Part shown: one piece after another, positions 1 to 58,275 of the stretch | How the letters are laid out: every line of letters starts with the position of its first letter | Numbering within the stretch: the stretch's first letter is position 1 | IMG/VR virus record: IMGVR_UViG_3300046697_000236 | Coordinates: 1 to 58,275 of that record | Length of the DNA stretch: 58,275 bases | DNA from: a virus | Reading direction: 5' to 3' (one strand) | Notes under the pieces: model-generated | Told to the model about the DNA's origin: nothing | Databases searched by the model: none | The model's input: the letters and a program-made list of their open reading frames with translations, nothing else | Program-made: the position numbers and the translations under genes

Positions 1-476
1 TATTGCAGGATATTATTCGATAATGTTTTTAAATAAATACTGTCTACCCAAGCTGAATCGACTAAAGAGTATTTATTAAAATAGGAATGTAAATTAGTAG
101 GATAGCTAGCTAAACCACTTCCCAATATCGTAAATGCCTTAATGCCATTATTTTTAATATAAAAAAACGTATCTGTTTTGGCAACAGTAACAAAAGAATT
201 AAAATAAAAAGGTCGTAACGATGAAGGAGTAAGCAAAACACCAATAACGGATCCGGTATTTTTCATTATTCTTAAATATGAATCATAGTATGCCGAAGTA
301 TAAGTGGATCCTATCGCATCAAAATAATTTGCATCAAGATAGGTGGCCCCAAATCTACCGTTATAATAAATCAAGGAATCTGCACTTGTGGGGAGTGCCG
401 ATCCTACAGTGGCTCTATAAATAATTCCTTTTGCTGATGCGGACAGATATGGTTTATATGCTCCCGATGAATATTG
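1..476. repeat. Terminal direct repeat, left copy
   Basis: These 476 bases are the same as 57800-58275. The reading frame of the tail-fibre-like gene runs through the junction without a break, as expected when a circular genome, or a genome with terminal redundancy, has been assembled into one linear contig. The true unit length would be 57,799 bp. Confidence 0.95.
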
Positions 477-659
477 TAGGATATTATTAGTTGGTGTCAT
501 TGTTGTAGTAACCCAGTCTCTTGTTGCCAACAAATGACCACAGTATCTCAACAAGGATTGTTTGGCATATAAATCCAAAGTGTCTCCCGTCCTGGAGGTG
601 ATGAATTGACCAAAAGAAATCAATGGCGTGAATAATAATATAAAAAGTATTTTTCTCAT
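1..659 (-). CDS. Tail-fibre-like protein with signal peptide, N-terminal part
   Basis: This is the first third of a 612-residue protein whose remainder lies at 56620-57799 once the contig is circularised. The start is the ATG at 659-657, which overlaps the stop of the preceding gene (TGATG), so the two are probably translationally coupled. The protein opens with a Sec signal peptide of Bacteroidota type (MRKILFILLFTPLISFGQ). A fibre-like protein with an export signal is unusual in a phage. Its neighbours are late head/tail genes on the same strand. No domain could be named in this part. Confidence 0.85.
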   Translation of the reverse strand, partial: MRKILFILLFTPLISFGQFITSRTGDTLDLYAKQSLLRYCGHLLATRDWVTTTMTPTNNILQYSSGAYKPYLSASAKGIIYRATVGSALPTSADSLIYYNGRFGATYLDANYFDAIGSTYTSAYYDSYLRIMKNTGSVIGVLLTPSSLRPFYFNSFVTVAKTDTFFYIKNNGIKAFTILGSGLASYPTNLHSYFNKYSLVDSAWVDSIYLKTLSNNILQ

Positions 660-1132
660 CATACCGTCCTCCACCTCCACGTACCTGTTACTGCCTTGCC
701 TATGTATACCAATGTTTGATTTGCATTTATGTTTTGATAATCCAGATTCTGCCGTTGTCCGTTATTGTCAAATATAGTAATGACCGTATCCAGATTGTTA
801 TTATTAGCATTATGGGTAATTGTTGCGTTTTGATTTCCGTCTTGAATAGTATTTGTAAAAGTTCCTCTTAATATATTTACGTTGCCTCCCTGTATAAGCG
901 CTAATTGAGAAGTAATATAATCCATCAATGCAGAAAATACAACTTTAAATCCCGGATCATCTACATTTGATTTATCACCAATATTCTGTAGGTATTTTTG
1001 TTTCCAAGCCACTGCCGAAGTTGGAGGAGACTGAACGGCGAGCTGACCGGACTGTACATATTGATTTATGATAGTCTGGCAGATTGCCTCTACTCCATTT
1101 ATTATTGCATTATATTGATCTGATGGATTCAT
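659..1132 (-). CDS. Hypothetical structural-module protein
   Basis: This 157-residue protein has no recognised family. The N-terminal half looks helical. The C-terminal half is rich in Asn, Gln and Thr (a run of several Asn near residues 108-113) and ends in Trp/Arg (TGTWRWRTV), which suggests a beta-rich fibre-attachment or neck protein. It lies between the head-tail adaptor candidate, which it overlaps by one base, and the tail-fibre-like gene, which it overlaps by TGATG. A role in joining the fibre to the tail is inferred from position only. Confidence 0.6.
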   Translation of the reverse strand: MNPSDQYNAIINGVEAICQTIINQYVQSGQLAVQSPPTSAVAWKQKYLQNIGDKSNVDDPGFKVVFSALMDYITSQLALIQGGNVNILRGTFTNTIQDGNQNATITHNANNNNLDTVITIFDNNGQRQNLDYQNINANQTLVYIGKAVTGTWRWRTV

Positions 1133-1767
1133 TACAATGTGTTTATCTTTATTAATTGTTCAAATTGCATTAAACAATATTGTGCAGCCTTGTCATTTTG
1201 AAAAATCTGTGCTAATTTCATTGCAGTATACCAACCCACAAATCTGCCTAAGTCATCATAGAATGTCTGTATCATGTTATTCACATCCCTTGTATATTTT
1301 GGGATATAATGACCCGTTGCTGTGTCTGTAGACAACACCGAATAACATTCCATTTGTTGAGGTGACCCAAGTGGTCCGGGTATCCTTACACATACCGGCT
1401 TGGACACCCCGCCACGAGTGTATGGATTATGCTGTAAATGATGATTAGGATTATCCAGGGAAATCTCATCATGGCATGGATAAAGCCAACTTGTAAATTG
1501 AATATCGGCTAATCGTACATAGTCAATCGGCAAATTAACGACAGCCTTCCCATTCACGATTGATAAAATTGCAGGAATCCATATAGTCGCCTGCAGTAAA
1601 TGCCTTGGTATTAATCGCTGGCTCTCATCCGCTGAATCATCAAGTATCTGATTGATATAGAAATCTAAAGGTTTAGGGTCACTATTTGTGACAATCATTC
1701 CTTCAAACCCCGATGGGAGTTCATCTAGTATTGCTTTTATTAACAATATTTGATTTGCCCTCGTCAT
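1132..1767 (-). CDS. Putative head-tail adaptor (connector) protein
   Basis: This 211-residue protein begins with a helical segment (residues 1-50). It contains the pattern seen in head-completion/adaptor proteins of short-tailed Bacteroidota phages: an early LDELP, a YINQILDDSA segment and a central VNLPIDYVRLADI segment. Such proteins form the ring below the portal. The gene sits in the capsid-to-fibre operon and is followed directly by the next late gene. The assignment is by resemblance and context; no catalytic motif is expected. Confidence 0.5.
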   Translation of the reverse strand: MTRANQILLIKAILDELPSGFEGMIVTNSDPKPLDFYINQILDDSADESQRLIPRHLLQATIWIPAILSIVNGKAVVNLPIDYVRLADIQFTSWLYPCHDEISLDNPNHHLQHNPYTRGGVSKPVCVRIPGPLGSPQQMECYSVLSTDTATGHYIPKYTRDVNNMIQTFYDDLGRFVGWYTAMKLAQIFQNDKAAQYCLMQFEQLIKINTL

Positions 1768-1770
1768 CCA

Positions 1771-2277
1771 TTATACTATTTTAGGAAATATAATATTTAA
1801 TTTATCGGCTACTGATAATATGGCTGGTTTATTTTGCAATGTTTCGGGCACTAATGTAAAGTGACTTAAAAGATAATCTCTGGCTTCTTGGCAGGTTTTT
1901 ATTTCTGCAAGCACTGTCTTTATTTTCAGTCTTTCCTTGATCACCACATCCGGAACCATTGGTATGACTTCCTGTGTCGAGATCAACCGATAACTTTTAT
2001 TAAACTCTGGATTCGACTCAAGTTCTTTTTGTATCTTTTCGCTTGTGGTTTGATATTTTCCGGGTATCTTTCTGGCTTCATTCTGATAGCCACCAACAAA
2101 CTGTATCTCTACACGCTTACCGTCCATATAAAAAGGAAATGAAAGCCTGAGAGCATAGATAGATTGATAAACTTTTATTGTTTCTTTTTTTACAGCTACT
2201 GCCTTTTTTAGTTCCTCTGCTTGCTGAATAATTGGATCTAGGGTATCTGTAACTTGTTCATCTTTTTTCTTTGCCAT
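1771..2277 (-). CDS. Hypothetical protein of the capsid operon
   Basis: This 168-residue protein has a charged, helical N-terminus (Lys/Glu-rich, probably coiled coil to about residue 40) and a mixed body. It was not recognised. It lies between the major capsid protein and the adaptor candidate, three bases from the latter, so a head or neck role is likely by position. The strong hairpin at 2295-2324 lies just upstream of its start. Confidence 0.55.
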   Translation of the reverse strand: MAKKKDEQVTDTLDPIIQQAEELKKAVAVKKETIKVYQSIYALRLSFPFYMDGKRVEIQFVGGYQNEARKIPGKYQTTSEKIQKELESNPEFNKSYRLISTQEVIPMVPDVVIKERLKIKTVLAEIKTCQEARDYLLSHFTLVPETLQNKPAILSVADKLNIIFPKIV

Positions 2278-2294
2278 GTGTTTATTATATTAGT

Positions 2295-2324
2295 AGGTAG
2301 GAGAGGGTTCAATCTCTCCTACCT
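2295..2324 (-). terminator. Hairpin after the capsid gene
   Basis: A perfect 11-bp stem (AGGTAGGAGAG / CTCTCCTACCT) with an 8-base loop begins seven bases beyond the capsid stop codon. Reading leftward, no clear T-run follows, so it may be a partial terminator or an mRNA 3'-end stabiliser that lifts capsid expression above that of the genes downstream. Confidence 0.6.
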
Positions 2325-2330
2325 GATATT

Positions 2331-3704
2331 TTAGGAATTCGGTGTGATAACGCAATGAGTTGCTGTGTGAACGGTCAAAATGGAGAATGATTCATCACCA
2401 AAATAAGCGTTGACATTACGCTGTCCTGATTCTTTCAGCATAAGTTTGTTTAAAGCAAATGGGAATAAATCAGCACGTATGATATTATTAAGATCAATGA
2501 TGACACCCCAATCAGAATAGCCCTGACCAACAATATCAAAGATCGGATGATATTTAATATTCAACGTTCCGAATGGTGAATTGTATTGACTAAAATTGAT
2601 ACCGAATACGGCGGTTGTATTCTTAGCTTCGATCTGCTTCAGGTAGCTCTGTGATCCCATCAAGGCATTGATGAGATTCGAACCTGCGAACATAAATCTT
2701 TCGGGAGTACCATTGTTTGCTGCAAATACTTGCTTCATCATGGCCCTCATGTCCTCATCAGTGAAAGTATGGTTTCCGGCAGTTTCACCTGCTTTACCAT
2801 ATTTAAACATATTATTAGGAGCTACTTTTTGGATAAAGCCACCCATCATATATACAGTATCATTGATACTATTTACTACTGTTCCCATCTGTCCAAAAAG
2901 GAAGGTGGAATCCAAGGAAGCTTTGTAATCATAAATACGATCACGTTCTACGGTTGTGAAATCAAAATCAGAAAACTCTTTTTTCTGGAATCTTTCTACA
3001 AAGGTTTCTTCAAACTGAATACCGAAACGCTGACAATAGTTATTCTCATTGTTCGGTATACGAGCATAAGCACTTATCTGTGCAGCCTTTTCTGACATCG
3101 ACGATCCACAACGGCCAATAGATGTGCTAATTGGTAAAGCTGGCAGATCAGGGGCATTAGGTCCCTGTGTGTAAACCACCATCGAATTTCCTCCGATATT
3201 CACAGAGTCTACATATACCATAATATTCTGCGTAGGATCACTTGTGTTAATAGTAACAAGGCATGTATCTCCAGCATTCCACATGCGTGGGTTGTTAACC
3301 AACAGAGTTCCATAAGCCTGTCCCGGTACGTGGGTGTATGCTGCCGATAAGGTATCGCCAAATTCACGACCCTGCAAAGCATAATCTCTCACGGTCCAAC
3401 CTTCAGCCTTCATGCTTCGTTTTGATTCATGGATCATGGTATCAAGGGGAGCGATAGATGGATATTGTTCAATCAATTTCTGATAGACAGCAGGCAGATT
3501 CATTACTGATGTTGCCGTAGTATCTACCGCACCAGCACCACTGGTTCCTTCAACTACCGTGGTGGCTCCAAGTGCCATTATCGAACTGCCACCCAGTCCC
3601 ATAACTGCCAAGAGGTTCACTCCGGCCATTCCGCAAACCACAATAGCTGTGCCAAATAAGGCCAGCGAAAATAGCGCTACTCGTTTTAAATTTATTTTTT
3701 TCAT
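2331..3704 (-). CDS. Major capsid protein
   Basis: At 457 residues this has the size and place expected for the capsid subunit: directly after the scaffold gene and before the adaptor genes. The body looks like an HK97-fold capsid of the podovirus/SU10 type, with a long N-terminal arm and a central ERDRIYDYKASLDSTFLFGQ segment of E-loop/spine-helix character. The first ~60 residues are unusual: a Lys-rich start is followed by two hydrophobic stretches (VALFSLALFGTAIVVCGMAG and LLAVMGLGGSSIMALGA). This resembles a signal or membrane segment, or a delta domain removed during maturation. The fold assignment is inferred from context and length. Confidence 0.75.
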   Translation of the reverse strand: MKKINLKRVALFSLALFGTAIVVCGMAGVNLLAVMGLGGSSIMALGATTVVEGTSGAGAVDTTATSVMNLPAVYQKLIEQYPSIAPLDTMIHESKRSMKAEGWTVRDYALQGREFGDTLSAAYTHVPGQAYGTLLVNNPRMWNAGDTCLVTINTSDPTQNIMVYVDSVNIGGNSMVVYTQGPNAPDLPALPISTSIGRCGSSMSEKAAQISAYARIPNNENNYCQRFGIQFEETFVERFQKKEFSDFDFTTVERDRIYDYKASLDSTFLFGQMGTVVNSINDTVYMMGGFIQKVAPNNMFKYGKAGETAGNHTFTDEDMRAMMKQVFAANNGTPERFMFAGSNLINALMGSQSYLKQIEAKNTTAVFGINFSQYNSPFGTLNIKYHPIFDIVGQGYSDWGVIIDLNNIIRADLFPFALNKLMLKESGQRNVNAYFGDESFSILTVHTATHCVITPNS

Positions 3705-3728
3705 TGTTTTGTTTATTTTACGTTTATA

Positions 3729-4529
3729 CTATTTCTTTTTTGAAATTTCTTTTTGTTTGGCTACTTCTCTCCAGTCCACGTCCTTGCCGTCTTTTTCTTT
3801 TGCTGGAACTGGTGATCCGGATTCGCTGGCGGCAACGATATTGGGCAATACTGGTTTCTCCGTAGTTATTTTCCTTTCTTTGATCTTGGTATTAAGTCCT
3901 TCGTTTTTACCATCCTCATGCGCTTCGGCAATCTTGGCTTGTGCTGTGAATCCTTCGTGTAGTTTTGCGATATGTTCGGGTGTCAATTTTCCATCATAAA
4001 GAGCCTGATGCATATCATTAATATGATCAACGAATGCTTTATGATCTTCATCGGATAATCCTTTCTCTTTCTTGAAGTTTTCCAGGTTCTTGCGGGACTC
4101 GGAAAGGTTCTTATTCAGTTCTTCACTGCGTTTCTTCATTCCCTCGACCTTGGCTTTTCTTTCACCAACAGCGGCTTTCATGTCCTCTGCTCCTTGCTCA
4201 CCATCACCGGGAACCAATTCTTCTGGATCAAAATGCGCTCCAATTGCAGACATGATGGTTTTGCGCTTACCCGTGGCATGATCACGAATCACGTCCGCCA
4301 ATCGGGGTTCTGCATGAAAAGCATCACTCATGATGTCCTTAAATTCACCATCTTTTTTTGATGTCTCGATAAGTGATTTGAGTTTTTCGGCTGCCTGTTC
4401 GGGAGTGGTTATCTTTTCTTCCGGATATCCTGCGGCAATTATTTCATGAAGCTGAACCGGAGTGGCTGCGGCTTCTGTAGGTTTAACTTCTGCGGGCGTA
4501 GCGACGGTATTATCTTTATTTTCAGACAT
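3729..4529 (-). CDS. Putative capsid scaffolding protein
   Basis: This 266-residue protein is acidic and helical, with Ala/Pro/Thr-rich ends and a central coiled coil (about residues 120-165, Lys/Glu/Leu heptads). It lies immediately upstream of the capsid gene in the same direction. That composition and position are typical of internal scaffolds of short-tailed phages, whose C-terminal basic helix (here ending EISKKK) contacts the capsid shell. No protease motif was seen. It is the first gene of the leftward head operon, 47 bases from the shared promoter element. Confidence 0.75.
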   Translation of the reverse strand: MSENKDNTVATPAEVKPTEAAATPVQLHEIIAAGYPEEKITTPEQAAEKLKSLIETSKKDGEFKDIMSDAFHAEPRLADVIRDHATGKRKTIMSAIGAHFDPEELVPGDGEQGAEDMKAAVGERKAKVEGMKKRSEELNKNLSESRKNLENFKKEKGLSDEDHKAFVDHINDMHQALYDGKLTPEHIAKLHEGFTAQAKIAEAHEDGKNEGLNTKIKERKITTEKPVLPNIVAASESGSPVPAKEKDGKDVDWREVAKQKEISKKK

Positions 4530-4575
4530 ATTGATATGATTTTGTTTGGTACTTTATTTGTACATTAGTAGCAAT

Positions 4576-4637
4576 CAAAATTAACAGTTGTTAATATCTT
4601 GTTTATAGGAATAAACTATTGTCTTGTGGGGGACTCC
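4576..4637 (-). promoter_or_regulatory. Candidate leftward late promoter element, copy 1
   Basis: Read leftward, the element holds GGAGTCCCCCA, a 16-base spacer, TCCTAT, exactly 20 bases, then TTAATTTTG, which contains a Bacteroidota -7 box (TAATTTTG). The same parts with the same spacings recur at 30890-30951, ahead of the other leftward virion operon. A phage-controlled late promoter is inferred. Confidence 0.55.
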
Positions 4638-4655
4638 TATGATTTTATATATTTG
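4624..4655 (+). promoter_or_regulatory. Promoter for the terminase operon
   Basis: TTG at 4624-4626, a 21-base spacer and TATATTTG at 4648-4655 match the Bacteroidota -33/-7 promoter (TTG, TAnnTTTG). The first gene starts at 4676. The site overlaps the leftward element, so the divergent operons could be switched together. Confidence 0.65.
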
Positions 4656-4675
4656 CTTTTCAATTACACTAAAGA

Positions 4676-4900
4676 ATGCACGGAAAAACAATTGAACGTG
4701 ATTCCACAAAATTGAAGTATGAGAAAGTTTTTGCTGTTTATGAGAGTGTTTTAAAAGGTTACGGGAAGCTGGCCACGAGTATTTCAAGGAAAAAGATCTA
4801 TGAGGATACTTCTGATAGTCTTAAATCCATGAATATATTTTACGAACCTTCTACAGTGTTAGATATTATATGCAATTATTTTCATTGTGGAAAACATTGA
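4676..4900 (+). CDS. Small HTH-like protein before the large terminase
   Basis: This 74-residue protein ends 14 bases inside the large terminase gene, so the two are coupled. The segment around residues 36-66 (ISRKKIYEDTSD followed by EPSTVLDIICNYF) reads like a helix-turn-helix. Its place in front of the terminase suggests a small-subunit or DNA-recognition role, but it is short for a small terminase and no family was recognised. Confidence 0.6.
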   Translation: MHGKTIERDSTKLKYEKVFAVYESVLKGYGKLATSISRKKIYEDTSDSLKSMNIFYEPSTVLDIICNYFHCGKH

Positions 4901-6851
4901 GGAAATAATAAAGGAGAATAAAAAACGACTCACAGAACTTTATTCTCCGTATGACCCCATCAAGGGAATCGGTTCACCTATCCCAAGAACCGAATTGAAC
5001 TATTCATATAACAATGAGCAGCAATCATGGATGTGTCCCAATGAGATGATTGAATCAACTCCCTTAATCAAAGGACTTCTCGAAGCAAAATCTATAGAAA
5101 TATTATCACAGAAATACTCTCTCATCAAAGAAGAATTACATAAATGGATTTTTGATGAACGCATTAAATTTGACTTTGAATTCTGGGCTTACGTAAATGC
5201 AAAGATTCAAGACAAAGACACAAAGCAGATAATTCCTTTTCTTCTTAATCGCGCTCAACGAATATTATTAGAAAGACTGGAAGCAATGAGGCGAGCCGGT
5301 AAGTCTATCCGTGCTATACTTTTAAAAGCAAGACAGTGGGGTGGATCAACTTTGGTTCAGATATATATGTCGTGGATACAATTAGTTCATAAGACAAACT
5401 GGCATTCCGCGATAGTGGCAGACGTAGAAGATCAGACCAGAAATATTCGTGGGATGTATAATCGACTTATTGATAATTACCCAATTAAATTAACTTTCGC
5501 TCCATTCCAGGGATCATCAAAAAACAAGATCATATCTGAGCGTGGAAATATAGTAGGAATAGGATCAATGCAGAAGCCCGAAAATTTACGATCCTTCGAC
5601 TTTGCCATGCTACACTTATCTGAGGTTGCGAGTTGGAAAGAAACCTTAGGAAAGAAACCAGAGGATTTAGTACAGTCAACACTCGTGCCCACTGTCCCCA
5701 ATGTGCCATATTCCCTTATAGTAATGGAGTCAACGGCTAAAGGTGTAGGTACTTTTTTTCATAAAGAATGGGTGTCTGCCGAAGAAGGAAGGTCTGGATT
5801 TGATCCTGTGTTTATTCCTTGGTTTGCGATTGAGCGCTATCAGGAGGAAATTAAGAATTACAAAAAGTTCATCAGCACCTTTACTCCATATCATGAATTT
5901 TTATGGGAATCCGGAGCGACACTGGAAGGAATTAATTGGTATTTTAATTATAAAAAGGAATATAATTATGATGATTGGCGAATGCAATCCGAATTTCCAA
6001 CCAATTCAAAAGAAGCCTTCAACTCCACCGGTAAGAGAGTTTTCCCACCACTGTATGTTCAGAACATCAGAAAGGGCTGCCGTTCACCATTGTATATTGG
6101 TGATATTTTCCCAAATGGAATACGTGGAGAATCAGCTCTAAAAAACATAGAGTTTCAGAGATATAATAACGGCAATGCTTGTGTTTGGGCATTGCCGGAC
6201 TCCAGTGTGAAGGTTTCCAATCGTTATGTCGTAACCCTGGATATTGGAGGTAAAAGAGAAGGTGCGGATTGGTCGGTGATAAAAGTTATTGATCGGTACT
6301 GGATGATTGATGGAGGGAACCCAGAAACGGTATTTACATGGCGCGGACATTTGGATGCCGACTTGGTGGTATGGAAGGGAATACAGGTAGCTAAATTTTA
6401 TAATGATGCCTTATTCTGCCCGGAGGATAATTCTATTGAGCGCAAGGAATCAACCGAAGGTGATCACTTTTTGACAGTAATAGATGAGATCAAGGAAGTA
6501 TACGACAACATATACTGCCGCACACCAATCGAGAGGGTTATTGAGGGAGTTCCGGCCCAATATGGATTCTGGACGGGAACCAAGAATAAAGGAATGATCA
6601 TTGATAATTTTATTGCCTGTTGCAGAGAATTAGAATTCACGGAAAGAGACTCAAGGGTTTGTGATGAGATGGACCAATATGAATTAAAAGCCAATGGAAC
6701 ATTTGGAGCGGTTGATGGTGCTCATGACGATTTGGTCATGGCCACCGCGATAGGTCTTTGGTTGGCTATCTCATGCATGGAGAGACCTATTGAGATCATA
6801 CAAAAGACAACGAAAACCAAAAGACCTCCAAGAATTGAAGAAATAATATGA
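4887..6851 (+). CDS. terL: Terminase large subunit
   Basis: This 654-residue packaging motor has an ATPase and a nuclease domain. The ATPase has a degenerate Walker A (KARQWGGST, about residues 147-155) and a Walker B with coupling residues (FAMLHLSE, about 239-246). The C-terminal RNase H-like nuclease shows an Asp in VVTLDIGGKREGADWS and a second acidic cluster, GAHDDLVMA, near residue 615. It pumps DNA through the portal into the prohead. The gene starts inside the small HTH gene and its stop overlaps the next start. It lies opposite in direction to the capsid operon, so packaging and head genes are transcribed divergently. Confidence 0.93.
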   Translation: MENIEEIIKENKKRLTELYSPYDPIKGIGSPIPRTELNYSYNNEQQSWMCPNEMIESTPLIKGLLEAKSIEILSQKYSLIKEELHKWIFDERIKFDFEFWAYVNAKIQDKDTKQIIPFLLNRAQRILLERLEAMRRAGKSIRAILLKARQWGGSTLVQIYMSWIQLVHKTNWHSAIVADVEDQTRNIRGMYNRLIDNYPIKLTFAPFQGSSKNKIISERGNIVGIGSMQKPENLRSFDFAMLHLSEVASWKETLGKKPEDLVQSTLVPTVPNVPYSLIVMESTAKGVGTFFHKEWVSAEEGRSGFDPVFIPWFAIERYQEEIKNYKKFISTFTPYHEFLWESGATLEGINWYFNYKKEYNYDDWRMQSEFPTNSKEAFNSTGKRVFPPLYVQNIRKGCRSPLYIGDIFPNGIRGESALKNIEFQRYNNGNACVWALPDSSVKVSNRYVVTLDIGGKREGADWSVIKVIDRYWMIDGGNPETVFTWRGHLDADLVVWKGIQVAKFYNDALFCPEDNSIERKESTEGDHFLTVIDEIKEVYDNIYCRTPIERVIEGVPAQYGFWTGTKNKGMIIDNFIACCRELEFTERDSRVCDEMDQYELKANGTFGAVDGAHDDLVMATAIGLWLAISCMERPIEIIQKTTKTKRPPRIEEII

Positions 6852-7189
6852 GCAAGCAATCATCATATCAAAAATTAAAAGATAAGAATCTTGAATTAAG
6901 AAAAAGAATAATACAACTTGAGTCGGATATTTATATTATAATTGAGCATCCGAACTCCGAAAGAGCAATTGTGATAAGAACAATCTCTCTCTTTAAGCAC
7001 GTTTCAGAAAACATGCTTTTGTTTGGGAATTTACCCCGTCTCGAAGAAAATAAAACATCTAGTGGATTTCTTGACATGATTAGCCAAAATAAATTTGTTA
7101 ATAAACCTAACTTTATTAACTTTGCTTTAGCTCACAAGGAGTCCATCTGGGACAATATAAAGAAAATAATAAAATGGAAAACCCGATAA
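6848..7189 (+). CDS. Hypothetical coiled-coil protein
   Basis: This 113-residue protein has a basic coiled-coil start (residues 1-35, SYQKLKDKNLELRKRIIQLE). It was not recognised. It overlaps the terminase stop by four bases (ATGA) and the next gene by 16 bases, so it belongs to the terminase operon. Confidence 0.6.
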   Translation: MSKQSSYQKLKDKNLELRKRIIQLESDIYIIIEHPNSERAIVIRTISLFKHVSENMLLFGNLPRLEENKTSSGFLDMISQNKFVNKPNFINFALAHKESIWDNIKKIIKWKTR

Positions 7190-7521
7190 TACCAAAACAG
7201 AGTTGGCTTGATTTTACCTGGCAGTATTTTAGCTTGACAAAACAACAGCAAGATTTATCAAAAGCCATTGCGCTTGCCAATAAAAAGGCAGTTGCTTATA
7301 ATAAACAATATTATGTCTTTCGTTGGGAAAATGGAATGTTCTATGTTTTGAATAGAATAGAGATTGAGGACATGAAGAAAAAAGGTGTTTTCTCCTATGC
7401 GTTCACATATGATAAAATGATCGAAAGGAAATTACATATTGCCATTCCGCCGAAGCCCGGAGAGAAGGTAAATAAAATAACCACGTGGAAAAGAATTATT
7501 AATTGGTTCACAACAAAATGA
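7174..7521 (+). CDS. Hypothetical protein
   Basis: This 115-residue protein was not recognised. It is mixed alpha/beta, with aromatic-rich segments (WLDFTWQYF, YYVFRWENGMFYVL). It overlaps both neighbours in the terminase operon, which argues that it is a genuine gene. Confidence 0.6.
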   Translation: MENPIIPKQSWLDFTWQYFSLTKQQQDLSKAIALANKKAVAYNKQYYVFRWENGMFYVLNRIEIEDMKKKGVFSYAFTYDKMIERKLHIAIPPKPGEKVNKITTWKRIINWFTTK

Positions 7522-7811
7522 TACGTAATAAAGAAAAAGACATCATGGGTGATTCTGTTTTTATGGAAAAGGCAATGCGTGTAAATATTGGAGATAAGCC
7601 AAGATTTACACACGGAGTTCACCACATAAACAAAGAAGGATTGAAGTTTTTCTATGAGTCTTTGGGACACGAGGCGTTTAAGACATTCATGAATACACAT
7701 GATGTTTATACAAATAAAAAAGGACTTCGTTTCGTAAGAAGAAGATATGGAAAACGAAACGAAGTAAAAACACATATAAGGATATTTTTACGTAACATTA
7801 AAAACTTATAA
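7518..7811 (+). CDS. Hypothetical basic protein
   Basis: The chosen ATG at 7518 overlaps the upstream stop (ATGA). An upstream ATG at 7503 and a downstream one at 7545 are possible. The product of about 97 residues is basic, with a Lys/Arg-rich C-terminus (RFVRRRYGKRNE), so nucleic-acid binding is possible. No family was recognised. It is followed within two bases by the SSB gene. Confidence 0.55.
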   Translation: MIRNKEKDIMGDSVFMEKAMRVNIGDKPRFTHGVHHINKEGLKFFYESLGHEAFKTFMNTHDVYTNKKGLRFVRRRYGKRNEVKTHIRIFLRNIKNL

Positions 7812-7812
7812 C

Positions 7813-8214
7813 ATGGGATTTAATAAAGTATTAATATTGGCACAGATCATTGTGGATCCAAGAATACAATACAGGGATAATGGAGATGCTTTCTGTGTGG
7901 TAAATGGGATTGAAGAAAACTTTATAAAAAGTGCGGATGGAGTTATAAAAAAAGAAATCAAAACACATAGATTTTACATGATCGCGCAAGTAGCAGAAAC
8001 TTTTGCGAAGATTGTTAGTAAAAATGACAACATTTTATTTGAAGGTAAAATAGAACCTATTCAGAAAATCAGAGATGGAAAAGCATTTATATTATCGGAA
8101 TTCAGAATTACTCATTTTACACAGATTCAACCACGTCAAGAAACCAATGATGTTGTAAGTAAACGTGTAGATGAAGAAATACAATCGCATATTGAATTTG
8201 AGGATTTAAAATGA
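7813..8214 (+). CDS. ssb: Single-stranded DNA-binding protein
   Basis: This 133-residue protein has the OB-fold pattern of bacterial/phage SSB: a start of the form NKVLILAQIIVDPRIQYRDNGDAF, a central strand KTHRFYMIAQVAETFAKIV, and a closing strand with NDNILFEGKIEPIQ. Usually these coat single-stranded DNA during replication and recombination. The C-terminus is acidic (EIQSHIEFEDLK) but lacks the classic DDDIPF tip. It overlaps the next gene by four bases. Confidence 0.8.
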   Translation: MGFNKVLILAQIIVDPRIQYRDNGDAFCVVNGIEENFIKSADGVIKKEIKTHRFYMIAQVAETFAKIVSKNDNILFEGKIEPIQKIRDGKAFILSEFRITHFTQIQPRQETNDVVSKRVDEEIQSHIEFEDLK

Positions 8215-8420
8215 CGGCAATAGAGGTAAATAAGGTATTAATGGCAATCAAGCCGAAACATTTGACTTATCAATCATTTAGCGAAAAGAATATTGGTAAG
8301 AGAACTACTGTTGTTTATTTCAAATTGATAATAAAGCATCTCACAATAGAGGGATCTATAAAAGATGATCATGAATTATATCAGCATTTTAAAATGATGC
8401 TTAAAGGACAACGGGAATGA
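8211..8420 (+). CDS. Hypothetical protein between SSB and NinG
   Basis: This 69-residue protein was not recognised. It overlaps the SSB stop and the NinG start by four bases each. A DNA-metabolism role is suggested only by its neighbours. Confidence 0.55.
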   Translation: MTAIEVNKVLMAIKPKHLTYQSFSEKNIGKRTTVVYFKLIIKHLTIEGSIKDDHELYQHFKMMLKGQRE

Positions 8421-8800
8421 AAGAAGAACTTGATAGGATATTTAGTATATGGGTTCGCATAAACACATCTGATTATAATGGGTTTGTTGAATGTTGCTAT
8501 TGTGGCAAAATCGTACATTGGAGGGAATCGGAGAACTGTCATTATATAGATCGTAGGCATATCGTGTCGAGGTGGGATGAGATTAATTGTAATCCAGGGC
8601 ATGCCAAATGTAACCGAATAAATGATCGACTCAAATATAGGTCATTTCTTATTAAAAAACATGGCGAGCTTTCCGTATTAAAACTTGAGCAGAGAAAACA
8701 TATGGTGTGTCGGCTTATGTCGCACGAATTGGAAGAAATGATTGAGCGATATAAAAGTGAAATTTTGGTTTTATCTAAACAAAAGGGATTGGCGCTATGA
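8417..8800 (+). CDS. ninG: NinG-like recombination protein
   Basis: This 127-residue protein carries the Cys/His pattern of the lambda NinG (Rap) family: CCYCG near residue 27, CHYIDRRH near 44, and CNPGHAKCN near 60, followed by a helical, basic tail. The lambda protein is a junction-recognising endonuclease that helps recombination. It probably acts with the SSB upstream and the RecT-like protein of the leftward replication operon. Its ends overlap both neighbours. Confidence 0.8.
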   Translation: MKEELDRIFSIWVRINTSDYNGFVECCYCGKIVHWRESENCHYIDRRHIVSRWDEINCNPGHAKCNRINDRLKYRSFLIKKHGELSVLKLEQRKHMVCRLMSHELEEMIERYKSEILVLSKQKGLAL

Positions 8801-8943
8801 AAAACAGAGGCTGCTTGATAATGATATTTTTATTGATCGTATTTATTGTGTTAATGGTTATTTCATGTAAGGCGAATAACAAAACATCAAAGAATAGGCA
8901 GGGATTATATAAATCAAATTACAATTACTTTTATCACCCATAA
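8797..8943 (+). CDS. Small lipoprotein or membrane-anchored peptide
   Basis: This 48-residue ORF starts in an ATGA overlap with the NinG stop. It has a hydrophobic segment (MIFLLIVFIVLMVISC) ending in a Cys that fits a lipobox, then a polar, Asn/Tyr-rich tail. It could be an outer-membrane lipoprotein, for example a spanin partner, though it is far from the lysis genes. Function is unknown. Confidence 0.55.
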   Translation: MKNRGCLIMIFLLIVFIVLMVISCKANNKTSKNRQGLYKSNYNYFYHP

Positions 8944-8954
8944 ATCTTAAATAT

Positions 8955-9431
8955 ATGACATTAACAACATTTGTAAAAACTAATTTAAAAAAAGATTTCT
9001 CTAATAGAAAAGAGATTTTAAATCGAGCTATTAAGGAAATGCATGCTACACCGAAGCAATTTTCTAATGTTATTTCTGACATCAATCGCAGGTCAGGTTG
9101 GAATAATTATCCGAACAAGGCAGGTAGGGGTTCCAAGGTAGAGATTAATACAGACATACAAGTCGAACGGAAGATAGGTATCAGTATTGATCAGTTCCGG
9201 AAGAAACATGATATATTTCATATTGTTTCCGAGGCCGCCCGGAAACTCAAAAAGGATGTTTTTCTTACCGAGTCAGAATTTGTGCAAGTAAATGGAATTC
9301 GCATGGTAGGCTATCGGGATGCTCTCGGATTGCCAGAGAACTCAAAATATAAAGGGAAAGCTGGATCGACTATTTATTGGTCGCACCCAGACACTATTCG
9401 CCAAATGAAATCAGAAGGAACTTTAATATAA
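8955..9431 (+). CDS. Hypothetical protein
   Basis: This 158-residue protein has a basic, helical N-terminal region and a C-terminal part (MVGYRDALGLPENSKYKGKAGSTIYW). The middle (about residues 60-100) reads like a DNA-binding helical unit, which makes a regulatory role possible, but no family was recognised. It is seven bases from the phosphoesterase gene. Confidence 0.55.
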   Translation: MTLTTFVKTNLKKDFSNRKEILNRAIKEMHATPKQFSNVISDINRRSGWNNYPNKAGRGSKVEINTDIQVERKIGISIDQFRKKHDIFHIVSEAARKLKKDVFLTESEFVQVNGIRMVGYRDALGLPENSKYKGKAGSTIYWSHPDTIRQMKSEGTLI

Positions 9432-9437
9432 ACAAAC

Positions 9438-10502
9438 ATGAAGAAAATAGGAATCTCCGCGGACACCCTTAAGTCCAAGCATTCGGAATACAAAAAAGCC
9501 TTAGAGCAAGAACTAAAGCAATCTGCTAAAATCTTGGATGAATACAAAAAAGATCATGGAAAGCTTGAGGTTTTCTTTAATCGAATAATTGATAATATCA
9601 CTCCTGTATTGGAAGCGCCTGGTGTATATAAGCCCGTAATCATAAAGGACAATAATCCAATAACAGCCATCATGCATATAACCGACGGGCACATGGGAGC
9701 GATTCAGGAGCCTAGTGAGATAGAGGGATTTAATATGTTCAATCCAGCAATCTGTGATTCGCGACAAATAAAATATGCACAAGATTTTATTAAATGGATT
9801 ACCGTACAGCGCTTCGGTTATTCTATCAATGAATGTTCCGTCATAGTGACTGGGGACTTGATTTCTGGGGACATACATGATGAGTTGAAAATAACAAATG
9901 CCTTTCCAGTCACCGAACAAGTAATAAGGGCTGCTGAATTATTATCTAAACAAATATTATTGCTTGCGCCTCATTTTGCAAAAATAAATATTGAGTTTAT
10001 AACCGAAGATAATCATTCTCGTCTTACAAAAAAACCACAAATGAAAGAGGCTGGAATGAACTCACTTAATTATCTTGTTGGCTATATTGCAAAACTTTAT
10101 GTGGCAAAACAGAAAAATGTCGAGTTCAATATATACCCGAAGTTTGAACAAATAATACACGTGGCAACGCGCAACTATCTTATTTGTCATGGACATGGAA
10201 GTTCTAGTTGGATGGGGGTTCCGTGGTATAGCATTGAAAGGAAAATGGGCAAAGAATCTCAGGCAAGAATGCAACTAATCATGCGAGACATTGAGTTGGC
10301 CAAATCAGTTGGATTTCACAAATATATATTTGGCCACTACCACACGCCAATCGATACTGAGCTTTATTCTGGTGGCGGTAGCGTGTCCGGAACCGATGCG
10401 TTGGATCACAAAATGGGTCGTTATGCCAAACCATCACAGCCAGCATGGCTTGTTTCCCAAAAACATGGAGAATTTAATAGGATTAATTTTAATTTGGAAT
10501 GA
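9438..10502 (+). CDS. Calcineurin-like metallophosphoesterase
   Basis: This 354-residue protein shows the full metal-binding set of the family: D-x-H (TDGHMG, about 83-85), GD (VTGDLISGD, about 138-142), N-H (EDNHSR, about 200), an LICHGHGSS motif near 250 and FGHYHTP near 293. Enzymes of this fold cleave phosphoesters; phage members include nucleases of SbcD/Mre11 type and nucleotide phosphatases. The first 60 residues are a helical extension. A partner SbcC-like ATPase is not present. The setting (SSB, NinG) favours nucleic-acid processing. Confidence 0.8.
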   Translation: MKKIGISADTLKSKHSEYKKALEQELKQSAKILDEYKKDHGKLEVFFNRIIDNITPVLEAPGVYKPVIIKDNNPITAIMHITDGHMGAIQEPSEIEGFNMFNPAICDSRQIKYAQDFIKWITVQRFGYSINECSVIVTGDLISGDIHDELKITNAFPVTEQVIRAAELLSKQILLLAPHFAKINIEFITEDNHSRLTKKPQMKEAGMNSLNYLVGYIAKLYVAKQKNVEFNIYPKFEQIIHVATRNYLICHGHGSSSWMGVPWYSIERKMGKESQARMQLIMRDIELAKSVGFHKYIFGHYHTPIDTELYSGGGSVSGTDALDHKMGRYAKPSQPAWLVSQKHGEFNRINFNLE

Positions 10503-10804
10503 AAAAGTTAATTTATATTTCCGGCCCAATTAGCGGATTGAAGCTTTCGACAGCGAAGGCGCGTTTCAAGAGGGCTGAACGTGAATTAAATAAAGAAGGT
10601 TTTGAGGTAATTAATCCACTTGACCTGGATCACATGGATGAGGAAAGGGAAATGCAGTGGGGTGATTATCTTATCCGTGATCTGCATGTGCTGAACAAAC
10701 AACGTCCCGAAATGTATATGCTGAAAGGATACAAGGACTCTTCCGGATCATTATTAGAAATTTTATTTGCCCAAAAACTTGGTTTAAAAATACATTATCA
10801 ATGA
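10499..10804 (+). CDS. DUF4406-like nucleoside deoxyribosyltransferase-fold protein
   Basis: This 101-residue protein starts KKLIYISGPISG and continues with AKARFKRAERELNKEGFEVINPLDLDH, the signature of the DUF4406/MazG-associated deoxyribosyltransferase-like group common in phages. It ends with a Ser/Gly-rich segment (KDSSGSLLEILFA) like the substrate site of that fold. It may act in nucleotide or cyclic-nucleotide metabolism. It overlaps the phosphoesterase by four bases. Confidence 0.75.
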   Translation: MKKLIYISGPISGLKLSTAKARFKRAERELNKEGFEVINPLDLDHMDEEREMQWGDYLIRDLHVLNKQRPEMYMLKGYKDSSGSLLEILFAQKLGLKIHYQ

Positions 10805-10899
10805 ATGGAACATTCATAATAGCTTTATTGGTCGTAATGTTAATCGTGATCTTTTCAGAATATGGAGGGAATAACCCAACACCTACAACAAATGCGTGA
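10801..10899 (+). CDS. Small membrane peptide
   Basis: This 32-residue ORF overlaps the upstream stop (ATGA). It consists of one membrane segment (FIIALLVVMLIVIF) and a short polar tail. It shares bases 10862-10899 with the next gene in another frame. Overlapping starts argue for translation, but the size leaves doubt. Confidence 0.4.
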   Translation: MNGTFIIALLVVMLIVIFSEYGGNNPTPTTNA

Positions 10900-11179
10900 T
10901 ATGAAAGCAAATTACATAAAGAAAGAATCTATTCTTTCTGAAGCAGAAAGAATAGTTAATGGTGAGAGACAAATTGATTACGATAATCCAGTATCTAATT
11001 TTAAAAACATAGCTGCGTTAGCATCTTTATTGATTGGTAAAGAACTAACTCCGGCGGACTGTTGTAAAATACTTATGGTGGTAAAATTAATTCGGGAAAA
11101 ACATAGGCACAAACGAGATAATTTAGTAGATTTGTGTGGCTATACTGAAATATTAAATAGAATAAACGATGATACTTAG
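10862..11179 (+). CDS. DUF6378-like phage protein
   Basis: This 105-residue protein has the pattern ILSEAERIVNGERQIDYDNPVSNFKNIAALASLL and then LTPADCCKILMVVKLIREKHRHKRDNLVDLCGY. This is the layout of a helical phage family related to MazG-type nucleotide pyrophosphohydrolases (DUF6378). Its biochemical role is not established. It is embedded in the small-gene operon. Confidence 0.7.
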   Translation: MEGITQHLQQMRDMKANYIKKESILSEAERIVNGERQIDYDNPVSNFKNIAALASLLIGKELTPADCCKILMVVKLIREKHRHKRDNLVDLCGYTEILNRINDDT

Positions 11180-11375
11180 TAACGTATTAAGCTTAACGGA
11201 AAAATATTGCATTGAGAACGATGATAATATTGACGTAGATGTGAATCAGGAAATACTTAACATGACAGTGAAAGAACTGTGCGATATTGCGATTCATATT
11301 GGAAAACAAAAAGATGCATGCAGGGATGCGCTAAATGAAATATTCTCACGAGTGGAGGTTAAACTTTTCGGCTAA
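11169..11375 (+). CDS. Hypothetical acidic protein
   Basis: This 68-residue acidic protein was not recognised. It overlaps the preceding gene by 11 bases and is followed after two bases by another small ORF. Confidence 0.5.
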   Translation: MILSNVLSLTEKYCIENDDNIDVDVNQEILNMTVKELCDIAIHIGKQKDACRDALNEIFSRVEVKLFG

Positions 11376-11377
11376 TA

Positions 11378-11542
11378 ATGATTGGGCTTTCTGAGTGTGA
11401 AACAATAATCAACGAAGAGCTTTTTGTAAGTTCACACAAGGCTATACTGGAGAATTCAGACTTTAAAAATAAACAGCCATATCAGGAAAGATTGAATAAG
11501 TACCTGAATTTAAAAGAATACATGAAGGCAAAAATAACATAA
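11378..11542 (+). CDS. Hypothetical small protein
   Basis: This 54-residue helical, charged protein (MIGLSECETIINEELF at the start) is too short to classify. The tight spacing to both neighbours supports it. Confidence 0.5.
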   Translation: MIGLSECETIINEELFVSSHKAILENSDFKNKQPYQERLNKYLNLKEYMKAKIT

Positions 11543-11550
11543 ATTAATTT

Positions 11551-11904
11551 ATGGAAGAAACAAAAAACGTAGAACCAAAAAAGGAATTAACAGATTTTGA
11601 TTTAGATGTCTCAAATGCATTGAAAGACTTCCCATCAAACCAAGAAGATGCGTATATCTTCATTAGGGGGGGAATTAACAGAACAAAGATGAATGCCAAG
11701 AAAGGATTTATCTCTATCCATGGTACTCCTAATGCAATCAATACTGCAATGATGCCTGCCTTTTGGGAAAATGACATGATTAAAGGCGCAATGCTTATCA
11801 CTGTGCTTAATTTTCTAAAACAAAACAAGCCCGATGCCGATAACTTCGCAAGGCTCTTGGGCTATGATATTAATGATAATAAACTTAAATTATTTAAGCC
11901 ATGA
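11551..11904 (+). CDS. Hypothetical protein
   Basis: This 117-residue protein has an acidic, lysine-rich tail at the N-terminus and a compact helical core (residues 40-105). It was not recognised. It overlaps the next gene by four bases. Confidence 0.55.
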   Translation: MEETKNVEPKKELTDFDLDVSNALKDFPSNQEDAYIFIRGGINRTKMNAKKGFISIHGTPNAINTAMMPAFWENDMIKGAMLITVLNFLKQNKPDADNFARLLGYDINDNKLKLFKP

Positions 11905-12218
11905 AAAAACCAACGATTCTTCTTATTGCGTGTGTGTGTTTTGCAATAGCCACAACTATTAGTTCTTTCTGGATAATAGTGTCCTTTCTTATATTTTTAA
12001 CGAAAGACAAACCCTTTCAGTGGATATCTATTATTTGCTTCATTATTGCATTTGCGCTATCTATCGTATGTCAAGTCAAATTATCATTTTTATCTGAAAG
12101 ACATAGATTGAAAAGCAAACCATTTGAAGAATTTAATGTTTCTGCGTTTCAGCAAAGACTACATAAGATGGAAGAGTTGAGAAAAGAATGTACGCCATCG
12201 GATCTTAATAAACAATAA
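11901..12218 (+). CDS. Two-pass membrane protein
   Basis: This 105-residue protein has two membrane helices (about residues 6-33 and 41-63) and a basic, helical cytoplasmic tail. No function is recognised. It lies between a hypothetical gene and the GroES-like gene. Confidence 0.6.
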   Translation: MKKPTILLIACVCFAIATTISSFWIIVSFLIFLTKDKPFQWISIICFIIAFALSIVCQVKLSFLSERHRLKSKPFEEFNVSAFQQRLHKMEELRKECTPSDLNKQ

Positions 12219-12220
12219 TT

Positions 12221-12757
12221 ATGAAACAACCAGGATACCAAAGAATGATTCTTATTCCAGACGAGGAGGGTGATTTGAAGATAAACGGAATCATTCACCC
12301 TTTCGGTGAGAACTATCGATACGCGACCGTTATTTCAATAGGACAGGGATTTAATGATCCACCAAAAGAAGGCAGTAAGGTTATTTACAAAGTTGGCGCC
12401 GACAATGAAAACAATCAATTCGTACATGAGTTTAAACATTATCTTCGTGTATGTGAAATGGATGTGCTGGCCATAGTAGAGAATGAAGGTATCATTCCGT
12501 TGGCTGATCGCATACTTGTGGACTGGCTTCCTTCGGAGCAAACCACCGCTAGCGGGATTATCATCCCAGAAACAACACTAGAAAAGCCTTATCGTGGAAA
12601 AATTATTGCAGTAGGTAATGGCATAGAGAAAGAGATCATGGTATGTAAGGCTGGAGATATTGTTTTGTGGTACAGATATGTTGGGATGAATATTATTATA
12701 AAAGGAAAAGATTTTAAACTCATGAGGCAATCGGAAATATTTGGAATCGTAGAGTGA
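12221..12757 (+). CDS. Tandem GroES-like co-chaperonin
   Basis: The C-terminal half (about residues 90-178) is a good Cpn10 domain: IIPLADRILVDW, a mobile-loop segment SEQTTASGIIIPE, then RGKIIAVGNG and GDIVLWYRYVG. The N-terminal half repeats the pattern in weaker form: NGIIHP, RYATVISIGQG, KEGSKVIYKVG, then MDVLAIVEN. Usual GroES is about 95 residues with one domain. Two domains in a row recall chloroplast Cpn20. It would cap the host GroEL to help capsid or other phage proteins fold, as T4 gp31 does. No phage GroEL is present. Confidence 0.8.
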   Translation: MKQPGYQRMILIPDEEGDLKINGIIHPFGENYRYATVISIGQGFNDPPKEGSKVIYKVGADNENNQFVHEFKHYLRVCEMDVLAIVENEGIIPLADRILVDWLPSEQTTASGIIIPETTLEKPYRGKIIAVGNGIEKEIMVCKAGDIVLWYRYVGMNIIIKGKDFKLMRQSEIFGIVE

Positions 12758-12784
12758 AAAAGACGCACGTAAAACCTTTGGATA

Positions 12785-13171
12785 ATGAAATTAAAACCCA
12801 AAATAAAATATAAAATAATTGACTACAAAATTTACCCATTTGAGATATTAGTTTCGTTTCATGATTCATTTGAGGAATTGGAGTCAATTATTAAAAAAAA
12901 ACTACCTGGAAACATCCATGATGGAATAGAATTGTTTAAATCGACTGACTTGGCAAAAACAGTAATGTTTTCAAATGGAACGACTTGTATTTGGTTTACG
13001 CCTAAATTAATAAGTGGAGGATTGTGGGGTCATGGAGTTATCTCACATGAGGTATTTCATGCAGTTGATTTTCTTATGAATAAAATAGGCATTCGATTAT
13101 CAAATAAAAGCGATGAAGCTTATGCTTATTTAATTCAATATCTCACAAATGAGATTTATAAAATGTTTTAA
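12785..13171 (+). CDS. Putative zinc metallopeptidase-like protein
   Basis: This 128-residue protein has an HExxH zinc site (GVISHEVFHAVDFLM, about residues 84-98) and a downstream Glu in SDEAYAYLIQYL that could be the third ligand, as in gluzincins. The whole protein is short for a peptidase, so it may act on a small target or be a minimal domain. Related short HExxH genes are common in Bacteroidota phages. It follows the co-chaperonin gene. Confidence 0.65.
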   Translation: MKLKPKIKYKIIDYKIYPFEILVSFHDSFEELESIIKKKLPGNIHDGIELFKSTDLAKTVMFSNGTTCIWFTPKLISGGLWGHGVISHEVFHAVDFLMNKIGIRLSNKSDEAYAYLIQYLTNEIYKMF

Positions 13172-13172
13172 A

Positions 13173-13262
13173 ATGAAACATAATTCAAATACTCTTTGCC
13201 CTTTATATGAGTTTTGTTGTAATGACTGCAATGGATGTCCGAGTAATCCCGTGAATAAATGA
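13173..13262 (+). CDS. Cys-rich mini-protein
   Basis: This 29-residue ORF sits between two genes, one base after the upstream stop and with an ATGA overlap downstream. Five cysteines lie close together (CPLYEFCCNDCNGCP), enough for a small zinc or disulfide knuckle. The operon spacing supports translation. Confidence 0.5.
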   Translation: MKHNSNTLCPLYEFCCNDCNGCPSNPVNK

Positions 13263-13471
13263 ACGAAGCCACAATTATACAATTGGTTTTCCTGGGCGAA
13301 GATTCCTATCTTTTCCTTTATGGATTTAATAAGCAACGCGAATTAATGTTCCGTTCATCAAAAAATATTGAACATTTGCAATCCGAACCAATAAAGATTG
13401 ACGTACAGAAACAAATGGCCTATACCATATTTTACCAAATACCCACATTTTATTTTAGACATTTTCAATAA
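13259..13471 (+). CDS. Hypothetical small protein
   Basis: This 70-residue protein is beta-rich (IIQLVFLGEDSYLFLYGF) and is the last gene of the rightward operon. It meets the portal gene tail-to-tail with only 28 bases between. No terminator hairpin was found there. Confidence 0.5.
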   Translation: MNEATIIQLVFLGEDSYLFLYGFNKQRELMFRSSKNIEHLQSEPIKIDVQKQMAYTIFYQIPTFYFRHFQ

Positions 13472-13499
13472 ACAAACGAAAGAATTTATCGTATATTTA

Positions 13500-15548
13500 T
13501 CATTGTGTCTGCGTTGCCGGTGGTTGAGGTTGTCCTTGAACAGCCTGTCCTTGTGCCTGCTGTATTAATTGTTGAGCTTGTGGATTCCCCTGTTGTGCGG
13601 CCTGAATAACTTGCGCCGGTATCCCTCCTTGTCCTCCTTGCTGTACCTGTTGGGCCTGTTGTTTAAGTTTATCAATCGCCTGCATTATTTTTTCCGCATA
13701 AGGCATGTCTGTAACTTGTAGATAAGCTTCAATGGGAATAAGTTTGTCCATAACAAACTGACTAAGTTGGCTCTCCATCGCCTGTCTGTAAGTGGGAGAA
13801 TCAAATCCATGACTCATAACTATATTATAATCAAAATTTTGAACCTGTTCAGCCTTAAATATTTTTGCTTCGTCTGTAAAATCCTTGCCTGCGGTTGCTA
13901 TAAATTGGTCTTGTGTGTAATACTGTTTAATGAGCTTTACTGTCTTGAGATCACATTGACATAAAAAATTTGCAAATACTTGCATTATGTCTATCGTATT
14001 CAAGCTCGCATTGGCGGCTTCTTGTTCATAAAGAGCAGCAGGTGTTCCCGCTGGTGCTTGTTGTCCCATTATTGGACCTTGTATTCCGGAAATTTGTTGA
14101 AGCGCCTTCATTTCCAAATTAAGCATTTCGGATATACCGGCGGGTATAGATGCTCCCGATACTGATTGTGGGGCTGGTGATCCGGCTTTAGGAGTATAGA
14201 CTATTACTCCGCCAAGTTGCGCCCAATCATCTGCGAATTGTTCCGGAGAACTATTTTTTGGTATCGCTGTCTCCGGAACGAGTAGAGTATTTTTTGATGA
14301 CGTGAGTATTACTCCATCTATCATATTGAACATCTTGTCGATCTGGCGCTGAATATCAATTAAGTCCTCCATCCATCCACGGACCTCCCCATCAATTAAT
14401 GGATGAAGTGTTAATACGTAGGGATGAGAAGCGTGTTCATAGAAAGTCTCTCCTTCTGCCAAGACATGACCCGTAGGAGCCATTATCTTATAAGACCAGA
14501 ACTGATCTCTTTTTTCTTCCCATGTAATCAGATTTTCCTTTATCTCATCATCGGTCATACCTGCAGCTTTGCCTTTTTCTGCTCTTTGTTTATTTTCTGC
14601 ATCTAGTTTTTTCTTTTCACTCATTGGATAAGCGCCATAACTTTCCGGATCTAGGGGATCATGGACACATCTTAATCTCCAATCAGACTTTATCTCCCAA
14701 ATCTCAAAGACACGACATTTATTAACAAGTGTCGGATAAAAGAAACTTAGGTTATCATATTGAATATTTGATAGAAAATTTATATTATTCCAATATCCCG
14801 GAAGGTTGGCTGCTGTAGAATAAATCTGCTTTATATTTTCCTCATCCTCTTTTGTCTTGGCAAACAAAGAGAGAACATCGTCAATATAAATATCATAAAA
14901 TTCACCAATTCTCCGAATGTCCTTCATTCTAATATCCGTAACATCGGTATTGAAAAACATTTTATTGATATTCACGTTATCGTACTGAATGACATTTCTG
15001 TGTTGGGTATGGTCATATACCCATTTTATTTTCCTGCATGGAGCACCAGAAAGAAGAAAGGTAGCTAGCGCCTGAGCATTCATTTCAACGCCTTGGTTTG
15101 CTTCATGGACTGCCTGAAGTGCGTTGGCGACCATCTCTGCTTCCATTTTCCCTTCCTGTGCCCTGGAACTGACAATGGGTTTCGGCGGATTCTTTCTGAA
15201 TTGACCCTTAATGTTTTTCTCAATAGAAGCCAAGAAATTGTTGGTAACAAGATTCCTTCCACGACGACGCATGTATTCTCTTTTCGTTGGCATGTCCTGC
15301 TCTATCTCGTCATATATCTTTTCATCACCCTGTTTGCCAAATCGAAAGTCACGATTTATACGATAGCGTTCACGTAAATCTTCCATGGCAAGATAGTCTG
15401 ACCAACAGCGCTCAAGTTGCCTGATGTTGTCCCCCAATACCTGATTAGAGTTATTGACAAGAGATTGATTAAATACTACATTTGATACGGCTACACTTGC
15501 CTGATTAATGGGTATTTTTGGTTTCTTGGGACTTGCATTATATTTCAT
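13500..15548 (-). CDS. Portal protein
   Basis: This 682-residue protein fits the P22-like portal class in size and layout. It has an N-terminal helical part (DNIRQLERCWSDYLAMEDLRERY), a wing/stem region with DLIDIQRQIDKMFNMIDG near residue 400, and a long Gln/Gly/Pro-rich C-terminus (residues 630-682, repeated QAQQ and QGQ) that may form the barrel or be disordered. It forms the dodecameric DNA gate at one capsid vertex. The start overlaps the stop of the giant polyvalent gene (ATGA), so the two are co-translated, and it ends the 17-kb leftward virion operon. Confidence 0.8.
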   Translation of the reverse strand: MKYNASPKKPKIPINQASVAVSNVVFNQSLVNNSNQVLGDNIRQLERCWSDYLAMEDLRERYRINRDFRFGKQGDEKIYDEIEQDMPTKREYMRRRGRNLVTNNFLASIEKNIKGQFRKNPPKPIVSSRAQEGKMEAEMVANALQAVHEANQGVEMNAQALATFLLSGAPCRKIKWVYDHTQHRNVIQYDNVNINKMFFNTDVTDIRMKDIRRIGEFYDIYIDDVLSLFAKTKEDEENIKQIYSTAANLPGYWNNINFLSNIQYDNLSFFYPTLVNKCRVFEIWEIKSDWRLRCVHDPLDPESYGAYPMSEKKKLDAENKQRAEKGKAAGMTDDEIKENLITWEEKRDQFWSYKIMAPTGHVLAEGETFYEHASHPYVLTLHPLIDGEVRGWMEDLIDIQRQIDKMFNMIDGVILTSSKNTLLVPETAIPKNSSPEQFADDWAQLGGVIVYTPKAGSPAPQSVSGASIPAGISEMLNLEMKALQQISGIQGPIMGQQAPAGTPAALYEQEAANASLNTIDIMQVFANFLCQCDLKTVKLIKQYYTQDQFIATAGKDFTDEAKIFKAEQVQNFDYNIVMSHGFDSPTYRQAMESQLSQFVMDKLIPIEAYLQVTDMPYAEKIMQAIDKLKQQAQQVQQGGQGGIPAQVIQAAQQGNPQAQQLIQQAQGQAVQGQPQPPATQTQ

Positions 15549-18500
15549 GGTTTGTGTTTTTTAAGTTCGTTATCTGCTGCATCATCCGCTTCTTTTATCA
15601 TCTGTAAATAATTATGAATCCTGTCGGCACGTTCTTTTTTGAGTTGTATCTTGTTTTCTTGTGTCTCATCCGCGGTTATCAAATCTTTATTGGATTCATC
15701 AACCTTATTTTCTAGTTTAGATACTTTCCTTTCATGTTTCTCGATATTATCCATAAATTTATATCTCAGATATAGCCTTGCGGTTTCTGGATGACTCATG
15801 TAGTTAGCGATCTCTGCTGGTGTGCTAATCGAATAATTCTGCTTGGCTGCTGCATTTTCTTCACGTAGCTTATTGAACTCTTGCATATCTGCATCTCCAT
15901 AAGTATTGCGATAGAAACGATTGAAAATAGGTATGTCGTTTATTTCGAATCCTGCCTTTTCAAAAGGAGCATCTTTTCCACTAACAATATTCGTACCGGC
16001 AGCAACTGCATGAGTTGTTGTTTTATATAACTGGTTGAAAAATTGACCAAGCCCACCTGTGTAATATTGTAGAAAGTATTCCACTTTTGATGGATTCCAA
16101 TCGGCAATTTTCCAAACATTTTCTTGAATACCCCTAAGTTCAGATCTTTGATTTACCAAAGTATGTTTATTTGGATTTCCTCCCGCAACATAAAATGAAA
16201 AATCCGTCATCCCTTTAATAAGGGGGTTTACGTTTTCTTTGCCAAGCGACGATGAGGGTAATACTTTTTCAAGTGCTTGTGAGAATGGTTCTCTGGTGAT
16301 CGTGTGTTGGGCATAGTCTTCATTAGACCAAAGATCATGAATGCCCATTCCGTATCCTGGAATAAGTGGACGACAAGAAAAATCACCTTTTCTATCTACA
16401 AAACCTCCGACATCTACCGGAGCAAAAGCATTAGTAAATCCATTTAGTGCTTGTCCTATTCCTGTTCCAAGTTCTGTCTGTCCTGATACTATCTCATATA
16501 ATCCCGCCCCAAGCCCATACCAGTTTCTGAAATAGAATCCAATTGGAATAGAGACATGATGACCCTCGTTCATTGTGGGGATAATCATATTGTTATGCTT
16601 GACATACGGACTTATCTTTTCGTAATACGGTTTTCCATCGACCGGATCTATATTCCCAATGGTAGAATTTACCCAGGCAGTGAAATATCCCACTACCATC
16701 CATCCCAGAGCATCGACACCCATGGCCTTACGTCTCTGATTACGCTGTTTATTTGATTTGCCTTCCTCGTATTCACCTTTTTCATTTGTGTAAGGAAAAT
16801 CATATTCATGGCCCACGCCAGACATTCGTAATGCATGATCGGCTCCCTGTATGGATGGGTTAAAAAACATATAATTTGCACCAAGTATTTTTCCAAGCGT
16901 TCCCTTGGTGTCGAAGTTTGAAGTCACATCTTTAGCGTCTTTTATGGCCGTTAACACACTGCGTCCTTTTTCAATAGAAGTAACAAAGGTCGCGAACCTA
17001 GCTGTCTGTTCTGAAAAAGATGATAGTTTTTCAAATGTTTCTTTTGACCATCTCAATGCTGAGGATTGTCCGATTTTATCCAATATCCCATTTGTACCAG
17101 TATATCGTTTATATACATTCGCTAAATCCTTTTCGATTGCTGATATTTTCTGTGCATTTACAAAACCTGTTGGACCGCCATTATCTGTATAGAGTTTATA
17201 TAAGGCATGGTCAGGATTCGTGGATGGATCAAAATGCTTACCAAAAGAATCTTTGATTGTTGCCAGCGCCCTACCCATGTTCTTTGCATACGCCCATCCT
17301 TGGTTATTAAATAAGGCATTCGCCTGCCATGCATATTGAAGATCACGAAGGAGATTGGGAATTTGAAAGGCAAGGTTCCATCCTGTTGCCGAACGGCTCA
17401 ACCAACCGGTAGTCCTACCAAGAAACTTACTCGGAGCATCTAATAGTTTTGCTAAGGATATCGTTTGGATATTGTTTTTATTTAAAGCATTTGCAACCTC
17501 AACTAATGATCCCATTTTTTCATTACCAAAAACCAATCTTACCTTATTGCCATTAATCATTACAGGCACCTCATGTTGTTTTGCTACTTCTGCTGGCCTT
17601 AATCGCTTGTGTTCGGCAAATAGTTTCAATGCAGCGCGACCTGATTTAAGCAACTCTGCTTTTGGTTTTTCGTAAGTTTCCTCTATTGATTCATTCCCAT
17701 CCTCATCCTTCGTTTTGATATAATAAACTTCTCTGGGTTCTACTATCCCCTTGAGTAAAGGCTTGCCTTCCTTGGTTAATTGATTTGCTTCAACAAAATG
17801 CAACATTGACTGATTGTAGGTGTTCTTTACACCATAAGCAATTGTGCACTGAGCCATATTTATCATTTGCGCAATTGGGTCTGCGGATTGTGATTCTCTC
17901 CCTTTGGCCTTTTGTAATCCATTAAAAGCGCCACCCATTTGCGTATTCTGATAATCGAATAATTCGGATTGATCATCCTTCCAGCCACGTTGTGGAACAT
18001 AGTCTTTCCAGGATGCTTTTATCTTCTGACCATCACTTATTGAAAGCATTCCGAACTCCACATTCATGTCAATATTTTTGTCCGTCAAATCCCTCCATTG
18101 GTCCCAAAACTTTTCAATAGTTTTTTTATCAACCTTGGATTCTAAATCATTAATTATTCTCTGGGCAAAATCATCGGTCAGTGGGTTGTTTCCAATACTC
18201 CCAGCGTACACTTTTGGTTCGGTATCTTTATTTTGTATTCGTTTAAATTTATTTCTTCCAATAGCATCCTTTGCCCTCATGTATTCTTGCAATTTTTGTT
18301 CATCAACCCCAGCTTCATGTGCTGTTTTCATTGCTATGTCAAGGAACGGCTCGATAAAGTCAGTCTTTAATTCTTTATCTTTCGACATCATGATTGATGC
18401 AGCACTATTAGCTTTCGCCCACACATCCATATCATCAGTTATTTTACCACCAGCCCTAACTACATCAAACATAAATTTCTTTACTGGCAGCATGGTATCC

Positions 18501-21500
18501 TGCACGGCTTCTCTTATTGCTTCTTCGATACTCAAATATCTGCGATTACCCATATGATCCTTTAGATATTCGTTCATAAGTTGATCGGGATCTTCCTCGT
18601 TTTTAAAAAACGCATTTACCGGAGAAACATAATTTTTCTTTTCGACAGGTTCATTGAGTTTTGATTTGATCTCAGAAATAATATCTTCTGCTCCTTTTGC
18701 TGTAGGTATCTCGATAGAATTTGTTTGTCCATTATCATGGTGAACATCAATAAATATCCGTGAGCGATAATCTCCCAAGGCTTCTCCGATGAGTTTTAAT
18801 TGTTCGTCTGTTGGATGTTGGTTCATTTCAACCATACCATCACCCGCGGAGATTCTTATTGCTCCGTCATGAATGAATCTTTCAAGGTAAGTTCTGGCCT
18901 CATCATATTTATCATGAGACTGATCTTCCAATGGCTTTGCTTCAAAGTCAGCAAATGCTTTAGCAATATTGATATGCTCTAATCTTCTGCCGTCTTTTAC
19001 AAAGTTCAGCATCCGGCCATCGGGCAAGATGAATCCTGCGTTTCGAATGTTCTTTGTCAACCCAAAGATACTGACTGCCTTTTCTATACCTTCGCTGAGG
19101 TACCTTTGTTCTGGTTCCCCAAGTCTGTATCCTTTTATTACAGGCCTTATTTGCACAGGCGATTGAAAAATTACACTGTTATATGATTGGTTTATTTTAG
19201 TGTCGATAATATCTATTAATCCATCGGAAAGACTTCTTTGTTCTTTTAATAAAGATGTGGTTTTAATGCTTCCGTCATGAACGATAGCGTAATGCTTAGC
19301 GGCATATAGGCCTGCATTTTTAACATGCTCGTTTATCTCATTAATTAGTAGCGTTATGTCAGAATTCAACAGGGGAATATATCCAGCCACCTTGAGTTGT
19401 GAATTCAACATAATTATTGCTGAGGGGAGTTGTTTTTCTGTCAAAAGACGCTTAGCGAATTGCGTCATTAAAATTACATCATTCACCTTGGGGGTTGGCA
19501 ATATTAATTTATCAACTGGTTCTTTATATTCTTTTTCTTCAAATTCACCGTTAGCGTATATAATAGTAAACTTATTATGATCTATGATGATATGTCCCTT
19601 AAATTCAGATCCAGAAGTAAGTTGTGCGGCAATATTCTTTGTGGCGCGAATATCTTCGCCTGACGGCAGATGATTACCAGAAGGATGGTTGTGTAATAAA
19701 TATACATCCGCATTCAGTTCTTTTGCCATTCTTGCTATTTGAATAAAATTATCATCATGAGTATCGTCAATCTTTGATCCCAAGCTTGTTGCCGAAGGAA
19801 TACCTAATGTCTCAGAATGATTTGCAATTATCTTGCCTGACTTATCAACAAAAACAACATGCCCTTTTTCGATATAAGGTGATCGTTGTAAGGAAAATAA
19901 TTGAGCTATATCCCTAGGAAATTTGATAACCTGACCAGCGAAGGAAATATGAAGTGATTCAGCGAAACCTTGAATAATGTGATTTTCGGGTATTTCCGTT
20001 GACGATTGGTCCGGAATGTTATATCTCCCCACAAAGTCAAATGATAGCTGTTTTCCGGCACCCATTGTATTTTTGGGTTTAGATTCCATAACAGCTTCGT
20101 CAATGGCCTTTTGGAAATATTCCTGTAAAAAACTCTTGCTTCCATAAGATTTATTTATGTTGTCCGAGTCTTGTAATTTATTAACCGCATCATTTAATAC
20201 TTGAACAAAGATATCATCTTTTTGTGAATATTCAACGTTTGGTTCTAATAATTGCACATGATCGATGGATAAATCTGAATTATCCGGGACTACATATTCG
20301 GTATCATCCCCTTCGGTTCTTTTCCATCCTTTTATTCCCGCTTCCCTAAGTATTTCATTTACCGTACTGTCGTCTGAGAAATGTGATAGATTATTGTATA
20401 TTTGCCCAAAATTTGAATTTTTTAGTGCAATGATATTTGGTAAGAATTTATGAGCAATAGGATTATCCTGCGCCGTCTTTAATAGATTGTCATAAATACT
20501 TATGGGTAGCTTCTTATCCCAATCGGGCAGTATAGTCTTTGATGGATCCGTCCCTTTGAATAATCTATATTGTAATTGTCCCGCATTTTTGTGTGCCACA
20601 AAGTACAATCCGGTTCCTGCATGTTTCTTTTCAATCTGATTAAGTCCACCAAATCCCAACTTTTCAAAACCCGTTGGCTGCGGATCGGACATATTCCCAT
20701 TATCAACTTCTTGCATTAGGTATTTTATGCCTTCGGACAGCATCAGGCTTGCTTGTTCCTGACTTTTAGCTTTAATAAATAACTGAGGTTTCCCAAATCT
20801 TATTCCCCTGTCAAACCATCCACCGGGCTGCGTGAAGTCCGCACGAATATAAATGGCAACCTGTGTTCCTTTTAATGTAGGATATTTATCAAGTGTTGTG
20901 GGTTCGATAGCTTGATTCAGATTTCCTAAAAATGTCGAACCAGTCAATCCAGCATTTATTTTATAGTGGTATGGCTGAATGGAATTTAAAATTGTTTCCC
21001 TCGGATGTAAGTATTGAATACCACCCATCGGATTAGTAACCTTATCCAGTGGATGCTCCCACCTGCCTACTGGTTGCATAAATGTGGGTAATGGCTTTAC
21101 TTCCTGTTCCTTTTCTTCAGGAAGCGTACTTTCTTCCTCATTCTTAAACATCGACTGTTCGCCCAGTCCGGTCTCCAACATTGCCGGGGTCATCTCGACT
21201 GAATGAAGCGTAACTCCATTTGGAAGGGTGTGTTTTCCTACAACGCCGCCCATTGGCTTAATGTATTTGACTATCCATGAAGGTTCGATCTTGTCATAAT
21301 AACCAACCATTCCAGGAGCCTGCGTTTTTATATCATCACCTACGAGTTCATAATTACCAGCACCATTGATTTCACTGGAAAGCAATTTATTTGCAGCATC
21401 CTTACCTATATAATCTGCAATTTTTTCAGGGACAACGCCTTGTTCTTTTAATACCTGTTGAGTTCCTTTTCGTGCAGACAATTGTTTAATTAATGGGTCA

Positions 21501-24500
21501 TAATGAATAGAGTCCACCTGCTTGCTCAAATCATACCGTTCCGCCTGCTGTTCCCCTGTTGGCCAGCAAATTCTATCAAATCCATTCTCGGCAGCATAAC
21601 GAAGCATTCTCTTAAATGCCAATCCCGTTATCTGTTCGGTGTTTTTAAATGGCATATCGGGAGCGGGGTTTAATCCAAGCTTTTTGTTTTCTTCGGCCAA
21701 TTCCTTATCTCTTTTTTCAAGTTCGAAAAGTCTGGCTGTTTCCTTCTGTGTTAATTCCGTTCCTTCCCTAGATTTCTTCTGAAGCGGAATCATTTCATTC
21801 TCTACGGTGGTCCATTCATCATGTAGTTTCTTTCTGATTGCCTTGGATTCATCAGAATTAAACCCTTCCTTTCTCCCCTTCTGTTGCCAATCACTCTGTG
21901 TTTCTTCTTTCACTAAAGATTTCGTTCCGTCCGGTTCATCAAATTCCTGAGAGCGGATGTGGGCTACTACGTTGGGTTCGTCCCAATGAGAAGATTTAAA
22001 GTTTTCTTTTTTTGATATATCAGTCCCGGGTTCTTTTAGATATTCGCTATATGATTCTTTTGCTCTTTCTTCTGAGCCGAAAACAACGCCATTTCTTGCT
22101 GAATCATTTTTGTATTCCTCAAATGTCATGGGCTTGCTGGGCATCGTCAGTAACCATTCCTTGTAGTTCTTGCCGCCGGGAAGGACGTAACCTTTAAACT
22201 TCGTATTGTCCGTTGATCCTATCTGAAGTCTGTCATTTATAGTATTAAATTCTTTGGATTCTTCTGGTGTGAATCTGCGTTTTTGACGTAGTTCTGTAAG
22301 CTCATTTATTCTGTCAAGATCATTTTGTGATACCTTGGCTTGCTCTTTAACCACCTCCTTCAACTCCACCTTATTCTCATTGACAAATTTTGTCAAATCA
22401 GATTTTGTCAACTTGGGATTCTCTTTTAAGAATTCAGGCAGTCCCATCCAGTCCATTTCGGATTGTTTGGCTCCGTTCTTTAAAAGCATTGCCATCCATT
22501 GTTCGGATGTGGCTTTCTCCTGTTGAATCTTATCAATGGCGCGGAGGGTGTTGGAGTAGAAGACTTCGGTAGATTCGTTTTTAAAAAGAGATTGATCTTT
22601 AAAATATATTTTCTTTGCCTTAAAACCACGCTCTGCATCTTTTACAAAATAGTGATGAAATTCGCTTGTTGTGTCATCTGTAGGTATCGACCCTCTTTTT
22701 AATGCGGAAATAAAACCACGAGATACATAGATATTGTCATCTTGAAAATCTTCATTCTTTAATGAAAATTGATTTTCTATTTTATGAATCTCAGTGCCTC
22801 TGTGAAAAATAGGAGTACCAATTTCTTCTACCTTAAACAATACCCACTGGTCCCCGGCAGTCCTCTTAATCCCCTCGATGAGTTTGTGGTTGCGGATGAT
22901 CTCGGCTTCGACTCGTGCCTTATCTGCCTCAAATGGATCAAGGATTCTCTTGATGTTTTCAATATCAATGTCAGGATTGACATCAAACATACTTTGCTGA
23001 ACGGCTTTCTTTCCCTCGAAACCAGCAAGTGATTGTTGAGTCTGTGTGCGATTTGCTATCTCATTTATTTTGGCTTGCTTATCCCTGGCAATCTGCTTGA
23101 TCTTATCTTTGAGATTCTGAATATTCGCTTCAGCTTCCTTAATTCGCCTTTGATCCGATACTAAAATGCCTTTCTTTTCAATTTTATTATTATCAACCAT
23201 GGGAGAAACGTTTGTATTCTCGCTCTCCTGTATTCCGGGCCTCCCACCTTCAGATAATCTATTTCCATTTTGAATAGTGCTTCTTCCGGACTCGGCCATT
23301 CCATTTCCCATAGCTTCCAATCCATTATCATCCCGTCCCGGTACACTGCTAAATAGATCGGGCTGATCTTCTTCAGTAGTTTTATTAATATCTTCATTTT
23401 TGAATGTGGTTTCGGAATTGGTTAAATGATAATTGAATGCTGCATGAACTATCTTTTTGAGATCCTCGTAAGCTAAAGGTATGTCTTTCCCGAATATTTT
23501 CCTAATTGTCTCCCGTAAATTTCTTAAGAATTGAATCCATGCTTTTGCTTCTGGCTTGGTAAAGTTTAGCTCGCCTTCCATGTGCATCTTTTCGGCTATA
23601 TGGGTAAGATATTCTTCGCCCAATTGCCATTTTTCTGCCTTGGGATATAAACGTTTCAGTCTATCGAATGCTGCTTTATCGTTATTCTCAGCGTAATCAA
23701 ATACCTTTTCGCATAATTGTTTGATGTCTGCCTCTGGCAGTATTCCCCTCAGTCCATAGTGCATCCCAACCTCGTGCACATATAGATATTTTGAGTATTC
23801 TGACACTGATAATCCAAGGTCTTTTCTTTCCTTAGAATTTATTATCTTGTCTGTAATAAATTCAGCAGTTCTTATTCCATGAAAATAACCCCCTGAATAA
23901 CTCGTATTGGGTTTAAATAATCTATCTTCAAAAGAATGAACAAGTATTTCAGGTCTGTTCTCGGAGAACTGATCCAATGCATTAAACATACTTGTTATGT
24001 TCTCAACCTCATTGTCTGTTGGCTTGGGATCAATGAAAGTTTTTGACGGAACAATTTCTTCTTCCTCATTCTTGAACGGAACTTCAATATCTTCGATTAG
24101 GTTTGGCGATATATCAGACAATGCATTAAGATCGCCCATGGAGTCCATCCATTCATCAACAGGTATGTTTCTCTTTTCGGCCCTTATAGTGTTTCCGTCA
24201 AATTGTCTTTTCAATTCATCAAGCGCCTTATTGGATGCAACAGATTTCTTTCCCTTGGTTATGTCTCTGGTAGCTTGCTCTCCTCCGACATTTGAAACTC
24301 CCCAAAACTTTCCACGAGGATCTGTTAATAACGTGTTAACAAACTCCACAAATTTAGGATCATCATATTCTTTCAAGCTTGGGTGAGATTCAATCTCAGT
24401 TCTTGCAGTCTTAACAACATCTCGTCTGACAGGTTTTCTTGAATACTTGTCGATGAGAAAGGAATCTCCGTCCGTGTCTGTCGTGATCTCGTATTTGTTT

Positions 24501-27500
24501 CTAAGGTCTTCGTCTCCATTTAATATACTATTGGCTGATTTCAGCTCTCCTTTTCTTGTCTTACTATTTTTGGCATATTCATTCGCAGACTGAATCCTAT
24601 CCATAACCCTGTTTTTTGTAGTCACAGGCACCGTGGCAGACTCCTTGCCCATTATCATTGATGGTTTTACATAGGTCAACGGCTTCTTGGTCAGTCTTGG
24701 ATGTTGAACAAACTCAGCAAATTCCTCATTGGTCATTGTGGTTGTTGCTCCATGTCCAACCCAGTCAATAGAATAATTCTCACGGTAGGCATGTTCAGCT
24801 GCAGCCTGATATTTAAATCCGATCATGGCTTTGTACTCGTCAAATTCTCCGGAAGGGTCAACCTGATCAATAATATAGGTGTTCTTTGAAGCTAAATCGG
24901 GACCAAGGAAAACATCAATATGTTCGCCGGTACGATCTTTCGTTCCAAGAATATACCCATAAGGATTCTTCATTTCGGTTTTCCATTCCCTGCCTTGGGG
25001 GTCGGTTCCGGTTCTGACTGATCCGCGCGGGTTCTCAATAGAAATAGTCAACCCATTAATGTTCATCTTGCCTTTCGGGTAGTTGCCTGCTTCGATCTGT
25101 GCCTTGGAAGGATTCATCTCTGTTTCCTTTTCGGCTTGATCTAATTTCTTTTGAAGTTTTACTTCTTCAGGTGTTTGAAATATTCGACCTGTTCTAGTCT
25201 CTTCTTCGCCTGTCCCTTTGATAGGTTCGGTGCTGATAGGTTCTTGCCCTTTTCCGATACTACCTTGTATCCCTGACTTGTTTTTACTAACATTTGATTC
25301 TGGTTTTAATTCATCATGTTTTCTTTCCTCTTGCCTTCTGCTATATTCTTCCGGATTTTCTTTTTTAAGTTTCTCCATTTCGGCATCCGCTTCCGCCCAA
25401 TCATTTTTTCGGGGAGTATTTCGAAACTCTTCAGCATCTTTGGCAATCTTCTCTCGCGGTTCAATATCAGCGGGAGAGCCAGCACCTTGTTCAACCGGGT
25501 GCTGTACTCCAGATACATTTTCCTGAACAGGAGTAGTAATCTGTCCGCCTTCGGGAGGTGAACCCTGGTTCCCCTGAGTTCCAACCTCTTTTTCTTTTGA
25601 TAATATTTGCCAACCTGGAGTCATTTTGTTTCCAGTATTAACTTTCTTTAGTTCTAATACGAAATCGTCACCAATTTGCTCATTTAACTTATCAATTGCA
25701 ACTTTAGCCTCCGAGAACGTCATCATTTGTGAAAGCGATTCCCCCTTATTTTGTGTAGGAGTGAAAGTTGCTGCATTCTTATCTTCATATTGCACAACTA
25801 CTGGTTGCGGTTGTGCCTGTACTTGTTGTTGCGCTTGCTGTTCGACTTGGTTCTGTGTGGCTTCATCAATGTTCGGAGGGATGATTTGATCGTAATCCTT
25901 AGGATCAATATCAATTGAATTCTGACCTTCTACTGCAATTTTAATCCTTCCGTTCTGAATCTTCCGTATTCTTCCTTCCCTGCCACCAGAGAGCTGTATC
26001 ATGTCGCCCGCCTGTAGTTTGTTTACATAAAATTCGGTTAATTGATCTTTGATTTTATCAACAGGATATGCTTGTTGCATGTTGGCAACTTCTTTTTGAA
26101 TATATTCATCTTTGGTGAACTCACTAACAGGTGTTAGTTTATCATTCAGAATCATTTTTTTCTTTCCCTCGATAGGGTCATATACTATAGATGTCTCGTC
26201 ATTTAATGCACTAATCACATGAACGGGATTGCCTTCTATGTCTGTAGCTGTCTTAACTGTACCGGTGGCCTTGTCAGCATTTTGATTATAATTATCATTG
26301 GCTTTTTGATTATATCTGTTATTCCATGCTGTTTTTTCCGCATCTTCGAGTCTTAGTTGTCCGTTCGCCAATGTTTCTTTTATCCGTGCAGCGTCTTCTT
26401 TGGTTATCCTAACCGTGTTATTTAACTGATCCATAGAAACTGACCCAATAGATCCATCACTATTCACTATCTGAACTGGGACGTTTCTTTTAACATTGGC
26501 TTGTTCGTCACCTTCAAGCGATTCCCATGTTTTCCCATATAGTTTTTGAGAAATATTATCAACAATTTTATTCATGTTGGGATTACCCAACACAGCAACA
26601 ACACTTCCATCATCGGTCCTTGTGCCAAGATTATACCCGAATTTGTCAAAGTTTTCCTGTATGTTTTTAGGGAAACCTTTCATTGCGCCAACACCACCCA
26701 TAAATCCACCCATCAGCATCATGGGAAGTGCACTCGTGGCGAATATTTTCCCATAGTTTTTCCAATCATCAATCTTACCTGTGGGTAGCTCGTTAATAAA
26801 TTTAGTCGATGCTGCTAGCCCCCCCATGGTCAGACCGGCATTAATGCCATTTTTCAGTGCGGCGTCAGCAATATTCTTAAGCATATTTGGTGCTTCGGGA
26901 GCTGATGTAAGAAATTTAGATATGGCATAATCTGCAATTTCGGGATCAAGCTTCATTAATTGTGTTGCCGCAAAATCAGAAAGATATTTTCCCTGCATGG
27001 ACTGGGCAAGCTTCCCTCCCCATTGGCTCATAAATATTTGATTTAGTGCCCCTGACATTAATACCGCCCCTCCTTTTAGATATGGATTAATGTCCTCCCC
27101 TGTTTGTTTCTGATAATCATCAAGATTCTTAAGCGTTCCGCCCATTTGGTCCGCGGTCATTGTTCCAATCATACCTTGAGTCAATGCCCGACCTACAGTT
27201 CCAGATATTCCACCTATACCTTCACCTACCCCACCAACCGCAAATAAAGCTATAGGAAGTATCTGTTTTACAGCCTCCGCCCATCCCGTTGTGTTTTCCC
27301 CCTGCTGCATCCACCGTGCTCCCGTTGTTTGCATTTTGTTGCCAAGGTCGTCTTGGTTTAACGTGGAAATTTGTCCAAGAACTTCGGGTGTTGTCTTATT
27401 AGTACTTGGCGTTTCTGCTGGCAGGAATAATCCTCCGCTCATTCCTCCAAGACTGCCGATATTTTCAGCTCCTGTCTTGTAATCAGGAGAAATCAGCTCA

Positions 27501-28369
27501 CCAATACCTTTATACAACTCCTTTTCGGACCGTAAGCGATTGTCTTCGGTCTTTAAATCCATGTAGGTTCTTTTGTTCCATGGATGATCAATATACTTTT
27601 GATCCTCATCAATCCCCTTCATTAATGCAGCTTCTTGTGGAGTACCTTTTAAAATAGACGATAAATTATTCAGCTCTTCTTTGGCTGATTCAAGATAATT
27701 TATCTTCTTATCCATGTCGTTAATAAACGAGCCATTAGTAATTGTCTGATTCTTATCTAACCAATTATTTGAAAATGCATTATGTTGATTTTCAACATCT
27801 TTCGATTTGTTAAAATAGTCCTCCGGATTGTCTCCCAAATCCTCAAATTTAACTCCTTGGGTTTCTAGTGTTTTTTTAAGACACTCAAGCTTAGCTTGAC
27901 CTGAAAGATTTTTTACTGCTTCACCTGCTCCATAAAGTATTGGTCCTACAGTACTTTTTCCAAAAGCTTCTACTCCCTGCAGGGGGGTTGTTAATGACTT
28001 GATTTCTTTGGGTTGTTTATACGAGGGATCCATCCATTCCGCTGCTTGCTCTGAGGCAATATTCGGGAGATTTGCGGCTTGATTAAATTCATTACCAACA
28101 ACATCTGATCTGTCTTTATTTGTTATTGCCCAAGAAGGAAGCTTATTCTCTATTTCAGGACCTGATGCACCTTGGTCTATTTGGCTATTTTGTTTATTTT
28201 CCCCAATGCTTGCCGAACCGCCAACTTCTTTTCCTTTGGGAGAATAACCGTATTCTTCATCAATAAGCTGGTCGTCTGTTTTTGGAACAGAAGTATCAGC
28301 CTCTGGGTCTTTAACCTGAGAATTGTATAAAGAATCAAACTGCGCGAGTTCTTCCGGAGTAAAAGGCAT
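15545..28369 (-). CDS. Giant polyvalent protein (4,274 residues)
   Basis: This one gene takes up about 22% of the genome. Visible parts, N to C: an unstructured start; Gly/Ala-rich membrane-like segments near residues 370-420 and 540-565; a phage pyrophosphatase-like domain (IENPRG, PYGYILGTKDRTGEHIDVFLGPD, about 1090-1200); a zincin metallopeptidase site (HEVGMH at 1532-1537 with a downstream Glu near 1586); a polyvalent repeat-type domain (SEQWMAMLLKNGAKQSEMDWMG, about 1955); a RadC/JAB-like deubiquitinase-fold domain (HNHPSG at 2893); and a C-terminal large-polyvalent-associated region (about 3300-4200). Such proteins are packaged and injected to disarm or reprogramme the host. It follows the internal-protein genes and precedes the portal. 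Confidence 0.85.
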   Translation of the reverse strand: MPFTPEELAQFDSLYNSQVKDPEADTSVPKTDDQLIDEEYGYSPKGKEVGGSASIGENKQNSQIDQGASGPEIENKLPSWAITNKDRSDVVGNEFNQAANLPNIASEQAAEWMDPSYKQPKEIKSLTTPLQGVEAFGKSTVGPILYGAGEAVKNLSGQAKLECLKKTLETQGVKFEDLGDNPEDYFNKSKDVENQHNAFSNNWLDKNQTITNGSFINDMDKKINYLESAKEELNNLSSILKGTPQEAALMKGIDEDQKYIDHPWNKRTYMDLKTEDNRLRSEKELYKGIGELISPDYKTGAENIGSLGGMSGGLFLPAETPSTNKTTPEVLGQISTLNQDDLGNKMQTTGARWMQQGENTTGWAEAVKQILPIALFAVGGVGEGIGGISGTVGRALTQGMIGTMTADQMGGTLKNLDDYQKQTGEDINPYLKGGAVLMSGALNQIFMSQWGGKLAQSMQGKYLSDFAATQLMKLDPEIADYAISKFLTSAPEAPNMLKNIADAALKNGINAGLTMGGLAASTKFINELPTGKIDDWKNYGKIFATSALPMMLMGGFMGGVGAMKGFPKNIQENFDKFGYNLGTRTDDGSVVAVLGNPNMNKIVDNISQKLYGKTWESLEGDEQANVKRNVPVQIVNSDGSIGSVSMDQLNNTVRITKEDAARIKETLANGQLRLEDAEKTAWNNRYNQKANDNYNQNADKATGTVKTATDIEGNPVHVISALNDETSIVYDPIEGKKKMILNDKLTPVSEFTKDEYIQKEVANMQQAYPVDKIKDQLTEFYVNKLQAGDMIQLSGGREGRIRKIQNGRIKIAVEGQNSIDIDPKDYDQIIPPNIDEATQNQVEQQAQQQVQAQPQPVVVQYEDKNAATFTPTQNKGESLSQMMTFSEAKVAIDKLNEQIGDDFVLELKKVNTGNKMTPGWQILSKEKEVGTQGNQGSPPEGGQITTPVQENVSGVQHPVEQGAGSPADIEPREKIAKDAEEFRNTPRKNDWAEADAEMEKLKKENPEEYSRRQEERKHDELKPESNVSKNKSGIQGSIGKGQEPISTEPIKGTGEEETRTGRIFQTPEEVKLQKKLDQAEKETEMNPSKAQIEAGNYPKGKMNINGLTISIENPRGSVRTGTDPQGREWKTEMKNPYGYILGTKDRTGEHIDVFLGPDLASKNTYIIDQVDPSGEFDEYKAMIGFKYQAAAEHAYRENYSIDWVGHGATTTMTNEEFAEFVQHPRLTKKPLTYVKPSMIMGKESATVPVTTKNRVMDRIQSANEYAKNSKTRKGELKSANSILNGDEDLRNKYEITTDTDGDSFLIDKYSRKPVRRDVVKTARTEIESHPSLKEYDDPKFVEFVNTLLTDPRGKFWGVSNVGGEQATRDITKGKKSVASNKALDELKRQFDGNTIRAEKRNIPVDEWMDSMGDLNALSDISPNLIEDIEVPFKNEEEEIVPSKTFIDPKPTDNEVENITSMFNALDQFSENRPEILVHSFEDRLFKPNTSYSGGYFHGIRTAEFITDKIINSKERKDLGLSVSEYSKYLYVHEVGMHYGLRGILPEADIKQLCEKVFDYAENNDKAAFDRLKRLYPKAEKWQLGEEYLTHIAEKMHMEGELNFTKPEAKAWIQFLRNLRETIRKIFGKDIPLAYEDLKKIVHAAFNYHLTNSETTFKNEDINKTTEEDQPDLFSSVPGRDDNGLEAMGNGMAESGRSTIQNGNRLSEGGRPGIQESENTNVSPMVDNNKIEKKGILVSDQRRIKEAEANIQNLKDKIKQIARDKQAKINEIANRTQTQQSLAGFEGKKAVQQSMFDVNPDIDIENIKRILDPFEADKARVEAEIIRNHKLIEGIKRTAGDQWVLFKVEEIGTPIFHRGTEIHKIENQFSLKNEDFQDDNIYVSRGFISALKRGSIPTDDTTSEFHHYFVKDAERGFKAKKIYFKDQSLFKNESTEVFYSNTLRAIDKIQQEKATSEQWMAMLLKNGAKQSEMDWMGLPEFLKENPKLTKSDLTKFVNENKVELKEVVKEQAKVSQNDLDRINELTELRQKRRFTPEESKEFNTINDRLQIGSTDNTKFKGYVLPGGKNYKEWLLTMPSKPMTFEEYKNDSARNGVVFGSEERAKESYSEYLKEPGTDISKKENFKSSHWDEPNVVAHIRSQEFDEPDGTKSLVKEETQSDWQQKGRKEGFNSDESKAIRKKLHDEWTTVENEMIPLQKKSREGTELTQKETARLFELEKRDKELAEENKKLGLNPAPDMPFKNTEQITGLAFKRMLRYAAENGFDRICWPTGEQQAERYDLSKQVDSIHYDPLIKQLSARKGTQQVLKEQGVVPEKIADYIGKDAANKLLSSEINGAGNYELVGDDIKTQAPGMVGYYDKIEPSWIVKYIKPMGGVVGKHTLPNGVTLHSVEMTPAMLETGLGEQSMFKNEEESTLPEEKEQEVKPLPTFMQPVGRWEHPLDKVTNPMGGIQYLHPRETILNSIQPYHYKINAGLTGSTFLGNLNQAIEPTTLDKYPTLKGTQVAIYIRADFTQPGGWFDRGIRFGKPQLFIKAKSQEQASLMLSEGIKYLMQEVDNGNMSDPQPTGFEKLGFGGLNQIEKKHAGTGLYFVAHKNAGQLQYRLFKGTDPSKTILPDWDKKLPISIYDNLLKTAQDNPIAHKFLPNIIALKNSNFGQIYNNLSHFSDDSTVNEILREAGIKGWKRTEGDDTEYVVPDNSDLSIDHVQLLEPNVEYSQKDDIFVQVLNDAVNKLQDSDNINKSYGSKSFLQEYFQKAIDEAVMESKPKNTMGAGKQLSFDFVGRYNIPDQSSTEIPENHIIQGFAESLHISFAGQVIKFPRDIAQLFSLQRSPYIEKGHVVFVDKSGKIIANHSETLGIPSATSLGSKIDDTHDDNFIQIARMAKELNADVYLLHNHPSGNHLPSGEDIRATKNIAAQLTSGSEFKGHIIIDHNKFTIIYANGEFEEKEYKEPVDKLILPTPKVNDVILMTQFAKRLLTEKQLPSAIIMLNSQLKVAGYIPLLNSDITLLINEINEHVKNAGLYAAKHYAIVHDGSIKTTSLLKEQRSLSDGLIDIIDTKINQSYNSVIFQSPVQIRPVIKGYRLGEPEQRYLSEGIEKAVSIFGLTKNIRNAGFILPDGRMLNFVKDGRRLEHINIAKAFADFEAKPLEDQSHDKYDEARTYLERFIHDGAIRISAGDGMVEMNQHPTDEQLKLIGEALGDYRSRIFIDVHHDNGQTNSIEIPTAKGAEDIISEIKSKLNEPVEKKNYVSPVNAFFKNEEDPDQLMNEYLKDHMGNRRYLSIEEAIREAVQDTMLPVKKFMFDVVRAGGKITDDMDVWAKANSAASIMMSKDKELKTDFIEPFLDIAMKTAHEAGVDEQKLQEYMRAKDAIGRNKFKRIQNKDTEPKVYAGSIGNNPLTDDFAQRIINDLESKVDKKTIEKFWDQWRDLTDKNIDMNVEFGMLSISDGQKIKASWKDYVPQRGWKDDQSELFDYQNTQMGGAFNGLQKAKGRESQSADPIAQMINMAQCTIAYGVKNTYNQSMLHFVEANQLTKEGKPLLKGIVEPREVYYIKTKDEDGNESIEETYEKPKAELLKSGRAALKLFAEHKRLRPAEVAKQHEVPVMINGNKVRLVFGNEKMGSLVEVANALNKNNIQTISLAKLLDAPSKFLGRTTGWLSRSATGWNLAFQIPNLLRDLQYAWQANALFNNQGWAYAKNMGRALATIKDSFGKHFDPSTNPDHALYKLYTDNGGPTGFVNAQKISAIEKDLANVYKRYTGTNGILDKIGQSSALRWSKETFEKLSSFSEQTARFATFVTSIEKGRSVLTAIKDAKDVTSNFDTKGTLGKILGANYMFFNPSIQGADHALRMSGVGHEYDFPYTNEKGEYEEGKSNKQRNQRRKAMGVDALGWMVVGYFTAWVNSTIGNIDPVDGKPYYEKISPYVKHNNMIIPTMNEGHHVSIPIGFYFRNWYGLGAGLYEIVSGQTELGTGIGQALNGFTNAFAPVDVGGFVDRKGDFSCRPLIPGYGMGIHDLWSNEDYAQHTITREPFSQALEKVLPSSSLGKENVNPLIKGMTDFSFYVAGGNPNKHTLVNQRSELRGIQENVWKIADWNPSKVEYFLQYYTGGLGQFFNQLYKTTTHAVAAGTNIVSGKDAPFEKAGFEINDIPIFNRFYRNTYGDADMQEFNKLREENAAAKQNYSISTPAEIANYMSHPETARLYLRYKFMDNIEKHERKVSKLENKVDESNKDLITADETQENKIQLKKERADRIHNYLQMIKEADDAADNELKKHKP

Positions 28370-28371
28370 GT

Positions 28372-29655
28372 TTACTTTTGTATAAGCGGTTTCGATTTAT
28401 TTTCCACCCATTGGTTAGTAAGTTGTTTGGCATCTATGGCGGAATATCCTTGATCCCTTAGTTGCTTAAACATATCCTTACTTGTCAGTCCTTTATTTGC
28501 CTTTTCTATGCCGGCAACATCCTGGAATGCTTTTCTAATGTTGGGTTTTATATCTGTCGAAACCTGATTGCCTTCTTTTGGATTGTTCCCCATGGGATTA
28601 AACGATTTGCTCCACCAATCACTCGCTGCCTCTGTCGCTGTTTTATCCGGCGCGGGCGTGGGATAGTTGCTTGCGTTTTTCCCTGGGGCTTCCGCTCCAA
28701 GATTAAACTGTGGAAAATATTGTTTCGAGAAAGTCCTCATGTGATTGAGTATCTCTGGGAATTCTTTTGCGTGTGCTGCTACAAAATCCTTCAATGCCAC
28801 CTGGTTGCCAAAGTCTCCAGTCTCTGCATTGAATTGTAGCAGTTTAGCTGTTGCATCCTTCTTGTCTGGATTTGCTGAAATATAAGCATTAAACAATGCA
28901 TGGGTGTCTCCTTCCGTCAATCCTATTTTTTGGTCAGGACTGTCGGGATCATTGATATCAAAATACGGCTTATGGGTCCCCGCTCTTTGGCTCATTTGTT
29001 TTGCCAATCTTTCATCCACTGCCTTTTGCCGTGCAGCTAATGCTCTATTCTTAAAATCTAAATCTTCTGCATGTCTGGTATTACGTCCAGCCTCTAAATC
29101 TAAAGCATGATCGGTTTTCCCTTGCTTGACTCCAAGATTCTTATTGGCAATGTCTTCCTGAGTTTCATTTCTATTTTCGGCCAATTTATTCTTGGTCCAA
29201 TCTTGTAAACCTTCCTTATGCAAATTCTCAAGTTCCTTAAGATAATTACCCGACTCTTTGGCGTAGTTGTTTTGTAGATCACGATTTCTTGCCATTGCCC
29301 TCAAGATTGAGTCATCTTCCTGCGTCTTTTCTACCGGAGCGCCACCATAAGACTGAGCGATACCTCCGAGGGCACCCAGGGCATTCCCAAGCGCTTGAAT
29401 ACGCGCCGATTTTTTATTTGCGTTGATCTCGTCAACTGGATATTTGGGTTTTTGAGCAATAATCAGATCCCTCAATGCTTCGTAGTCTGGAGGTTGCTGA
29501 TATGCTTTGGTGGTTGTGGCTGCGACATGCATGCCAGATTGACCTAGTTGTGGTTGAATAGGCGTCTGTGTTTTCTCTGTCCCGGGTGTTTGTAAATCGG
29601 GATCAGGTTGAACAGCCTTTACTGGAGGTGTGTTATTTATGTCGTTATCTGCCAT
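28372..29655 (-). CDS. Putative internal virion protein
   Basis: This 427-residue protein is rich in Ala, Gln, Asn and Lys. It has a Pro/Gln-rich flexible N-terminus (to about residue 70), a hydrophobic patch (LGNALGALGGIA), and a long coiled-coil stretch (residues 115-220). This resembles ejection or inner-core proteins. It sits just upstream of the giant polyvalent gene and two bases from it. The assignment is by composition and place. Confidence 0.5.
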   Translation of the reverse strand: MADNDINNTPPVKAVQPDPDLQTPGTEKTQTPIQPQLGQSGMHVAATTTKAYQQPPDYEALRDLIIAQKPKYPVDEINANKKSARIQALGNALGALGGIAQSYGGAPVEKTQEDDSILRAMARNRDLQNNYAKESGNYLKELENLHKEGLQDWTKNKLAENRNETQEDIANKNLGVKQGKTDHALDLEAGRNTRHAEDLDFKNRALAARQKAVDERLAKQMSQRAGTHKPYFDINDPDSPDQKIGLTEGDTHALFNAYISANPDKKDATAKLLQFNAETGDFGNQVALKDFVAAHAKEFPEILNHMRTFSKQYFPQFNLGAEAPGKNASNYPTPAPDKTATEAASDWWSKSFNPMGNNPKEGNQVSTDIKPNIRKAFQDVAGIEKANKGLTSKDMFKQLRDQGYSAIDAKQLTNQWVENKSKPLIQK

Positions 29656-30134
29656 TATTCCTTTGTTGCGGGTGCGCTTGAAGATTTATTGTACCAACTT
29701 GATACTCCACCTAATTTATTAAAGACAGACTGTCCCTCCGGAACATGTTCCGTAACCTCATTGTTTTTTTCTGGAGTTGCCTCTGCTTGTTTCATTGAAT
29801 AATCCTTTATGTCGCCCGTATTATCTCTCTCGAAATCATAAGATGTGCCTGCAGATGTAGGCTTCCATGCTTTTTTTGCGATATTGAAATCTACAACTCC
29901 ATCCGCATTGACGAACTTTTTTCCCACATTAGGAAACTTATCTTTAAACTCTGAGCGTAGATCCTGTCTTTGCCTTAAGGTATCATCATCCATTGAATCA
30001 TCCGCAAATACTATTTTGTGTCTCCCATTATCATTGAGCCAACTCACAGCCATGGGAATCTCTCCTTGGTTGCTAGGCGTTGCTTTTGTTGTCGAAATAT
30101 TTTCTAATGGGTGACTTTTACCTGGTTCTGCCAT
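29655..30134 (-). CDS. Hypothetical virion-operon protein
   Basis: This 159-residue hydrophilic protein (Asp/Lys/Ser-rich) was not recognised. Its stop overlaps the next start (TAATG). It is likely a minor internal or core protein by position. Confidence 0.5.
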   Translation of the reverse strand: MAEPGKSHPLENISTTKATPSNQGEIPMAVSWLNDNGRHKIVFADDSMDDDTLRQRQDLRSEFKDKFPNVGKKFVNADGVVDFNIAKKAWKPTSAGTSYDFERDNTGDIKDYSMKQAEATPEKNNEVTEHVPEGQSVFNKLGGVSSWYNKSSSAPATKE

Positions 30135-30146
30135 ATTGTTTTAGTT

Positions 30147-30872
30147 TTAACCTATTACTTTCTCTCCCATATCAGCCATGATATTAAACCCACCTCCATT
30201 ATCAGAATTGCCCTTATTGGACAATGAGGAATCATTTTGGAAAATGCTTCCTGGCTTCGTTCCTCCACTTCCGGAAAAAGCGCTACTCACATCCTTCCCC
30301 GCTCCACTAAAATTAGCCATTGCGTTATTTATGGATTGCTGTTGTTGAGTCCATAAGTTCTGTTGCTGTTGATCGAGCGGCATTTGTTGATTAAGATATT
30401 GATTACGTATACCCTGTTTGTATGATTGTCCGCTTGCCGCCAAGCTACCATAAGCATTCGCTATCTGTCCCTCCATACCTGTTTTTTGTGCTATCTTGGA
30501 TTCATCAGACGCACCGGTTATTGCTCCGGTTCCTGCGGATTGCAAATTTGCCTCCTTAACACTATTCTCAAGACCGGTCTGTAAAGCTTTGCCTTGAGCT
30601 GTGTCAAGAATATCCTTATTGTATTCCGTGTTGTAATAATTCTGATTAGCTAACTCTCTTTGAGAGACAAGTCCTTGTTTTTTTGACTGAATATCAGCTT
30701 GTTTTTTCCCTGAAAAGAATCCCGCTACGCCACCAATAAGACCTCCGGCAGCAGCTCCTATCGCAGTTCCTTCAGGACCAACAAAACTCCCTATTTCGGC
30801 GCCCATAGCCGCACCCGTTCCTGCTCCTTTTAATGCGCTTCCTGCTTCTGTTGCTCCGGTACCATTTGCCAT
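30147..30872 (-). CDS. Glycine-zipper internal/ejection protein
   Basis: This 241-residue protein begins with a Gly/Ala-rich glycine-zipper segment (residues 12-55, GAAMGAEIGSFVGPEGTAIG then GGLIGGVAGFFSG) that can insert in membranes. A Gln/Asn-rich helical body follows. This pattern is typical of pilot or ejection proteins that pass DNA through the envelope. It is the first gene of the leftward virion operon; its start is 18 bases from the shared promoter element. Confidence 0.6.
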   Translation of the reverse strand: MANGTGATEAGSALKGAGTGAAMGAEIGSFVGPEGTAIGAAAGGLIGGVAGFFSGKKQADIQSKKQGLVSQRELANQNYYNTEYNKDILDTAQGKALQTGLENSVKEANLQSAGTGAITGASDESKIAQKTGMEGQIANAYGSLAASGQSYKQGIRNQYLNQQMPLDQQQQNLWTQQQQSINNAMANFSGAGKDVSSAFSGSGGTKPGSIFQNDSSLSNKGNSDNGGGFNIMADMGEKVIG

Positions 30873-30889
30873 AAGGATAATTTATGGGC

Positions 30890-30951
30890 TAAAATTAACT
30901 AAGAGTTATTGAAATAAAATAGGAATTATCCATTGATCTATGGGGGATTCC
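30890..30951 (-). promoter_or_regulatory. Candidate leftward late promoter element, copy 2
   Basis: Read leftward: GGAATCCCCCA, a 16-base spacer, TCCTAT, 20 bases, TTAATTTTA. Parts and spacings equal those at 4576-4637. The inferred start of transcription would lie about 10 bases before the gene at 30872. Confidence 0.55.
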
Positions 30952-30975
30952 AACATAATTCAAAAATGTTATGTT

Positions 30976-30983
30976 TAATTTTG
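30976..30983 (+). promoter_or_regulatory. Possible -7 box for the rightward tail genes
   Basis: TAATTTTG fits TAnnTTTG and lies seven bases before the ATG at 30990. No TTG is found at the usual distance upstream, so an activator or another site may be needed. Confidence 0.3.
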
Positions 30984-30989
30984 CATATT

Positions 30990-31403
30990 ATGAATAAACA
31001 TTATACGCGCGAAGACAAGATCGCCATACTATGCTTACTGAGGGATCATGATTACAACTATCCCGTTGTGGCTAAATTAACAAAAGTTACTCCTAAAACG
31101 CTAAGTGCCTGGAATGATAAATTAGGGGATAAGATTGCTGATGATAATAATCTACCGACTATCATCGCTCATGCCAAAGTCGATATTCAAGTTAAGCGCA
31201 ACGAGGTGATAGAAAGAGCATTCCCGGTAATCGAGATGATTACTGACCGAATGAAAAAACTTATTCCTAAATGCAAAAGAATGGATCATCTGGCTCAAGC
31301 CTATAAGATTCTTAATGAAGCTACTGTCAATCCTGCACATGTCAATATTCAAAATACACAGATAAACATCATTGATCAACTCAATGAGAGACTTAAAAAT
31401 TAA
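30990..31403 (+). CDS. HTH protein, small terminase candidate
   Basis: The chosen start (MNKHYTREDK) drops a poorly fitting 19-residue extension; the product is 137 residues. Residues 5-45 (TREDKIAILCLLRDHDYNYPVVAKLTKVTPKTLSAWND) form a helix-turn-helix of transposase/small-terminase type. A helical middle and a tail with Asn/Ile repeats follow, the latter typical of oligomerisation in small terminases. It is followed at once by the large tail protein gene and is remote from the large terminase, which is unusual. A transcriptional regulator is the alternative. Confidence 0.55.
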   Translation: MNKHYTREDKIAILCLLRDHDYNYPVVAKLTKVTPKTLSAWNDKLGDKIADDNNLPTIIAHAKVDIQVKRNEVIERAFPVIEMITDRMKKLIPKCKRMDHLAQAYKILNEATVNPAHVNIQNTQINIIDQLNERLKN

Positions 31404-31408
31404 ATAAA

Positions 31409-34045
31409 ATGGGAAAAGGAATAGTTAATTTTAAGGGAACAATGCGAAACTATTCCCATGACAATGTTCCTGATGGAGCCTGTGAGCAAATTATTAACAT
31501 GCGTTATGAAAAGAATGCGTGGGTTCCGGTAGGACCTAAATCTTTAATTACTTTTCCTACCATACCCGCCAATCTGGTAGGCGGTATTTCTTCTACAAAA
31601 AAAATGTGGGGGTGTAATCTTGATACAGGAATGGTACTTGTTATATTTGATTCCTCTACAGGCGTTATCCAGATAATGAAAAATTACCAAGACACTGGTT
31701 GGGCGGGTCCGTTTGCGTTAGCTACTTTTTTAGGTAAGACGATAAATATAAAATTTCTCAATAATGTTATTTTAATTTTCGACAATACGGACAAGCAAAT
31801 CCATTATGCAATATCTTCACCTGATCCCACCATTATTTATTATTATGCAGGCACTATGCAACTGCCAGAGATCGATTTTAACCCCATCAATTATACGTTG
31901 GTAGGACCAGGAAGTATCGTCATCAATTACACATCAGTAGATCAACTAGACTGGAATACGGCTTTTAGTGCTGCCCTGTACGCTGACCAAAATGTTAAAT
32001 ACCAGGCAGGATTCATAGAGGGCTCTGTGAGTATTATCTGCGCCTATGAGCTTTTTGACGGAACATATATTTATCATTCTGTCCCCAAGAGATTATTTGT
32101 TGGTAATTCTTCAGGGATATTCGATAACTCTCCCGGGTATCCCTATGCGCCTCTAAATCCAAAAATGTTATTATGGTCGAATGGCGCACCAAATACGCTT
32201 GGCCTTCAAGGGTATGCTTATGGACAGATTTTGATGGAATTTAATATTGGAGCTAATCTGGCACTGCTGAAATCGAACTATAAAGACATCATTAAAAATA
32301 TAACTGTTTTTATGACCAAACCACAACCATCTATCTTGCTTGATGATGCGTGGCAAATAGGAGCATCACCAGGAAGCGAACGGGTGCTAAAACATTCTCC
32401 TTATTACGATATTAATACGGGACCCACTACTTCTGGTTCTATGATATATCAAGATATTAATTACTATAGAGTTGCAATATATTCACTAGACGATACGAGA
32501 CTTGCCCTGGGTTCAAATCCATTGCCCGTAGGCGATCTTACGGATATTGCAACCAGGCTAGAGCTTCCGGTTGATAATTTCTCTAGAGTCCAGCTTCACT
32601 CAACAGTTTCACAACTTTATAATTCGCGTCTCAATCTAGCTAATATTAATGTTAATTTTCCAAGCATTTTAAATTTTTGGATATCAACGGCAGGAAACCC
32701 CACTACTAATATTTATTGGTGCGAGTTTACTATTAATACTGATCAGGGAATATTTGTTGTTAATAGCGCTACCGTGAATTCGACAAATAGTGATGGATCT
32801 GTTGATGTTCTTAGTTTTCCTTTTCCTGACTCTAGGTGTTCAAAAATGAGAATAGTTAAGCAAGCAGGAGTAAGTGGTCCCATGTACGCTACCGGTTACT
32901 TCAATATGGCTCCTAATAACATTCATAATTTTTCTTATTTTTATGATCCGGCTCAACAGTCTACATTTAATATTCCGGATTCTGCCTTCGCTACCGCAAC
33001 ACTAGGAACCAAAATGTCGTATACTGAACCTACTAGAGTTCAGATTTCGCAAGTTAATAATCCTTTTTATTTCCCCGCAAATCTTTCTTATCATGTTGGT
33101 GCTTCCGACATACTGGGACTTGCTGATAATGCCATGCCAGTTGACCTCACCCAATTTGGACAGTATCCAATAATCGTCTTTTCCAAAGACGGAAATTGGG
33201 CAATGAATATAGGAACGGGGAATGTTTATATAACAAACATAACACCTCATAGCTCTAAGCCTGCCGTTTCGGGCACGATACTTGCCAGGGTAGAAGACTT
33301 TATAATCTATCAATCCATTGAGGGATTAATGATAATGGGGGGTAGGGATTCGAATTGTGCCACTAAAATCCTAGAGACAGGTTTTGGTAATCCGTTAATT
33401 AATGACACAATATATCAATCAATCCTTGGTTCGCTACAATTGGTTGGATTGTATTCCTCGGTGACAAACGACGATTTTCTGAATAATTTTATCGCAATCC
33501 CATCTAACTTAATTTTAGGTTATAATTTTAAAAAGAGAGAGATAATAATCTCGAACTTGGGTAATCAAAATTATAGTTGGGTTTATTCATTAATATCAAA
33601 TAGTTGGCAGAAGATATCAGATACTTTTTCTTCATTTATTAATTGCTTTGGATTATGGTATGGCATCAGATCTGGTGATGGTAAGATTGTTGATCTTGCA
33701 GTTGAGACACAGAATGCTCCGGTACAAGTAATGATACAGACCGCTCCGGTAAATTTCGGGGACCAAATGTTTAAAAATCTCAAACGTTCTTTATTGAGAT
33801 GCCGCGTGACTTTAAATAATGGCTGTTTTTTCGGCTTTTATCTTTATCGTAGGCAAATAGATAGTTGGCTGCTCGTTGGTGGAAACGAGACTGCCGGAAT
33901 CGCAAATATCGTTAACAATTCACCTATACCAAAAGGATCAACAAGCCAAGAATACATATTTATTTTCATTGGCCAATTAACCCAAGGATTTATAACTGGA
34001 ATCGAATCTGAAATAGAACAGGCTTACACTTCTAAAATACGTTAG
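31409..34045 (+). CDS. Large tail protein, possible beta-propeller
   Basis: This 878-residue, beta-rich protein has many short strands of repeated form and few charged helices. The opening (VNFKGTMRNYSHDNVPDGACEQIINMRY) is typical of tail-hub or head-closure proteins of short-tailed phages, in the manner of P22 gp10-like stabilisation proteins. Its stop codon overlaps that of the opposing lipoprotein gene (TTAG shared). It is the only large tail gene on the plus strand. Receptor binding is an alternative role. Confidence 0.6.
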   Translation: MGKGIVNFKGTMRNYSHDNVPDGACEQIINMRYEKNAWVPVGPKSLITFPTIPANLVGGISSTKKMWGCNLDTGMVLVIFDSSTGVIQIMKNYQDTGWAGPFALATFLGKTINIKFLNNVILIFDNTDKQIHYAISSPDPTIIYYYAGTMQLPEIDFNPINYTLVGPGSIVINYTSVDQLDWNTAFSAALYADQNVKYQAGFIEGSVSIICAYELFDGTYIYHSVPKRLFVGNSSGIFDNSPGYPYAPLNPKMLLWSNGAPNTLGLQGYAYGQILMEFNIGANLALLKSNYKDIIKNITVFMTKPQPSILLDDAWQIGASPGSERVLKHSPYYDINTGPTTSGSMIYQDINYYRVAIYSLDDTRLALGSNPLPVGDLTDIATRLELPVDNFSRVQLHSTVSQLYNSRLNLANINVNFPSILNFWISTAGNPTTNIYWCEFTINTDQGIFVVNSATVNSTNSDGSVDVLSFPFPDSRCSKMRIVKQAGVSGPMYATGYFNMAPNNIHNFSYFYDPAQQSTFNIPDSAFATATLGTKMSYTEPTRVQISQVNNPFYFPANLSYHVGASDILGLADNAMPVDLTQFGQYPIIVFSKDGNWAMNIGTGNVYITNITPHSSKPAVSGTILARVEDFIIYQSIEGLMIMGGRDSNCATKILETGFGNPLINDTIYQSILGSLQLVGLYSSVTNDDFLNNFIAIPSNLILGYNFKKREIIISNLGNQNYSWVYSLISNSWQKISDTFSSFINCFGLWYGIRSGDGKIVDLAVETQNAPVQVMIQTAPVNFGDQMFKNLKRSLLRCRVTLNNGCFFGFYLYRRQIDSWLLVGGNETAGIANIVNNSPIPKGSTSQEYIFIFIGQLTQGFITGIESEIEQAYTSKIR

Positions 34046-34440
34046 TTATATACATACTTAGTACGCAATTGCACATAAGTGCATTGGCCAGCCCTCAAAA
34101 TGGTATCCACTGAGGCATACCATTCTTCCTGATTAATAAGACCAGTTATGTGACATTGCATTGTTTCGGATTCCCCTAATCCGATCACCAAAGAAACAGA
34201 CTTTCCGTCCCCGAATCTAGGGACTGAATCACAATTTTCAAAACTTTTATAAGCAATAGAATTACCCAATGAGGAAGTCCCCTTCCATATTACTGCGGAA
34301 GAAGCGTAGGAACCTGTTGCCTCAAATATCGAATTCATTGTCTTTCTATTCTGCCAAATACAAACCTGTGCGGTATGATTTTCTTTCTGGCAGCCAGCAA
34401 TGATAATTGCAATTACGCTGATTAATAAGAGTTTCTTCAT
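34042..34440 (-). CDS. Phage-encoded lipoprotein
   Basis: The start at 34440 gives a clean type II signal peptide (MKKLLLISVIAIIIAGC) with a lipobox ending IAGC; the upstream in-frame ATG at 34479 adds a polar extension and is rejected. The mature part of about 116 residues has Cys residues at several places and is beta-rich. An outer-surface lipoprotein expressed in the host could block superinfection, but no family is recognised. Confidence 0.65.
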   Translation of the reverse strand: MKKLLLISVIAIIIAGCQKENHTAQVCIWQNRKTMNSIFEATGSYASSAVIWKGTSSLGNSIAYKSFENCDSVPRFGDGKSVSLVIGLGESETMQCHITGLINQEEWYASVDTILRAGQCTYVQLRTKYVYN

Positions 34441-34445
34441 ATAAT

Positions 34446-35126
34446 TTAATTTTGAATTGTTAATGTTTGCGATAACCAATTAATTCCCTTTTGTGTCACT
34501 AATGTTTTAACATGTATGCGTGTTCGCTCGCCAATAATTATTGGCGTTTCAATGCACGTAAAGTAGCCCTGCCCAATAAATCGTTGGTAGGGAATATTAT
34601 CTTTATCTAAAATATTTTGCTCACGAAGCCTTTTGAAAAGACCATTTCTGCCAACACCAAACTTCAAAACCTTTGCTGCATCTCCAATATCAATGCAGTC
34701 ACCTGAACTCATTACCTTATCGAATGTCTCTGCCTTGGGCGTGAGTTCTTTTATTTTGATTTCAGCAAGTTCCCTAGCTTCTTCTGCTTGAACAACCATA
34801 AGGGCAAGATCCTTTCTGGAAAGTTCTTTTTTGAGGTTGCAGTAATCTTTTTCACATTCAATAAAATAATTACGAGCGAGCATTCCTTGGCTTGTACGTT
34901 GCATCATACTCCAATGTTTCGCACACTCAATTGTTAAAACCCAATCAACCATCTGATTTTCAATGCTCACTTTTGAGCAATCAATATCTACGGTAAATCC
35001 ATAATCTATCATTCTATAAACCCACGTATCAAATCGTGTTTCAATTTGTAGAAATTCATGCAATTCCCTTGCGGAAATAACATTTTTACCGCCCTCTGAT
35101 TTTTTAACTTTAATCAATTCGTTCAT
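34446..35126 (-). CDS. AntA/AntB-type phage antirepressor
   Basis: The start at 35126 (MNELIKVKKSEGGKNVISAR) is chosen because the upstream in-frame stretch falls on a structured leader. The N-terminal half holds the AntA/AntB fold (ISARELHEFLQIETRFDTWVYRMIDYGF, then CAKHWSMMQRTSQGMLARNYFIECE). The C-terminal half is a KilAC-like domain (KAETFDKVMSSGDCIDIGDAAKVL). Such proteins relieve phage repression or control the lytic switch. No CI-like repressor was found nearby. Confidence 0.85.
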   Translation of the reverse strand: MNELIKVKKSEGGKNVISARELHEFLQIETRFDTWVYRMIDYGFTVDIDCSKVSIENQMVDWVLTIECAKHWSMMQRTSQGMLARNYFIECEKDYCNLKKELSRKDLALMVVQAEEARELAEIKIKELTPKAETFDKVMSSGDCIDIGDAAKVLKFGVGRNGLFKRLREQNILDKDNIPYQRFIGQGYFTCIETPIIIGERTRIHVKTLVTQKGINWLSQTLTIQN

Positions 35127-35151
35127 ATTATTTATTTTTATTAAAAACCAC

Positions 35152-35192
35152 GAAGCCCGAATCAGTGCTACCAGGCAACTAAAACGGGCTTC
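35152..35192 (-). ncRNA. Structured 5' leader of the antirepressor gene
   Basis: GAAGCCCG and CGGGCTTC form an 8-bp stem, with a 4x4 internal loop and an inner stem (AGT, bulged T, GC / GCACT) capped by CTGGTA. It lies between the promoter (35237-35267) and the ATG at 35126, so it is probably transcribed. It may be a regulatory leader; read as protein it gives an implausible extension. Confidence 0.5.
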
Positions 35193-35236
35193 TTTTCTAT
35201 TTGGTTTTATCTTGTTATTGCTGGTAGACAATGAAT

Positions 35237-35267
35237 CAAAAATACAATATTAAAACTCAAAAGTCAA
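35237..35267 (-). promoter_or_regulatory. Promoter of the antirepressor
   Basis: Read leftward: TTG at 35267-35265, 20 bases, TATTTTTG at 35244-35237. This fits the Bacteroidota -33/-7 model. The -33 area reads ACTTGACTTTT, shared with the early promoter at 49723-49754. Confidence 0.65.
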
Positions 35268-35284
35268 GTAAAAAGTGATTTATT

Positions 35285-36121
35285 TTACATTGGTGAATAA
35301 ACAGACTGCCGGGATTTATCATCTAGAGGATTATAAACTTGGCTGATGTCCTGGTTGTGGTAATAATGCAAAATACTTTTAATTGATCTGTGTCCGGTCA
35401 TCTGCATTGTCTTTGGCAAACTTGCGTTATCAACCAACTTTGTAATGTATTGATGTCTGAAGCTGTGAGGGGTTATTTTCCTGCCGATCTGCGTTTCGGC
35501 TTCATGGAGTACATTTCTTATGCTTGTCTCAGAATATTGGCCTCCATTTGGATTTTCAAAAAGATACTCTTTTGGATTAAACCTTTTAAGATATGCCAAG
35601 ATATATTTTTTCGCTACCTCATGAATCTGAACATCCCGGTTAATTCCATGCTTTAAGGTGTGAATAAAGATTTTGTCATGGATTAAGTCTACTTGAGATA
35701 ATTTGATATTGAGTAATTCCGATATTCTTATGCCAGTCGAAAATAGAAGTATTGTAAAAGTTTTATGTTTCAGATTACTGATTGATTTCATTACAGATAC
35801 AAATTCCTCATAGGTCATTACTTGGTGAAATTTCTTTTCAGACTTAATTGGAACAAACCAATTCATTTTGTTTGGCTGTTTCAATACTCGTTCATAAAGA
35901 ATTTTGGCTGCACTGCAAATCACATTATAATAGGAATCTGAATACCGTTCCCGGAATCCCGAAAAGTATCGTTTCAAATCAAGTTCAGACATTCTATAAA
36001 CTCGCTCGTTCTCAGAAAGGAATTTATTCTTTACTGATTTGTAGTTTTCTTTTGTTATTTCCGACAGCGGCATGAGTCCTAATTCTATGGCATACCTTTT
36101 ATTTAACTCTGACAATTCCAT
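35285..36121 (-). CDS. Tyrosine recombinase (integrase)
   Basis: This 278-residue recombinase has the catalytic set: Arg132 (TGIRISELL), Lys157 (TLKHG), His219-x-x-Arg222 (PHSFRH), His244 (TGHRS) and Tyr253 or 254 (LHYYH). The core-binding domain (residues 25-90) includes SAAKILYERVLKQPNKMNWF, reminiscent of Xer/IntI N-domains. The extra segment that marks IntI between the Lys and His-Arg motifs is not visible. The gene lies 50 bases from the first core of the cassette array. It could be the phage integrase, the array recombinase, or both. Confidence 0.9.
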   Translation of the reverse strand: MELSELNKRYAIELGLMPLSEITKENYKSVKNKFLSENERVYRMSELDLKRYFSGFRERYSDSYYNVICSAAKILYERVLKQPNKMNWFVPIKSEKKFHQVMTYEEFVSVMKSISNLKHKTFTILLFSTGIRISELLNIKLSQVDLIHDKIFIHTLKHGINRDVQIHEVAKKYILAYLKRFNPKEYLFENPNGGQYSETSIRNVLHEAETQIGRKITPHSFRHQYITKLVDNASLPKTMQMTGHRSIKSILHYYHNQDISQVYNPLDDKSRQSVYSPM

Positions 36122-36172
36122 ATAAAATGATTTTAATTATCAAACACTTACCTTTATTGTAATTAATATATG

Positions 36173-36328
36173 TTATGTGGCATTAGGCTTCGGTGCATTC
36201 ATTTCTCGCACCAATTCCATTATCTTCTCCATAACTTTAACAACATATTTTTCACTACATTCGGTTTCTATTTTTACACCAGCCCGAACCAATGGTGCTT
36301 CAATTGTAATTTTATATTTATTGTTCAT
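36173..36328 (-). CDS. Cassette ORF, hypothetical
   Basis: This 51-residue protein (start MNNKYKITIEAPLVRAG) was not recognised. Its stop codon TAA lies inside the array core (GCCACATAAC read leftward), as is common in integron cassettes. The segment ends GTTATGTGGC/GCCACATAAC are a perfect 10-bp inverted repeat. It is the cassette nearest the recombinase gene. Confidence 0.5.
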   Translation of the reverse strand: MNNKYKITIEAPLVRAGVKIETECSEKYVVKVMEKIMELVREMNAPKPNAT

Positions 36329-36344
36329 AATAATTAACGCCACA

Positions 36345-36460
36345 TAACAACGTGTATAAAACATTGCCCTTCGTGGTCTTTTTTTAGTTTATATTAATTT
36401 TATAATTCTGTTCATTCTATTAAGTTCTGTGTTGGCAACGTTTCATACACGCAGCCGTTA
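36345..36460. repeat. attC-like site 1
   Basis: GTGTATAAAACATTGCC (36352-36368) pairs at 15 of 17 places with GGCAACGTTTCATACAC (36434-36450). The outer cores are ATAAC and GTTAG. The size, about 115 bp, fits long attC sites. Confidence 0.65.
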
Positions 36461-36540
36461 GAGTTCAATCGGATTGCTCGCACTAAGCCCTCCCGCTGCA
36501 ATCCGAACGAGAAAGCAAAATTAAAATAAATGCCACCCCA

Positions 36541-36873
36541 CTAAAAATAATTAACCTCGTAACTTACTTTCATTCCTTCATCAAAAGAATATAGAGGCGA
36601 AGGAAATTCAAACGTAACAATACGTTCTCCTTCAATGGTATCGTTATCTACATACCATATTTCTTTGTCTGGATATTTTTCGCATATAATACGTTTGAAT
36701 CTCCTTTTGCTAAGATCATTTAATAAATATCCATATCCTTTTTTGATAAGTCGATCTTTAATTATTTCTTCTTTTTTCGCCTCTATATCTGAGGCCTGTT
36801 TCATCAATAATTCATTTAATGAGCGTTGTTTATCACCCATCTCCGAAAATAATGATTCTAAATTTTTATCCAT
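36541..36873 (-). CDS. Cassette ORF, hypothetical coiled coil
   Basis: This 110-residue protein has a helical N-terminal half and a mixed C-terminal half (IICEKYPDKEIWYVDNDTIEGE). The ATG at 36873 follows GGGAGGT at a five-base distance, a Shine-Dalgarno site rare in this genome, which hints at an origin outside the phage. The segment is bounded by a perfect 12-bp inverted repeat (36457-36468 and 36914-36925). No family is recognised. Confidence 0.6.
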   Translation of the reverse strand: MDKNLESLFSEMGDKQRSLNELLMKQASDIEAKKEEIIKDRLIKKGYGYLLNDLSKRRFKRIICEKYPDKEIWYVDNDTIEGERIVTFEFPSPLYSFDEGMKVSYEVNYF

Positions 36874-36920
36874 ATTACCTCCCAAATTTATTTTAATTAA
36901 GCATCTTTTCTCTTTGAACT

Positions 36921-37074
36921 CTAACGATCAGTAGCAACAGCCCATCTACATAGTACCCACGCAATCCGACTGACTCTAACAAGACCTATCAGCGATATAT
37001 GCGCTGTACTTCGGGGCTGTTTCAGCTTTACTTTATGCGAAGCGCATAAACCGCTGATAGCTCCTGATCGTTAG
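36921..37074. repeat. attC-like site 2
   Basis: CTAACGATCAG (36921-36931) pairs perfectly with CTGATCGTTAG (37064-37074). Inside, TATCAGCG (36987-36994) pairs with CGCTGATA (37052-37059) and continues to a GCGC/GCGC step. A second CTCTAAC core lies at 36974-36980, which would give a shorter site of about 100 bp. Confidence 0.65.
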
Positions 37075-37203
37075 TCGCAAACCGCTTGCACCCCAATGAT
37101 GCCCGAAGCGGTCATCCCCTTTAACACACACGGGCGAACAAAACAATGAAATAAAATAAAATTAGTTTTACCACCACACATCGGATTGTACCAATCCGTG
37201 AAA

Positions 37204-37227
37204 ATAAGGGCTGCTATCATACAGCCC
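37204..37227 (-). terminator. Rho-independent terminator
   Basis: Read leftward, GGGCTG, eight bases, CAGCCC, then TTATTTT. It lies 19 bases beyond the stop of the coiled-coil cassette gene at 37246. Confidence 0.65.
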
Positions 37228-37245
37228 CTATCAATATTACCTTAA

Positions 37246-37461
37246 TCAATCCTTAAGGTCAACCAATATCCAACTATCAGCCGATACCAGTTCACTCCTG
37301 CCATTATTCATGCAGGTTTTTTTTCCATTTAATTGAGCAACTGAATCTATTAAATCTAATAGATTCCCTGATAATTGATCAAGTTTTTCTGTCTTGTCGA
37401 TAAGGGTTTTTACTCTGTTTTCAAGAAAATACACCCTGTTTTCTAATTTTTCTTTTGTCAT
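37246..37461 (-). CDS. Cassette ORF, small coiled-coil protein
   Basis: The start MTKEKLENRVYFLENRV gives 71 residues with clear heptads (residues 3-50), so a dimer or trimer is likely. A longer in-frame reading to 37521 has a hydrophobic, non-conserved-looking extension and is rejected. It has its own terminator at 37204-37227. The stretch 37462-37908 beyond it holds no convincing gene; it contains an array core at 37559-37569, attC-like site 3 and an 83-bp empty segment. Confidence 0.5.
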   Translation of the reverse strand: MTKEKLENRVYFLENRVKTLIDKTEKLDQLSGNLLDLIDSVAQLNGKKTCMNNGRSELVSADSWILVDLKD

Positions 37462-37565
37462 ACTTTTAATTGTTTTAAATTTATAATAAAGATAATAAAA
37501 AAATAAAAATTTCCTTCCCAAAAAACTAATTTAATTTATTTCAAAGTTTCTTTGTTCTTTTGCGA

Positions 37566-37740
37566 CTAATGGCCGAGGCTGAGAGGCGTAATGTAATACG
37601 GCTTCTTTCTGTATCATATTACCCTTGCAAGTGGTCAGACGACTAACAGGTCTGTAAACGTAATCGAGCGTATTACAAAAGCCTCAAACTCTCGTCGGGC
37701 AAAACAAAACGCCCGACTACGTTTACAGCCTCGGCCATTG
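37566..37740. repeat. attC-like site 3
   Basis: AATGGCCGAGGCTG (37568-37581) pairs perfectly over 14 bases with CAGCCTCGGCCATT (37726-37739). The cores are CTAAT and CATTGG rather than AAC/GTT. It contains the 19-base repeat also found at 43202-43220. Confidence 0.6.
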
Positions 37741-37815
37741 GGAAGAATTATGCTCGCACGGCTATCCGCACAAAGCATCCACCTTCCACCACACTCACCA
37801 AAAGCAAATTCTTCC

Positions 37816-38126
37816 CAATGAGTCGGGCATAAGGCCGTCCGCACATTCCATCTATGACTTGCGCCTCCCCGCAAAACTCTCACCAACAAGTCATAAATGA
37901 AATAAAATCTATGACTTTTTTCGCCACCACTCACATGATCTATATGAACGTAGTACCCTAAATAACCCAGTACTATTATTAATATAATTTAATACGCAAA
38001 CACCCTTCTGATATTTGACAACTCTGTCATAATAATCACAGTTTGTACATTTTTTTTCCATATTTATATAATTTACATTTCGCACAAAAGTCATAAATTT
38101 TACATTCACTTATGCCCGACTCGTTA
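37816..38126. repeat. Long attC-like site 4 holding an ORF
   Basis: GAGTCGGGCATAAG (37820-37833) pairs perfectly over 14 bases with CTTATGCCCGACTC (38109-38122). At about 310 bp it is too long for a usual attC and encloses the Cys-rich ORF at 37909-38061. Confidence 0.5.
37909..38061 (-). CDS. Cys-rich small protein inside an attC-like site
   Basis: The start MEKKCTNCDYYDRVV gives 50 residues with four Cys (CTNC near the start, CVL in the middle, CEWW near the end) and a basic tail, so a zinc-binding fold is possible. It lies in the loop of attC-like site 4 rather than between GTT...AAC ends. A longer reading from 38109 starts inside the repeat and is less likely. Confidence 0.45.
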   Translation of the reverse strand: MEKKCTNCDYYDRVVKYQKGVCVLNYINNSTGLFRVLRSYRSCEWWRKKS

Positions 38127-38666
38127 CCTGCAATGCCTTTCAACACTTGCGATAGTGTCGTGAATAGCCCCGCCATGTGAAAATAATGCAATTCGCTCAA
38201 CATTAAAGCCTCTATTAACTCCCATTGTGTTACTGTGGTAGCCGAAGGTTATTACAAGTCCATTTGGTTTTAGTATTCTCGGTAGTTCATCTTTAAGTTG
38301 GCGAAACGGTGAGGCTTTAATACCTTTGTACATTTCCATACTTTTACGATATGCGTATGGCGGGTCTAACAAAACCGTAGCAAACCTATCTCCATTCCAC
38401 TCTTTTACAAATTGTAGCGCATCTTTGTTATAGTCTGCCAACGCTTCAATATCAAGGTCGTTTCTTATTTCATCTATATTTAGCTTTGTTTTGCCAGCAA
38501 ATAAATTAAGCGTCTTGCCTTCGCACGTTTTTTCAGTCCACTCCCTAATAGGTTTGATACTAAACGTCCATCTACTTAATGGGCATTTTATGTAATCGAA
38601 CAACGGCACAGCAGGTAACACGGTATATAGTGCATTGCTTCCGTTCTCTGTTTTTAGTTTATCCAT
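38124..38666 (-). CDS. Cassette DNA methyltransferase (DPPY type)
   Basis: This 180-residue protein has a SAM-binding motif (LNLFAGKTKLN) and a catalytic DPPY (ATVLLDPPYAYRKS), with a closing PNGLVITFGYH segment, as in N6-adenine or N4-cytosine methyltransferases. A target-recognition domain is not evident, so specificity is unknown. The stop codon lies in the array core (GGTAACG). The first ~20 residues cross an attC-like site (38615-38729), so the true start may lie near residue 20, at a GTG or TTG before YIKCPLSRW. No restriction enzyme is adjacent. Confidence 0.75.
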   Translation of the reverse strand: MDKLKTENGSNALYTVLPAVPLFDYIKCPLSRWTFSIKPIREWTEKTCEGKTLNLFAGKTKLNIDEIRNDLDIEALADYNKDALQFVKEWNGDRFATVLLDPPYAYRKSMEMYKGIKASPFRQLKDELPRILKPNGLVITFGYHSNTMGVNRGFNVERIALFSHGGAIHDTIASVERHCR

Positions 38667-38729
38667 AATTTTAACTTTTGTATTTCAATTTTAGTTTTGT
38701 GATGCAACGCACCATATACCCAATCGTTA
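38615..38729. repeat. attC-like site 5
   Basis: GGTATATAGTGCATTGC (38622-38638) pairs at 15 of 17 places with GCAACGCACCATATACC (38704-38720). The cores are GTAAC and CGTTA. It overlaps the start of the methyltransferase ORF. Confidence 0.6.
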
Positions 38730-38778
38730 TACCGCAATCCTTCCCAGCTCACACAATCCACCCCCAAAGTATTGCGGT

Positions 38779-39069
38779 ATAACGGGCGAGCGCATTCGCA
38801 CACCGCTGTGAAGGACAGCGGATAACACCACATAAAGCAAATTTTATAATCTTAAATTTCACGCACAATCTGTTTTTCATCTATTTCTATCATTGAATCA
38901 TCATCAAAATCATCTCCATCGTAATACCATGAATTAAACATCCAATGCGCAACGTGCCAAAATGGTTTATCTGACCATTTATAACCTAATACCCAATAAT
39001 AACCATCTTCTCTTTTCATATATCCAAAATTTAAAATTATAAAACTTGCCTTATGCGCTCGCCCGTTAT
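38779..39069. repeat. Long attC-like site 6 holding an ORF
   Basis: ATAACGGGCGAGCGCAT (38779-38795) and ATGCGCTCGCCCGTTAT (39053-39069) form a perfect 17-bp inverted repeat. The 60-bp segment to its left (38725-38784) is bounded by a perfect 14-bp repeat and carries no gene. The site encloses the ORF at 38852-39019. Confidence 0.55.
38852..39019 (-). CDS. Small acidic protein inside an attC-like site
   Basis: The start at 39019 (MKREDGYYWVLGYKWSDKPF) gives 55 residues rich in Trp, Tyr and Asp. A longer reading from 39124 runs through the array core at 39053-39069 and is rejected for that reason. No family is recognised; the acidic aromatic composition recalls DNA-mimic or immunity proteins, but this is speculation. 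Confidence 0.45.
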   Translation of the reverse strand: MKREDGYYWVLGYKWSDKPFWHVAHWMFNSWYYDGDDFDDDSMIEIDEKQIVREI

Positions 39070-39137
39070 GTTCAATTAAATATTTTAAAAGTTTTTTGCC
39101 CACGCTCTCTTTCAATTTTTTCAAAATTGTGAAAAGG

Positions 39138-39716
39138 TTAGTTAAACCATCTAATTACTGTTTCGCCTTTAAATCCTTTCTCCCAAACATACCACGCATA
39201 GCAATTAGCAGAAGGTGTATTGTATTTCACAAAGTCTGCATTTTTAGCTAACAGCAATCTACTGCTGCTCACATAAACATATTTCGGAGGGTATGCTTTC
39301 AAAAATGGTTTTCGCCTTTGTCCTTCTAAAAATTGTATTCGCATAAGCATTACTACTTTACTTCCATCATCTACTAATCTCAATGCGTGTTCGCAAAATT
39401 GTTTCGCATCTCCGTATGGTGGGTTGGTAAGTATATCTCCATTCCAAGTTTCTAATTGCTCATACAAGTTTATTCCTGTTTCGCCATATCCTCTATCAAT
39501 CAAATCACTTGCCCTGCCAAGCAATCCTTTTGCTTCTAACACCTTTGCTAAATGCCCTTCACCACAGGCACACTCCCAAACATTTTTCAATTCTATTTCG
39601 GGCAAAAATATTTCTAATGCTTTCGGGTCGGTTGCGTAAAAATCATTTTCTTCTCTTTCTCCGTCAGCGTGAGCAGATGCTCCTAATGTTGTAAAATCTC
39701 CTTTTTTCATAATCAT
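39138..39716 (-). CDS. Cassette DNA adenine methyltransferase (NPPY type)
   Basis: This 192-residue protein has motif I (NVWECACGEGHLAKVL, about residues 45-60), the acidic residue after strand 2 (ASDLIDRG) and catalytic NPPY (GDILTNPPYGDA, about 95-106). A C-terminal part (VMLMRIQFLEGQ) fits the N6-adenine class. It is shorter than most stand-alone enzymes. It lies in the segment 39065-39814, whose ends GTTATGTT/AACATAAC pair; a further inverted pair of about 22 bases lies at 39077-39098 and 39755-39776. Confidence 0.8.
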   Translation of the reverse strand: MIMKKGDFTTLGASAHADGEREENDFYATDPKALEIFLPEIELKNVWECACGEGHLAKVLEAKGLLGRASDLIDRGYGETGINLYEQLETWNGDILTNPPYGDAKQFCEHALRLVDDGSKVVMLMRIQFLEGQRRKPFLKAYPPKYVYVSSSRLLLAKNADFVKYNTPSANCYAWYVWEKGFKGETVIRWFN

Positions 39717-39806
39717 TGTTTTAAGTTGTAAATAAATCCCACCGCACCCCTCTCAAAAAAACTTTTAAAATATTTAACTGCCCTTCGCTCGAAAACCCTA
39801 CGCACC

Positions 39807-39882
39807 AACATAACACCGTATATACGCTATTCTCCCACCCACAAGCAACGCACAACAGCGCATATACTTTTTCGTTAGGTGC
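39807..39882. repeat. attC-like site 7
   Basis: This is a compact site of about 75 bp. GTATATACGC (39818-39827) pairs at 9 of 10 places with GCGCATATAC (39858-39867). Read leftward the outer core is ACCTAAC, which fits RYYYAAC exactly, and the other end is GTTATGT. This is the most classical site of the array. Confidence 0.7.
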
Positions 39883-39886
39883 AATA

Positions 39887-40786
39887 TTAAAAAATAGCCC
39901 CACCGCACATCGGCTTTTTCAAAGCCGTTTGGATAGCTACATCGTAAGTTACACCATTGTTTTTATAATTCATTCCTATTTCAAATGCTTTTGGTTGTGT
40001 TTCTTTTAATCTTATAAATCTATCGTCTTTGTGGCAACCAAATCCACAAATCATACAGCCTGTCTGTGTTTCTCCTTTGTCGTAAATTTCACAATACGGT
40101 ATTTTGTTTTGTTTTATAAAGTTCCATTTATCTTCATCAGTCCAAATACTTATCGGATAACTTGCAGGTCTATTCACTTCAAAAGCATTGCATCCAGTAG
40201 TTAAGTATTTTTGTAGTCTTAATCTGCTTTCATTTACAGAAGTTCCGATAATTGGAAATAGCTTATTTTCTTTTTCATACTTGTATGCAGGTCGCTTCTT
40301 TAAGTGGTAACAGCATTTTTCTGAAATATCAAATGGTGTATTTATTAAGTGTTGCCATTTATTTGATATTTTGCCCTGATTTCCTTTTCTGCCATTCAAT
40401 CTAAGTTCTAAAAGTTTTTCACTTTTTGTTGTTCTTGCTTCCCTTATGTATTGTGCCTGTTCTTTTGATATTAAGGGAAATCCACATTTTTCAATAACTG
40501 ATTTTAAATTCATTTCAGGCTGTATTTTCACACAGTCAATTTCTTTTATGAACTTATAAATCTCTGGAAATTCATTTGTAGTATTGAAAAATACTGCTTT
40601 AATATCAGGTTTAATAATCCTTGCTAAATGCAGTAATATTGTGCTGTCTTTACCTCCACTAAAAGAAACATAAGCATTTCCATTTGAGTAAGTCAAAGCA
40701 TTTTCAATAGTAAAAAGTGAATGGTCAATCTTTTGGTCAAGTGTCCAATTCAATCTTTCGTTTAATATTTCTCTTGTAATTATCAT
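39887..40786 (-). CDS. Cassette PAPS-reductase/DndC-like PP-loop protein
   Basis: This ~299-residue protein has the PP-loop SFSGGKDST (about residues 42-50) and an ATP-pyrophosphatase fold as in phosphoadenosine phosphosulfate reductases, and a Cys pair with TGCMICGFGCHKD near 245, as in DndC-like enzymes that may bind Fe-S. Such proteins activate sulfate or a nucleobase. In phages they have been linked to DNA modification. Its stop is nine bases before ACCTAAC. The IS element split this cassette just upstream of its start. Other Dnd genes are absent. Confidence 0.75.
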   Translation of the reverse strand: MIITREILNERLNWTLDQKIDHSLFTIENALTYSNGNAYVSFSGGKDSTILLHLARIIKPDIKAVFFNTTNEFPEIYKFIKEIDCVKIQPEMNLKSVIEKCGFPLISKEQAQYIREARTTKSEKLLELRLNGRKGNQGKISNKWQHLINTPFDISEKCCYHLKKRPAYKYEKENKLFPIIGTSVNESRLRLQKYLTTGCNAFEVNRPASYPISIWTDEDKWNFIKQNKIPYCEIYDKGETQTGCMICGFGCHKDDRFIRLKETQPKAFEIGMNYKNNGVTYDVAIQTALKKPMCGGAIF

Positions 40787-40838
40787 AATGTGAAAATAAA
40801 AATTTCCCACGCTTCGCTATTTTTTAAGTATTAATGCA

Positions 40839-42103
40839 AAAGAAATCCCCTATCCCTTTAGGGTAGCGGGATGAATTTTGCCTGTTTTTGTTTGTTATTA
40901 TGGTTATTAATCGTATATTTGCATTGTGAGAGCGTATAAATTCAGAATATATACTACAAGAAAACAAGAGGAGTTGCTGCAATTCACTCTTAATCATTGC
41001 CGTTGGCTTTATAACACAGCGCTTCAACAGCGAAGGGATGTTTATAGGAGTACGGGCAAAAGCATTGGTTATTCCATCCAGCAAAACGAAATGCCTCTTT
41101 TGAAAGATCAGTTTCCCGAATACAGACAGATTCATTCTCAGGTCTTGCAGAGCGTTCTTAAACGTGTTGATCTGGCCTACCAAAGTTTCTTTCGCAGGAT
41201 TAAGCAAAAGGGAGAAAAAGCCGGATTTCCTCGCTTTCACGGCAAAGAACATTACGATAGCTTCACCTACCCCCAAAGTGGTTTTTCGTTTACTAAAGGC
41301 AAAAACAGGATTAATCTTTCCAAGATAGGACTGGTAAAAATTAAACTTCATAGACAAATTCCTCTTGGCACTCAAATAAAAACCTGCACAATTAAAAGAG
41401 AGAGCGATAAATGGTATGCCATTTTCTCCTGTATGCTTTCTAATCCAGCCCCAAAAAAGAAAGCCGTTACAAATGTTATCGGTATTGATCTGGGGTTGAC
41501 CGATTTTGCCGTATTGAGTAATGGAGAAGAAATTGCCAATCCCAAATATCTGAAACAGTCTGAGGATAAACTTAAAGAAATTCAAAGCAAGTACTCTAAA
41601 GGTAAAAGCAAGAAGGTTAAACGACAGATTGGTAATCTTTATCATAAAATCACTAATCAGCGCAACGATTTTCAGCACAAACTTTCTTATAAATTGGTAA
41701 ATACTTTTGATCTTATTGCTTATGAAGATTTGAAAATAAAACAAATGATTGAAGATAATAAATTCAATCTTCAAAAACATATTTCCGATGCCGCTTGGGG
41801 TAAATTTATTTTTATGCTTAAATACAAAGCTGAAAACGCTGGTAAGTATTGCATAGCAGTAAATCCAAAAGGCACAACGCAAAGGTGCAGTCATTGTAAC
41901 TCTGTTGTGAAAAAAACGCTCTACGAACGCTCTCACAAGTGTCCTGCTTGCGGTTTTGAAACAACAAGGGACATCAATGCTGCACTGAACATTGAAAAGC
42001 TGGGTATCAGCTTGGTTGATAAATCTGTATGTTCTGATATAGTTCATCCTTTTTTGTTTTCCGAAGCCGCTTCGCCTTTAGGCAAGCGGTAGTTCACTAC
42101 AGA
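40839..42103 (+). mobile_element. IS200/IS605-family element with TnpB only
   Basis: The element carries one gene, tnpB, and lacks the TnpA transposase, so it depends on another copy. Subterminal hairpins fit the family: left at about 40847-40870 (CCC..TACCC-like stem with TTTA loop) and right at 42067-42089 (CCGCTT, bulged C, GCC, TTTA, GGC, AAGCGG). The flanking array repeat, GCTATTTTTTAA... on the left and CACCTAAC on the right, is restored if the element is removed. Ends are uncertain by a few bases. Confidence 0.75.
40926..42092 (+). CDS. tnpB: TnpB RNA-guided nuclease (IS605 OrfB)
   Basis: This full-length protein of 388 residues keeps all hallmarks: N-terminal HTH domain (AYKFRIYTTRKQEELL), RuvC-I Asp (VIGIDLGLTD), RuvC-II Glu (LIAYEDLKIKQM), a zinc ribbon (CSHC...CPAC) and RuvC-III Asp (TTRDINAALNI). 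TnpB cuts DNA using an RNA from the element's right end. The last codons run into the right-end hairpin, so the guide RNA overlaps the gene's 3' end. It is the only plus-strand gene within the array, which marks it as a late arrival. Confidence 0.92.
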   Translation: MRAYKFRIYTTRKQEELLQFTLNHCRWLYNTALQQRRDVYRSTGKSIGYSIQQNEMPLLKDQFPEYRQIHSQVLQSVLKRVDLAYQSFFRRIKQKGEKAGFPRFHGKEHYDSFTYPQSGFSFTKGKNRINLSKIGLVKIKLHRQIPLGTQIKTCTIKRESDKWYAIFSCMLSNPAPKKKAVTNVIGIDLGLTDFAVLSNGEEIANPKYLKQSEDKLKEIQSKYSKGKSKKVKRQIGNLYHKITNQRNDFQHKLSYKLVNTFDLIAYEDLKIKQMIEDNKFNLQKHISDAAWGKFIFMLKYKAENAGKYCIAVNPKGTTQRCSHCNSVVKKTLYERSHKCPACGFETTRDINAALNIEKLGISLVDKSVCSDIVHPFLFSEAASPLGKR

Positions 42104-42236
42104 CACCTAACACGTGCTATAAGCAATAGCGGGTTCGCTGGTTATTTGAAGTTCTGTATCTCGTTCAATCATTTATTGTAATTTGAAAGTTTATCACTCG
42201 TATTCCGCTACTGCTCAGAGCACCACCGTTAGCAGT
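42104..42236. repeat. attC-like site 8
   Basis: GTGCTATAAGCAATAGCGG (42114-42132) pairs at 16 of 19 places with CCGCTACTGCTCAGAGCAC (42205-42223). The cores are CACCTAAC and CGTTAGC. It is about 130 bp long. It directly adjoins the IS right end. Confidence 0.65.
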
Positions 42237-42240
42237 AATA

Positions 42241-43086
42241 CTACATTCCATCTCCGAATAAAGTTTTCTGCGTTAAATCTTTTTCTTTTCTTTTTTCTCC
42301 CGCCCTTTTTAAAATCAAATCAATATTACTTTGTTCTTTATCAATTAGTAGGTAGTTTCTATTTGTATCAATGCAAACAAGTCCAGTAGTTCCACTTCCT
42401 GCAAAGCAATCCACTATCAAATCACCTTCGTTGCTAAAACTTTTTACAAAAAACTCAACCAACTTTTCAGGGAATGTTGCTGAATGGTCGCTCTTTAAAG
42501 TAAATTGGTTGCTTACATTATTTACGTTTACAACATTTGAAGGTCTTGCAAATTCAAGGTTTCTTATATTGGTTGTGTTCATTCCTGTCATACCACTTCC
42601 GTTTTTTGGCGCACCACATTGTTTTCTGTATGTTCTTGCAATACTTTCTTCCTTCATTGGCGTTCCGCAAGCAATCGGGTTAAATGTTATTTGGTTTGGG
42701 TTTCCTTTTGTAAAGTGGTAAACAGGCTCAAAAGCGTTTTTAAACCTACCTTTCAAACTACCTGGAAATGCGTTTTTAGTCCAGCAATATTCTTCTACAA
42801 ATAAAAATCCAAGTTCCTTTTTTAGCATAATAACCAATTCAAAAACGTATAAACTTCTTTCTCCTTTATTGGTATGCGGTTTTATATTCAAAAAGAAACT
42901 ACCAGTTGGCTTTAAAACCCGTTTAACCTCAATCGCAATAGGTTTGAACCACTCTAAATATTTATCTTCTGCAATACCACCATAGGTATTTTTTCTCCTA
43001 TCTGCATAAGGTGGCGAAGTAAATACCATATCCACGCTATTGTCAGCAAGTTTTTTTAGTTCGTTTTCACTATATCCGTGTATTAT
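42241..43086 (-). CDS. Cassette DNA methyltransferase (TSPPY, beta type)
   Basis: This 281-residue protein has the motif order of beta-class enzymes: catalytic TSPPYADRR near the N-terminus (about residue 24) and the SAM site CFAGSGTTGL near the C-terminus (about residue 235). TSPPY is usual for N4-cytosine or N6-adenine methylation. The start MIIHGYSENELKKL is preferred over the ATG at 43167 because the longer reading runs through the array leader. Its TAG stop lies ten bases from the core TGCTAACG. The segment ends (GTTAGCAGTAATAC, GTACTACTGCTAAC) pair at 13 of 14 places. Confidence 0.82.
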   Translation of the reverse strand: MIHGYSENELKKLADNSVDMVFTSPPYADRRKNTYGGIAEDKYLEWFKPIAIEVKRVLKPTGSFFLNIKPHTNKGERSLYVFELVIMLKKELGFLFVEEYCWTKNAFPGSLKGRFKNAFEPVYHFTKGNPNQITFNPIACGTPMKEESIARTYRKQCGAPKNGSGMTGMNTTNIRNLEFARPSNVVNVNNVSNQFTLKSDHSATFPEKLVEFFVKSFSNEGDLIVDCFAGSGTTGLVCIDTNRNYLLIDKEQSNIDLILKRAGEKRKEKDLTQKTLFGDGM

Positions 43087-43124
43087 CATATTTTTAATTT
43101 TTTCAAAATTATTTTTGCCATCGC

Positions 43125-43307
43125 TCAAAAAAAGAAAAGAAAAAGGTTCGGTTCTTCGATTGAGCATTTGTGGTTTAAATCCGTACTACTGCTAACATCG
43201 TGCTGAGAGGCGTAATGTAAAAACCAAGCAATGTTTTTATCTGTTTGCGTTTTAGAATTGTAACCAGTTATTTCTTTTTGTTTTGGTAATTTTTCTGTTG
43301 TTGTCAT
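43125..43307 (-). pseudogene. Small operon gene cut by the array
   Basis: The start (MTTTEKLPKQKEITGYN) is spaced like a true operon member: TAATATG after the previous stop. From about residue 36 the reading enters the array core (GATGTTAGCAG) and ends in low-complexity FLFFF inside the neighbouring cassette. It is best read as a gene whose 3' end was replaced by the array. The 19-base repeat at 43202-43220 codes for part of its LHYASQ segment. Confidence 0.5.
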
Positions 43308-43308
43308 A

Positions 43309-43452
43309 TTATTTTAATGATTTTATTAATTCTTCCAGTTCATTTGTTTTTAATCCACGCAAGTATGCATCGCTATACCCTTTTTTTAACAACTCTTTTC
43401 TCATAGCAAGTCTGCGAGTATATTCCTTCCCGGCGTAAGTGCTTATCGGCAT
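43309..43452 (-). CDS. Small basic protein
   Basis: This 47-residue helical protein (MPISTYAGKEYTRRLAMRKE) is spaced tightly between its neighbours in the replication operon. No family is recognised. Confidence 0.5.
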   Translation of the reverse strand: MPISTYAGKEYTRRLAMRKELLKKGYSDAYLRGLKTNELEELIKSLK

Positions 43453-43455
43453 GTG

Positions 43456-43971
43456 CTATCGCTTAGATTTACCTTTGAATTCAATCTTCTGATTTTTTTC
43501 AACAAATTGTATTTCGCCGGATTGCAGTTGTTTTACGGTAGTATCAAAAGTACACGTATTGGCATATTGCTTCTGTTCCTTCCGATAAAAAAATGCCTTT
43601 CTTCCAATTTCGTCCCATTCTTTTTCTGTGGTAGTTCTATGATTCCACGCTATCATCCAGTCGGGTTCTTGATCCGCTTCTGCTTTTCTAAAAAACACCT
43701 TCTTAAAATTAACAATCAGTGTTTTGGAATTTAACTTATCTAATTCAATTGTTCCTCCGGCAATTTGAGCGAAAAATGTTACGAGCAAACCACGTCTATA
43801 GTTTCCGTAGCGGGATAAAACAAATTCCATAAATTCCGATAGCCATGTTGCGAAATGGGTTCCGTCTGGTTTTGCCTGCCCTATCGATACCATTGTTTTT
43901 GCCATAAGTTCCGCAATTATTTTTCTCAAGTCAATTTCTGGCAATTCTTTTATTTTTAAATTATTATCCAT
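43456..43971 (-). CDS. Hypothetical replication-operon protein
   Basis: This 171-residue protein has a helical N-terminal region (residues 15-60) and a Lys-rich C-terminal tail (KNQKIEFKGKSKR). It overlaps the initiator gene by eight bases, so it may be a helicase-loader or a replication accessory, but no motif proves it. Confidence 0.5.
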   Translation of the reverse strand: MDNNLKIKELPEIDLRKIIAELMAKTMVSIGQAKPDGTHFATWLSEFMEFVLSRYGNYRRGLLVTFFAQIAGGTIELDKLNSKTLIVNFKKVFFRKAEADQEPDWMIAWNHRTTTEKEWDEIGRKAFFYRKEQKQYANTCTFDTTVKQLQSGEIQFVEKNQKIEFKGKSKR

Positions 43972-44725
43972 TTTGATAGTCTTTAATGAAATCCAAAGGA
44001 CTTCCGTTATTAAACTTACTTTCTGGTAGCGTGTATTTTAATTCTATTTCCCATGAACGCTGATGTAGAAATGTTTTTAAATGTTGCCACCCAGCAATAA
44101 AGGCCTTTTTTTCTTTTGCTTCTTCGCGTATCTTTATTTGATTTTCAATAATAAACTTAAGCCTTGGTAAAATCTCATTCCAATCTTTGTGTTTTTTAAA
44201 CTCAGCGAATTCTGTTTCTAATCCCCTCTTAGTACCTGGATATAATTTTCTAAACTCGTCAAAAATTAAAATACTATCTTGCTCTATTGTTTCTTGTTTA
44301 TTTGTTTCTTGTTTATTTGTTTCTTGTTTGTCTATATAGACCTTGCTTTGACCAATGCTTTGCCCGGTGCTTTGTCCTTGCTTTGCCCGGTGCTTAATGA
44401 ATGCTTTGTCCAGTGCTTTGTCTTTTTTTGGCATAGCATAAGTTATACTTATTATATTGGCAGAATATTGATTTTGAGACTTTTGAACCATTTTAAAGAA
44501 TCCCCAACTTATAAGATCATTAAAATACTTAATATAAGTCTGATGCTTCTTTATTCCTATTGCCTCCATAACCATCTGTGACGGAAACCCGAATTTCTCT
44601 TTATCTCCAAGTCTATTACAATGCTCTAATGCAAAAAAGTAAATAGCCGTATGACCTGGACTTATTTTCTCAGGGTTTTCAAAGCTGAAATTAAACCAAT
44701 TTCGTGATAAATCAAAAGAGTTCAT
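43964..44725 (-). CDS. Phage replication initiator-like protein
   Basis: The start MNSFDLSRNWFNFSFENP gives 253 residues. The N-terminal part (residues 10-90) reads as a winged helix (AIYFFALEHCNRLGDKEKFGFPSQMVMEAIGI, then YIKYFNDLISWGFFKMVQ), as in phage O/DnaD-like replication proteins. A linker with three KQET repeats follows, then a C-terminal helical domain with HKDWNEILPRLKFII typical of replisome organisers. It lies ahead of the cassette array in the leftward replication operon, 130 bases from promoter 44857-44887. Confidence 0.7.
   Translation of the reverse strand: MNSFDLSRNWFNFSFENPEKISPGHTAIYFFALEHCNRLGDKEKFGFPSQMVMEAIGIKKHQTYIKYFNDLISWGFFKMVQKSQNQYSANIISITYAMPKKDKALDKAFIKHRAKQGQSTGQSIGQSKVYIDKQETNKQETNKQETIEQDSILIFDEFRKLYPGTKRGLETEFAEFKKHKDWNEILPRLKFIIENQIKIREEAKEKKAFIAGWQHLKTFLHQRSWEIELKYTLPESKFNNGSPLDFIKDYQNG
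44287..44331. repeat. Tandem 15-bp repeat in the initiator gene
   Basis: Three head-to-tail copies of TTGTTTCTTGTTTAT (the last with one change) code for (D/N)KQET repeats in the linker. Copy number may vary by slippage without shifting the frame. Confidence 0.85.
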
Positions 44726-44856
44726 ATTATAAATAATAAACTCCACTAAAGAAAAAGCCATGTAGGAAAGCGTCAACAAACCTTTCATGGCTATTCGATA
44801 GTGGAGTATTTTGTTTAAGATTATTAAACTTATTCATTTGACACTTTTATGTTGAC

Positions 44857-44887
44857 AAACATACAATTTTTATTTCAATCCACAAAT
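44857..44887 (-). promoter_or_regulatory. Promoter of the initiator gene
   Basis: Read leftward: TTTG at 44887-44884, 19 bases, TATGTTTG at 44864-44857. This is a close match to the Bacteroidota consensus. It lies at the end of the preceding gene. Confidence 0.7.
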
Positions 44888-44888
44888 T

Positions 44889-45074
44889 TTATTGGCACCA
44901 AATTATAACAGAATCGATAGTTGATTGATATTCACGATACACAACCGTATAGGTCGCTCCGTTATCCGCTATTAGCTTTTCGGTGATCCTAGGTGATTTT
45001 ACAGGATCTAATAGCAGACCATCAAAATGTATAGCTGAGTTTCCAATACATCGTACCTCAATAGTTTTTGCCAT
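44889..45074 (-). CDS. Hypothetical small protein
   Basis: This 61-residue beta-rich protein (KTIEVRCIGNSAIHFDGLLLD) was not recognised. It lies six bases from the next gene in the replication operon. Confidence 0.5.
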   Translation of the reverse strand: MAKTIEVRCIGNSAIHFDGLLLDPVKSPRITEKLIADNGATYTVVYREYQSTIDSVIIWCQ

Positions 45075-45079
45075 AAAAT

Positions 45080-45541
45080 TCAGTGTTTGATTATTTTCGC
45101 TAATGGTGTCTTATTAAATCGAATAATCACACACTGAGAATTATTTCTCCAAGACTTTCCCCAACGATGCCTCCAAAGACTTTTATACGCATCTTGAAGG
45201 TTAGGCGTCCATGTATTAATCCCATCAAAATAGTCGCCATATACCCTATAAGACCGAGTTAATCCGAATGTCTTACTATCAAGACCCTCGTCCATAGCCT
45301 CTCTCTCTGATATCGAGAAACAATTTCCTAAAGAAAAATCAAACTCCAGTTCCCCATTATTTAAACATCCAACCACTTTAGTAAATATATCTTTTGATGT
45401 TATCTCAACATATTGTGGTTTAAATATGTTATTAATCCATTCCCAAGAACCACCTGTACGGGGTACCGGAATCCTTAATTGCTTGATTTTACCGGAAAGT
45501 ATTTCTTTCCGAAGCTCCTGTGATATTAAATTTTTTCCCAT
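45080..45541 (-). CDS. Hypothetical protein
   Basis: This 153-residue protein has a mixed fold with many aromatic residues (YRVYGDYFDGINTWTPNL, LWRHRWGKSWRNN). It was not recognised. It overlaps the DnaA-like gene by 16 bases. Confidence 0.5.
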   Translation of the reverse strand: MGKNLISQELRKEILSGKIKQLRIPVPRTGGSWEWINNIFKPQYVEITSKDIFTKVVGCLNNGELEFDFSLGNCFSISEREAMDEGLDSKTFGLTRSYRVYGDYFDGINTWTPNLQDAYKSLWRHRWGKSWRNNSQCVIIRFNKTPLAKIIKH

Positions 45542-46005
45542 ATTTCATCTACTATTTTTTTGATTTCTGTATTATAAACCCTGTGTGTGTGTGTGTTAAT
45601 GCTAATATCGTTAGATATAGAAGTATGGCCAAACATAACCGTACAATGATCAAAGCCTCTGGGATTATATTCGCAGCTCAATGATTGCCCAATCTTAACC
45701 AAAGAAATCCTCATCTTGCCATTATTATTTATCTCAACCATAAAGTAATAGAATAAATGTCTACAAATTCTATACTCCGTCTTTCTATTTGGCATCATTG
45801 CGTGTTCTGGTTTTACGTTCATGTACTCACAGATCACTCTGAATATTTTTTTGGGATCATATCGTATGTGTGGATCATGCTCTCCCGTTAATCCCAATGA
45901 TTGACTTATCTTATTAGCCAACGCCTCTTCGTTCACCTCCTTGATTGGAGGAAGGTCAGATAACTTTAGTCCAAAATGTTCGAGATATGCTTCTAATATA
46001 CTCAT
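45526..46005 (-). CDS. DnaA domain IV-like DNA-binding protein
   Basis: Residues 52-150 follow the C-terminal DNA-binding domain of DnaA: IFRVICEYMNVKPEHAM, RKTEYRICRHLFYYFM, SLVKIGQSLS, then the signature FDHCTVMFGHTSI (compare the DHSTVIHA motif). The AAA+ ATPase of DnaA is missing. It may bind DnaA boxes at the phage origin or compete with host DnaA. It lies in the replication operon with the initiator and RecT-like genes. Confidence 0.75.
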   Translation of the reverse strand: MSILEAYLEHFGLKLSDLPPIKEVNEEALANKISQSLGLTGEHDPHIRYDPKKIFRVICEYMNVKPEHAMMPNRKTEYRICRHLFYYFMVEINNNGKMRISLVKIGQSLSCEYNPRGFDHCTVMFGHTSISNDISINTHTHRVYNTEIKKIVDEIWEKI

Positions 46006-46010
46006 AAAAT

Positions 46011-46133
46011 TTAATTATTTCGTTTTTCTACATAATCATCATATTCCTGATCTGGGTCGAACTCGTTTTCTTCTTCTTCCCCCGGTGGATTTAAGGGAAG
46101 GTCGGGCAGTGCTTCAAGGATTCCGTATCTCAT
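46011..46133 (-). CDS. Small acidic protein
   Basis: This 40-residue protein has a run of Glu and Asp (GEEEENEFDPDQEYDDY). It is tightly spaced with its neighbours (46005 and 46135). It could be a DNA-mimic or an adaptor, but nothing proves this. Confidence 0.5.
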   Translation of the reverse strand: MRYGILEALPDLPLNPPGEEEENEFDPDQEYDDYVEKRNN

Positions 46134-46134
46134 G

Positions 46135-48216
46135 TTATTTTTTATAAATTGCTTGAAATCTTATTGTCCCCGGATAATCGGGAGACTTTATTAATCCATC
46201 ACCTTTTCCCGCTAACGATTCCGCACCCGTCTCGTCTAGTATCACCTTTGAGTCAATTTCCTTGGGAACCTTAAAACAAACCTGAACGGGGAAGTTAACT
46301 TTTGCATCTCCCGTGATTACTTTTACCGAAGCTCTTTGGGTAGCAGCGATTATTCTATATCCGGATGACCGACCTTTCTGTAATAATATCCTAAGATTTT
46401 CTTCAAGAGACTTTTTAACTTCTCTTACTTGCCGTTCATATTTTGGAGATCCATCTCTCTTGGTCCCAACTCTAATATTTTCATAAACATTTAATTCATT
46501 TCCCTTTTTGGAATTAGCAACAGCATCGGCAAATTCATCAAATACAATCAATGTGTTTTGTGTTTTTCCACTCTTGACCAATTCATTCATTTCCTTAACA
46601 AGCATTTCCATGAATTGCTCTATTTCTTCGATGTCATTAAAAACAGAAGCTATATTGGAATAGTATTTGAATTCATGTTTGGGGTCAAATATCACTATGT
46701 GATTAAACCCCGCCAACTTGCAATATTCAATAGTAGATGTCAGGAATACGGATTTACCAGAACCGGTTGAACCACAAACAAGAATATGGGGTGTTGATGG
46801 ATTGTTAATATTCCAGGTAATCTTTTTCCCGAAATTATCTATACCTAAAGGGATCATATCTCCTGTTAAAAAAGAAGGATCGTACTCAAGATCGATATCC
46901 CGAACCTTAGTTGCCTCTACGGCCAGATAAGATTTCCCGTCATGGACAAATAAATCCTTAAGTATTCTTATTGAGGGAACATTTAATGCACACGCAATGT
47001 CTAATTTATATTTCTGTATGCTTCCCAGATTAATACCCGCAGAAGCCTCTAATAAGAAAGTATTACTTGAATAACCATTAAATGTATGAGTTACCTTAAC
47101 AAGAATACCAAGGGTTCTTAATACGTGTTCTATTTTTTCTTCTTTAGTCATATCTTTATTTGTAAGATCATATTGGATAAATTCCGATGCGTTCTCTCTA
47201 AACTTTCTTATTATACTGGGATCAATAACCGCCAAGGTAGAATCTTTTACTTTCTTTAATCTCTTGGTGATCATTTCTTTTTTTGACTCTAGAATATTAA
47301 AGGCTGATATCTCCGCTATCATGGTCTGTGCCCAGAACTCATATATCTCCGCCTTGTCCACAAAGTTGTCATTTTCATTTATCAGATAGACATAATCGGG
47401 ATTAGACACAGCCTCTATCATTCGCTTTAAAGGTTCGTACAACATGGCTTCATAAAGGCGCCTCGTGTCCTTATCAATGGTGATTTTAAAGGGGACTACC
47501 TGAGATGACTTATCTTTATTTGCACTAATCTTATTTTCAATAAACCAAACTTCATTTATCTCCAAACCAGTCTTTGATTCATAAAGATTTACATATGTTA
47601 TCGCTTGCTTGCCGATGGAAAATTTCATTTCTTTTTCATCAGAAAATACAGACTTGGATTTATGATCAATAATAACGATTTTGTCATCTGTGGTTTTTAT
47701 TATCAAATCTATTTGTCCATGACAAGGCAGTGGAATGTCTACGCCATTTATTGTCAACCATTCGTTGCAATAGACCTCAATATCTATTATTTCTTTTATT
47801 TCTGATACATAAACTTGAATCTCTGAAAAGAAGTTGTTTAAAAGTTTTGTTACAGTTTCTGTTGCTTTAATCTTGCATTCATCCACCGAGGGAGTAGTCT
47901 TTTGAATCTTCCAGTCATTAGCACCAATTTCATCAATGTAATTATAAGCAACGGTTTGAAGTGTTGGTAAATCTTCCTTCATTCCATTCTTGAGACTTGC
48001 AAAATAGAATTCAATTGCTGCATGATAGGCGGATCCAGCAACGCTAGAGAATGAACTTTTATAAGGCTGCCTGTAGATATATTGCATTTCGAAAGCCTTT
48101 TCATTTCGGGCAAATGCACTGACTTTCGAAAAACTCCAACTATCCAAAAGATAATTTGAAAATAATTCTTCTAATTGTTCAGGATTGAATTTTTTATATT
48201 TGTTTTCTTGTATCAT
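46135..48216 (-). CDS. PD-(D/E)XK nuclease fused to FtsK-type translocase
   Basis: This 693-residue fusion has two enzymatic halves. Residues 20-260 form a RecB/Cas4-like nuclease: GSAYHAAIEFY, then the catalytic PLPCHGQIDLIIKT followed by KIVIIDHKSKS, which supplies D-x(n)-D-x-K. Residues 370-693 form an FtsK/SpoIIIE motor: an alpha-domain (SSNTFLLEASAGINL), Walker A GSTGSGKSV near 491, Walker B LIVFDEFAD near 560 and IIAATQRASVKVITG near 640. It probably translocates along DNA while processing it, in place of a lambda Exo or RecBCD-like enzyme beside the RecT-like gene, whose stop it overlaps by four bases. Confidence 0.85.
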   Translation of the reverse strand: MIQENKYKKFNPEQLEELFSNYLLDSWSFSKVSAFARNEKAFEMQYIYRQPYKSSFSSVAGSAYHAAIEFYFASLKNGMKEDLPTLQTVAYNYIDEIGANDWKIQKTTPSVDECKIKATETVTKLLNNFFSEIQVYVSEIKEIIDIEVYCNEWLTINGVDIPLPCHGQIDLIIKTTDDKIVIIDHKSKSVFSDEKEMKFSIGKQAITYVNLYESKTGLEINEVWFIENKISANKDKSSQVVPFKITIDKDTRRLYEAMLYEPLKRMIEAVSNPDYVYLINENDNFVDKAEIYEFWAQTMIAEISAFNILESKKEMITKRLKKVKDSTLAVIDPSIIRKFRENASEFIQYDLTNKDMTKEEKIEHVLRTLGILVKVTHTFNGYSSNTFLLEASAGINLGSIQKYKLDIACALNVPSIRILKDLFVHDGKSYLAVEATKVRDIDLEYDPSFLTGDMIPLGIDNFGKKITWNINNPSTPHILVCGSTGSGKSVFLTSTIEYCKLAGFNHIVIFDPKHEFKYYSNIASVFNDIEEIEQFMEMLVKEMNELVKSGKTQNTLIVFDEFADAVANSKKGNELNVYENIRVGTKRDGSPKYERQVREVKKSLEENLRILLQKGRSSGYRIIAATQRASVKVITGDAKVNFPVQVCFKVPKEIDSKVILDETGAESLAGKGDGLIKSPDYPGTIRFQAIYKK

Positions 48217-48839
48217 GGCAATTCCGTGATTGAAGTTGTCCCCTTGCTTTTTAAATCAATTTTCTTTTCATCGCCAGTACGCGTGTCGGTTATTATCACT
48301 GCATCTTCTATCTCGTCGGTTGTATGCATACCCATTGTTACCTCAGGACAATAAAGGCGACTAAAGAATGAAGCTGCCCTATATCTCATCATAAGCTCTG
48401 GCATGGTTTTCCATTTTGATCCACTTTTACTAATCCATCCCTCGGCTTCAGCCATCGCCATAGTTACAGCTGGGCCTTCCAGTTTTTCATCATTTTTATC
48501 AATCGTCCATGCTACACATGATCTGTCTTTTCCCAATCCACTCATCGCGTATCTTAGTGGACATTTGAATTTTCCACAATCATTTATGGCTGCTATTAGA
48601 AACGTACTTGACCATGACGGCGTTCCATTGATGATATTTAAGTGCTGCATTACCATTAAGGGACTTGCGCCAATCCTGCCTGCGATATCAAGTGCAATGA
48701 GAGTATTGGGAATATTATTTTTAAATCTCGTTGGGACTAAATCACTCGAAGAAACTGCCTTGGCCATTCGTTGGGCGTTTTCAAAATTCGCTCCGAACAC
48801 ATTATCTACAGTTGCGATATCATTTTTCTTCTCGTTCAT
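48213..48839 (-). CDS. RecT-like single-strand annealing protein
   Basis: This 208-residue protein has the run of motifs seen in the RecT family of Bacteroidota phages: SSDLVPTRFKNNIPNTLIAL, ASPLMVMQHLNIINGTPSWSSTFLI, and KWKTMPELMMRYRAASFFSRLYCPE. It anneals complementary strands during recombination. It overlaps the nuclease-translocase gene, which would supply single-stranded ends, and the SSB and NinG genes lie in the other operon. Confidence 0.75.
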   Translation of the reverse strand: MNEKKNDIATVDNVFGANFENAQRMAKAVSSSDLVPTRFKNNIPNTLIALDIAGRIGASPLMVMQHLNIINGTPSWSSTFLIAAINDCGKFKCPLRYAMSGLGKDRSCVAWTIDKNDEKLEGPAVTMAMAEAEGWISKSGSKWKTMPELMMRYRAASFFSRLYCPEVTMGMHTTDEIEDAVIITDTRTGDEKKIDLKSKGTTSITELP

Positions 48840-48850
48840 AATATTTGGAT

Positions 48851-49048
48851 TTAAAAGGTTATTAATTGTTTAAATTTTTCAAGTCCATAGGCATTTGATT
48901 TTTTAAGCATCGGCAATAATTCAACTGGGTTAAAACCTGCGGGTATGGAAGTGAGCGACCTCAAATCCAAATCAACTGTTATCTTTTGTTTTCCACAAAA
49001 CTGATCTGTCGAAATACCATGTTTCTTACAAAATTCCGTTTTATTCAT
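48851..49048 (-). CDS. Small putative HTH protein
   Basis: The 65-residue protein starts TEFCKKHGISTDQFCGKQKI, which reads like a short helix-turn-helix. It was not otherwise recognised. It lies seven bases from the next early gene. Confidence 0.5.
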   Translation of the reverse strand: MNKTEFCKKHGISTDQFCGKQKITVDLDLRSLTSIPAGFNPVELLPMLKKSNAYGLEKFKQLITF

Positions 49049-49054
49049 AAAAAA

Positions 49055-49270
49055 TTATTTATTATTTAGTTGTTCCAAATACCATAAATCAAAATCTTTT
49101 GCTGTAAATTCTTCGCCACGATATTGAATATCGATCAAATGGTTGTTTTTAAATATCTTTATTAGATGAGATTCCGTTATGTAACAAATCATAATATGTT
49201 TTGTGAACTTTCTTTTTATAAGCATGCCTGCGTTTATAAAATTGCTTGGATGGGCGGTCAATGTTTGCAT
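49055..49270 (-). CDS. Hypothetical early protein
   Basis: This 71-residue protein was not recognised. It is a member of the leftward early operon, with a short gap on each side. Confidence 0.5.
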   Translation of the reverse strand: MQTLTAHPSNFINAGMLIKRKFTKHIMICYITESHLIKIFKNNHLIDIQYRGEEFTAKDFDLWYLEQLNNK

Positions 49271-49297
49271 AAAATCAAGGTTTAAATTATTGGGATA

Positions 49298-49552
49298 TTA
49301 ATTTGCCAATGATATATTTTTGAGTTTCATTTTTTCAACAGGCGGTTCGATTATAGGATCCGAGAATCCCTTTAGATATTGACTACCGAATGTATAGAAA
49401 ATCTTGTTTCGTATAACGTAATACAAATGTTTCTCTTTTCTCCATTCATTGAGATATGGTTTCTCAAACCTTAGATAAAGATTATTGAAAGTGCTCGTTA
49501 CTAACGTATATCCAAGTTCATTCATTGTCCATATGAGAGTTTTTCGCATCAT
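49298..49552 (-). CDS. Hypothetical early protein
   Basis: This 84-residue protein was not recognised. The two adjacent ATGs at 49552 and 49549 overlap the stop of the upstream ribbon-helix-helix gene. It has aromatic-rich segments (NNLYLRFEKPYLNEW). Confidence 0.5.
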   Translation of the reverse strand: MMRKTLIWTMNELGYTLVTSTFNNLYLRFEKPYLNEWRKEKHLYYVIRNKIFYTFGSQYLKGFSDPIIEPPVEKMKLKNISLAN

Positions 49553-49701
49553 GGCCTTTTGTTTTTTATCTGATCGATATAATAAGAGATCATGTGTTCT
49601 GCTTGTTCTGGAACAGATCGATGTTCTGTCTTTGCTATTGCAGAAACCTTCTCGTAAAGCTTCTTGTCATGCGGATTTGATATCCTGATTGTTTTTGCCA
49701 T
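49549..49701 (-). CDS. Ribbon-helix-helix regulator
   Basis: This 50-residue protein matches the Arc/CopG pattern: a beta strand (KTIRISN) then two helices (DKKLYEKVSAIAKTEHRS and PEQAEHMISYYIDQI). It is the first gene after the early promoter (49723-49754), so it may repress its own operon. It is too short for the track of longer ORFs and was found by reading the strand. Confidence 0.7.
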   Translation of the reverse strand: MAKTIRISNPHDKKLYEKVSAIAKTEHRSVPEQAEHMISYYIDQIKNKRP

Positions 49702-49722
49702 AATTCATTTGCGTTATGGCAA

Positions 49723-49754
49723 CAAATGTACAACATCGACATGCCCAAAGTCAA
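49723..49754 (-). promoter_or_regulatory. Early leftward promoter
   Basis: Read leftward: TTG at 49754-49752, 21 bases, TACATTTG at 49730-49723. It drives the regulator and the replication operon. The -33 area (ACTTGACTTT) is shared with the antirepressor promoter. Confidence 0.7.
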
Positions 49755-49800
49755 GTAAAATCGTATTTATTTTTTAGAGAAAATAATAAAGAATTGAAAA

Positions 49801-50556
49801 TTACATACTTGGCCTTCTAATCAATGGCCTTGTTGTATTGAGAAATGAAGATTTAACAGAAGTAATGGCATCCTCCCAGTCTTTTTCGGCAATTACATAG
49901 TCTTGGCCAAGTCCAGTAGTCTTCCACCATTCTTTAAGAACGAATTTCTGCAAGGATAACCATGTGTTATTATCCAATGTGCTTAGAAAGTTTTGATTGA
50001 AGTGCCTTGGCTGTTCGATGATGTATGTGATTTTCCCTGTGCTATTCAACCAATTTGCGTTAACCCAAAAAGCTGAAGCGTTGGGATCACTTGGCGCTGC
50101 CATTGTGTTTTGAATACACATATAAATAATATTGTCAGTAAACATAACGAAAGATCCAAAGACATAGGCATTACCTGGAATATAGTTCGGTACCGGCGCA
50201 ATCTGATCATAAAGAAACGCATATTGTGTCTTATGTGTCAATCCTGTGAGATATTTAAACACTTCATTGGCTGAATCTTTCGACAAAGAATTAAACAAAA
50301 GTTGCTCATTGGTACTCATCGCCAAACGTTCAGTTTGCGATATTCCTTTTTGATCGATGATAAACTTGGTCCTCATGGATGTGCGTTTCCATATCTCATC
50401 TTGTAAGTCAGCTAAAGCATATGATAATATAATAACATCGATTTTCTTTTGATGTTTGATTGTAAAAGGTGTAGGATTTGTTATTTGTATCTGAGTAAAA
50501 TACTCATATAACAGATCGCTTAATTGTGCCTCTAATATGTCGAGTTGATATACCAT
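49801..50556 (-). CDS. Hypothetical virion protein
   Basis: This 251-residue protein opens with an acidic helical segment (QLDILEAQLSDLLYEYF) and ends with basic residues (RPLIRRPSM). The middle has many aromatic and Asn residues. It resembles tail-associated proteins of Bacteroidota phages, but no family was named. It is the last gene of the leftward lysis/tail operon. Confidence 0.5.
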   Translation of the reverse strand: MVYQLDILEAQLSDLLYEYFTQIQITNPTPFTIKHQKKIDVIILSYALADLQDEIWKRTSMRTKFIIDQKGISQTERLAMSTNEQLLFNSLSKDSANEVFKYLTGLTHKTQYAFLYDQIAPVPNYIPGNAYVFGSFVMFTDNIIYMCIQNTMAAPSDPNASAFWVNANWLNSTGKITYIIEQPRHFNQNFLSTLDNNTWLSLQKFVLKEWWKTTGLGQDYVIAEKDWEDAITSVKSSFLNTTRPLIRRPSM

Positions 50557-50576
50557 TTTATATTTTTTAAAACAAC

Positions 50577-50604
50577 CATGCCTTGACTTTTACGTCAAGA
50601 CATG
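50577..50604 (-). terminator. Inverted repeat between lysis/tail genes
   Basis: CATGcCTTGAC, six bases, GTCAAGaCATG: a stem of 10 pairs with one mismatch. Read leftward GGTTGTTTT follows, so an intrinsic terminator is possible. It also repeats the TTGACTTTT motif of the early promoters, so an operator is an alternative. Confidence 0.5.
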
Positions 50605-50633
50605 ATTGTAACACAGGGCGCAGAAAAAATAAA

Positions 50634-51467
50634 TTAAATATTCGGGTTAACGATCCATGCTCTCCCGAAGCGTGTCTTATGAGTTCCGGAAGTAGTATAA
50701 TCTATTCTGTAAAATTTGAAATAAGCAAACACAGGAGAAAAAGATTGTTCGTAATCTGCTCTGCTTAATCCAACTTTCTGAATCGTTATCCACTCAGTGC
50801 CATTATTCGATCCTTTTAGGTAAGCAAATCCAGACATAGTCTGGGAGGCCACGGTATCGACAAGATAAAATGCAGTCAATGTTCCATAATAAAGACCAGC
50901 ATTCAACATCGACAGTGTACCAAACGCAGTGTTCTTTATGGTGATGGAATCTTTTGTAGGTTTTGTGTATACTGACAAATAATCACTTTTAAAGAACGGT
51001 CTGTTCTGAATCATATATTCATGAGTGAGTGGTTTTTTGTAACAATAAGCCAACCCATATCTGTTTTTAGCAGATCCGGTTTGAACGATTTTTATCCGAC
51101 TATACAGGGAATAAAAATTCGCTTCGGTAATTATAATAGATGAGTCTTTGGCTTTGATTAAGGCCACGGAGTCACGTGTTATCCAATTCACGCTATCAAT
51201 AGAACTTTGTAAGTAAGCATAACCTGCGAGAGTATTAGCCCCAGAATGTGCGACTGAGTCGATGAGTATCTGAAAGGAGGCCGAACAACTATAGTGCGCC
51301 GTGTAGCATGGGATAATCTTCGTTACCGCATTCACGGTAGTATCCTTGTAGGGTATGCTTTTCGTGTTACCAAGATCCGATTTAGGAAAATAGGTCTTAA
51401 TAGCACCCTGCTGTGCAAATCCTGAAATTGTCAGAATCAAAAATGCAAATTTTATTAATTTTTTCAT
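50634..51467 (-). CDS. Exported tail-region protein
   Basis: The start at 51467 gives a Sec signal peptide (MKKLIKFAFLILTISGFAQ). The mature part of about 258 residues contains two similar halves: GYAYLQSSIDSVNWITRDSVAL and GFAYLKGSNNGTEWITIQKVGL, about 120 residues apart. This points to a duplicated beta-sandwich domain. Function is unknown; binding to carbohydrate or envelope is possible. Confidence 0.65.
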   Translation of the reverse strand: MKKLIKFAFLILTISGFAQQGAIKTYFPKSDLGNTKSIPYKDTTVNAVTKIIPCYTAHYSCSASFQILIDSVAHSGANTLAGYAYLQSSIDSVNWITRDSVALIKAKDSSIIITEANFYSLYSRIKIVQTGSAKNRYGLAYCYKKPLTHEYMIQNRPFFKSDYLSVYTKPTKDSITIKNTAFGTLSMLNAGLYYGTLTAFYLVDTVASQTMSGFAYLKGSNNGTEWITIQKVGLSRADYEQSFSPVFAYFKFYRIDYTTSGTHKTRFGRAWIVNPNI

Positions 51468-51496
51468 GTTGTTTTTGTTTTTTATTATTTCCAAAG

Positions 51497-51637
51497 TTAA
51501 TTATGTTTTTCTTGTTTTTGCTTCAATTCTCTTAAATATTTTGTAAGTTCCTTCATGCCAGCCTCTGCGCCTTTTAAAAACTCAGGAGATCCTTCCATCT
51601 TTCCTACCAGCATTTCTATAACATCTGTTATTTTCAT
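51497..51637 (-). CDS. Small helical protein
   Basis: This 46-residue helical protein (MKITDVIEMLVGKMEGSPEF, then a Lys/Gln-rich tail) starts in an ATGA overlap with the endolysin stop. No function is recognised. Confidence 0.5.
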   Translation of the reverse strand: MKITDVIEMLVGKMEGSPEFLKGAEAGMKELTKYLRELKQKQEKHN

Positions 51638-52317
51638 TCAATTACCGCTATTTTATTACCAGAATTATCAACAATAGAGAATGGATTTATTAAATTCCAA
51701 TCATTATCATTAATGGCTACCTGTATTGAGTCCATGCGATAATGGTCCCTGGCTATTGCTCCTCCTTTATTTGCCATCCATTGCTTCCTTGCTGCGACAT
51801 ATTGAGTGACCCATGTTTTTTCATCACCATCTGAATCCGGAGTAAGTTCTGAAAACATATCCCGAACATCCATTCGGATTGATCCGGAATTTATAAAACT
51901 GTCAAATATCACTAACATCGAAAGATTTAGCGTAAAATCATGTCTATTAAACCAATCAAAAGCTGGAACCCAGTAGTGATTATTGAAATATATATTTTGA
52001 CAATCCTGCATCACTATATCACTACCGGAGTTTCGTAATAATTCTATAAATACAGTATCTGCATAAAGAGAAACGACTCCTATTTTATTCAGATAGGGTT
52101 GGAGTTGCTTTGAATATTTTCCACAAGCATTAACATAAGATTGTATGAGTCCTTTTAACGATCCACCCCATTCCGTGCATTGCAATACTCCATAACTCAA
52201 CATGTCGATTCCGTTAGGTCCATCATTATTGAATGATACTTGTCCATAATCAACAATCTTTCCATTCTCGAAAACTTGTACAATCTTATCAATTTTATCT
52301 TTGATCGAATCGTTCAT
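51634..52317 (-). CDS. Endolysin, chitosanase (GH46)-like
   Basis: This 227-residue protein resembles family 46 chitosanases. Near the N-terminus, VQVFENGKIVDYGQVSFNND supplies the likely catalytic Glu (in FENG). The segment GVLQCTEWGGSLKGLIQSYV matches the substrate-cleft helix, and a late MLVIFDSFINSGSI matches the conserved end. In phages this fold cuts peptidoglycan or a similar glycan at lysis. There is no signal peptide, so release through a holin is expected. The upstream genes carry membrane segments that suit that role. Confidence 0.65.
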   Translation of the reverse strand: MNDSIKDKIDKIVQVFENGKIVDYGQVSFNNDGPNGIDMLSYGVLQCTEWGGSLKGLIQSYVNACGKYSKQLQPYLNKIGVVSLYADTVFIELLRNSGSDIVMQDCQNIYFNNHYWVPAFDWFNRHDFTLNLSMLVIFDSFINSGSIRMDVRDMFSELTPDSDGDEKTWVTQYVAARKQWMANKGGAIARDHYRMDSIQVAINDNDWNLINPFSIVDNSGNKIAVIE

Positions 52318-52328
52318 TTCTTTATTTT

Positions 52329-52694
52329 TTAATCACAATCTTTATGAGCTAAGAATCGATACATCCATGTTTTTTTCAAACCAAAAGCACCCAGCGCCCT
52401 GGCAATTATTTCAATTAATCCGACCATTGCAATTGCTGTAACCACGCAGATTGGGAGTATGAATTTTATCGCTTCCCAAAATAACAGTATATACGGAGGC
52501 GACATGCTTACCTGATTTATTCTCTCGTAAGATAAGCTAGTGAGATAATTTAATTTTATTACTTCCATTCCATTTACATGCACAACAGCAACAAGCCCTA
52601 GTACCGTTCCAATAAATAAAGATGTATTAATTGCCTTTGCCGAAAGGTTTAATATTTTACAAATCCAATCGCTTATTTTTTTATATGTTTTCAT
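52329..52694 (-). CDS. Two-pass membrane protein, holin candidate
   Basis: This 121-residue protein has membrane helices at about 23-43 and 72-96. It ends with HKDCD. It lies 12 bases from the endolysin gene and overlaps the next upstream gene, so a holin or lysis role is inferred from topology and place. Confidence 0.5.
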   Translation of the reverse strand: MKTYKKISDWICKILNLSAKAINTSLFIGTVLGLVAVVHVNGMEVIKLNYLTSLSYERINQVSMSPPYILLFWEAIKFILPICVVTAIAMVGLIEIIARALGAFGLKKTWMYRFLAHKDCD

Positions 52695-53137
52695 TTTTTT
52701 TCTACTCCAATTTTATAATTTATCGTATCCCGTTTTGTGGTATTTTTAAATAAATGAATTTCGTCAATAATTGCCTTTTTCCCAATATTCCAATTGTCAA
52801 CCATAAAGATTATCTGATCTGCCATATCATTTTTTACATTACTTTCTGACCTACTAATCCATATCGGAACGTTCATAATCAAAAAATCTACCGTGCTTTC
52901 TAACTTATTAAAATGTTCTTTGTTCTCATTTCGTGCGCTGTCAATCTTGTGTATCTCTGCTGCTTTCATCTGTATCAGAAAAGATTTTGATCTTGAATGA
53001 AGGTCAATATTCTCACTAAATTTATTTGTAAAATAAATAAAACAACCCGCCAGGACAATTAATGCAGCCAACGGACGGCCTAGATTCTTGCACATCCATT
53101 TCCATGTGCCTTTTGCCGCTTCGATTTCCCAGCTCAT
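52691..53137 (-). CDS. Spanin-like membrane-anchored coiled-coil protein
   Basis: This 148-residue protein has one membrane segment (residues 20-38, GRPLAALIVLAGCFIYF) and then a long helical region with heptads (residues 50-90) in the periplasm. This resembles an inner-membrane spanin (Rz-like). No Rz1-like lipoprotein was found embedded, though other lipoproteins occur at 8797 and 34440. It lies in the lysis cluster. Confidence 0.5.
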   Translation of the reverse strand: MSWEIEAAKGTWKWMCKNLGRPLAALIVLAGCFIYFTNKFSENIDLHSRSKSFLIQMKAAEIHKIDSARNENKEHFNKLESTVDFLIMNVPIWISRSESNVKNDMADQIIFMVDNWNIGKKAIIDEIHLFKNTTKRDTINYKIGVEKK

Positions 53138-53385
53138 TTTTTAAACCTTTTTAAAAACTTTTCATCGGTATTGTAGATGCATCCATCGCAGCCCTTTGGC
53201 TTTTTAAATACTCCAATAAACGCCAAAACAATAGATGCAAATAAAAAGACTATGCCAATTATAAAGCTCCATTTTCCTAATGTCGTATCAGCTTTTAATA
53301 CACCAATAAAAAGCATTAATATTGTCGGTATGGTTGTCCATACCGCAAATCTAATATCGTCATATGAGCCGGCTTTATTTGGCAT
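53134..53385 (-). CDS. Small two-pass membrane protein
   Basis: This 83-residue protein has two membrane helices (about 12-29 and 38-61), a Cys pair (GCDGC) and a basic tail, a layout typical of class II holins. It is co-translated with the spanin candidate (ATGA overlap). Confidence 0.5.
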   Translation of the reverse strand: MPNKAGSYDDIRFAVWTTIPTILMLFIGVLKADTTLGKWSFIIGIVFLFASIVLAFIGVFKKPKGCDGCIYNTDEKFLKRFKK

Positions 53386-53390
53386 TATAA

Positions 53391-53687
53391 TTATTTTATA
53401 ACAGGATTTGCACTTGTTATTGTATCTGATTCCTTCTTAAATACTTCGCCGTTTGAATTGGTAAAAAATAAAGTGATTGCTTTGCGCAGTCCTAATACCA
53501 CGGCTCCTGTCAATGCTGCCTTTGCACTTACAAGCGAAAATATAGCACCTCCTGAAAGTATTGGAAGTACATACCCGGCAACTGCACCAATAGCTGCCTC
53601 AACTCCTGCCTTTACATAATCATTCTTTGAGAGTGATTTATAAACGCTAATCGCTTTTGGTTTTAAACTGTTGAAAAATTCTTTCAT
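53391..53687 (-). CDS. Small membrane-active protein
   Basis: The ATG at 53687 (MKEFFNSLKPKAI) is preferred to a GTG at 53699. The product of 98 residues has a Gly/Ala-rich hydrophobic stretch (residues 29-67, AAIGAVAGYVLPILSGGAIF then GAVVLGL) and polar ends. It may be a holin or an anti-holin. It lies ahead of the lysis genes. Confidence 0.5.
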   Translation of the reverse strand: MKEFFNSLKPKAISVYKSLSKNDYVKAGVEAAIGAVAGYVLPILSGGAIFSLVSAKAALTGAVVLGLRKAITLFFTNSNGEVFKKESDTITSANPVIK

Positions 53688-53706
53688 ATAATTTAGCACA
53701 AAGAAA

Positions 53707-53723
53707 CCGCTTCGCCTTTAGGC
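53707..53723. repeat. 17-bp copy of the IS right-end hairpin sequence
   Basis: CCGCTTCGCCTTTAGGC here is identical to 42067-42083, the 5' half of the IS605 right-end hairpin. It lies between two tail/lysis genes and also forms a short CGCC-TTTA-GGCG hairpin. It may be an IS remnant or a terminator. Confidence 0.55.
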
Positions 53724-53784
53724 GATTTACTTGATTTATTAAAGGTTAATACTTTATTTATCAATATAATCAATTCGCTATCTG

Positions 53785-54651
53785 TTAATATTTGTTTCGT
53801 CCTAAAATACCATTCACTCCATACATTATATTCATAAAAGATTGTCTCATTGAATAATTTACAAAAGACTTACCATACGCAAATCCCATTAATTCGCCAC
53901 CAGCCCATGTGTATGTAGCACTTTCACGCCCACAATCCAGAACATTAGTAGTGGGTGACGATGCGACAACTGTAGAATCGAATGCAGTAGTATTATGATC
54001 TATTGTGCTATACGTAGATGCCTTACGATTAATTATCCATTGTCCGAGTTGTTGTGTATTTGCCTTGCTCCCATAACCACTACCACAAACTTTATAATAA
54101 AGAGTTGTGCCACCATAAATAGGAAATAACTCTACGGCTCTATCAGTTGTTCCATATACACAGCCATTACCGGGTACTGTTTCCTGTGGTAAATAACAAT
54201 AAACAAAAAAGTCATTTTGATAAGTTGCGCTCATTGTCCAATGTGTCTGATAATAACTGGTATAAAGATTAACGCCATACGAAGCGTTATGTATTAGCGT
54301 TACGCCACTACCAGTCAGAAATAAAGAACTATCTGCACGGGTAGGATTCATAAAATTCGTTTGATCAAAAACAGAATCAGTACCAAACATCGGATAAAGA
54401 GCTTTAATTCTTGACCCCGCTATATCTCCAAACACAGCAGTACCAGAGGTTGTCCAATTAAGTTTTTTTAGATTAATTGCCAAATAATTCGCCGCCGTGT
54501 ATTGTGTTGTTGTTGGCGTGTGAAGTGTAGAAATAGCTTTCAAATATTTAGCCGCATCTTTATCCAACGGTACAATCGTAGAGGCATAATATCCCAGTTG
54601 TCCAAAAACAGACGAACAAACAAAAGATAATATCGTTAAATATTTTCTCAT
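53785..54651 (-). CDS. Exported tail-region protein
   Basis: This 288-residue protein begins with a Sec signal peptide (MRKYLTILSFVCSSVFGQ). The rest is rich in Thr, Tyr, Ser and Gly, and beta-stranded, like LamG/concanavalin or adhesin folds. Its start overlaps the stop of the upstream exported gene by one base (TAATG). Function is unknown. Confidence 0.65.
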   Translation of the reverse strand: MRKYLTILSFVCSSVFGQLGYYASTIVPLDKDAAKYLKAISTLHTPTTTQYTAANYLAINLKKLNWTTSGTAVFGDIAGSRIKALYPMFGTDSVFDQTNFMNPTRADSSLFLTGSGVTLIHNASYGVNLYTSYYQTHWTMSATYQNDFFVYCYLPQETVPGNGCVYGTTDRAVELFPIYGGTTLYYKVCGSGYGSKANTQQLGQWIINRKASTYSTIDHNTTAFDSTVVASSPTTNVLDCGRESATYTWAGGELMGFAYGKSFVNYSMRQSFMNIMYGVNGILGRNKY

Positions 54652-55181
54652 TAGAATATAGGGATTATATTAACAACACAATAAACACCATTCCAATGAT
54701 AAGTAACCATTGTATAACCCGTAGGTGGCAAGGTCAAATAAGAACCCGAAGGAATCAAAAACCTGCCCGGTGTTTGACTTGATGTGATAGTCATGTTGTA
54801 AGTGCCCTGTGTGAGATAATATCTTACCTCCGTTCCTCCAGTTATCTTACCCGTGCTTTTTAAAACTACCGTTCTATTTGTTTTTACGGTGTCAGTCAAA
54901 GAAAATTCCTTACTTAACACATTACAATAAACGGTATCATTCGCTAATGCTACGGGTGATTTAGTGGTAAATTCATTAACACCGGAAGCTGTTACGAGCG
55001 CTATAATCTGCGCCATCGTGGTCTTATAACTCGTATCGCCCGTTGCTGTTCCATTGCGTTCTACTGCTACAATAGACGTACTTTTCAGTGCGTTCGCTGG
55101 CATGGAAGGAAGGTTATAATCCGCCTGCCCGAAAGCGATCACGGACAAAATCAGTCCTATAAAAATAAGTGTCTTTTTCAT
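54651..55181 (-). CDS. Exported tail-region protein
   Basis: This 176-residue protein begins with a signal peptide (MKKTLIFIGLILSVIAFGQ). The mature N-terminal part (about residues 20-70, TTMAQIIALV) resembles the tail-fibre pattern with repeated Thr/Ala; the C-terminal half is beta-rich. It is co-translated with the gene that follows it. Confidence 0.6.
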   Translation of the reverse strand: MKKTLIFIGLILSVIAFGQADYNLPSMPANALKSTSIVAVERNGTATGDTSYKTTMAQIIALVTASGVNEFTTKSPVALANDTVYCNVLSKEFSLTDTVKTNRTVVLKSTGKITGGTEVRYYLTQGTYNMTITSSQTPGRFLIPSGSYLTLPPTGYTMVTYHWNGVYCVVNIIPIF

Positions 55182-55182
55182 A

Positions 55183-55338
55183 TTAGTTTGCTGTTCTTAA
55201 TCTTATTGTTCCATTTGCGTTATGCTGCACCGTGCCGTCTGCGTACAGTGCTGTATTTGTGGGTGGCGGAGTAACTCCATTAAATGCGTAGTTCTGCTGT
55301 CCAACAAATATCCCTATGGCTATTAGTATTCCGTACAT
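55183..55338 (-). CDS. Small protein with N-terminal hydrophobic segment
   Basis: This 51-residue ORF begins MYGILIAIGIFVGQQN, a short membrane or signal segment ending in GQQ, and has a tail with LYADGTVQHNANGTIRLRT, the ending seen in fibre repeats. It sits four bases from the neighbour on one side and two on the other, so it is probably real. Confidence 0.5.
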   Translation of the reverse strand: MYGILIAIGIFVGQQNYAFNGVTPPPTNTALYADGTVQHNANGTIRLRTAN

Positions 55339-55341
55339 ATA

Positions 55342-55743
55342 CTATCTCCCAATATAAATTCTAGTTACTGTGTTGTTCGCATCATGGAGTATTACCGTAA
55401 CAACTTCTGGATTCCATCCTGGAAGAAATGGCCAACGTACCGTGTCGGTTTGTGAAGGAGTGCTATTAGCCATTACGCATTTTAACCAAATCGTACCAAG
55501 TGAAAGATTTTTTATTCTGAAATGTTCTCCATTGCTGTAACTGACAGAGGCTACGGACACACTATCACAACGCGTAACATCAAAACTTTCTTGCCCTCTA
55601 CGCAGATTATCTCTGTTTTCTATGCTAAATATAGCAAGCATGCGACTAGTTGTGTTCTTTAAGTTCGATGCATTGGGCAAAAAATACAATATTGCCAATA
55701 ATATCATTAATGATAGCCCGATCTTGGATGTTGTTGTTTTCAT
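55342..55743 (-). CDS. Signal-anchored hypothetical protein
   Basis: This 133-residue protein has a hydrophobic N-terminal segment (residues 8-23, IGLSLMILLAILYFLP) and a beta-rich exported domain with two Cys. It was not recognised. It lies in the tail-fibre operon. Confidence 0.55.
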   Translation of the reverse strand: MKTTTSKIGLSLMILLAILYFLPNASNLKNTTSRMLAIFSIENRDNLRRGQESFDVTRCDSVSVASVSYSNGEHFRIKNLSLGTIWLKCVMANSTPSQTDTVRWPFLPGWNPEVVTVILHDANNTVTRIYIGR

Positions 55744-55814
55744 ATTTTTATTTTATTTCTTGTTTAATTTTATAAACAATTCTTTCATTTCTTTTCCCGG
55801 TTTTGCCGGGCCTA

Positions 55815-56039
55815 TTACTTTGCTGCGGCTCCTGCCTGTGCTGCCTGAATAGCCGGAGTTGCTGTGACTACTATTGCCTTCGAATTAGTTATAATAGCCT
55901 GTATCTCGGCTTCAATTGCCTGCAATACCACAGGGTGCTTGAGTAGCCATTCAACGCCAGCTATGATTCCCTTTTCTGTTTCCGAAAGTACTTTTACTAC
56001 TTCCACTTCTGCCTCTTTTAGATCTTTTAAAATATTCAT
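55815..56039 (-). CDS. Small helical protein
   Basis: This 74-residue protein is amphipathic and helical, Ala/Val/Glu-rich, ending in AQAGAAAK. It may be a small membrane-active or coiled-coil protein. The gap 55745-55814 downstream holds only a CCCGG/CCGGG hairpin. Confidence 0.5.
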   Translation of the reverse strand: MNILKDLKEAEVEVVKVLSETEKGIIAGVEWLLKHPVVLQAIEAEIQAIITNSKAIVVTATPAIQAAQAGAAAK

Positions 56040-56050
56040 ATTCGTTATTT

Positions 56051-56620
56051 TTAAATAGTTATAATCGTTTTAAAAAGCTTACTTGCCGCAAAATCGGCTG
56101 GAGACATGGTGTAGTTATCATTTTTAAACATACCCATTCCGTCCTTATACCATTGTTCTACTTGTTGGGAGCAAACCTCCATATGTTTATCATTTCCGAT
56201 ATTCAGCCATTCTTGTTTTTTTGTTATCTCGTAGGCGACAAATTTATAAGCAAAATTAACAACACCCAGGACGTTATACACACCCTTACCATTGTCTGAT
56301 TCCATTAATTTAAATAACATTACTTGATCTTGAATAGACAATCCCTGCAATGGTTCCCTAATCATGAATGTCGAATTATCATTTGCCAGATAATCATCCA
56401 ATGGTGTCTGAATAATTGATTGGAATAACCTGCCTTCTTCTTCTACGAAATATTGTCCATTCTTAACCTTAATCATTCCTGCATGATGAAACCTAGCTAT
56501 TTCCCAAGGATACTCTAATGCTTGAAATTTCTGTATTTCTTTTGCAAAAAACCCAGCATCGCCATCACAAACCAACAATGCCTGTCCGTTTTTTAATATT
56601 GATTTATCCAAAATCTTCAT
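56051..56620 (-). CDS. Permuted NlpC/P60 (YiiX-like) hydrolase
   Basis: This 189-residue protein has the order of permuted papain-like enzymes: a His motif early (IARFHHAGMI, about 41-50) and a Cys motif late (HMEVCSQQVEQWY, about 145-157). Members include amidases, peptidases and acyltransferases of cell walls or lipids. In this operon a peptidoglycan or host-envelope action is likely. Its start overlaps the stop of the tail-fibre-like gene. Confidence 0.6.
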   Translation of the reverse strand: MKILDKSILKNGQALLVCDGDAGFFAKEIQKFQALEYPWEIARFHHAGMIKVKNGQYFVEEEGRLFQSIIQTPLDDYLANDNSTFMIREPLQGLSIQDQVMLFKLMESDNGKGVYNVLGVVNFAYKFVAYEITKKQEWLNIGNDKHMEVCSQQVEQWYKDGMGMFKNDNYTMSPADFAASKLFKTIITI

Positions 56621-58275
56621 TATCTTCCTATCCTATACATTATTAAATTACCACTCCCAAATCCATAAGTTCCTCCTGTTTGTGTACAACTTGAATATAC
56701 AGAAATTTTATCATTTGTATTTAATGAGACAATTATTGGATAAGTTCCTAAATTAAAAGCATAAGAACTACTCGATACTGTTACTGAATTAGTTGCCGCG
56801 GATATGGCTGATCCATTTTTATAAAGATATACCGTTACGGATGCCGTTCCGGCTATAGTCACCGACCCCCTAAAGTAAATATAATATATTCCATCACCCC
56901 CTGTTGATATGATTGATGTGTTTGATGAGGAAGCTACATACTTATTATTTGTAGTGGTTCCGCTACTTAATATTGTTGGACTACTCCATGCTGAACTTAC
57001 CGAATTACCAAGTCCATGTATTTCTCCATACGCAGACTCAACCAATGTTTGTCCCTGCGTGCTGTCGTCCATTAAGTAGATGTTTTTATTATCTCTAAAT
57101 GCCTTACCGGTATCTCCAGTAGAATAATCATATTTGCTGGACTTGTTAAAGTGTATGTAATTAACCGATGAAATCGATCCCTTGGGTTGATATGTTGCTG
57201 CTGCGTGTGTCTTGGTCTCTAGTTTCCATAATGCAGAATCGGTAGTCTTTAAATATAAACTATCTGCCGCACTTTTGGGTATCAATGTTTGCGATGTCAG
57301 CAAGGAATTCTTATTGCCCACATATTGTGCGGTTCCATTTGCCAAGACACGAAATGTGTTACTAAAATTATATTGACAATCCAAAATATCATTAGCGTTA
57401 CTTGCGCTATCATTTATTACCAATCCTATCCCTTTGGCCGCGTAAATAGATATGCCCGCTCCCGTACCATGACTCTTAGCGCTTAATCCAATTCCCCAAC
57501 TTTCAGCCCATACGCCAGAACTGGAGACAGAATTAGTTATACCTTTAACTCCTATCCCGCCATTAGAATATCCCTCAACTCCGATACTTCCGCCTCCGGA
57601 TATTCCATATATACCTATGCCTGTCCCTGCGCTGGTTCCCGTTATGGCCGTATTGTATGATGGAGCATATGCGTATAATTGAGATGACCGAAATAGCCCA
57701 TCATAGTTTAATGTAGAATCTAAATGTAAAGGAGTGGTTGCTCCCGTGTATAGCACACCCGTTGATCGTAAGAAATATGGATGGTATTTATTGCCAGAGT
57801 ATTGCAGGATATTATTCGATAATGTTTTTAAATAAATACTGTCTACCCAAGCTGAATCGACTAAAGAGTATTTATTAAAATAGGAATGTAAATTAGTAGG
57901 ATAGCTAGCTAAACCACTTCCCAATATCGTAAATGCCTTAATGCCATTATTTTTAATATAAAAAAACGTATCTGTTTTGGCAACAGTAACAAAAGAATTA
58001 AAATAAAAAGGTCGTAACGATGAAGGAGTAAGCAAAACACCAATAACGGATCCGGTATTTTTCATTATTCTTAAATATGAATCATAGTATGCCGAAGTAT
58101 AAGTGGATCCTATCGCATCAAAATAATTTGCATCAAGATAGGTGGCCCCAAATCTACCGTTATAATAAATCAAGGAATCTGCACTTGTGGGGAGTGCCGA
58201 TCCTACAGTGGCTCTATAAATAATTCCTTTTGCTGATGCGGACAGATATGGTTTATATGCTCCCGATGAATATTG
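56620..58275 (-). CDS. Tail-fibre-like protein, C-terminal part
   Basis: This is the rest of the 612-residue protein that starts at 659; in this copy it is open to the right edge. The middle has Gly/Ile/Val repeats (GIGIYGISGGGSIGVEG, GGIGVKG, GIGLSAKS) like a beta-helix or triple-strand fibre shaft. A segment with ADSLYLKTTDSALWKLETK is typical of fibre linkers. The last 140 residues are Ser/Thr-rich and beta-rich, in the manner of a C1q/TNF-like or receptor-binding tip. The ATG at 58173 is internal and is not the start. Confidence 0.85.
   Translation of the reverse strand, partial: QYSSGAYKPYLSASAKGIIYRATVGSALPTSADSLIYYNGRFGATYLDANYFDAIGSTYTSAYYDSYLRIMKNTGSVIGVLLTPSSLRPFYFNSFVTVAKTDTFFYIKNNGIKAFTILGSGLASYPTNLHSYFNKYSLVDSAWVDSIYLKTLSNNILQYSGNKYHPYFLRSTGVLYTGATTPLHLDSTLNYDGLFRSSQLYAYAPSYNTAITGTSAGTGIGIYGISGGGSIGVEGYSNGGIGVKGITNSVSSSGVWAESWGIGLSAKSHGTGAGISIYAAKGIGLVINDSASNANDILDCQYNFSNTFRVLANGTAQYVGNKNSLLTSQTLIPKSAADSLYLKTTDSALWKLETKTHAAATYQPKGSISSVNYIHFNKSSKYDYSTGDTGKAFRDNKNIYLMDDSTQGQTLVESAYGEIHGLGNSVSSAWSSPTILSSGTTTNNKYVASSSNTSIISTGGDGIYYIYFRGSVTIAGTASVTVYLYKNGSAISAATNSVTVSSSSYAFNLGTYPIIVSLNTNDKISVYSSCTQTGGTYGFGSGNLIMYRIGR
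57800..58275. repeat. Terminal direct repeat, right copy
   Basis: Identical to bases 1-476; see the left copy. The repeat is within the tail-fibre-like gene and shows no terminator, promoter or packaging-site features of its own, which favours assembly overlap of a circular or permuted genome over a physical terminal repeat. Confidence 0.95.

Follow-up and report, generated by a model that had tools for sequence, protein, structure and literature searches.

The 58,275-nt stretch of viral DNA analyzed here (hereafter the window) very probably carries a phage-borne integron-like system, in which the proposed unit consists of a hairpin, a gene and a TAAC core and a Xer-like tyrosine recombinase is encoded at the array end. 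Sequence reading and a script both found nine inverted-repeat-bounded segments in alternation with eight hairpin sites at 36172–43196. An earlier note, made from the sequence alone, had described an integron-like array in a phage genome, and this description was borne out, as units move at the cores in close relatives and a recombinase gene with a conserved insertion site lies at the array end.

Organization of the Cassette Array

The features of the array, listed from the recombinase side to the distal end, are as follows.

35285–36121, − strand: tyrosine recombinase P0001, 278 aa (PF00589, 83.5 bits), the presumed cassette recombinase
36122–36175, − strand: attI-like site, TAAC followed by ATATATTAATTAC.., with the core 50 nt upstream of the P0001 start codon
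36172–36348, − strand: cassette body 1, ends GTTATGTGGC; ORF 36173–36364, TAA stop inside the core; ends complementary as GTTATGTGGCGTTA/TAATGCCACATAAC, position 11 being G/A; core sequence found again in L011
36346–36459, − strand: attC-like hairpin 1, stem CGTGTATGAAACGTTGCC/CGTGTATAAAACATTGCC; folding −12.9 kcal/mol (− strand) and −8.5 kcal/mol (+ strand)
36457–36925, − strand: cassette body 2, ends GTTAGAGTTCAA (12-bp complementary ends); ORF 36541–36885, without match in family searches
36923–37072, − strand: attC-like hairpin 2, best stem 36978–37072; second core-like CTCTAAC copy at about 36974
37070–37570, − strand: cassette body 3, ends GTTAGTCGCAAA; ORF 37246–37521; distal core AAT, not AAC
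37568–37739, − strand: attC-like hairpin 3, cores AAT/ATT; inner inverted repeat 37652–37728
37737–37819, no strand assigned: segment 4, ends ATTGGGAAGAATT; geneless; cores ATT/AAT
37817–38125, − strand: hairpin 4, 17-nt arms, 94% complementary; loop of about 275 nt with a weak ORF (37909–38109)
38123–38619, − strand: cassette body 5, ends GTTACCTGC; DNA methyltransferase ORF 38124–38666 (phrog_11619, 142.7 bits), stop in the core; homologue alignments begin at about residue 30, with a possible start codon inside hairpin 5
38617–38728, − strand: attC-like hairpin 5 (stem comparison and folding)
38726–38783, no strand assigned: segment 6, ends GTTATACCGCAAT; geneless; 13-bp complementary ends
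38781–39067, − strand: hairpin 6, perfect arms of 17 bp with a 29-bp inverted repeat inside; loop of about 257 nt with a 55-aa ORF (about 38852–39020)
39065–39814, − strand: cassette body 7, ends GTTATGTT; DNA methyltransferase ORF 39138–39716 (phrog_799, 190.9 bits); 5′ leader common to cassettes in L006 and L014
39812–39876, − strand: attC-like hairpin 7 (stem comparison and folding)
39874–42111, − strand: cassette body 8, ends GTTAGGTG; PAPS-reductase-fold ORF 39887–40810 (PF01507, 84.7 bits)
40926–42092, + strand: TnpB gene inside cassette body 8 (guided_TnpB, 314 bits)
42109–42230, − strand: attC-like hairpin 8 (stem comparison and folding)
42228–43196, − strand: cassette body 9, ends GTTAGCAGTA; DNA methyltransferase ORF 42241–43167 (PF01555, 154.9 bits)
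43194–43307, − strand: distal end, remnant attC half; a leader ORF from 43307 reads through the core; a 19-nt stretch is found again at 37578

The window was scanned for chains of GTTA..TAAC repeats, with the GTTA/TAAC cores required, and compared with shuffles. The best chain scored 20 on the − strand, vs. a mean of 5.8 and a maximum of 11 in 200 dinucleotide-shuffled windows, and the cassette array of the window is real. Chains of 8-bp repeats taken without the core requirement were mostly AT-rich chance matches. On chain score alone, L010 and L023 were indistinguishable from shuffles, and L011 was weakly distinguishable.

The earlier note had held that GTT...AAC segments alternate with AAC...GTT hairpins without exception; the alternation of nine with eight stands, but three of the 18 cores, at 37570, 37737, and 37819, read AAT or ATT and break the GTT/AAC rule. 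Its examples of perfect repeats (36457/36914, 37737/37807, and 38725/38771) proved right in a script check, and two ORFs, with ends at 36173 and 38124, indeed have their stop codons in the core. Some cores of the array have decayed. Further, two of the nine segments (37737–37819 and 38726–38783) are geneless, with adjoining hairpins whose loops measure about 260–275 nt, one of them with a credible small ORF, and the eighth segment is interrupted by the TnpB insertion. Given the decayed cores, the truncated distal site and this insertion, the array of the window may be only partly active.

The Array-End Recombinase Is Not an IntI

P0001 was identified as a tyrosine recombinase, as its PF00589 score lies well above the cut-off of 27.1 and the catalytic R-K-HxxR-H-Y set is present, the residues R132, K157, H219, R222, H244, and Y253 being intact and in invariant alignment columns. 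The gene at 35285–36121 was absent from the earlier account of this DNA, and its product is not an IntI. The IntI profile TIGR02249 gave 66.8 bits on P0001, far below its cut-off of 265, and the IntI-specific segment around patch III was sought in P0001 and in the array-associated recombinase family (the L063 family) and not found in them. With this domain absent from P0001 and the hairpin on the 5′ side of each gene, the array is not a canonical integron. With the XerA-like profile NF040815, P0001 scored 112.2 bits and six other recombinases tested, from the family and L006, scored 168–195 bits, all under the curated cut-off of 220. The enzyme behind the array is probably a Xer-like recombinase outside the IntI group.

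P0001 shares 28–32% identity with the L063 family, and in the recombinase tree the array clade formed by this family had a support of 99/99, while P0001 was a long, unplaced branch. A single-protein search of IMG/VR with P0001 gave no match, searches of phages, plasmids, and genomes returned distant matches only, and a Fusibacter relative (30%) had no array upstream.

Capture by the phage of an ordinary bacterial IntI-type integron or attC cluster (as in PMC9892861) would account for the same overall attI/attC/cassette logic, and IntI integrons and attC clusters have been reported in phages. This explanation is, however, contradicted by the recombinase: P0001 and the whole array family lack the IntI segment and fall far under the IntI cut-off. 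In addition, the cores are GTTA plus variable bases (e.g., GTTAGCA, GTTATGT, and GTTACCT) instead of GTTRRRY, and attC lies on the 5′ side of the gene, so that such a capture is very improbable.

A Conserved attI-Like Site Accompanies Related Recombinases

Cassettes ended just upstream of related recombinases in IMG/VR, at the same place, in 50 of 58 testable loci, vs. 45 of 402 in the control, and at these ends TAAC was mostly followed by TATTATATATA. The conserved TAAC lies about 50–75 nt before the recombinase start codon, and at most related recombinases the attI-like site has the same place and a similar AT-rich sequence. A cassette likewise ends upstream of 13 of 20 further P0001 relatives. 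The window fits this pattern, since its recombinase gene is directly preceded by attI and a GTTA/TAAC-ended unit as in the L063 family, and the same layout of a cassette row beside a recombinase gene was found in dozens of other phage contigs. Arrays of this kind are associated with these recombinases. Two pairs of contigs had identical attI sites and different last cassettes, namely L086/L088 (99.97% identity over 6.85 kb) and L111/L112 (100% identity over 2.65 kb). We infer that P0001 carries out the cassette recombination in the window.

Alternatively, the system could be real in relatives while the window holds a fossil, with P0001 employed otherwise, e.g., in prophage integration, and the array immobile. 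The AAT/ATT cores, the truncated distal site, the TnpB insertion and the divergent recombinase would all suit a fossil, but the catalytic residues of P0001 are intact, and so is the unit at attI, which keeps the position-11 mismatch and the 50-nt spacing of the family. We regard it as unlikely that the window is such a fossil.

Natural Rearrangements Define the Mobile Unit

The virulent Flavobacterium phages mumin6-1 and mumin6-3 are 99.9% identical and differ by one TAAC-bounded cassette of 506 bp, which shows the mobile unit to be a hairpin followed by a gene, with its end at TAAC. Assignment of the hairpin to the upstream gene was ruled out by this pair. Hence, the polarity differs from that of a canonical cassette: the hairpin belongs to the downstream gene and stands at its 5′ side. 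Among 13 Flavobacterium phages, TAAC lay within 24 nt of 38 of 48 distinct indel edges (chance, 12.9%), and near-identical contigs differed by whole cassettes exactly at TAAC. Units are gained, lost, and replaced at TAAC in relatives, where cassettes are also reordered as units at the cores; these events were seen in the relatives and not in the window itself. Cassettes with other neighbours, for which the earlier note had proposed a search, were found, e.g., the homologue of cassette body 9 in L007, whose similarity stops at both cores. These natural rearrangements point to recombination at the cores. No PF00589 gene was found in the virulent Flavobacterium phages carrying such arrays, suggesting that such arrays do not in every case require a recombinase nearby in cis.

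A reading of the hairpins as transcription terminators or MITE-like elements, which the earlier note had named as a possible refutation, is extremely improbable. Inverted repeats do lie between genes, and some of them contain AT-rich repeats, but whole genes have complementary ends and move with the repeats, no target duplications were seen, the stem plan is asymmetric, and a search of Rfam gave no match. The unit boundaries of mumin6-1 vs. mumin6-3 also contradict this reading.

The Hairpins Are Strand-Biased

In five hairpins of the window, the arms carried two differences about 5 nt apart, with G in the 5′ arm of the − strand and A in the complement of the 3′ arm, and no differences of the reverse kind occurred in the ungapped stems of these five. 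The folding check proposed in the earlier note did reveal a strand bias, the coding strand folding better as a single strand at 98 of 107 attC-like sites. An ORF start codon lay inside the attC-like site in 60 of 122 cases, vs. 10 of 122 in the control. Of 166 unit ends, 155 were mismatched at position 11; the units were found by repeat score, so that the pairing at positions 5–10 is partly selected.

These data also bear on ordinary mosaicism, i.e., the joining of different genes by homologous recombination between conserved short linkers or hairpins, with no site-specific system devoted to it. Phages recombine freely, this phage encodes a RecT-like annealing protein, and some replacement edges reach into similar attC halves. 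However, edges fall at the 4-nt core even without longer similarity, the complementary ends within units have a fixed position-11 mismatch, and neither strand-biased hairpins nor a constant distance of the recombinase from the array end is expected from mosaicism, which we consider highly unlikely as the explanation.

Proposed Mechanism and Implications

In the proposed site-specific system, the mobile unit on the coding (−) strand would comprise the attC-like hairpin, often with the start codon, GTTA, the ORF, and TAA, with its end at the next TAAC core. Since the bases after GTTA pair with those before the unit's own TAAC, the full long stem would form only in a free circular unit, the putative intermediate. 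The Xer-like tyrosine recombinase at the array end probably recognizes the folded coding strand of the site, with the single-stranded hairpin as the presumed substrate and cleavage predicted between TAA and C. The unit would be inserted at the attI-like TAAC, 50 nt ahead of the enzyme's own start codon, and other TAAC cores could serve for deletions or exchanges that reshuffle the array.

A likely use would be to counter host restriction by swapping small genes and DNA methyltransferases; genes for DNA-modification enzymes, among others, would probably pass between these phages as resistance genes pass between bacteria in integrons. For the Baltic Flavobacterium phages, in which methyltransferase genes are among the cassettes, lower plating on strain LMO6 was linked by the authors to one missing methyltransferase (PMC7077304). 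The system offers a mechanism by which phages could replace their methyltransferases and small accessory genes rapidly. It is somewhat more probable than not that it represents a phage-specific integron-like class with non-IntI Xer-like recombinases that is common among phages, those of Bacteroidota at least in part, with the start codon in the hairpin and expression from the phage operon, and in which virulent phages lacking the enzyme rely on help in trans to swap methyltransferase cassettes.

No device for gathering and reshuffling genes is better known than the integron, which is commonly regarded as bacterial and as served by one integrase family. In phages, cassette capture of this kind appears to be run by a second group of recombinases, distinct from IntI, and the unit is altered in that the start codon often lies within the recombination site. 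This makes the origin of integron recombination testable, by asking whether a Xer-like enzyme without the IntI domain can recombine folded single strands.

Comparison with Known Systems

The present system resembles integrons in its tandem cassettes with their own hairpin site, units whose ends are complementary, a preference for one strand in single-strand folding, an attI next to a tyrosine recombinase gene, and a stop codon often in the core. Integrons are defined by a tyrosine recombinase with an IntI-specific additional domain around patch III (PMC9668308), whereas the present recombinase lacks this domain. The integron core R′ is GTTRRRY, while the GTTA/TAAC cores here are not of this form, and a gene followed by attC at its 3′ end in integrons contrasts with attC followed by the gene, often with the start codon in the hairpin, in the present unit. 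Unlike in integrons, the genes run toward the recombinase gene and in its direction, which makes expression from the phage operon more likely than from a cassette promoter Pc beside attI.

IntI integrons and attC clusters in phages were described by Qi et al. (2023; PMC9892861), where methyltransferases likewise occur in cassettes, including those of Polaribacter phage P12002L. In the assay of that study, IntI1 recombined one attC of P12002L with attI1 (PMC9892861); we found one unit of the present kind in this phage, and its site may or may not be that attC. In contrast to the present system, the complete integrons of that study have a host-captured IntI, and it describes neither a resident non-IntI recombinase with a conserved attI nor a reversed unit. 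The Spirochaetota reversed-integrase integrons, likened here by description only, share a non-classical recombinase orientation but use IntI (PMC9668308). Closest by sequence are XerA-like, XerC, and XerD recombinases (NF040815, TIGR02224, and TIGR02225), which have the same catalytic residues and no IntI segment; the present recombinases differ from them in scoring below the curated cut-offs and in their location at the end of a cassette array with a conserved TAAC followed by TATTATATATA.

The cassette array in the phage genome

The 58-kb IMG/VR virus record carries terminase, portal and RecT-like genes, so it represents a tailed phage, whose host is likely a member of Bacteroidota as judged from relatives. 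An earlier note had read positions 36172–43196 as nine segments alternating without exception with eight hairpin sites. Base-by-base reading and a script check confirmed the nine segments with complementary ends and their alternation with the hairpins; the GTT/AAC core rule held for 15 of 18 cores, with AAT/ATT at 37570, 37737 and 37819, and "without exception" does not stand. The best chain of units on the − strand of the window scored 20, while 200 dinucleotide shuffles of the window reached at most 11. Genes are absent from two of the nine segments, and the hairpins adjoining these two have loops of ~260–275 nt, of which one contains a credible small ORF. Five hairpins share a common plan: the stem is set back from the core by a few nt, and on the coding strand G in the 5′ arm faces T in the 3′ arm at two positions ~5 nt apart. 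A 19-nt stretch, GCTGAGAGGCGTAATGTAA, is identical at 37578–37596 (hairpin 3) and 43202–43220 (distal attC remnant), both copies encoding LHYASQ in a leader ORF on the − strand.

The array genes run on the − strand toward P0001, a tyrosine recombinase gene whose start codon lies 50 nt from the nearest core.

15545–28369, − strand: single 4274-aa ORF, 22% of the window
35285–36121, − strand: P0001, tyrosine recombinase
39887–40810, − strand: PAPS-reductase-fold cassette protein, also matching the PADLOC models BrxP and SspD (DNA phosphorothioation, BREX)
40926–42092, + strand: TnpB, RNA-guided, IS200/IS605 type, within the eighth cassette

The recognisable cassette functions are three DNA methyltransferases and the PAPS-reductase-fold protein, which, because of its BrxP/SspD matches, could be a DNA modification gene. 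The tnpB gene interrupts the eighth cassette and is the sole large array gene on the + strand. A ~38-nt leader (GTTATGTTGGTGCGTAGGGTTTTCGAGCGA..GGGCAGTT), perhaps serving one class of cassettes as a common promoter or 5′ UTR, precedes different genes in three phages (window, 39776–39814; relatives L006, 9605–9645, and L014, 5609–5650).

Site anatomy across loci

A set of 166 cassettes, drawn from 45 loci, had unit ends that pair outward from the core, yet position 11 was mismatched in 155 of them, as G against A in 122. Pairing at positions 5–10 is partly selected, because units were picked by repeat score, whereas the position-11 mismatch lay outside this selection. The earlier note had proposed a bottom-strand folding model as a check, and strand-biased attC folding was observed: the coding strand folded better at 98 of 107 attC sites. 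The bias arises from a predominance of G/A among the arm differences (161, vs. 23 A/G), which gives G·T pairs on the coding strand and A·C clashes on the other. At 60 of 122 sites an ORF has its start within the attC and continues across the core into the cassette, compared with 10 of 122 in the opposite-strand control. A short attC type (~45 nt, TCGTTTTAATG loop) occurs in L064, L065 and L067, repeated several times within one array (e.g., L065), and a similar form is found in the cultured Polaribacter phage P12002L (L018, before 30011).

Gain and loss of units in relatives

Related cassettes were indeed found with other neighbours: the homologue of the cassette-9 methyltransferase cassette in the relative L007 has different neighbours, and similarity ends at both cores. 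One attC sequence common to L007 and L011 is present in 28 contig stretches, in ~17 of which a near-same hairpin lies between different genes. Among cultured phages, Flavobacterium phage mymlan6-1 matches it perfectly; its sister isolates are virulent phages, all from one study (PMC7077304). Phages mumin6-1 and mumin6-3, 99.9% identical in the array region, differ by one 506-bp unit, TTAAC[GTTTGGTGG..ATG..GATGCT GTTATGCAATC..ORF..GTTGCATAAC]GTTATCAGG, and therefore the unit is a hairpin plus the downstream gene. Across 13 Flavobacterium phages, 38 of 48 distinct insertion or replacement edges lie within 24 nt of TAAC (chance, 12.9%), and the terminal site TAAC|TACAATATTACATG is the spot of several insertions. 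L086 and L088 share a 6.85-kb stretch, recombinase and attI included, at 99.97% identity, and L111 and L112 are 100% identical over 2.65 kb; in both pairs the last cassettes differ, with the break at TAAC. These sequence comparisons show that array units move. Mymlan, filifjonk, mumin and snork, the Flavobacterium phages searched for a PF00589 gene, had none, so their enzyme would have to come from the host, a co-infecting element or another family.

The recombinase and attI

P0001 matches PF00589 (83.5 bits), has the catalytic residues R132, K157, H219, R222, H244 and Y253, and looks like a complete tyrosine recombinase; in the tree it sits unplaced on a long branch. It was rejected as an IntI, the TIGR02249 score being only 66.8 bits (cut-off, 265). 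Its IntI4 match breaks at the position of IntI's extra sequence, and when it was aligned with two phage-borne IntI together with XerC and XerD of E. coli, this segment was confined to IntI; it is the domain used by others to define IntI (PMC9668308).

The recombinase of L042 also adjoins the end of an array. Its IMG/VR relatives (182 found, 80 kept) included 58 loci with enough upstream sequence, which were searched for a GTTA..TAAC unit with repeat score ≥8 ending ≤230 nt upstream of the recombinase. Such a unit was present in 50 of the 58, compared with 45 of 402 control windows. Most are followed by a TAAC|TATTATATATA-like sequence, ~50–75 nt from the recombinase start, which is taken as the putative attI. 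A search by P0001-led alignment returned mostly the same contigs, with a unit at the same place in 13 of 20 new ones. The window matches this pattern, with unit ends GTTATGTGGCGTTA/TAATGCCACATAAC. Array-like units also lie upstream of the P0001 relatives in L149 and L150; the numbering of these IMG records resembles that of isolate genomes, so they are perhaps prophages of cultured bacteria and possible laboratory models.

Proposed mechanism and relation to integrons

A unit would be excised at two TAAC cores, probably by a TAA|C cut, into a circle that brings its own ends together, so that a long stem could form. The recombinase would then take the folded, single-stranded coding strand and join it at attI. 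Within the array the outer stem would span different cassettes, pairing only over GTTA/TAAC. The gene would bring its own start codon and be read by the phage operon running into the recombinase gene.

The anatomy, the association with a recombinase, and the gain and loss of units in relatives agree with the integron-like array in a phage that the earlier note described, and the window system probably works like an integron. Our search of the open-access literature, with subscription papers and preprints mostly outside its scope, found no paper describing the recombinase family or its arrays. Phages with IntI integrons and attC clusters were reported earlier (PMC9892861), and one of them, P12002L, carries a unit of the window's kind. 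Membership of the IntI integron family was rejected: the window system lacks the IntI domain, its cores depart from GTTRRRY, and its attC is placed differently relative to the gene, so it is not filed there. The one-strand preference at attC, seen here as better folding of the coding strand, has a counterpart in canonical integrons, in which only the bottom strand recombines (PMC2727003).
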